From positions 1 to 30,929 of the IMG/VR virus record IMGVR_UViG_3300004770_000064: DNA of 30,929 bases; one strand, written 5' to 3'. This DNA comes from a virus. Below the pieces are notes generated by a model, which was not told where the DNA came from, did no database searches, and saw only the letters and a list, made by a program, of their open reading frames with translations. Below, piece after piece: positions 1-30,929 of this stretch (positions within the stretch are counted from its first letter, which is position 1; the number at the start of each line of letters is the position of its first letter). The translations under genes and the position numbers were made by a program.

Positions 1-21
1 GCAATTATAATACCATTATCA

Positions 22-29
22 TATTTATG
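22..29 (-). promoter_or_regulatory. Candidate T4-type late promoter for the gene beyond the left edge
   Basis: The minus strand reads CATAAATA, matching the NATAAATA late -10 box known from T4-like phages. It lies about 20 bases past the stop codon of the large terminase gene, in the only non-coding stretch at this end. It would drive the next gene, off the window; gene order in T4 relatives suggests the tail sheath gp18, but that gene is not visible here. The call rests on the motif match and its position only. Confidence 0.5.
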
Positions 30-48
30 TAACGTCATATTTAGAGTT

Positions 49-1719
49 TTATCTCTGTATTTCTCTGAAATAGGCAGAATAAGTTTCTCGACCATCCGCT
101 TTTTCCCACACATCACCATCAAAAACGTCAAAACTATGTTCCCGACCATCTTCAATAACTGGGGCTGGTGGGGTAATTTCATCAAATTGGTTCATACTTT
201 CAAGTTGAAGTTGTTTACGGATATCGTGGTTAACAATTTCTTTGAAGTATTTTTGTGTTGAAATCCAACCAAACATGACTAAACCCATGACCATATCATC
301 GTTCGCATCAGATTCAGCAGCAAATGAATTCTTTTGAGCCACAAAAGTGGTCAATTCTGAAATGGTATCAAAATCATTAATAATTAACTTATCACCTTCA
401 ATCAAAGTTTTCAAGTTAGAACAACCAATTCGTTTAACTTGTGGTGACATTTTAAGACCCAACTGTACACCTCTAGCAAAGCCGGCAGACAATTGTTGTG
501 GTTTTTTATTACCTGTAAACACTTTCCAAAGATTTTCATATTCCAAATCTTGGTGTAGTATGTCGGCAACTTGTGGCGTATTATTAATTTCTACCAATAC
601 ATATGCGTTATTGTATAATACTGCCGCATTATAAATTTCGGTTGGAAATAATATTGGTGAAACCGATGAACTCTTGTATGTTGCCACTTGTTCATATGGT
701 GTTGAAGAAATGTCAATTACTGAGAATGTAGAACAATCTAGTCCTTTTCCTTCTGCTACGTCAACTACAATTGCGTACAGGTGGTCTTTTGCGTTCTCAT
801 CATCACCTTTGACTGGAGCTTTATAAATTTTAACCTTGTCATGTTCCGTGATGGGTTGTTGATAAGTTAATTGTTGTAGTTTAAGTCCAGATACCAAAGT
901 ATTTGAAGAACCCAAGAACTCGGTTTCAAACTCTTGACGGAACTGGTGTTCAGAAGTGTTCTTAATAGTTTCTTCTTTCCAAGCCTCATCACGACCTGGT
1001 ACTTGTGACCAATGAATCTCAAATGGTACATAGTTGTTTCGTTTGTGTACTGCATCATTCCAATATTTGTAGAATAGATTCATACCATTTGGTGTAGAAA
1101 CCATCAGAATCTTAGTCTTTGTACCAGCAGTAATAACTGGATAAACTGAGGTAATAAACTCAGCAGCAATATTGGAAGGTACGAAAGCAAACTCGTCTAA
1201 GAATACAATGTTAAACGAACCAGAACGTGAAGCGGCAGAAGATGTTGAGTCTGCAATAATGACTGAACCGTTTTCCAATTCAATACGAGATTTATTCCAT
1301 TCAACTACACCTTGTTGTAACCATTGTGGAAGGTTCTCATAAGCCAGTTGTAATTTACCAAGAATACCAATAGCAGTTTTACTTCTGTTAGCAAGAACGG
1401 CAATCGATTGAGAATCTTTGAATAGAATTGTCCAAAGAAGATAGGCTACTGCTGTTGTGGTTTTACCAACCTGACGAGGACATTTGGTGATAACAAAACG
1501 ATTTTCATGAAAAGTTTTAATCATGTCCTTTTGAAAGTCGTACATCTCAAAAGGAACTAGACCTTCATCTAGTGTAATGATTTTAATCCACTTAGTAAAA
1601 TATAATGGATCCTGAGCACACTTGACATATTCATCAAATTGCTCTTGTGTATAACTTTGCTTGACACCAACTCGTTTTAATAGTGGGTTATCACGGTATG
1701 ATTGTTTATTTGTTGCCAT
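49..1719 (-). CDS. 17: Terminase large subunit (gp17-like packaging ATPase/nuclease)
   Basis: This is the DNA-packaging motor: it cuts concatemeric DNA and pumps it into the prohead using ATP, docked at the portal. Of 556 residues (T4 gp17 has 610), the N-terminal half is the ATPase. It shows Walker A CPRQVGKTT at residues 80-88 (Lys86), Walker B IVFLDE at 171-176 with catalytic Glu176, and a coupling motif STPNG at 208-212. The C-terminal RNase H-like nuclease shows acidic residues at Asp320 (VVDVAEG), Glu377 (VEINN) and Asp474/Asp475 (DANDD), matching the T4 Asp/Glu/Asp triad. The ATG start overlaps the end of the small-subunit gene by 14 bases, so the two are probably translationally coupled. 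All key catalytic residues are present and I see no frameshift. Confidence 0.97.
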   Translation of the reverse strand: MATNKQSYRDNPLLKRVGVKQSYTQEQFDEYVKCAQDPLYFTKWIKIITLDEGLVPFEMYDFQKDMIKTFHENRFVITKCPRQVGKTTTAVAYLLWTILFKDSQSIAVLANRSKTAIGILGKLQLAYENLPQWLQQGVVEWNKSRIELENGSVIIADSTSSAASRSGSFNIVFLDEFAFVPSNIAAEFITSVYPVITAGTKTKILMVSTPNGMNLFYKYWNDAVHKRNNYVPFEIHWSQVPGRDEAWKEETIKNTSEHQFRQEFETEFLGSSNTLVSGLKLQQLTYQQPITEHDKVKIYKAPVKGDDENAKDHLYAIVVDVAEGKGLDCSTFSVIDISSTPYEQVATYKSSSVSPILFPTEIYNAAVLYNNAYVLVEINNTPQVADILHQDLEYENLWKVFTGNKKPQQLSAGFARGVQLGLKMSPQVKRIGCSNLKTLIEGDKLIINDFDTISELTTFVAQKNSFAAESDANDDMVMGLVMFGWISTQKYFKEIVNHDIRKQLQLESMNQFDEITPPAPVIEDGREHSFDVFDGDVWEKADGRETYSAYFREIQR

Positions 1720-2128
1720 TATCTTTTAATAGTTTACCCAAATCGGCAGTAGAACCAACAAAAATTGCTTTGTCAATAGTGGTATTATTTACTTCTTTTT
1801 TGTTTTTATCCATGTCACGCATTTGTTTTTGAATATTCAAAAGTTCTTTGTTAGCATCTACCATATTTTTAAGTAGTGTACCGTAAACTTCAAATGCTCT
1901 TGGATGTTGTCCTGCCTTAGCAATTTGCAAAATATCTTCCATGGCTTCTTTGCCTTGGTCAATAATACCTTGTAGATTTTCTTTTGATTGCTGGTAAGCG
2001 TCACCTAAATCTTCATCAATATTAGGAGCATTATAAAGGGGAGTTGCCTTTTTTACTACTGGCAACTCCTCTTTTTCTGCTGGAACAATATCAAATATTT
2101 CTTCCATACTTTTTTCAAATTCATTCAT
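1706..2128 (-). CDS. 16: Terminase small subunit (gp16-like)
   Basis: This is the probable DNA-recognition and regulatory partner of the large terminase. The 140-residue protein has an acidic N-terminus (MNEFEKSMEEIFDIVP), then a helical centre around residues 45-110 with QSKENLQGIIDQGKEAMEDI and AKAGQHPRAFEVYGTLLKNM, the pattern seen in gp16 proteins of aquatic T4-like phages. A Lys-rich segment DMDKNKKEV follows. In T4-type gp16 the central helices form the oligomeric ring; that is family knowledge, not visible here. The gene lies directly upstream of the large subunit with a 14-base overlap, the classic 16-17 arrangement. ATG is the start. Confidence 0.88.
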   Translation of the reverse strand: MNEFEKSMEEIFDIVPAEKEELPVVKKATPLYNAPNIDEDLGDAYQQSKENLQGIIDQGKEAMEDILQIAKAGQHPRAFEVYGTLLKNMVDANKELLNIQKQMRDMDKNKKEVNNTTIDKAIFVGSTADLGKLLKDNGNK

Positions 2129-2140
2129 ATTATTAAACTA

Positions 2141-2854
2141 TTAAGAAGCAGCACCTTTAATAACAACATATTGTAGAACAGGAGCTTCAGCTGCAACGGT
2201 TGAAATGGAACGAATAGTTACGTTGGCAATACCAACACCGGTATTTGCTGCAATAACATAATTACCAATTGTACCGCCAGACCAATGGTTGAACATAACA
2301 AAGTCATTGGCCGCAATTGCTGAATTTGTAAATACAAAAGTATTTGATGTGGTATTTGACATTGCTTGTGAAAACAATGTAATTTGACCTGATGGTTTGT
2401 TTAGTGTTACACCAGTTGTTCTGCTTGTTGCTTGAGCAATAACACCGCCGTTACCTGTTGTATAACCTACAGTAATTGCAGTATTAACAATAGAAGATAC
2501 ACGACCGTTTGCAGCAAGTGTAATTACTGGAACAAATGTTGAATTTCCGTATACACTAGCAGCCGCTGTCAATGTTGTGTAGTCGGTATTCGCTAACGCT
2601 TGAACAGAAGTAATTGATGTATTCTGTGACAAATTTACACCAGTTTGGTAACTTGATGCATCGTTTGCTGAATTGGCTGTAGCAAAAGCAGCTTGTGTAT
2701 AAGCTAAGGTTGGAGTTGCCCAACCACCTGCCGTTGATCCGTCATGTACGGTAATTGCGTTTGTGTCTGTATTAACAATTAACTCACCTGATGCACCTGT
2801 TGTAGTTGCAATATTGGCCGAATTATATCGTCTAAATTGTAGTGTTTTTGACAT
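2141..2854 (-). CDS. Small fibre-like structural protein with phage-tropism-type N-terminus
   Basis: The 237-residue protein opens with LQFRRYNSANI and GELIVNTDTNAITVHDGST, the beta-rich module common at the N-termini of phage fibres (resembling the Mtd N-terminal family). The rest is rich in Ala, Thr, Asn and Val, with short beta stretches such as VITLAANGRVSSIVNTAITV, also typical of fibre shafts. The end (APVLQYVVIKGAAS) looks like a compact beta tip. It has no signal peptide or enzyme motif and no Cys. It lies between gp15 and the small terminase gene, 10 bases after the gp15 stop, so it is part of the neck/packaging operon. It may be a neck whisker or head-decorating fibre; that role is inferred from position. 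Confidence 0.7.
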   Translation of the reverse strand: MSKTLQFRRYNSANIATTTGASGELIVNTDTNAITVHDGSTAGGWATPTLAYTQAAFATANSANDASSYQTGVNLSQNTSITSVQALANTDYTTLTAAASVYGNSTFVPVITLAANGRVSSIVNTAITVGYTTGNGGVIAQATSRTTGVTLNKPSGQITLFSQAMSNTTSNTFVFTNSAIAANDFVMFNHWSGGTIGNYVIAANTGVGIANVTIRSISTVAAEAPVLQYVVIKGAAS

Positions 2855-2863
2855 TTTTAAACC

Positions 2864-3952
2864 TTAGTTAGTAAATAGGTCGAAATTACCCGATTCTGTT
2901 ATTAAATCTTCAATTCCAAATTGTATCATTAAGTCACCATAGAGTACTGATGAGTCTGGAACAACCGTATTGATGTAAGGCGTTTCCGTTACTGTGGTAG
3001 TATAAGTGTATTTATCATTAGCCGTGGCTCCATCCGGATTAGGAGTAATGACGATTTGTGCATATTCCAGTGGTTGAAGTTGATATGAAGTAAATTGATA
3101 GTTTGCGTTAGTATTCAAACCAACAATAGGTTCAGAAGAAACAAAGTTTCCTTGAATATTGGTTAATTGTAATTGGTTGTTACTCCAAAGAACCACTTTA
3201 CCGGTAGCTGTGGCCGTATTAACTGAATAGCCTTGATATACAATTTCACCAGATTGGTACTTTCCAACACCACCGGTTGCCATATTAAACACAACAGTAT
3301 CTTTAGTTGATATGTTGTTTAATATATTTGTGATGGAAGTTTTAATTAAACCAGTAGATGTTGTCTGACCAAAAACATAACCTTTGACCGTAAAATTAAG
3401 TGTCCAAACAATCATTCTTGGATCGGAATCTCTTGGACCTTCATATGTTGTTTCGTGTGAAGTCGAGTTCAAAACCACAGGAATTTCTTTAATTACACCC
3501 ATCTCAGGAACCAAGTTTAACTTAATGGTATAGTCTGGTGTAAAATATGGAAGAATGTGTTCAATAATTTGTGTACCATCTTCAATGTTACGAACATAGA
3601 TGTAAAGAGAAAAATCAAAATTGTATGGTACTGGATTGTATTGTGAAACAACACCATTGGTTGTTTTTGCAAATGATTTGAAATTGGTGTTTTGTTTTCT
3701 TGAAGAATCGTATGAAAGGCCATTCATTTCAAACGACATTCTTGGTAGTGTCATTTGAACTTTTTTATCTAAATTAGCATCACCTTCAAGTCGTTGAACA
3801 TACAGTTCTTTTGCCGCATAAGCAATAGGAACAATAAATCTCTCTGCTTCTGTGTTATCTTTATTATAACGAACCAATGTAATTTCGTTAAACAAATTAC
3901 CAAAACCAACAACGAGTTTACGAATGATTTTGTTATATGTGGTATTAGCCAT
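2864..3952 (-). CDS. 15: Tail sheath stabiliser/completion protein (gp15-like)
   Basis: In T4, gp15 forms the hexameric ring that caps the tail tube and sheath and joins the tail to the neck. Residues 1-200 match the family: a start like NKIIRKLVVGFGNLFNEITL, then FIVPIAYAAKELYVQRL, TLPRMSFEMNGLSYD, VVSQYNPVPYNFDFSLYIYV and IIEHILPYFTPDYTIKLN, which parallel the T4 protein segment by segment. At 362 residues it is about 90 longer than T4 gp15. Much of the excess is a beta-rich domain at about 230-291 (GEIVYQG, LQLTNIQGNFVSSEPIVG) that resembles one in the neighbouring gp14. The ATG overlaps the gp14 stop by one base (TAATG), implying coupled translation. Confidence 0.92.
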   Translation of the reverse strand: MANTTYNKIIRKLVVGFGNLFNEITLVRYNKDNTEAERFIVPIAYAAKELYVQRLEGDANLDKKVQMTLPRMSFEMNGLSYDSSRKQNTNFKSFAKTTNGVVSQYNPVPYNFDFSLYIYVRNIEDGTQIIEHILPYFTPDYTIKLNLVPEMGVIKEIPVVLNSTSHETTYEGPRDSDPRMIVWTLNFTVKGYVFGQTTSTGLIKTSITNILNNISTKDTVVFNMATGGVGKYQSGEIVYQGYSVNTATATGKVVLWSNNQLQLTNIQGNFVSSEPIVGLNTNANYQFTSYQLQPLEYAQIVITPNPDGATANDKYTYTTTVTETPYINTVVPDSSVLYGDLMIQFGIEDLITESGNFDLFTN

Positions 3953-4833
3953 TAAATGCTTCCAAACGGATTAGATTCAGAAAAGTCGGTAATTGTATAT
4001 GCTGAATTAGCAATATATTCATTATCATAATTTTCTTTATTTGCTGGGTTGGCTAATGGATCAAATGATGCTAACGGGTAATTTGATCCAGAGGATTGAC
4101 CAATGATTGGTTTGCTATCAATAAATTCACCGGCAATATTGGACACAGACAATGTGCTAGAAGAAGGAATCCAGGACTGAACAATAGCAACACTAGTAGC
4201 ATTTGCGTATGTTGAGTCTGGAGATTGGAATACAATTTCGTTGATTGCATAAGTTCCTGTTCCTGCACCTAAGTTGAGGTGCAATGTATACGCTGAATCG
4301 GTCACAACAGCATCAATGTCTGGAATACCAGTAGCAATAGATTCTTGTGAGTATTTGAATTTCTCCATTTCCAATTCATAAAAATAAGGAACTTTTCTTC
4401 CCAACATGAAAAAATCTTTAGTTTGATTTGTAAACTTGATTTCGTATAATTCACCTGTACCATTTAGAAAAGGTATATAAACTAAATCGCCTTCTCTTGG
4501 TCGTGTAAATGTGTTCTGTGGAACTCTTTCTGAAAATGACCTTTTGGATAAAATAACTTGAACACTATTTTTAATCTCTAGTCCAAACTTAGAAAAGAAT
4601 TCCTTTTCACCCGCATACTCTAAAGAATTTGAAAGATACATTTCTAAAGGAAAAGCAGATTCAAACTTTTTGACTGGATCTTCACCAAACAATAAGTCAC
4701 GAGCCTGATCGTTATTATTTGGTAAGTAGAACGCTTCGAATCCCATAATTTTAATGGATTCTACGATAAGGTCCTCAATTACTCGTTGTTCTGGTAATGA
4801 CCCGTAATTATTAAAATAGTGTGAAACCGCAAT
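3952..4833 (-). CDS. 14: Neck protein (gp14-like) with apparent ATT start
   Basis: This is the head-completion/neck protein that works with gp13 to seal the filled head and receive the tail. Family features are EQRVIEDLIVESIKIMGFEA, FYLP, LFGEDPVKKFESAFPLEMYL, FSKFGLEIKNSVQVILSKRSF, RPREGDLVYIPF and KVPYFYELEMEKFKYSQ. The first in-frame ATG (4746) would cut off the conserved N-terminal helix. Reading upstream stays open to a stop at 4843-4845, and the expected first residues occur as IAVSHYFNNYGS, where a Met is expected at the Ile. That codon, ATT at 4831-4833, has an AGGA seven bases upstream, so I place the start there (293 residues). A beta-rich insert at about residues 191-257 resembles one in gp15. 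The alternative is initiation at 4746, giving 264 residues. Confidence 0.85.
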   Translation of the reverse strand: MAVSHYFNNYGSLPEQRVIEDLIVESIKIMGFEAFYLPNNNDQARDLLFGEDPVKKFESAFPLEMYLSNSLEYAGEKEFFSKFGLEIKNSVQVILSKRSFSERVPQNTFTRPREGDLVYIPFLNGTGELYEIKFTNQTKDFFMLGRKVPYFYELEMEKFKYSQESIATGIPDIDAVVTDSAYTLHLNLGAGTGTYAINEIVFQSPDSTYANATSVAIVQSWIPSSSTLSVSNIAGEFIDSKPIIGQSSGSNYPLASFDPLANPANKENYDNEYIANSAYTITDFSESNPFGSI

Positions 4834-4844
4834 TTTAGGTTCCT
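4831..4844 (-). promoter_or_regulatory. Ribosome binding site and ATT initiation codon of gp14
   Basis: On the minus strand AGGA (4844-4841) is followed after 7 bases by ATT GCG. The reading frame of gp14 begins there with residues that fit the family N-terminus. The stop codon of the endonuclease remnant (4837-4835) lies one base before the ATT. ATT is a rare but known bacterial start codon (for example infC). A sequencing or assembly error changing ATG to ATT is possible. Confidence 0.5.
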
Positions 4845-5119
4845 ACCTTTCTTTGCAACGCAGATAATCTCATTTTTTCTTTAGTTTCGACCGAACATTT
4901 TCTGCCAGTTCTAAGTTTGGCTTTTTCACTAAGTTTCTTTTTGGTTTCGTCCGACATCTTATATCCTTTTTTAGATGCACTTATTTTATTTTTGGTTTCA
5001 TTGGATAAATTCCAATGTTTTCCTTTTGCGTGTTGGTTACCAATTTTAGTTTTATTAAATTGTTCACGTTTTTTATCTTGCTCTTCTTTTGTTAAACTAT
5101 CCAGTACATTTGAGCACCA
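4835..5119 (-). pseudogene. Remnant of a homing endonuclease: C-terminal NUMOD3 repeats
   Basis: A 94-residue open frame follows the gp13 stop. It contains three copies of a NUMOD3-type motif (LSNETKNKIS, MSDETKKKLS, CSVETKEKMR) separated by Lys/Gly-rich linkers such as KKGYK and RTGRK. NUMOD3 modules bind DNA at the C-termini of GIY-YIG and HNH homing endonucleases. No catalytic domain precedes them. The frame has no proper start: the first in-frame ATG (4957) is internal and would give only 40 residues. Just upstream an ATG at 5109-5107 reads MYWIV and then stops, resembling the first residues of many GIY-YIG enzymes, which suggests an internal deletion. The stop is one base from the apparent gp14 start. 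The identification as a remnant is firm; the deletion model is inference. Confidence 0.75.
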
Positions 5120-5124
5120 TTAGA

Positions 5125-6123
5125 TTAGTTCATGAAAAATTCAAGCGGCGATCCGTAATTATTTTCCATTTCAGATTCTAATCTTTCGATTTCAGAAGTA
5201 GCTTCACCTTGAATTGTTTTTCCGTCTAATGTAACACCACCAGGTAATTGTAATCCGGCAAATTTAGAAAGGTTGTTACCCCAACTTCTTTTAATAAGTT
5301 GTGTGGCATATTCTTTTAACCAACGGTCATTCCATACCAGATTATAAACATTAGGATTAATAGCGGCATAACATTCGGCAATTACCACTTGGCCAATTGG
5401 GGCTTCTTCTTTACCCCAATTCCAGTCAATATACAATCTTTGCATATGCCTTTGGAATCGAATAGGAACCTCTCCAGTAAACATCATCTCCAGAGAACGT
5501 AAGTGTTGTTGTGTTAGTGTATAGTTGATGTATGATGCGGAGGTGAAGTCGTATAACTCATTTAAACGGAGTTGATACCTTAGGTCAAACATATTGATAT
5601 TTGACTGAGAATCTGAGAGTGGAAATATACGAGAAATACCAACAATCTCCATTGGATTGCCTTGAGCATCTTGAGAACTACTCAAATCTAGGTACCGTTT
5701 GTCAACTTCACCGAAAGAGAATTTGTTTACGGTAGTACCAGTAGCGTGTAATACATTATTGGCATCAACATACTGTAATGGTTCACCGGCAACAAAAGGT
5801 ATTTGACCACAATTTACATTAATTGTGGTATTATTTGATACTCCAGCAATGGATGCTTGTGCACCAGAAGTACCACCGACAAAGTATGAAACGTTAGCAA
5901 TAAAAGGTGCTGTGTTTCCGCTAGTTGATATGACGGAACCTGATAAGGCCTTGATATAATAGACTTTTTGTAATCCATCAAAATGATAATCTTGCCAATA
6001 TTGGATTGCATCATCAATGCGATCCTCCACTTGGTCGTCATCCACGTTAATTTCTATTACTGGAAAGCCAAGTCTGCGGAGGCAATAAGTCTTAAAATCT
6101 TGTCGGTTTGTAATTGTTGACAT
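5125..6123 (-). CDS. 13: Neck protein (gp13-like)
   Basis: This head-completion protein sits on the portal side of the neck and pairs with gp14. Family signatures are the N-terminal RQDFKTYCLRRLGFPVIEIN, VEDRIDDAIQYWQDYHFDG, then NMFDLRYQLRLNELYDF, FQRHMQRLYIDWNWG, IAECYAAINPNVYNLVWNDR, LKEYATQLIKRSWGNNLSKF and the tail LPGGVTLDG. The start is ATG at 6123 (332 residues): AGGAG at 6135-6131 is spaced 7 bases from it, whereas the TTG directly upstream would be too close. Residues about 58-132 are a beta-rich stretch (GAQASIAGV, IPFVAGEPLQYVD) that appears extra relative to the usual gp13 and loosely resembles the inserts in gp14 and gp15. A late promoter lies immediately upstream. Confidence 0.93.
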   Translation of the reverse strand: MSTITNRQDFKTYCLRRLGFPVIEINVDDDQVEDRIDDAIQYWQDYHFDGLQKVYYIKALSGSVISTSGNTAPFIANVSYFVGGTSGAQASIAGVSNNTTINVNCGQIPFVAGEPLQYVDANNVLHATGTTVNKFSFGEVDKRYLDLSSSQDAQGNPMEIVGISRIFPLSDSQSNINMFDLRYQLRLNELYDFTSASYINYTLTQQHLRSLEMMFTGEVPIRFQRHMQRLYIDWNWGKEEAPIGQVVIAECYAAINPNVYNLVWNDRWLKEYATQLIKRSWGNNLSKFAGLQLPGGVTLDGKTIQGEATSEIERLESEMENNYGSPLEFFMN

Positions 6124-6144
6124 CAAATTTCTCCTGTGATGGAG

Positions 6145-6152
6145 TATTTATG
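6145..6152 (-). promoter_or_regulatory. Candidate T4-type late promoter for gp13
   Basis: The minus strand reads CATAAATA, a match to the NATAAATA late box, in the 30-base gap between the 94-residue gene and gp13. Transcription would start about 12-15 bases before the gp13 ATG, leaving a very short leader that still includes the AGGAG at 6135-6131. Confidence 0.55.
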
Positions 6153-6153
6153 T

Positions 6154-6438
6154 TCAACCCAATTTACTTATTTTGCTAGGAGTACACGTTGTTTCTAGGC
6201 TTACAAAGATTCCGGTTGAGGTTTCACGATCAATAATTAACTGACCAGAACAAGCAAAGTTCCAGTCATCGTTTCCTTGACCATCACCGGTAACTTCATC
6301 ACGACAAGGAACTTCTATTTTGATGTGTTTAAAGAGGTATTCTTTTGTACCGTTTTCAAATACTCGCCAGACGTGGTCTTTGGTGCCACGACCTGGTTGT
6401 CCTCTTGATTTATTGAATCTTATGTGGTACTTGTTCAT
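6154..6438 (-). CDS. Small conserved phage protein of unknown function
   Basis: The 94-residue protein is basic at the N-terminus (HIRFNKSRGQPGRGTKDHVW) and continues VFENGTKEYLFKHIKIEVPC, with a mixed beta-like pattern and three cysteines (45, 63, 85). I recognise this type as a hypothetical protein recurring in aquatic T4-like phages, but know no function for it. Its ATG overlaps the stop of the oxygenase gene by four bases (ATGA), so the two are probably translated together. It is followed by the gp13 promoter. No catalytic motif, signal peptide or membrane segment is visible. Confidence 0.8.
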   Translation of the reverse strand: MNKYHIRFNKSRGQPGRGTKDHVWRVFENGTKEYLFKHIKIEVPCRDEVTGDGQGNDDWNFACSGQLIIDRETSTGIFVSLETTCTPSKISKLG

Positions 6439-7130
6439 ACGATTTCAGGTGAATTTACAGGTTGTTGTGTTTGTACTGATGGAGCAAGATAACGCACACC
6501 AAGATTGAAGTGAATAAACTTGAATGGTTTTTTTGAAGCATTTTTTGTAAATGTATGTGGCAACCAAGAATTAGAGAACATCAATAAACCTGGAGTTGGA
6601 ACAAAATTAATTGCAGCCGAAGCATAGGTAATATTACTCATATCTTGTTCAGCAAGATTCATCATTTTCTTTGCTGGACGTGGATCGTGGAAAGTAATCA
6701 AAGAAGAATCTTGTGGTACATCTAAGAAATAGAAACCAGAAATTTGTTGACCTGGATGAATATGTTCTTCTTGTCCAGAATATTGGTGGTGTTCTTGAGC
6801 CCAAAATTCATTGAACACAACTTCAGAATTATCCATATTGAAACCCTGTGACCTCAATACATTACCAGCACTTAGACCAATATAAGTAACCAAATCTTGA
6901 AGTCTTGGATCATCCGCAAAACTATACGACATATATGCTGGATAAATTTTATTTAAATCAACTTCTTTCTTTACTTGCTTGAGTGATTCATATGAAACTT
7001 CTCTAGCAACTGCCAAAAATTCTGGTTTATTAATTTGGTATACACCAGTCGTAAAATAATGTGTTTCTTGTAAAACATCTGAGGTTGATACTTCACCATC
7101 ATTACCAATAATTTGAACTTCATCCGACAT
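6435..7130 (-). CDS. 2-oxoglutarate/Fe(II)-dependent oxygenase family protein
   Basis: The 231-residue protein has a double-stranded beta-helix pattern of the 2OG-FeII_Oxy_5 type. Residues 123-126 are HIHP, followed by ISGFYFLDVP (130-139), FHDPR (147-151), PTPGLLMFSNSWLPHTF (178-194) and FKFIHFNLGVRY (203-214). His123 or His125 and His192 are the likely iron ligands, and a basic residue near the end (Arg213) could hold 2-oxoglutarate; the exact assignment is inferred. Such enzymes hydroxylate or demethylate proteins, nucleic acids or small molecules; the substrate here is unknown. The gene is first in a transcription unit with the 94-residue protein and gp13, has its own consensus late promoter, and is preceded by GGAG, so it is probably made late with virion proteins. 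Confidence 0.88.
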   Translation of the reverse strand: MSDEVQIIGNDGEVSTSDVLQETHYFTTGVYQINKPEFLAVAREVSYESLKQVKKEVDLNKIYPAYMSYSFADDPRLQDLVTYIGLSAGNVLRSQGFNMDNSEVVFNEFWAQEHHQYSGQEEHIHPGQQISGFYFLDVPQDSSLITFHDPRPAKKMMNLAEQDMSNITYASAAINFVPTPGLLMFSNSWLPHTFTKNASKKPFKFIHFNLGVRYLAPSVQTQQPVNSPEIV

Positions 7131-7194
7131 AATATTTCTCCATTAAACTTTCATTTTAACATAATTGTCTATAACTGTCAACCAGTATGAACTA

Positions 7195-7202
7195 TATTTA
7201 TA
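7195..7202 (-). promoter_or_regulatory. T4-type late promoter, exact TATAAATA
   Basis: The minus strand reads TATAAATA, the full T4 late consensus, in the longest gap between genes in the window (7131-7264). It points at the oxygenase gene, leaving a leader of roughly 55-60 bases. T4-type late transcription uses the sigma factor gp55 and co-activator gp33 with the sliding clamp; those genes are outside this window. Confidence 0.7.
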
Positions 7203-7215
7203 TGTATTTTATATA

Positions 7216-7237
7216 AACAATTTGTTAATTAATTGTT
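7216..7237 (-). terminator. Weak AT-rich hairpin downstream of the 110-residue gene
   Basis: A perfect 7-base inverted repeat (AACAATT / AATTGTT, 8-base loop) lies about 28 bases past the stop of the 110-residue gene and is followed on the minus strand by TTTATAT. It may end the upstream transcript before the next late promoter at 7202-7195. Only one base pair is G-C and there is no true U-run, so it may be chance in AT-rich DNA. Confidence 0.25.
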
Positions 7238-7264
7238 ATAGATCAAATTTTATACCACTTTTTA

Positions 7265-7597
7265 TTACGCAGACCAAGGAAGTCCAGTATTACTTGGTAC
7301 GATTGGTGGATTAATAATTCTATTGATTTGATCCTGTAATGCGCCTTCGATAGCCTGAACTTGGTTAGTATCTTCTTGGATCCAACCTAAAACAATTGCT
7401 GGAGTTAAATCGGCATATGCAATGAAGGTGTTTTGGCTAGGTTCTACAGGAAAATTATTCATTCTGTTCATTGAAACGGTAGTATTTGAAGTACTATCAG
7501 TTGCTTCAACAGTATAACGCACCATAGTAACATACTCTGGTGTTGGTGTAGGCATTGTGTACATATCTGTTATTGCCCAATTATAAGTTACATTCAT
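7265..7597 (-). CDS. Small phage protein, possibly fibre-associated
   Basis: The 110-residue protein begins NVTYNWAITDMYTMP, continues with a strand pattern EYVTMVRYTVEATDS, a loop, then FIAYADLTPAIVLGWIQED and ends INPPIVPSNTGLPW. This architecture (a short beta-sandwich, then 'Y-DLT-VLGWI' and a C-terminal 'GLPW') is one I associate with a widespread small phage family of unknown function, possibly DUF7936. It is preceded by AAAGGAG and by its own candidate late promoter overlapping the stop codon of the 2074-residue gene. Adjacency to the fibre genes suggests a structural or fibre-assembly role; this is inference. Confidence 0.75.
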   Translation of the reverse strand: MNVTYNWAITDMYTMPTPTPEYVTMVRYTVEATDSTSNTTVSMNRMNNFPVEPSQNTFIAYADLTPAIVLGWIQEDTNQVQAIEGALQDQINRIINPPIVPSNTGLPWSA

Positions 7598-7619
7598 TTT
7601 ACTTCTCCTTTAAAGTGTT

Positions 7620-7627
7620 TATTTATT
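7620..7627 (-). promoter_or_regulatory. Candidate late promoter overlapping a stop codon
   Basis: The minus strand reads AATAAATA, fitting NATAAATA. Its first bases are shared with the TAA stop (7628-7626) of the 2074-residue gene. The ATG of the 110-residue gene lies 23 bases past the box, with AAAGGAG between them. Confidence 0.55.
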
Positions 7628-10600
7628 AAGCAAAGTTACCATAAGAAGCACCGGTACTTAAATCGGTTATCAAGAACATTGAACCTACCGTGGAAGTAAC
7701 AGTACCAGCAGAATCAGTCACAACAAATTGTAACCTGGTGTTGGCTGCTACCATAACAGTACCATCAATAATTGCAGCATATGTTCCGTTGTTGGTTAAT
7801 GATGCCGATGCCGTTGATGTGGTTGTTGCTGCACCTGAAGCATTAATGTGAATTACACCGCCTGCCAAGTTGGCGGTTGATCCTGTTGGTGCAATAGTTA
7901 CAAAAGCCGATAGTGGTATAAAGTTAGTAGACGCTGAATTTGAGAATGAAAATATTACAGTACCAGCAGTTGCTTTAGTAAACAATAAATGATATTTTAT
8001 ATGGTACATATGGTTCTGTACCAAATACGGCCGGTTATTACCGCCAAAGAAAGTATCAGCACCTGAAGCAACCGTTGCAGCATTAGCAGAAGTTAAGTTA
8101 GCGTACTGTGATGAATGAATAATCATACGACCTGAGCCGTTTGATGTGTTGGCGGTAACATACAATACAGTACCGTCATACTCATGTGCGCCTTGAGTTT
8201 GTGTGGTTAATAATGTACCGCCAACGTTGAATGATATGGGTGGCGATGTTGATGTGCCAAGAGATAAATTAGCTGTACCGCCAATATATACGTTACCAGC
8301 AACACCAACACCACCAGAAACAATCAAAGCACCAGTTGAAGGCGATGTAGAAGTATTGGCCGCCAACACAGAAAGCACACCATTTGGATCTAATTGCATC
8401 CTGGAAACACCAGGAGTAAACCAACGGAATGTTCCAGCACTATTATCTATTTGCCAGTTTTGTGATGCGGTACCATTAAAGAACCCAAATCTTGGAGTTG
8501 GAGTTCCACTTCCAGCAACTCCAACAGCTGCAGAAATAACGGTTGAACTTTCATCAAAATATCCTTGAAATTGTCCAGAACCGTTTGCTATTACATTTCC
8601 ATTTGCTCCAACACCACCAGAAATAACTATAGCACCAGTAGTATATGTTGTGTTCTTTATTGTGTTTGAAACTAACAAATATCCAGCAGAGTTGACTGTA
8701 ATTACAGGACCAATGTTAGCTACTCCAGTATTGGCTTTAGCAAATGCAGCGTTAGCCTGAGCAAAGATAATTGCCATGTTGGCATTGGCAGTATTGAGTA
8801 AAGAGAACGCTAAAGCTGAGTTGGCGTTAGCAGTATTTAAACCACCTTGGAGATAAATTGTGTTAGCTACAGAAGAACCAGCAGTTGTTTGAATTGTACC
8901 ATCACCAAAAGTAATACTGTTTGCCGCAGCAAGAACAATATTACCTGAATATAAATTTCCTGTAATACCTGCACCACCAGAAATTACTAAAGCACCTGTA
9001 GCATTTGACGTTGATGTGGTCGTACTAAGAATACGGTGAGTTGTAGTCGTGTTTATTAAATTAAATGAACCATTAGGATATAAGTAACTTTGTGCGGCAC
9101 CGTTATTCCAAAAACTTAAAGGAAGATATGTTCCTGATCCGTTAACACCAGACACTAATTGAACATCGGTTGTATTTGCAGCAATTAAAATCTTACTAGC
9201 ATTAGTTAAGTCTGCGGTGTTTGCAGCTTGCCAGCTTGATGCTGACACTCCTGCAGCAGGACTTCCATTAGGTACTGCATAAATTCCTGTTGGTGTGTTT
9301 AGTGTTTGTGTTTGGAATATAGTTCTGGAATTTAATGTGGTGTTTGAAAAATCACCAGTAAAGTATGAACCTTGGCCCATTGTAATATTGCCGGTTATAC
9401 CCATACCACCAGAAACAACTAAAGCACCTGTAGTGTTTGATGTTGATGCTTTTGTATTGGAAACAAACAAATATCCAGCAGAGTTAACTGTGATTACTGG
9501 ACCAAGGTTGGCTACACCGCTACCACCTGTGGCTGGTGTAGTATAAGTTAACTCTTTGGTTGTTGTGTTATAGTATACGGATTGTGTTGTATTACCAGCA
9601 CAAACACGGATTGGATTAATGTAGAGACCAGATTGAGTTGGGTTTAATGCGGTACAAGAAGCATTGATAGCAATACTCTTGGTGGTTTGATTAGTTTGGC
9701 CAGCATATGGACCGATAGCAACTGAATATTGGCCTTGTGCTGTATATCCTGAACAACGACCTATAGCAACCGCACAAGTTCTCTGCCTACAATTACCAGC
9801 ATTAACACCAATAGCGACTGAAAAATTATTTTGTGATGTATACGCAGCATTTAATCCAATAGCAACCGTAGATTGTCCTTGCGTTATTCTACCTGCAGCT
9901 GCACCAATTGCTACAGAATAATTATTTTGACATGTGGCACCAGCATAAACACCAATAGCAACAGATTGGCATCCTTGCGCTGCGTATCCTGCACATTGAC
10001 CAATGGCTACAGCTTGAGCTCTTTGTCTACAATAACCAGCAGTTTGGCCAATAGCAACAGAAGAAGCATTTTGAGATTGGTAACCAGCATTTTTACCAAT
10101 AGCAATTGCACAAATTCTTTGGCGGCAGAAACCAGCATGATAACCAAGAGCAACCGAATAAGCATTTTGAGATGTTTGTCCAGCACCAACTCCAATAGCA
10201 ATTGCTTGACATTTCTGATTGTTATATCCTGAAGCTTGGCCAATAGCAATTGCTTGTCCGCCCTGTAATGTTTGTCCTGCGCCATATCCAATACTTACAG
10301 CTCCACCGGATTGATTGCAAAATCCAGAATATTTTCCAATAGCAATTGAAAAACATACTTGGTTTGTTTGGCCTGCACAAGTACCAATAGCAACTGTACA
10401 TAATCCTTGTGCTATTTGTCCTGCACTATGTCCTATAGCAACCGCACAAGCTCTCTGTCTACAATTACCAGCAGAAGAACCAATAGCAACAGATGAAGCA
10501 TTTTGGCCTGTTTGACCAGCATTAAGTCCAATAGCAACTGATTGTGAACCTTGATTATTAACACCCGCTTGTCTACCAATAGCAACTGATTGACAAGCTT

Positions 10601-13600
10601 GTGCTGTATATCCTGCACCAGCACCAATAGCAACACTATAGCATCCTTGAGCCGTTTGTCCAGCACCATATCCAATAGCAACTGCTTGAGTTCTTTGCCT
10701 ACAATTGCCTGCTTGAAAACCAATAGAAACTGAATAAGCATTTTGAGAAGTTTGTCCAGCAAGTCGCCCTATAGCAATTGTAGCACATCCTTGATTAGAA
10801 CCTCCTGATTGTTGACCAATTGCAATCGCACAAGGTTTTTGTTGACATATACCAGCATTATAACCAATAGCAACAGCCCAATTGCCTTGACAAACTATAC
10901 CAGTTCGTGGACCAATAGCAACTGCTTGAATCCCTTGAGCCGTTTTACCAGAACATTTACCTATAGCAACCGCACAAGCTCTTTGACGACAGTAACCAGC
11001 ACAAGCACCTATAGCAATAGATTGTGCGTTTTGATTTTGAAAACCAGCAGCGTAACCAATAGATATTGATTTGGTTCCTTGTGTGTAATATCCGGATACA
11101 CAACCAATAGCTATAGCTTGAATTTTTTGGCAATTTTGACCAGCAGAAGGACCAATAGCAACCGCAGAAGTTCCTTGATTTAAATATCCTGCACATTTAC
11201 CAACTGCGGTTGCTTGGCAACCTTGAGCCGTTTTACCAGAACAATGTCCTATAGCAACTGCACAGGCTCTTTGTCTACAATTACCAGCTTGATTACCAAT
11301 AGCAATGGAATTGGTATTTTGTGTTATCCTACCTGCACAACGACCTATAGCAACTGCACATCCTTTTTGTCCTGTATATCCTGAATTGGTACCAATTGCA
11401 ATCGCACAAGCATATTGGCGTACATAACCAGCATTATATCCAATAGCGGTTGATTTAGTATTTTGATATTGAAGGCCCGCACCGTTACCTATAGCAATTG
11501 CACATTGATATTGACGTTGTGAACCAGCACTATTACCTATAGCAATTGAATTTGTATTTTGCCCAACTTGACCTGCGGCATACCCAACGGCTACTGCATA
11601 AGCTTTTTGACATTGATATCCAGTTGCTGGACCAACAGCAACTGCTCCTGCACATTGATTCAATTTGCCCGAACAAATACCTATAGCAACCGAACAACAT
11701 TTTTGACTACACTTACCTGCACATTTACCGATAGCAATTGCAGAACCACCTTGAGCCGTTTTACCTGCACATCGACCTATAGCAACCGCACAGGCTCTTT
11801 GCCTACAAATACCAGCACAACGACCAATAGCGACTGAATAAGCATTTTGTGATGTTAATCCTGCATTTGGACCAATAGCAACGGAAGAACTACCTTGAGC
11901 CGTTTTACCTGCTTGATTTCCAATAGCAATTGCACAAGCTCTTTGCCTACATTGACCAGCACAATAACCAACGGCAACTGAATAAGTATTTTGAGATTGA
12001 TAACCAGCTTGTTGACCAATAGCAATACCAGCAAAACCTTGTGTTGTAAATCCTGCAGCTTGACCAATAGCAATACCATAAGAGCATTGATTTAGATAAC
12101 CAGCAATACCTCCAATAGCAATTGAACTACCGCCTTGGGATTGACTGCCTGCAGCTTGACCAATAGCAACCGCACAAGCTCTTTGTCGGCAAGAGCCAGC
12201 ACCATTACCAATAGCAACAGCGTAATTGTTTTGTGATTGAATACCAGATTGATTACCAATAGCTACAGACGCAATACCTTGTGCTGTCTGACCTGCACAA
12301 GTACCAATAGCAACCGCAGAAGCTCTTTGGCGGCATTGACCAGCAGATTGGCCAATAGCTACCGAGTAAGAATTTTGCGATTGGTATCCTGCGGCATTAC
12401 CGATAGCAATTGCTTTACAACCTTGTGATTGTGCTCCTGCACAAGAACCAACAGAAACCGCACAAGCTCTTTGGCGTTGCTGACCGGCATTATGTCCAAT
12501 AGAAATTGCACCACTATTTTGTGATAGTAACGCTGCGCATCTTCCAATAGCAATAGTATTACAACCTTGTGCGGTTTGTCCGGCATTAGAACCAATAGCA
12601 AGTGCTTGAGTTCTTTGTCTACAACTACCAGCACCAGAACCAATAGCAACTGAGTAAGAATTTTGATATTGATTTCCAGCGTTACCACCAATAGCGATTG
12701 CACATGCACCTTGACACGCTTGAGCACTATTTTGACCAATAGCAATTGATACTGCACCTTGTTTATACCCTCCAGCATTTAAACCAATGGAAACAGTACT
12801 TGCTCCTTGTAAGCATCGGCCTGCACCAGAACCAATAGCCACAGCCCAAATTCCTTGAGCTGTTGTTCCTGCGCTTGCTCCTATAGCAACTGCACAAGCT
12901 CTTTGCCTACATTGACCAGCACCAATACCGATAGCAACCGAGTAAGAATTTTGAGATTGTGAACCGGCCGATGAGCCAATAGCAACCGAATGACATCCTT
13001 GTGCTATTTGACCTGCATTGGTGCCCATACTAATTCCACCAGCGCCTTGATTGCTGTTACCAGCATTAAATCCTAGAGCAAGAGCGTATAAATTTTGATT
13101 TGTTGCGCCAGCATAAATCCCAATAGCAACTGCAGCACATAATTGATCCGTTTTGCCTGCATTACAACCTATAGCAACTGCTTGAGTTCTTTGCCTGCAT
13201 CTACCAGCACAAGAACCAATAGCAACTGATTGTGCATTTTGTGATAGATATCCAGCATTACTACCAATAGCAACTGCTTGAGCTCTCTGTCTACAGTAAC
13301 CAGCTTGATAACCAACGGCAACGGAGTAAGCATTTTGTCCTGTTTGACCAGCATTAAGACCTAATGTAACCTGAGTGTTTGTTGTTCGGATTTGCTGAAC
13401 AACTAAGGTATTATTAGAAGTAAAGAATTGAATGTTACCTGTGTTGCTTAAGTAACCTGTTGTGTTAGCAAAGATTACTGAATTGGCTAGATAACCTGAT
13501 GCGGATAATCCTCCGCCACCGCCTGTATTTGCTTTATCAAATATAATCTTACCATCAATAATAACTGTTTTTGATGTTGTGTTGGCCGAAATAGAAATAC

Positions 13601-13850
13601 CATTTGTACCAACAAAACCTAAAGTATCTATTGATGATGTAGCAAGAATGAGTGAGGAGTTTGCATTAATTGTTGCAAAAGAATTAGGTGCGGATCCTGT
13701 AGAAAAGGCAGTAATGGATCCTACATTATTTTTGTAGTATAACTTACCATCAGCATAGTTAATAGCAATTTCACCATTTGCTAAAGCACTTGGTGCATTT
13801 CCTGGTGTTGCTGATTTTTTGAGTAGTAGTGTGGTATTTGCTATAGCCAT
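7626..13850 (-). CDS. Giant fibre/adhesin with 77 x 16-residue Cys-rich beta-solenoid repeats
   Basis: This 2074-residue virion protein has four zones. Residues 1-50 (NTTLLLKKSATPG, LANGEIAINYADGKLYYKN) form an N-terminal module also found in two neighbouring proteins, probably for docking. Residues 161-1392 hold 77 consecutive 16-residue units of the type VAIGxxAGxxxQxxxx, resembling YadA/Hep_Hag head repeats of trimeric adhesins, which use a 14-residue unit. Residues about 1470-1850 contain four spaced copies of a TGALVVSGG-type cassette. The last ~175 residues (GRMIIHSSQY, HIKYHLLFTKA, MFLITDL) look like a beta-sandwich tip. The array holds about 74 Cys, almost none elsewhere. The start is ATG, three bases after the previous gene's stop. 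It is most likely a host-binding fibre; trimerisation is inferred from the repeat type. Confidence 0.88.
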   Translation of the reverse strand: MAIANTTLLLKKSATPGNAPSALANGEIAINYADGKLYYKNNVGSITAFSTGSAPNSFATINANSSLILATSSIDTLGFVGTNGISISANTTSKTVIIDGKIIFDKANTGGGGGLSASGYLANSVIFANTTGYLSNTGNIQFFTSNNTLVVQQIRTTNTQVTLGLNAGQTGQNAYSVAVGYQAGYCRQRAQAVAIGSNAGYLSQNAQSVAIGSCAGRCRQRTQAVAIGCNAGKTDQLCAAVAIGIYAGATNQNLYALALGFNAGNSNQGAGGISMGTNAGQIAQGCHSVAIGSSAGSQSQNSYSVAIGIGAGQCRQRACAVAIGASAGTTAQGIWAVAIGSGAGRCLQGASTVSIGLNAGGYKQGAVSIAIGQNSAQACQGACAIAIGGNAGNQYQNSYSVAIGSGAGSCRQRTQALAIGSNAGQTAQGCNTIAIGRCAALLSQNSGAISIGHNAGQQRQRACAVSVGSCAGAQSQGCKAIAIGNAAGYQSQNSYSVAIGQSAGQCRQRASAVAIGTCAGQTAQGIASVAIGNQSGIQSQNNYAVAIGNGAGSCRQRACAVAIGQAAGSQSQGGSSIAIGGIAGYLNQCSYGIAIGQAAGFTTQGFAGIAIGQQAGYQSQNTYSVAVGYCAGQCRQRACAIAIGNQAGKTAQGSSSVAIGPNAGLTSQNAYSVAIGRCAGICRQRACAVAIGRCAGKTAQGGSAIAIGKCAGKCSQKCCSVAIGICSGKLNQCAGAVAVGPATGYQCQKAYAVAVGYAAGQVGQNTNSIAIGNSAGSQRQYQCAIAIGNGAGLQYQNTKSTAIGYNAGYVRQYACAIAIGTNSGYTGQKGCAVAIGRCAGRITQNTNSIAIGNQAGNCRQRACAVAIGHCSGKTAQGCQATAVGKCAGYLNQGTSAVAIGPSAGQNCQKIQAIAIGCVSGYYTQGTKSISIGYAAGFQNQNAQSIAIGACAGYCRQRACAVAIGKCSGKTAQGIQAVAIGPRTGIVCQGNWAVAIGYNAGICQQKPCAIAIGQQSGGSNQGCATIAIGRLAGQTSQNAYSVSIGFQAGNCRQRTQAVAIGYGAGQTAQGCYSVAIGAGAGYTAQACQSVAIGRQAGVNNQGSQSVAIGLNAGQTGQNASSVAIGSSAGNCRQRACAVAIGHSAGQIAQGLCTVAIGTCAGQTNQVCFSIAIGKYSGFCNQSGGAVSIGYGAGQTLQGGQAIAIGQASGYNNQKCQAIAIGVGAGQTSQNAYSVALGYHAGFCRQRICAIAIGKNAGYQSQNASSVAIGQTAGYCRQRAQAVAIGQCAGYAAQGCQSVAIGVYAGATCQNNYSVAIGAAAGRITQGQSTVAIGLNAAYTSQNNFSVAIGVNAGNCRQRTCAVAIGRCSGYTAQGQYSVAIGPYAGQTNQTTKSIAINASCTALNPTQSGLYINPIRVCAGNTTQSVYYNTTTKELTYTTPATGGSGVANLGPVITVNSAGYLFVSNTKASTSNTTGALVVSGGMGITGNITMGQGSYFTGDFSNTTLNSRTIFQTQTLNTPTGIYAVPNGSPAAGVSASSWQAANTADLTNASKILIAANTTDVQLVSGVNGSGTYLPLSFWNNGAAQSYLYPNGSFNLINTTTTHRILSTTTSTSNATGALVISGGAGITGNLYSGNIVLAAANSITFGDGTIQTTAGSSVANTIYLQGGLNTANANSALAFSLLNTANANMAIIFAQANAAFAKANTGVANIGPVITVNSAGYLLVSNTIKNTTYTTGAIVISGGVGANGNVIANGSGQFQGYFDESSTVISAAVGVAGSGTPTPRFGFFNGTASQNWQIDNSAGTFRWFTPGVSRMQLDPNGVLSVLAANTSTSPSTGALIVSGGVGVAGNVYIGGTANLSLGTSTSPPISFNVGGTLLTTQTQGAHEYDGTVLYVTANTSNGSGRMIIHSSQYANLTSANAATVASGADTFFGGNNRPYLVQNHMYHIKYHLLFTKATAGTVIFSFSNSASTNFIPLSAFVTIAPTGSTANLAGGVIHINASGAATTTSTASASLTNNGTYAAIIDGTVMVAANTRLQFVVTDSAGTVTSTVGSMFLITDLSTGASYGNFA
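9675..13370 (-). repeat. Array of 77 tandem 48-base (16-residue) repeats
   Basis: The array encodes residues 161-1392 of the giant fibre. Every unit is exactly 16 residues, with no insertion or deletion from first to last. Position 4 is Gly and position 12 is Gln in all 77 units; positions 1-3 are mostly V/I-A-I, and 7-8 mostly A-G. Cys recurs at positions 6, 10, 14 and 15. Fifteen units carry CRQR at positions 10-13. The array ends at IAINASC, where the Gly is replaced and the pattern stops. DNA similarity between units is also high, with phrases such as 'ccaatagcaac' recurring on the plus strand. Confidence 0.97.
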
Positions 13851-13853
13851 ATT

Positions 13854-14390
13854 TTAAAAAGTTCCAGCATCCTTTATTTCTTCTTTTACTTCCGGTTTTG
13901 ATTCAAGTTTTACTTCTACTTTTACTGTTTTTACTTCATCAATTTTCTTACGCTTGGCTGGACTTAACTGCAAATATTCAATTTGATCATTCAATTTTTT
14001 AATGGACTTCTCATAACTACTACGAGTTTTTTGATGTTCTTCTCGTTCTTTTATCAATTCACTTCTAAAAGTATCTATATGTTGAACTTGGTGTTTAACA
14101 TTTTCATATTCAGACTTTAAAGCACCAATATCATTTAATTGTTTTTCCAACTCAGAAATTCTATTTAAATGTCCGTTAATAGTTTGTTCTAAATTAATTT
14201 CATTAGAATTTTTACCATTATTTAAGTTTTCAATTTCTTGTTTTAGACCTTCAATTACTGATGTCTGTTCGTTTAGAATTTCTTCAGTAACTTTTGCATT
14301 AGCCTGCAAAGAAATATTTCTAATGACAGCATCAGTCATTGTTCCAGTTAAAATTTCAACATAATGATTGACGTAATTTCCATTTTCCAT
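13854..14390 (-). CDS. Coiled-coil protein of the fibre block
   Basis: The 178-residue protein begins ENGNYVNHYVEILTGTMTDA, followed by VIRNISLQANAKVTEEILNE, a start I associate with hypothetical proteins in aquatic T4-like phages. Residues about 35-135 are a long charged helix with heptad-like Leu/Ile spacing (IENLNNGKN, ISELEKQLNDI), consistent with a coiled coil. The C-terminus is Lys/Glu/Val-rich and probably disordered (VKTVKVEVKLESKPEVKEE). I chose ATG at 14390 over the upstream TTG (14396) because AGGAG at 14401-14397 abuts the TTG but is 6 bases from the ATG. The stop lies three bases before the giant fibre start, so the two are probably coupled. A scaffold or fibre-assembly chaperone is possible, but function is unknown. 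Confidence 0.82.
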   Translation of the reverse strand: MENGNYVNHYVEILTGTMTDAVIRNISLQANAKVTEEILNEQTSVIEGLKQEIENLNNGKNSNEINLEQTINGHLNRISELEKQLNDIGALKSEYENVKHQVQHIDTFRSELIKEREEHQKTRSSYEKSIKKLNDQIEYLQLSPAKRKKIDEVKTVKVEVKLESKPEVKEEIKDAGTF

Positions 14391-14422
14391 ACTCAACTCC
14401 TATCATAAAAGTAATTATAATC

Positions 14423-14430
14423 TATTTATT
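14423..14430 (-). promoter_or_regulatory. Candidate late promoter for the coiled-coil protein and giant fibre
   Basis: The minus strand reads AATAAATA in the 52-base gap upstream of the coiled-coil gene, fitting NATAAATA. The leader would be about 25-30 bases and includes the AGGAG at 14401-14397. Confidence 0.55.
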
Positions 14431-14442
14431 TACTACTCCAAA

Positions 14443-16377
14443 TCAGAAAACGCCACCGTCAAGTGCAGAGCTCCAAACAGGAACTCCGGTATTTGTTACA
14501 GTTAAAATTTCATTAGAATAAGCTTGGTCAGAAGTACCGGCGGCAGCAGTAACACCTAATGCACCTGTGCCGTTACCGTATGTGATACCGTTTGTAGTCG
14601 CACTAGCAAATCCTGTACCGCCTTGACTTACTGTTAATCCAGAAATTGCTTGCCATGCTGCAGCAGTTACACGACCATAAGCATCAATAGTTAAACCAGC
14701 AAGTGTTGTATTGGTACCGTATGTGCCGGTATTTGAATAAGAACTGTTTGCTAATGAAGCAAGTGATGTTGTACCATTACCAATTACAATCTGACCATTT
14801 GTAAATGATGTTGCACCTGTACCGCCACGGGTCAAAGGTAGTGTACCAGAAACAATATTAGTTGCTGCATCAATCTGAATCTGTGTGTTCGAGATTGCAG
14901 TAACTTGACCAAGAGCATTGGTAGAAATTACTGGAACATAACTTGCACCACCTTGTGTAGCATATGCAGTTTGGTTTGCCGATGTTAAGAACGATGTACC
15001 ATTATAGTATAACAATCCGTTCTGTGCATATGAAGCAGAATTTGTACCGCCACGAGCAATTGGGAATGTACCAGAAATAACTTGTGAAGCATCAATTGCA
15101 ATTGCATTATTAGAAACAGTAGAAACACGACCAAATCCGTCAGTTGTAATTACTTGAGTATAAGAAGGTGAACCATATGTACCAGCAGTACCCGTATTGG
15201 CCAAAGAAACAATCGATGTGCCATTGAAGTAAGTAATCTGATTGTTGGTAAACGAAGAACCGTTTGTACCACCAGAAGAAATTCCTAATGGTGTTGTTAG
15301 TGTTAATGACCCAGCAGCAATTGAACCAGCAGCAGTAATTGCACCACTTGATACATCAATACCACCAACTTTGATTACATCATATACAGTATTTGCTTCA
15401 CCAAAGTTTACTGTTGTTGTTGGCTCAGTAGAAACGTTAGAGAACAATTTCCATTTATTGTCGTTATAATCACGAACAAAACCAGTATGCTGATAGTGTG
15501 AAGTATCGCCTGTGTGGCCAGTACCAACAAAGTGACCAACAAAACCAAGGTCAACTACGTTACTATTATTATTAGCAGCCAAGTAAATAATTGGATCGCC
15601 AATATTTAATGTTTGTGTTGCATTTGTTTGGTAAATATTACCAGAAACATACATATTGGTTACGTTTAATACACCACCAATAGACATATTATTGGTTGGT
15701 AAATTGATATCAGTACTAAATGTTTGTGGACCAACAGAAGTTGTATTAGTACGAGCAATTGTTGTATCAGTAGAAATTGTTACTGTGTTTGGTGTAACTG
15801 TGCTGGTAATACCATTGGTGCCTTTGACAAAGAAAGTTGCACCACCGTTGATAGTATTACTTGTCGTACCATCAGAAATATTAAATGAGGTTGCAATAGT
15901 CTGTGAAGAAACAGAAAGAATACGACCGTTTGCACCATATTGAATAACAGGAACACTAGTAGAAGAACCTACTGTTCCACCAGATAATCCTGGAACAGCA
16001 TTAAGTGAAGCACTAAGAGCAACTGCTGAAGTACCATTGAATCCAACAGCAGATGCTGAAATATCACCACCAGTAATAGAGAAATTCTGAGAAGTATCTA
16101 AAGCAACGGCAGTATTAGAAACACCAAAAAGACGACCATAGAAAGCACCATTGGCATCACGTTTGACTAAGGTACTTGCGGTATTTGCGTTGGTTGCATT
16201 GTTTACTGTATTGAAGGTGTTAAGACCACCAATTGCAACCGCACCGTCACCAGTAGGAGTACCAATGAAGAAGTTATTGGATGAATACGAGTAGGCAATT
16301 TCACCAGCTTTTAATGATCCTGGTGTTGCTGTGGTACTCGAGCGTTTGACTAAAATACTGGTATTAGAGATAGCCAT
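14443..16377 (-). CDS. Fibre-type structural protein with GGTGA repeats
   Basis: The 644-residue protein starts AISNTSILVKRSS, then PGSLKAGEIAYSYSSNNFFI, the same docking-type module as in the giant fibre. The centre has NATNANTASTLVKRDANGAF, common in fibre shafts, and a distinctive segment DPIIYLAANNNSNVVDLGFV with GHFVGTGHTGDTSHYQHTGF, followed by WKLFSNVSTEPTTTVNF. This resembles a segment I associate with other aquatic phage fibres. The C-terminal third holds repeated units of the type LTRGGTGATSFTNGQIVIGN, each followed by Y-GNGT-S and IDA-GRV stretches. I see no Cys, in contrast to the giant fibre. The gene has its own candidate late promoter and an AAGGAAG ribosome binding site. Its exact place on the virion is unknown. 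Confidence 0.8.
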   Translation of the reverse strand: MAISNTSILVKRSSTTATPGSLKAGEIAYSYSSNNFFIGTPTGDGAVAIGGLNTFNTVNNATNANTASTLVKRDANGAFYGRLFGVSNTAVALDTSQNFSITGGDISASAVGFNGTSAVALSASLNAVPGLSGGTVGSSTSVPVIQYGANGRILSVSSQTIATSFNISDGTTSNTINGGATFFVKGTNGITSTVTPNTVTISTDTTIARTNTTSVGPQTFSTDINLPTNNMSIGGVLNVTNMYVSGNIYQTNATQTLNIGDPIIYLAANNNSNVVDLGFVGHFVGTGHTGDTSHYQHTGFVRDYNDNKWKLFSNVSTEPTTTVNFGEANTVYDVIKVGGIDVSSGAITAAGSIAAGSLTLTTPLGISSGGTNGSSFTNNQITYFNGTSIVSLANTGTAGTYGSPSYTQVITTDGFGRVSTVSNNAIAIDASQVISGTFPIARGGTNSASYAQNGLLYYNGTSFLTSANQTAYATQGGASYVPVISTNALGQVTAISNTQIQIDAATNIVSGTLPLTRGGTGATSFTNGQIVIGNGTTSLASLANSSYSNTGTYGTNTTLAGLTIDAYGRVTAAAWQAISGLTVSQGGTGFASATTNGITYGNGTGALGVTAAAGTSDQAYSNEILTVTNTGVPVWSSALDGGVF

Positions 16378-16411
16378 GGTAACTTCCTTATTGTTCTAGT
16401 TATTATTATGT

Positions 16412-16419
16412 TATTTATT
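16412..16419 (-). promoter_or_regulatory. Candidate late promoter overlapping a stop codon
   Basis: The minus strand reads AATAAATA; its first two bases are shared with the TAA stop (16420-16418) of the 251-residue gene. It points at the 644-residue gene 35 bases away. Confidence 0.55.
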
Positions 16420-17173
16420 AAAATCCGCCACCGTCAACGGTGATCGCATTTGCTGTGATGTTGTTACTTGTAACATATATGGAATCAAGATAAACGTTAC
16501 CTGTAACGCCTATTCCACCAGAAACAATCAAAGCTCCGGTAGTATTTGATGTTGATACTGTCGTATTTGCAATTGCTACATTACCAGATAATAACTGTGG
16601 TCCTGTATTAGCAATCAAATAATTTGTTCCGGTTTGACCGACATATCTATAACCCGAAACATAAATTACACTACTTGTGGTCATTCCAGTTGGAATAGTG
16701 CCACCAATAAAATTTAGTGTACCTGCCTTATAGTCAAAATACCATTCACCTGTACCTCCACTACCGTCAGCATATATCTGAGTACCGCTTGTCTGTGGAT
16801 TACTGAGACCTGAGGCACCATAATATACCTGAACCCTATATGTATTTGATAAATTTACTGTGTCAAATTCTGGAGGTATCCAATTTGTTAATCCTGTTTT
16901 CCAGGTAGGATATACACCACCAATAGCAGTAGTTGTATTATCTGCTGTCGTAGTCACGGTACTCGTACCTGTATATGCTTGTACAATATTCGTAACGGCT
17001 GCAGCAGTCGCTGGAATTAGGTCGGACTGTTTCCAAAGAATATCACCACGCAACATTAGTGGACTAGGAACAGTTTCACCTGCCGCACTCTTATTAGTAG
17101 GTAGGTCTGTTTTGTCAACTCCTAAGAGTTTCTTGTATAATAGGTCGATGTATTGTGTTGCTGTAATTGCCAT
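16418..17173 (-). CDS. Virion structural protein of unknown position
   Basis: The 251-residue protein begins TATQYIDLLYKKLLGVDKTD and continues PSPLMLRGDILWKQSDLIP, a conserved opening I associate with structural proteins of aquatic T4-like phages. The centre has a beta-sandwich look (NTYRVQVYYGASGL, GEWYFDYKAGTLNFIGG, SSVIYVSGYRYVG). The C-terminus carries one copy of the TGALIVSGGIGVTGNVY cassette found four times in the giant fibre, and ends TVDGGGF, close to the LDGGVF end of the 644-residue protein. The ATG lies 10 bases past the stop of the 768-residue gene. It is probably a fibre connector or base; that is inference. Confidence 0.75.
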   Translation of the reverse strand: MAITATQYIDLLYKKLLGVDKTDLPTNKSAAGETVPSPLMLRGDILWKQSDLIPATAAAVTNIVQAYTGTSTVTTTADNTTTAIGGVYPTWKTGLTNWIPPEFDTVNLSNTYRVQVYYGASGLSNPQTSGTQIYADGSGGTGEWYFDYKAGTLNFIGGTIPTGMTTSSVIYVSGYRYVGQTGTNYLIANTGPQLLSGNVAIANTTVSTSNTTGALIVSGGIGVTGNVYLDSIYVTSNNITANAITVDGGGF

Positions 17174-17183
17174 TTATATCTCT

Positions 17184-19490
17184 TTATACTGTAGACGCTG
17201 CAAATGATAAGGCAGTAATAGATTGTCCAGCATTCAAACGAATTCTCACTAATATTTCATTATTAGTTGCATTTGAACTGTTTAATCCGGCAAACTGACA
17301 GTTATAAACTTTAGCACCTGTAGATGCAGGAACAAGGTTTCCACCTAACGCACAACCACCAGCCAAACTATTATCTACTGTCATGCTATACCAATTATTA
17401 CCTGTGGCGTATGATGTTTGAGCAGGCATAGCACACCAAATTCCACCAATGCCTGTTGCGGTTGTATAGTTAATACTAAATTTACTCACAGATGATCTAG
17501 TCATTTTGAGTGTAATATACTGAGCTGCATTTTGAGTAGTCAAATTAGGTCCTACTGGTAAATAACCTGTGCTGTAATTTGTTGTATCGTTTTTAAGAAC
17601 GCCAGCAACAACAGTAGCATCTGAAGCATAAAATGTTCCAGTTTGTGAATTGAATGCAGTAGAACCGGCTGCAAATACTGGAGTATCATTTGCTGAAGTT
17701 CCAAGATCAAAATTAATAACACGAACTGCATTGCCACTACCTACTGCTGTACCAAAACTAGAAGCAGTAAATCCTGTTTCTTCCATTGCACTTGCTGTAC
17801 CCGTTTTATATAATACAGTATTAGCTAATGCAGTTGTAAATACTTGTGATGCGGTTGAGTAACTATTATCAACAGTAACAGATGGACCAGTTGCACTAGA
17901 ACCAAAACCTGCAATGATTGTTGACGTTGTATTTACCGTTGCAGAACCTGAAGCAACATATAAATTTCTGGCCAAAGGAGTGGTAATACCAACGGCAGTA
18001 TATGTATTACTTGCTGGTGCACCAAAAGCACCACCTGCCGTACCGGTAAAGAATGTGTCACTTGCTGGGTACATATCGCCACTTAATTTACTTACAACAA
18101 CACCTAATCTAAATGTAGATGAACTATTATAATGTGGAACTGTACTTGAATATGTTAATGAAGGTGATAACGGAACAATACTTGGTGTAACAAATGTTGG
18201 AACACCTGGTGCAGAGTTATCATAATACCATGTAGCATTTGATGTTGGTGATCCATTGGTGTCTGTGATTGAAACGTTGTTCCATCCGGCAGTACCAGTA
18301 CCTGAAGCACGAAGGTTAGCACTATACCAGAAATTAGCAGCGATACCAGTAATTGTTGAATAGTCTACGTTATTAATGATTACCAAATCACTATATGTAC
18401 CAGCGTTTGTTGCACCAGCCGTAATTGTTCTTGTGCCGGATTGTACAGCATTTTTAATTACTGAAATTGTATCACCAGTAATCGTATTGATATTTGTAAT
18501 TGTTGATGTTGTATATGTAGCAACTCTAAGTGGAGCAACAGAAGTTCCACCAGCAACACTTGCAGTACCTGTTCCAGTATTATCTGTCTGTGTAAAGTTG
18601 GTCATTCTGTAAGGACCAACAGTACCAGTAATTGTTAATGTTCCAAATGTTGAAGGGAATGTTGCTGGAGCATTTGGTACCAATTTACCTAATATTTGAT
18701 TGAGTTTAGCTAAACTATCTGTAACTGTAGTTGATGTGGTTAATGTGACAGCATTACTAACTAAAAGTCCGGTTGTATTTGTTCCTAATGGAATTGTATT
18801 ACCAACAACAACAATATTATTTGCTTTATTATAAGCACTTTGTGCTAAATTATTTGCTGTATTTGCTTGAGCATAAGCCGCTTGAGCATAAGCATTAGAA
18901 CTTAATTCAACACCAAATATATAAGCAATATTAGCGTTAGCAGTATTGAGTCCACCAGTAATATAAACTGTATTGGATCCAGCACTATTAGCTTGAGTAA
19001 AGGCAGCTGATATATTGGCATTTTGACTTGCATCTACACCTTGAAGGTATATTGTATTTGAAGAAGCAGTATTTGCTTGATTAAAAGCCGCATTTGCTTG
19101 ATTAAATGCTGGTTGAATTTGTGGTGCAACATTGTTAGCTGAATTGAAAGCCGCTTGTGCTAATATTGTTCCAGAATTGGCTTGATTGTATGCTGATTGT
19201 GCCAGTATATTTGCTGAATTGGCTTGATTAAATGCCGCAAGAACTGTTTGATTTGATGCGGCTGCATTGGCAGTATTATAAGCATTTTGCGCTAATACTA
19301 ATGCGGTATTTGATTGAGTTAAAGCAGTATTGGCTTCAATTAACGCTTGGTTAGCCGTTGCGTAAGCTGCATCGAGTTCTGCCTGCTGGCCTGGAGCTCC
19401 AACAAATTGAGTCGAACTTGCTACTTGGGATTGGTTTTGACCACCCACACGAACTGTAATTGAAGCTGGTGGGGTTACTTTAACTCCCAT
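17184..19490 (-). CDS. Fibre-type structural protein with Asn/Ala helical repeats
   Basis: In this 768-residue protein, residues about 38-235 are made of degenerate helical units such as AAFNQANSANILAQSAYNQA, rich in Ala, Asn and Gln with heptad-like spacing, suggesting a trimeric coiled-coil stalk. Short interruptions NTIYLQGVDASQNANIS and NTVYITGGLNTANANIA recur; a similar phrase occurs in the giant fibre. The C-terminal two thirds are beta-rich (GTLTITGTVGPYRMTNFTQT, STFRLGVVVSKLSGDMYP, SKFSINYTTATGIGGIWCAM) and end in VRIRLNAGQSITALSF, probably the receptor-binding or enzymatic head; no catalytic motif is recognised. Ribosome binding site GAGGT precedes the ATG, which follows the 111-residue gene's stop by 2 bases. 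Confidence 0.78.
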   Translation of the reverse strand: MGVKVTPPASITVRVGGQNQSQVASSTQFVGAPGQQAELDAAYATANQALIEANTALTQSNTALVLAQNAYNTANAAASNQTVLAAFNQANSANILAQSAYNQANSGTILAQAAFNSANNVAPQIQPAFNQANAAFNQANTASSNTIYLQGVDASQNANISAAFTQANSAGSNTVYITGGLNTANANIAYIFGVELSSNAYAQAAYAQANTANNLAQSAYNKANNIVVVGNTIPLGTNTTGLLVSNAVTLTTSTTVTDSLAKLNQILGKLVPNAPATFPSTFGTLTITGTVGPYRMTNFTQTDNTGTGTASVAGGTSVAPLRVATYTTSTITNINTITGDTISVIKNAVQSGTRTITAGATNAGTYSDLVIINNVDYSTITGIAANFWYSANLRASGTGTAGWNNVSITDTNGSPTSNATWYYDNSAPGVPTFVTPSIVPLSPSLTYSSTVPHYNSSSTFRLGVVVSKLSGDMYPASDTFFTGTAGGAFGAPASNTYTAVGITTPLARNLYVASGSATVNTTSTIIAGFGSSATGPSVTVDNSYSTASQVFTTALANTVLYKTGTASAMEETGFTASSFGTAVGSGNAVRVINFDLGTSANDTPVFAAGSTAFNSQTGTFYASDATVVAGVLKNDTTNYSTGYLPVGPNLTTQNAAQYITLKMTRSSVSKFSINYTTATGIGGIWCAMPAQTSYATGNNWYSMTVDNSLAGGCALGGNLVPASTGAKVYNCQFAGLNSSNATNNEILVRIRLNAGQSITALSFAASTV

Positions 19491-19492
19491 GA

Positions 19493-19828
19493 TTACCTCG
19501 TAACAGAAGGAGAAACTTCAACAACACCTTCTAGTATTCTTGTGATAGTACCATTTCCATCATTAATGATAGCGTCATAGACATAACGACCAGGAGCAAT
19601 ATTGGCCGTAGTATTTGCTGATAAGGAAAGTGTGACTACTCCAGTATTTGCATTAATACCTGTTGAGAATACAGCGGTTGCATTAGCGGAATAGTAAGAA
19701 GAACGCATCTGACTACTAGCAGTAAATCCTGCTAAGTTGTATGCGTTTTGGTATATGTCATCAAGTGTAATTGTGGTAGAAAAAGATGTACCTTGTTCCA
19801 GATATAAATTGGAATATCCAGCTGCCAT
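19493..19828 (-). CDS. Small beta-sandwich structural protein
   Basis: The 111-residue protein has the order NLYLEQGTSFSTTITLDD, then GFTASSQMRSSYYSANA, VVTLSLSANTTANIAPGRYV and YDAIINDG, ending EGVVEVSPSVTR. This matches a family of small phage proteins with an immunoglobulin-like fold resembling the N-terminal part of BppU-type baseplate proteins; recognition is by pattern only. It sits between two fibre genes, with AAGGA before the ATG and the stop 2 bases from the next ATG. It probably serves as an adaptor joining fibres to the baseplate; that is inference. Confidence 0.75.
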   Translation of the reverse strand: MAAGYSNLYLEQGTSFSTTITLDDIYQNAYNLAGFTASSQMRSSYYSANATAVFSTGINANTGVVTLSLSANTTANIAPGRYVYDAIINDGNGTITRILEGVVEVSPSVTR

Positions 19829-19852
19829 TTTGAATCCTTAAATAAGCGTATA

Positions 19853-19917
19853 GAGATAGAGTCCGTGAGGTTTAAAAACCTTCTGCTTTATTTAGTTGAC
19901 TTCAATACCTCTATCTC
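19853..19917 (-). other. Nested inverted repeats around the 1431-residue fibre stop codon
   Basis: A 9-base perfect inverted repeat (GAGATAGAG at 19853-19861, CTCTATCTC at 19909-19917) encloses a smaller one (AGGTT/AACCT, 19868-19881). The structure spans the stop codon of the 1431-residue fibre. It lacks a U-run after the stem on the minus strand, so it is not a standard terminator. It could slow ribosomes, protect RNA, or be chance. Confidence 0.3.
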
Positions 19918-22900
19918 AGCGTGGAGTTGTTTAATCATCTCTTTCATTAAAACAATTTCTTTAGCCAACTCAACGGCGGCCGCCATCGCAGCATTACCAT
20001 AGGCAACAGATAATGTACCATCGGAATCTGTTACAACGGCTTCAGGCATCACTTTCTGTAAAGACTGAGCGGACACACCGACTTGGGTGCCTTCCATGTC
20101 AAGTCGTTCAAATGTACCACTTTTAACCTTAGCAAGATCAGTCACAAAAGTTGATGATAAGTCTTTCCAATTACACTTAATTCTTTCATCAGAATAAGCA
20201 GTAATGTTACCAGAAGCAGTAATTGTACCTGTTACACTTAACCCGGTACTACTAAAAATTCCGTAGGTTGAAGTACCACTAGCACTTTGCATGTATACTG
20301 AACCAGTTGTTGGTGCACGCAGTGCTGCGTTTGTTGCATCCAAGTAGAAACCTGTAACAGCACTTCCACCAAATTGAGCGGCATATCCAGATGAAGTTTG
20401 AAAGTATGTTGCAGAATAAGAATTTCCAGTATTCAAAGCATTTGCTGTAGTAGCCGTGGTTGCTGTTGTTGCACTTCCTGCTGAAGTTGCAGTTGCAGCA
20501 TTACCACTAATGTTGATACTCCATGTACCAGAAGCATTACTTTGTACAGCTGAAGTGAATGAACTAATACTAGATTTACGATAATAGTTATCGGATCCAT
20601 TTGTTACAATAACTTGAGATATTGATGGATTTTCATTATTACCTGTGGTTGAATTAATATAACCTAATGTTGCATAACCGTTATTATCTGCTCTCAATAT
20701 TTGATTTGCAGTAGGTACAGCACCTGAAGTTTGTGGAACCAATCCTGTTAACTGAGCAGCTGAACCTGTGATATTAATACCCCATGTACCAGAAGCTCCT
20801 GTACCAGTCAATGTCGGTGCGTAACTATTAAAGTTGGCAGCAGATAGAACCTGTGAACTACCAATTGTTAAGTTACTAAAGTTCGTCTGTGAAGTTGTTG
20901 CCGCATTTCCTGTTGTGTTCTGATTGAGAGTAGGAAATGTACAGTTACTCAAGTTTCCTGATTGTGGAGTACCTAAGATTGGAGTTACCAATGTTGGTGA
21001 AGTAGACAATACAACAGAACCAGTACCAGTAGCAGTTGTTGTTCCTGTACCACCATTCAGTACTGCAATTGTAGTACCGTTCCATACACCAGAAGTAATT
21101 GTTCCAACAGAAGTTAAACTTGAAGAAACTACTGAAGAATTTAATGTTGTGCCTGTTAATGTACCTGCTGCAGCTGTAATTGTAATTGCGACAGAACCAT
21201 CAAAACTTACACCATTAATTGCTCTTGGTGTTGTTAGTGTTGCTGCTGAACCTGTAGTACTAATTGCATAAGTGCTTGTAGAATTTAATACGTTTTTAAC
21301 AAATGCAGTTGTTGCAATTTGTGTATCACTATTACCAGTAGCCGCAGTTGGTGCTAAAGGTTTTCCAGTCAATGTTGGACTAGCAGACAAAGCAACAATA
21401 GAAGTTAAACCATCAATAGCAGTTTGAATTGTATTAGCACTACCAATTGTTCCGTTAATTGTATAAGGAATATTGTTTGCATAGTATGGATTAACAATGT
21501 ATCCGTCAACTTCAAGTATTACTGTGGCACTTGAAGCAGGCGATGAAGTAAATGTAACAATACCAACACCACCTGTATTACCGCTAATTTCATTATAATC
21601 AACTGATCTAAGTTTTCTTACACCATTGACATAAACTCTAAGTTGATCTGCACCTGGAACATATGTTGGTGAAGAATATGATACTCCTGAACCGTTTGCT
21701 GTGTAGTTTACTTGTGAAGAACTAATTGTTGTACCTGGAGTTGTACCACCGCCACCACCAGTTCCGCCAGCAGCCCAATAGTAACCACCAACACCAGAAG
21801 TTGCTAAAACATAACCATTAATTTCACCTGCTGGTAATAAGTTTGTTAAAGCTTGTGTAGCATTTGTAGCACCTGTACCACCTTGAGTAATTGGTAAAGC
21901 ATTAGTCAAAGTCAATGCGTTAAATGTTGGACTTGCACTTGTTCTTATATCTTGTGCATTGTTAATTGTAATGGTGTTTGATGTACCTGTTATAGTTACA
22001 CCATTAGTACTTTGAAAAGTAATTACTCCAGAAACAGCAACTGCTTGACCTGTAGTTCCGTTAAATGTTCCTGAACCTGTATTTGCCTTATTGTACGCCG
22101 CTTGTGCATATGTTGTTAGGTTGGAAATATTGGTATTTTGAGTTGCATCAACACCAGCAATCAAAGCTACGTTTGAACTAATTTGATTTTGTAAAGATAC
22201 AGAATTTGAACTAATTTGATTTTGTAAAGACAAAACATTAGTATTAACATATGTGTTGAGTGCATTAGCTACGTTAGCAGAAGCTGCGGTAGTTGTACTT
22301 GTTGACAATGCACTATCTGTAATTTGTTGTGTTGTTAAAATTCTATAGTAATATGAATTGGCGCCAGCAGAAACATCAGCAATAGACCAATATGTATTTG
22401 CTTGATCCCATTTGATAGAAGCATTTGCTACCGTTGTTCTGTATACATTAAGGTAAGCAGTTTGATTTGGCGTTGCGGAACTTAATGTAAATGTAGGACT
22501 GTTGTAAATTGTTGATCCATTAATCGTAAAATTTCCAATAACACTTAAACCACCAGTACCAACTGTAATAGTATTGGCAGTAATAGTGGCATTGCAACCA
22601 GTAATACTTGTTCCAATGTTGAGTGCTGGTACTGTTATTAAAGTGTTAGCAGAAATTGTATCGACATATTCTGTACCAGAAATACTCAATGTAGTTGCAC
22701 TTATTCCATTATTTGCACGAATGTTACTACCTGTAATACTGTTTGTAACAGTAGCAGCTGCAGCCACTATATTGGTATTGGCTTGTAGAGTATTCACATA
22801 AGCTTGTCCGTTAACAAATAATGTATTAGTATTAACAGTTGAAGTATTTACCGATGTGTTGGCTTGTAGTGTGTCTGTTAAAATAACACCAGTATTCCTA

Positions 22901-24183
22901 ACAGTAGTAGATGTTACTGAAGGAGTATTAATATTGGTGTTAGCTTGAATATTATTGGTGTAAAGGTTATTAACAACAGTCAAAGCAGGAGTGTAAATAT
23001 TTGTATTTGCCTGAACGTTATTAACGTAAGCTGCACCAGATACGGTTAATGTGGCCGCATTGGCTAATGTGTTAGCTTGTAATACGTTGGTATAATTAAT
23101 ACCACTATTATTAATAGTCGTAGAAGATACTATAGGTGTGATAACTGAGGTATTACCAATAAGAATGTTTGTGTAACTGTTACCTGTTACAGTTGATGTA
23201 GCCGCATTAACAGTACTATTAGCTTGTAAGTAATTAGCATAAACAATATTAGTAGCACTAACAATTGTAGAAGATACAATTGGTGAGGACATGTAGGTAT
23301 TAGCAACTACAGAATCTCCTACTGTAGCATATTGAATATTTAAATTGCCTGTAAAACTATTGGTAGTAACTTGTAAAGTATTACTATAAGTAAATCCTTT
23401 ACTAATAAAAGTGTTTCCTGTTACAGTAGTATTTGATGAAATAAAATTGGCCAATACTCTATCTGTAGCAATTATTAAAGCTGTATTTACAACGTTATTT
23501 GCTTGTACTGTATTGGCAAACAAAGTTCCCATTACAGATGCAGCTCCACCAATCCAAACATTATATGTGTTATTGAGTGTGTTTGATGCAATGTTTGTAT
23601 TTACAAATAAACTATATGTGTTTGTTTGATTTACTACACTTAAATTGTTACCAAAAGATCCATTATTTGTTACATTGAGTGTGCTTCCCATTGTAGCAGC
23701 ACCAGTAACACTTAATGTGTTTGCCATTGTAACAGGACCAGTAACCGCCAAAGTATTGGCCATGGTTGTTGGTCCAGTAACAGAAGCATTTCCTGATACA
23801 TTTAAATAACCACTCATTTGAGTGTTGTTTGCAACTAAAAGACTTACGTTTGATCCGTTGGCGGATAATTGTCCACCAATAATTGCTTGGCCAGAATTGG
23901 TTAAACCTAAAACTGTGTTTGTAAAATATACTTGAGTGTCTACACGAAGATTGTTTTGAATATAAGCAGAAGAACCTAGACCGGTAACTTGAAGTTGACC
24001 ACCAAATATAGAATTATTTGCAACCTGTAATCCTAATGTTGTATCATTTAAATAAAGTGTTCCTGTTTTCTTTACATAATTGTTTGCCGCCAGGTCATTA
24101 TTTTCTCTAGCCAACGCATTTGTGGCCACCATTTGGTCGCCAAACGTATTGGCATAACTAAGAATCGATACGGTATTAGCCAT
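19888..24183 (-). CDS. Long tail fibre with C-terminal S74 intramolecular chaperone
   Basis: The 1431-residue fibre starts ANTVSILSYANTFGDQMVAT. Residues 45-180 carry VTGPVTMANTL-type shaft repeats, 220-540 carry QANT repeats of 22 or 27 residues, and 640-680 look like a short coiled coil (LQNQISSN twice). A Gly-rich hinge (GGTGGGGG) and GGTGA/LSTSPTLVTPILGTP shaft motifs follow. The last 101 residues are an S74 peptidase-type chaperone: SDERIK at 1331-1336, GVSAQSLQKVMPEAV, LSVAYGNAAMAAAVELAKEI and a terminal helix. In endosialidase-type fibres this domain drives trimerisation and then cuts itself off using the Ser and Lys of SDxRxK, here Ser1331 and Lys1336. The ATG overlaps the previous gene by 8 bases. 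The likely role is receptor binding. Confidence 0.9.
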   Translation of the reverse strand: MANTVSILSYANTFGDQMVATNALARENNDLAANNYVKKTGTLYLNDTTLGLQVANNSIFGGQLQVTGLGSSAYIQNNLRVDTQVYFTNTVLGLTNSGQAIIGGQLSANGSNVSLLVANNTQMSGYLNVSGNASVTGPTTMANTLAVTGPVTMANTLSVTGAATMGSTLNVTNNGSFGNNLSVVNQTNTYSLFVNTNIASNTLNNTYNVWIGGAASVMGTLFANTVQANNVVNTALIIATDRVLANFISSNTTVTGNTFISKGFTYSNTLQVTTNSFTGNLNIQYATVGDSVVANTYMSSPIVSSTIVSATNIVYANYLQANSTVNAATSTVTGNSYTNILIGNTSVITPIVSSTTINNSGINYTNVLQANTLANAATLTVSGAAYVNNVQANTNIYTPALTVVNNLYTNNIQANTNINTPSVTSTTVRNTGVILTDTLQANTSVNTSTVNTNTLFVNGQAYVNTLQANTNIVAAAATVTNSITGSNIRANNGISATTLSISGTEYVDTISANTLITVPALNIGTSITGCNATITANTITVGTGGLSVIGNFTINGSTIYNSPTFTLSSATPNQTAYLNVYRTTVANASIKWDQANTYWSIADVSAGANSYYYRILTTQQITDSALSTSTTTAASANVANALNTYVNTNVLSLQNQISSNSVSLQNQISSNVALIAGVDATQNTNISNLTTYAQAAYNKANTGSGTFNGTTGQAVAVSGVITFQSTNGVTITGTSNTITINNAQDIRTSASPTFNALTLTNALPITQGGTGATNATQALTNLLPAGEINGYVLATSGVGGYYWAAGGTGGGGGTTPGTTISSSQVNYTANGSGVSYSSPTYVPGADQLRVYVNGVRKLRSVDYNEISGNTGGVGIVTFTSSPASSATVILEVDGYIVNPYYANNIPYTINGTIGSANTIQTAIDGLTSIVALSASPTLTGKPLAPTAATGNSDTQIATTAFVKNVLNSTSTYAISTTGSAATLTTPRAINGVSFDGSVAITITAAAGTLTGTTLNSSVVSSSLTSVGTITSGVWNGTTIAVLNGGTGTTTATGTGSVVLSTSPTLVTPILGTPQSGNLSNCTFPTLNQNTTGNAATTSQTNFSNLTIGSSQVLSAANFNSYAPTLTGTGASGTWGINITGSAAQLTGLVPQTSGAVPTANQILRADNNGYATLGYINSTTGNNENPSISQVIVTNGSDNYYRKSSISSFTSAVQSNASGTWSINISGNAATATSAGSATTATTATTANALNTGNSYSATYFQTSSGYAAQFGGSAVTGFYLDATNAALRAPTTGSVYMQSASGTSTYGIFSSTGLSVTGTITASGNITAYSDERIKCNWKDLSSTFVTDLAKVKSGTFERLDMEGTQVGVSAQSLQKVMPEAVVTDSDGTLSVAYGNAAMAAAVELAKEIVLMKEMIKQLHAEIEVLKSTK
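22642..23079 (-). repeat. QANT repeats in the fibre shaft
   Basis: Residues 369-514 of the 1431-residue fibre contain seven units whose anchors (QANT, or RANN and SANT in the last two) begin at 369, 391, 413, 440, 467, 489 and 511. Spacing is 22, 22, 27, 27, 22 and 22 residues. More degenerate units extend the pattern upstream to about residue 220. The alternation suggests a beta-strand shaft with an optional five-residue loop. Confidence 0.7.
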
Positions 24184-24403
24184 TTATATTTTTATCCATT
24201 AATTGTAACAGTAATTGCTTAATTTCTTGCATGTCAGATTTGACGCCTGAAAGTTCTGCCTTGATATTATTTATTTCTTCTTTTTGGGTGGCTAACAACT
24301 TTCTTTTCATATTGTATTCTTCCAAACCATTACGGTCTTTATTAATAAGACCCATGGAATTAGTATCACGAACCAATAAAGTGCCTGGAATTGGAACTAT
24401 CAT
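24176..24403 (-). CDS. Small coiled-coil protein between baseplate and fibre genes
   Basis: The 75-residue protein has a short N-terminal segment (IVPIPGTLLVRDTNSMGLIN) conserved in my recollection among aquatic T4-like phages. A charged amphipathic helix follows (LLATQKEEINNIKAELSGVK, then MQEIKQLLLQLM) with heptad spacing of Ile/Leu, so an oligomeric coiled coil is likely. The ATG is 3 bases after the stop of the 2102-residue gene, and the end overlaps the long-fibre ATG by 8 bases, so all three are probably translated together. It may be a connector between baseplate and fibre; function unknown. An AATAAATA at 24275-24268 inside the gene could be a weak promoter for the fibre. Confidence 0.78.
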   Translation of the reverse strand: MIVPIPGTLLVRDTNSMGLINKDRNGLEEYNMKRKLLATQKEEINNIKAELSGVKSDMQEIKQLLLQLMDKNING

Positions 24404-24406
24404 ATA

Positions 24407-27400
24407 TTAAAAAGTAGTATTTACGTTAGGTGGAAGTGCTATAGCCCGCATATTGCTCAAATAAGGAACAGCAGTATTGTCACTAGTAGTTAAAACAATC
24501 TTGATAGCAAACTGACTGAATGTTGTATAAGTTTGTCCGTTGGTACTTGTATAACTTACATAACCTTGGTCTGTTCCTGTTGTTCCTGGAGCAAATGTGT
24601 ATTCATATAAATCAGTTCTTGTTTGTGAATAAGCAGTACCAGAACTATTTGTTTTGGTCATTAACTGCCATGCACCATCATCAAATTGTTGTGTATCACT
24701 ACGATTCAATATTTTGTAATATACGTTAATGTCTGTACCGACTGGTCTGTATGCTGTTAAGTATACATTCAAATCTCCAGAATCAAATCCTGCATCCAAA
24801 ACAACTTTCTTGGTTACATATTTAGCAAGTGCTGGACCACCAGTTTTTGATGTTTCGCCAGATACAACAGCAGTTGCTCCTGTTCCCGGTGTTGTATTAG
24901 CATCAACAATAGTGAGTGTTGGTGTTGTAATATAACCAGAACCAGCAGAAGTAAAGTATACAGAAACAACATTTCCATTTTGTACATTTGCTGCAGCATA
25001 GGCTTGTGTACCACCTGATCCTGTTGGAGCAGAAACAGAAACAGAAACATTGCCACTTGTATTATTACTATAACCAGAACCACCAGAGGTCAAAGTAATT
25101 AAGTTATTTGACAATGAACAGTTATTAATATTCCAAGCTACAGTATATGTTGTCAATCCGGCATCAGAAATGATAGGACTTACTGATGGATCTTGTGAAC
25201 TCAACTGTGCAAACAATGAGAAAGATGTTGAAGTATTTGATAACAATATACGTTCACCATTTCCATCATTCAAATAAATGTCATCTGAAGATGCTGTTCC
25301 ATATTTGCCTGGAGTAATGTTTGTTAGACCAGCAGAAGAACCGGACAACAAAGTGGCATTATAATTGTAATTAATACCTGTTGTTGTTGGAGTAAAGTCG
25401 GTCGTTGTTACATTGAAAGCGTCAACTTTAATATCTGCATTTGAAATAGAATCAATTGTAGAAGAAATGTTATTGGCATTTAAGAAATATCCAACAGACT
25501 GGTCAACCAATGTTCTCTGTGGTAACTTCTTAGGAACTACGAATTGAATAGTTGGATTTACAGCAGTATTAAACACACATTGGTCAGCAACAAACATTAA
25601 ACTTTGATTTTGGTCAGCTGTCCATGTTTGTGAATTTTGTGAAATAAACAAACCACCAACATAAGGTGCACCATTAATTTTTGTAATAATTGATGGAATT
25701 GGATCAGTTGGTAAATTCTTAATTGAAGATGATAGTGCATTATCTCCATTAGATGCTGTCCACAATGTGTATTGATTACTATTTGATTTTACAATTAACG
25801 AATATAAAACTCCTGGTTGAATATAAACTGGAGCATTAAATGTAAATCGTGTTAATGCAGTAGTATCAAGATACTGTGGAGATTCAGAAATGTTTATCGA
25901 TGATGGTGGTAAAGAAACAATAGAATGATCTAATGTTTGTCCGTTTGGATAACCATTTAATGTTCCAACAATAGACAAAGTTACAGGAGAATTATCATTT
26001 GTTGGTTTAGTTCTGAAGAATATACTTACAGAATTTAAGAAAATACCATTTGGATAATTATCTTTGCTAACAATAAATGTCTGAGCAACCGGATCATACG
26101 GTGAATAATTTGTCACAGTAGAAGTTGAACTCTGTTGATTGGTCTGTGTAAATGTACCTTTTGCACCAGCTGGCGAAGCACCAAAATCAACCTGTTGTGA
26201 AGTTGTTTGTAGTCCTTCAGCATAATATGTAGCTTCAGCATATGTAGTTGCTGATGTTTGATTGTTCAATGTACCATTATCAACACGCAATACTCTTTGT
26301 CCTGTATGGAAAGTATTTGCAGGTAAATTAAAGATGCCATAGAATGCGCCAGCTTCATTTGAAGTCAACGTACCAATTGAGTAAACATCACCTACAGTAC
26401 AATTAATAGCAGAAGATAATGTTGCTATTTGTGTTCCAGCATTATAGGTCGATATTGTTGCAGATTGACCAGCACCAGTACCAGCATTAATATAAACTGT
26501 TTGACCAGCATAACTTCCGCCAGATGCTAATGGAGAAAATTGAATTGATGTTGTTGAATTTACAGCAACAAGTCGACCACCATTATGTGATGTAGATGCT
26601 AATGTTCCTGTAGCAGTTGAGTTTTGATACAATCCGGCAGCATTAAAGAAACCATTTTGTAAAGTTCCAGTTGATGTGTATGTTGTTGTAGTTTGGTCAG
26701 CTGCAACATATAAACGAACATTGGTTGTTCCTGGATAAGCATACAATCCAATGATTCTTCCTGTTGTATAGAAAGTACCACCTGTGTAATATCCAACAAT
26801 GTCATCTTGATTGAATGTGCCAGTAACACCAGTCAACTCAATAATATTTGTTTTTCTTACATAGTTAGAAACAGATAAATTATCAAAATATGTATTGAGT
26901 GTACTATTGATTAACAAACCTTCAGAACGAATTGCCACTTGTTGATTTCTGATAAATGGCAGAACACTAATATCGGTAATGTATCCGTTGTTTAATGCGT
27001 ATGTATTACTAATGTTATCATAAGCACCAACAATATTAGTTTGTTGTTGTACTGTTGAAGTGGTTGTAGTTGTTGCTGTATAACCTACAACAGAACCGAA
27101 TGGACCATTAAATGCTCCATGATTCATTACACTCTGGCTAGTCGAATAGGAGGTTCCTGAAATTGATTTCCAGTCACCTGCTGACAACACATTTAAAGCG
27201 GCCGAGTTTGCACGGAATACTTGTAAATTTGGATCTGTAATTAATAAAGCAGGAGAATAGTTTGTGTCAACCCAATTGTCAACGTTTGGTGACAATGATA
27301 ATATACCTTCTTTTGTTGAGAAAGAGAATGGGTTAAGGTTTACTGTTCTTGAAGCATACTTCTGTGAAATTACATTAGCAGTAGAATATGGCAAACTAAA

Positions 27401-30400
27401 GTAATTTACATAACCATCGGTATTAACCGAGAATCCTAATGAACTCATTGTCACTGCGTCAGGTAATCCCATGTTGTATGCCAAAGATAATGACTTTAAT
27501 GGGAAGTTTTTAACTTGCTGAGTAGCCGTCATTTGTTTTTGACGGCGATTGATTGTAGCAGTATAGTCGTTGTTTAATGTATCGGCAGTTGCATATGAAC
27601 TGAAGTCATCAACCAAAATACCATTCTTGAATCGATTTAAACCATAAGCATCAGAAATTTGAAGTGAGTTGGCATTTTGTTCCAACAAACTTAATGATGT
27701 ATAGTACTCAACTTGATTGATACGATTCTCTAAACCAGCAATATCTTCCATTGTATAACGCTTATGTTTTACTTTGGTAATATCTAAATCAGAAATAAAT
27801 CCTGATGGTGCTTCTGTTGGAATGTATCCAGTATAAGGGTTGTGTGTGAGTTGTGCTATAACCAATGATCCATCTGGTTCATTTGGGAATATAGGATTTA
27901 CGGAAGGAGTTCCTTCAATGATTTGGAAGCTTCTATCTTTACTCAAAACGAGTTTATCTTTTCTACCCAAATAGTATGAATAGTTTCCAGTAAATGTTGA
28001 CAAATCTACAGGCAAAAATGTTCCATAGTTTGTTGCAGCATTTGAATAACGGAATACAAAACTTGCTTGTGCATTTAGACGAGCAGGTCTAAAGTCAATA
28101 CAATCTCTTAGAGCATATGTTGTACCATGTTTACTGGTATACTTTGGAATTTGTTGATATGCTTCGTTAGTATAAGAATTAACACTAAAGAAACCATCAC
28201 CACCTGAATGTTGGTAATAATTTACACAAACTAAAATATTTCCTGATGGCTGTGGGGCACCTGGCCTTAATGTTAGTGTGGCGTGATCGTAGTAATTATC
28301 TCTTTGTCCATTATCAAAAATATAATTATTTGTTATGTCATAACTTGGGTTTGTAAACATTGCTGCGGTTGGTGCAACAGAAGAAGATTTTGTATCAATA
28401 ATTTTTACAACGGCTTTAACGTCTGACAGATACAAACTTTGTTTATTTCCTGGTGTTGCCAATCCAGCATTTTGAATATAAATTTGGCCAGTAGATGTAC
28501 CTGTAGTATTATCAACAAATGTATATGTTGCAACTTGAGTGTTACTACTATTAATTACAGTAGTGTTTGCATTAATTAAAGTCTTATTTTTGAGAATGTG
28601 GCCAGTATTATCTCCGTTTACAACATATACTTTGGCAATAATAGTAGCAGTAAATGTACCACCTGCATCCGATGCGGTCAAGGTTGCAGTTGCACCAGTA
28701 GAATCTAATGTGACTGTTCTTCCAGCGGTTGTCCAAGGAATGTTATCACCCACATTGAATGATGATGTACCTTTATTAGTAACAATAATTGTGTAGTTTT
28801 GTTGTACAAGACTAGATGGTAGTGTAGAGTTCACTGTTCCAAAATGACGTATCACATTGGAATAATCTCCAGTATATGGCAGAGTTGTTGTAACAGATGC
28901 ACCTGAAGAAGTGAAAGCTACGTTTCTCCATTCTTGTTGTGTTGTGTAAGCTGTTGAAGATAGTGTTGAAACATATGGACTTCCAACAGTAAAGATTAAT
29001 TCTGGTACTGTTGGGTTTTGTAGTACTGAATTACCACTAGAGATTCCATTTACTTTACTTTCTGGATCAATTATAGCCGTAGCATTAATTGTAGCGGGGT
29101 AAGAAGTTTTATTAGCACTAACAATGGTTTCAATATCTTTTATGTCAAAGTTGAGTGCAAAGACTGAAGTTGTATCTGGTACTGTTGTCCAATTTTGACT
29201 TACTGTTGCAACCTTTGTTGAACCATTGTAAGAAGTAATTGTTCTAAAATCGCCAGCATCTGTACCAGTAGTAATTGAAATGTTTACTCCAACATAAGCA
29301 TTACTTGTTGCTGAGAAATAACTTGGCAACGTAATAGTATTGGTTGTTGCCGCAACTGCATTGGCACTTGGTGAAGCATTTTGTAAATCTGAAACATATG
29401 CTTTGTAAACGTATGTGTTGGCATCTGAAGCATTTGTTGCATGGTCATAAACAAGTCCACGAATGTAACCTGTAGCAACTAGAGTTGAACTATATGCTGA
29501 TGCGCTGGCAGTTGCAACGTTCTGAGAAGTTACACAATGTAGATCAATTGTTCCATATGTTGTTGTATCAAAGAATGAAGTGTTAGCACCACGAACTGTA
29601 TCAACATAAAAATAACTGCCAAAATCAATAACCACGGGATTATTATTTTGTGAAGCTGTTGTTCTAGCACGGTTTGAAACAAGATCAACACTTGATGGAT
29701 TCTCTACACGATATCCATGAACATATGCCAAACCTTTACCAATACTCATTGTGTATTTGGTAGAATCTGTGTTTGTTTTTGGTGTTAGTTTGAAATCATT
29801 AACAACATAATCACCATTGGTTTCGTAGTCACGCTTTGCAAAGTAGTCATCAATAACATTATAAACTGAACCATCAACCAATTTGGCGATTGAACCATTG
29901 GTAATACGAACCAATTCAATAAATCCATCGTCATCACCAAATTGTAATGGACGGCTTTCAAGTGTTAAAGAAATTAAATATCTGTCAGCACCAGGAGCTT
30001 GATAGTTTGAAGCACCAATTGCTGGATCAAGTAATGAAGAATCATTAACATAATCTTGAATTGTTTCCGTAATATTTAAACCAATTCTGTTTGATGGAGT
30101 ATTGGTATACTTACTGATGATAATTGTTTGTGGATTTACTTGTACAAAAACTCCATTAGAAATTTTGTTTCCACTTGAATCTGTATAGTTACTTGAGATG
30201 TAAAATACACCTTGAGCTATTGAAACAACAGAACTTGGTCCTGTTGATGCTGTAGTGATTGCTGTTGCAGCCAAATTTGAAAGGCTGTCATAGATTGTCA
30301 TGCCATCGGTAAAATGACTGCCTGACAGGTAGGTAACCACTAAGGTTGATGGATCACCAATACCACTCACACCCGATGGTGGAGATACGGCAACGACCCT

Positions 30401-30715
30401 AGCACGAATTAAACCATATTGGTCTTGAATTAATTTACCATTGAATTGTGTTACATCAATAACTGAACCATTATAAGTTTCTTGTAATTTAATGTAGTAA
30501 CAATTTAAGTTGGTTGTAATCTGTCCGCCAGTAACCGGAGAGTTTTGCTTAAAGATGTTGTCAGCAAAACTGGTAATTTGATTTTGTAGAATTGTTTGAG
30601 CTTGAGTGAGTTCTCTAGCTTGAACTGCAAAACCTGGTTTGAAAAGAATTCGATGGTAATTTTTTGACGCATCAAAGTCATCATAGTAGGGGTCAACGTT
30701 AAAATTCAGCGGCAT
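24407..30715 (-). CDS. Giant DUF4815-type baseplate/tail structural protein
   Basis: The 2102-residue protein opens NVDPYYDDFDASKNYHRILF then KPGFAVQARELTQAQTILQN and QITSFADNIFKQNSPVTGG, the signature of DUF4815 phage structural proteins. Further conserved-looking segments are RDCIDFRPARLN and the helical KRYTMEDIAGLENRINQVEY, followed by YTSLSLLEQNANSLQISDAY. The remainder is a chain of beta domains, including GSGYITTPTLTIVDANTTPG near residue 1930 and a C-terminal beta-sandwich (QFAIKIVLTTSDNTAVPYLS). It has seven Cys, no signal peptide and no clear catalytic motif. It follows the probable gp8 gene with a gap of about 10 bases and precedes the fibres, so it probably forms part of the baseplate periphery or the fibre attachment site; that role is inferred. 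Confidence 0.85.
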   Translation of the reverse strand: MPLNFNVDPYYDDFDASKNYHRILFKPGFAVQARELTQAQTILQNQITSFADNIFKQNSPVTGGQITTNLNCYYIKLQETYNGSVIDVTQFNGKLIQDQYGLIRARVVAVSPPSGVSGIGDPSTLVVTYLSGSHFTDGMTIYDSLSNLAATAITTASTGPSSVVSIAQGVFYISSNYTDSSGNKISNGVFVQVNPQTIIISKYTNTPSNRIGLNITETIQDYVNDSSLLDPAIGASNYQAPGADRYLISLTLESRPLQFGDDDGFIELVRITNGSIAKLVDGSVYNVIDDYFAKRDYETNGDYVVNDFKLTPKTNTDSTKYTMSIGKGLAYVHGYRVENPSSVDLVSNRARTTASQNNNPVVIDFGSYFYVDTVRGANTSFFDTTTYGTIDLHCVTSQNVATASASAYSSTLVATGYIRGLVYDHATNASDANTYVYKAYVSDLQNASPSANAVAATTNTITLPSYFSATSNAYVGVNISITTGTDAGDFRTITSYNGSTKVATVSQNWTTVPDTTSVFALNFDIKDIETIVSANKTSYPATINATAIIDPESKVNGISSGNSVLQNPTVPELIFTVGSPYVSTLSSTAYTTQQEWRNVAFTSSGASVTTTLPYTGDYSNVIRHFGTVNSTLPSSLVQQNYTIIVTNKGTSSFNVGDNIPWTTAGRTVTLDSTGATATLTASDAGGTFTATIIAKVYVVNGDNTGHILKNKTLINANTTVINSSNTQVATYTFVDNTTGTSTGQIYIQNAGLATPGNKQSLYLSDVKAVVKIIDTKSSSVAPTAAMFTNPSYDITNNYIFDNGQRDNYYDHATLTLRPGAPQPSGNILVCVNYYQHSGGDGFFSVNSYTNEAYQQIPKYTSKHGTTYALRDCIDFRPARLNAQASFVFRYSNAATNYGTFLPVDLSTFTGNYSYYLGRKDKLVLSKDRSFQIIEGTPSVNPIFPNEPDGSLVIAQLTHNPYTGYIPTEAPSGFISDLDITKVKHKRYTMEDIAGLENRINQVEYYTSLSLLEQNANSLQISDAYGLNRFKNGILVDDFSSYATADTLNNDYTATINRRQKQMTATQQVKNFPLKSLSLAYNMGLPDAVTMSSLGFSVNTDGYVNYFSLPYSTANVISQKYASRTVNLNPFSFSTKEGILSLSPNVDNWVDTNYSPALLITDPNLQVFRANSAALNVLSAGDWKSISGTSYSTSQSVMNHGAFNGPFGSVVGYTATTTTTSTVQQQTNIVGAYDNISNTYALNNGYITDISVLPFIRNQQVAIRSEGLLINSTLNTYFDNLSVSNYVRKTNIIELTGVTGTFNQDDIVGYYTGGTFYTTGRIIGLYAYPGTTNVRLYVAADQTTTTYTSTGTLQNGFFNAAGLYQNSTATGTLASTSHNGGRLVAVNSTTSIQFSPLASGGSYAGQTVYINAGTGAGQSATISTYNAGTQIATLSSAINCTVGDVYSIGTLTSNEAGAFYGIFNLPANTFHTGQRVLRVDNGTLNNQTSATTYAEATYYAEGLQTTSQQVDFGASPAGAKGTFTQTNQQSSTSTVTNYSPYDPVAQTFIVSKDNYPNGIFLNSVSIFFRTKPTNDNSPVTLSIVGTLNGYPNGQTLDHSIVSLPPSSINISESPQYLDTTALTRFTFNAPVYIQPGVLYSLIVKSNSNQYTLWTASNGDNALSSSIKNLPTDPIPSIITKINGAPYVGGLFISQNSQTWTADQNQSLMFVADQCVFNTAVNPTIQFVVPKKLPQRTLVDQSVGYFLNANNISSTIDSISNADIKVDAFNVTTTDFTPTTTGINYNYNATLLSGSSAGLTNITPGKYGTASSDDIYLNDGNGERILLSNTSTSFSLFAQLSSQDPSVSPIISDAGLTTYTVAWNINNCSLSNNLITLTSGGSGYSNNTSGNVSVSVSAPTGSGGTQAYAAANVQNGNVVSVYFTSAGSGYITTPTLTIVDANTTPGTGATAVVSGETSKTGGPALAKYVTKKVVLDAGFDSGDLNVYLTAYRPVGTDINVYYKILNRSDTQQFDDGAWQLMTKTNSSGTAYSQTRTDLYEYTFAPGTTGTDQGYVSYTSTNGQTYTTFSQFAIKIVLTTSDNTAVPYLSNMRAIALPPNVNTTF

Positions 30716-30724
30716 TTTTTTCCT

Positions 30725-30929
30725 TTAAAATCCTACAATAAATCTAAATTGTTCTATTCCATCAGAACTTCTTTGAATTCCACTTCGGTTCTCGACATAA
30801 ACTAGATAACCAGAAAACGGTTGAAAGTCTGGAGAACTTGAGCTTAATAATGTTCTTACTGTTCCTGAAGAATTTCCAAAAACAGGTGCATTGAGTGTTG
30901 GAGTTCCTGTTATATTTATCAAGTGTACT
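30725..30929 (-). CDS. 8: C-terminal fragment of a probable baseplate wedge protein (gp8-like)
   Basis: The last 67 or so residues of a gene running off the right edge. The readable end is ITGTPTLNAPVFGNSSG, then FSGYLVYVENRSGIQRSSDG and EQFRFIVGF. A closing 'GYLVYVENR..I.RS.D..E.FRFIV.F' resembles the C-termini of gp8-type baseplate wedge proteins of aquatic T4-like phages, and the location upstream of a DUF4815 protein fits. The TTG at 30922 is an internal codon, not a start. With only the tail end visible the assignment is tentative. Confidence 0.5.
   Translation of the reverse strand, partial: VHLINITGTPTLNAPVFGNSSGTVRTLLSSSSPDFQPFSGYLVYVENRSGIQRSSDGIEQFRFIVGF

Follow-up and report, generated by a model that had tools for sequence, protein, structure and literature searches.

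The window, that is, the whole stretch of 30,929 nucleotides analysed here (IMG/VR record IMGVR_UViG_3300004770_000064), carries on its minus strand the genes of a gp17-like large terminase (49..1719, about 51% identical to those of Synechococcus T4-like phages), a gp15-like tail sheath stabiliser (2864..3952), a gp14-like head closure protein (3952..4746) and a gp13-like head-tail adaptor (5125..6126) and, upstream, that of a VrlC-like baseplate protein of 2102 aa (24407..30715; phrog_358, putative VrlC of Pelagibacter phage Mosig). Between the VrlC-like gene and the gp13/14/15-like genes lies, on the same strand, the gene with which this work is concerned, a predicted fibre ORF (7626..13850) encoding a protein of 2074 aa, about 206 kDa and pI 9.3. 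A further ORF of 1431 aa (19888-24183), which ends in a C-terminal Peptidase_S74 domain (endosialidase-type chaperone, E 2.9e-7), probably encodes a second fibre. In marine T4-like phages the stretch from VrlC to gp14 is a variable host recognition cluster that includes tail-fibre genes (PMC7029224) and, as judged from gene order, the array gene belongs to the corresponding putative cluster of this phage, which would also hold the probable second fibre.

The central portion of the protein, residues 161-1392 (9675..13370, minus strand), consists of 77 gap-free units, predicted to form a parallel beta-roll shaft. When the ORF translation is split into units, each of them has exactly 16 residues, and Gly4 and Gln12 are both found in 77/77, so that the array stands precisely as the earlier note on this DNA, made by eye, had described it. 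Other positions are nearly as regular, with Gly at position 8 in 74, Ala at position 2 in 69 and Ile at position 3 in 67 of the 77 units. Nevertheless, no two units are identical, and the codons used for Gly4 are mixed (GGT 54, GGA 15, GGC 5, GGG 3). Third-codon-position identity among units is about 0.50, to be compared with 0.508 expected from column composition. Third positions at expectation, together with mixed synonymous codons, indicate that the array is a conserved protein sequence whose regularity is kept at the protein level, and a recent tandem amplification of the DNA is thereby ruled out. In addition, IMG/VR contig 3300025466_000176 carries an identical array gene, with 0 mismatches across 12,922 bases, and an assembly artefact is therefore unlikely.

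Upstream of the array, the N-terminal region (residues 1-160; 13371..13850, minus strand) has no Pfam or PHROG match but resembles by eye other fibre N-termini (TLLLKKSATPGNAPSALANGEIAINYADGKLYYKN), and it is possibly the end that attaches to the virion. The N-terminus of ORF 14443-16377 is similar to that of the array protein (LLLKKSATPG.. and ILVKRSSTTATPG..), and the two proteins perhaps share, to judge from this likeness, an attachment domain. On the other side, the array is closed by a conserved C-terminal cap (residues 1393-1440; 9531..9674, minus strand), which reads IAINASCTALN..GLYINPIR....VYYNTTTKELTYTTPA and is of the type NA(T/S)G...P(I/V)R...YN.TTKE(I/V)TY. This cap has been catalogued at 85 array ends, the one of the window included, and complete arrays commonly close with it. 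In a model of the cap the roll part matches the structures of BoaA, BpaC and YadA, and past residue 87 nothing aligned in the structure comparison. The remaining C-terminal part (residues 1441-2074; 7629..9530, minus strand), without match in phage records, contains TGALVVSGG-type segments and a unique tip; the last 225 residues of the protein match, in a search of viral contigs, only the identical contig.

Relatives were collected with a three-unit DNA pattern that demanded Gln12 in three units, which retrieved 14 stretches from bacterial genomes and, from viral contigs, at least 119. Pfam PF05658 (YadA_head) matches 52/74 relatives at E <= 0.01, and PHROG 4636 ("tail spike") matches 65/74 members, including the window (E 1e-4 for the window segment). 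The best window segment scores 24.1 bits against PF05658, whose gathering score is 25, and it is perhaps the Cys and Arg content of the array that keeps it below the cut-off. Matches to Galanin, Porin_3 and similar Pfam families were dismissed as composition artefacts. Gln12 is present in 97% of 1463 distinct 16-residue units, a figure counted without requiring Gln but somewhat inflated, as the arrays had been fetched by a pattern that requires it. Units of 15 and 17 residues occur in relatives too, and the Gln of these mostly still precedes the following unit by five residues (in 79% of the 15-residue units). The 16-residue Gln12 unit recurs in chlorovirus, virophage and many phage arrays, and the window, with its 16-residue AIGxxAGxxxQ unit and its phrog_4636 match, displays the features of this viral group of 16-residue rolls, of which no description was found in the open-licence literature. 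Very long arrays are not unique to the window: two short contigs from bacterial bins hold at least 62 and at least 71 units, and the longer array runs off the end of its contig. The short contigs L136, L138 and L140, binned as bacteria and with gap-free runs of 39 to 71 units, possibly derive from a phage or a prophage. In a Kyanoviridae single-cell virus (L143), a Cys-rich roll-like protein is built of units that are longer (about 17 to 24 residues) and irregular.

A diverged phage genome, IMGVR_UViG_3300046318_000188 (G001, with its array locus L152), is syntenic with the window and shares with it the gene neighbourhood, Cys-rich and basic 16-residue arrays, CRQR units, the Asn-Arg rule described below and the cap. 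It differs in distributing the repeats over two ORFs and three capped arrays (17; 23+15; 38 units) instead of a single run of 77, and the 23 and 15 units of the second array are joined by one 17-residue unit. In L152 (3226-11806) one unit has Ser in place of Gly4 (VAISRNAGKCNQSCSA). A small protein (MNKYHIRFNKSRGQPGRGTKDHVWRVFENG) and a 2OG-Fe(II) oxygenase, encoded in the window at 6154-6438 and 6435-7130, lie side by side in L152 too, and the small protein occurs in L155 as well, beside an ORF of similar size.

For structure prediction, units 20-31 (12 units) were given to AlphaFold2 as a single chain together with 73 further aligned segments. The model (pLDDT 90.0, pTM 0.83) is a parallel beta-roll with two strands per unit, and the alignment behind it, being itself composed of repeats, favours a regular solenoid. 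With plain Foldseek this model had no PDB match below E 0.001 (best E 0.21); the hits returned were no more than weak left-handed helices, and YadA ranked fifth. VIA-align then separated these, placing CbpF (Z 18.2), YadA 1p9h (Z 17.2, 29% identity over 140 residues) and BoaA (Z 16.2) above unrelated left-handed helices of the GlmU type, which remained below Z 14. As plain Foldseek yields no significant match, the link to solved structures comes from VIA-align and from the relatives. At the sequence level, a window segment had no noteworthy phmmer match in the PDB, and a profile search found EibD only (E 3e-5). In the viral library BFVD the first two matches are a virophage protein (TM 0.87) and the chlorovirus protein Z669L (TM 0.98, rmsd 0.5 A, 46% identity). 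Moreover, the strongest neighbour couplings in 1579 units of other arrays (1-1, 3-1, 6-6, 3-3 and 11-11) are between same-position or core pairs, as expected for in-register parallel stacking, and the same-position coupling could in part stem from a likeness of neighbours left by old duplications. Solved heads have a coil of 14 residues (15 in UspA1) with a fully conserved Gly, and their insertions are reported between positions 14 and 1 (PMC9543794), where the two extra residues of the 16-residue unit fall too. BpaC rises by 4.8 A and twists by 5.7 degrees per layer (PMC9543794); with these values 77 layers would form a rod of 37 nm (77 x 4.8 A) turning through about 440 degrees, in agreement with the 35-40 nm previously proposed. 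The model supports the idea of a continuous beta-solenoid akin to YadA/Hep_Hag with two more residues per coil, and the array is, as predicted, a longer-coil variant of the known adhesin-head beta-roll and not a new fold.

The composition of the array is unusual as well. Cys accounts for 74/1232 residues (6.0%), about 20 times the 0.29% of the window's other ORFs, and only for 2/842 in the rest of the protein; within the units it is confined to the variable positions 5, 6, 10, 11, 13, 14 and 15. The array is also strongly basic, with 69 Lys/Arg and one Asp/Glu. Cys-rich 16-residue arrays are found at further loci too (L152, L016, L155, L053, L091, L099, L087 and L056). Furthermore, the order of the units follows a rule. 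Specifically, the units with Arg11-Gln12-Arg/Tyr13 are preceded by an Asn13 unit in 18/18 cases (shuffle mean 4.7, maximum 11 in 5000), and 11/12 of the units with Ala11/Gly13 come after an Arg unit, as exemplified by units 9-11 (12843..12986, minus strand), where an Asn13 unit, an Arg11-Gln12-Arg13 unit and an Ala11/Gly13 unit follow one another. The Asn-Arg rule holds in 15/16 cases in the syntenic relative (shuffle mean 3.7, maximum 9). The Arg pattern occurs once among the 1579 units of other arrays, and the Asn-CRQR pair, in all viral contigs searched, only in this phage and in the lineage of the L152 relative.

What this grammar stands for admits more than one answer. It is conceivable, albeit speculative, that the three-layer cassette of Asn, Cys-Arg-Gln-Arg and Ala/Gly, of which a chain has as many as 18 copies, forms a built-in multivalent site to which anionic glycans, phosphate or a Cys-held metal would bind, and that the shaft itself serves as a binding rail; we know of no such function for phage beta-roll shafts. 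A competing explanation, which concerns the binding role and leaves the fold untouched, is that the pattern merely records an old, functionless duplication of two- or three-unit blocks. The Arg units do share synonymous codons slightly more than random unit sets do (0.668 vs 0.601, with 15/500 sets as high), which indicates that old block duplication contributes, and BpaC has expanded by three-layer blocks (PMC9543794). On the other hand, third positions otherwise match what composition predicts, the Arg11 codons are highly varied and the conservation of the rule in a diverged relative as well as here argues that selection also keeps it. Duplication as the only cause thus has a real chance of being right, although somewhat less than an even one.

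As to the fold, the earlier note had suggested that this may be a new solenoid class, with a Gln ladder along one face; in its strongest form, such a class would be unrelated to YadA heads and its Gln ladder exposed. Indeed, solved heads have units of 14 and 15 residues (PMC9543794), unlike the 16-residue unit with invariant Gln12 seen here, and the window itself lacks a Pfam match above cut-off. However, the structure matches CbpF, YadA and BoaA at Z 16-18, the array and YadA heads have a V/I-A-I-G core in common, existing families already match most relatives, and the 16-residue Gln12 unit is present in other viral arrays. The relatives also show exceptions to Gly4 and Gln12, so that the conservation of Gly4 is absolute only within the window, and their 15- and 17-residue units, one of them inside the syntenic array, imply that, contrary to the note, the fold can survive an indel. 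A fundamentally new class is therefore very improbable. A Gln ladder remains plausible, but most likely inside the coil rather than exposed: with residues alternating along a strand, Arg11 and Arg13 would face outwards and Gln12 inwards. It is also unlikely, to a lesser degree, that the protein is a capsid decoration or a head fibre, outside tail and baseplate. A short C-terminal stretch does resemble the head decoration protein phrog_3018 (E 1.7e-5), but this stretch is a common TGALVVSGG-type segment, present too in the neighbouring ORF 16418-17173, and the gene is grouped with VrlC and the neck genes, the site of tail-fibre genes in marine T4-like phages (PMC7029224).

We consider it very probable that the array protein is a fibre (or spike) of a marine T4-like phage, built on a YadA-type roll of 77 coils, and most likely it would form the shaft of a trimeric receptor-binding fibre. 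The regularity of the sequence, the genomic context, the relatives, the layer grammar and the fold predicted for a single chain have been observed; the trimer, the place in the virion, the orientation of Gln12 and the receptor function are inferred. In the proposed architecture the middle 60% of the protein would be a left-handed parallel beta-roll of the YadA-head type with 77 coils of 16 residues, in which V1, A2 and I3 would form the inner strand and Gly4 the tight turn, the stretch between A7 and A/S16, in the outer portion of the coil, would accommodate the two extra residues, and Gln12 would close the second strand, most likely pointing into the coil. Three chains, probably wound together, would give a stiff rod of about 37 nm with more than one full superhelical turn and the cap at its end. 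Such a rod would hold the receptor-binding end at a distance from the baseplate. Its recurring Asn-Arg-Ala/Gly layers, which are basic, may also allow the rod itself to attach to surface polymers of negative charge.

These findings link a large and poorly annotated set of aquatic viral fibres, from phages, chloroviruses and virophages, to a well-studied adhesin fold, and define, together with its cap, a 16-residue Gln12 form that is common in aquatic viruses. In addition, the array offers a natural series of 77 layers from whose sequence neighbour rules can be read, useful for the prediction and design of beta-roll rods. What merits further study is the grammar of Asn-Arg-Ala/Gly layers and the Cys content; the Cys- and Arg-rich cassettes are a testable feature.

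Among known systems, the closest are the YadA-type heads (YadA 1p9h, BoaA 3s6l, BpaC 7o23, CbpF 9gh4/9gh5; PF05658), with which the array shares the V/I-A-I/V-G core, the invariant turn Gly, following the V-A-I core strand in 77/77 units, and, as predicted by AlphaFold2 and VIA-align, a left-handed parallel roll with two strands per coil. Unlike these heads, it has an invariant Gln12 and a coil of 16 residues in all 77 units instead of 14 (15 in UspA1), and is therefore classed as a lengthened form of the fold and not as a canonical YadA head. Moreover, the roll belongs to a phage fibre without autotransporter anchor: Pfam scans found no C-terminal outer-membrane anchor barrel, and the gene lies in a phage structural operon. 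The window also matches PHROG 4636 'tail spike protein', a general family that is uninformative as to length, Cys content and layer grammar. The predicted structures of chlorovirus Z669L, of a Qinghai Lake virophage glycoprotein-repeat protein and of a Marseillevirus YadA-like head protein superpose on that of the window, although they come from viruses of algae and protists. Finally, the array protein resembles, by description only, the 'YadA domain-containing structural protein' of cyanophages S-TIM4 (ORF108, 2235 aa) and S-SZBM1, which are virion proteins of marine T4-like phages with a YadA domain. YadA-domain proteins are known from the host recognition cluster of such phages: S-TIM4 ORF108 is termed a structural protein and acquires mutations as the phage adapts to other hosts (PMC6224464), and mass spectrometry detected the S-SZBM1 protein in virions (PMC9146016).
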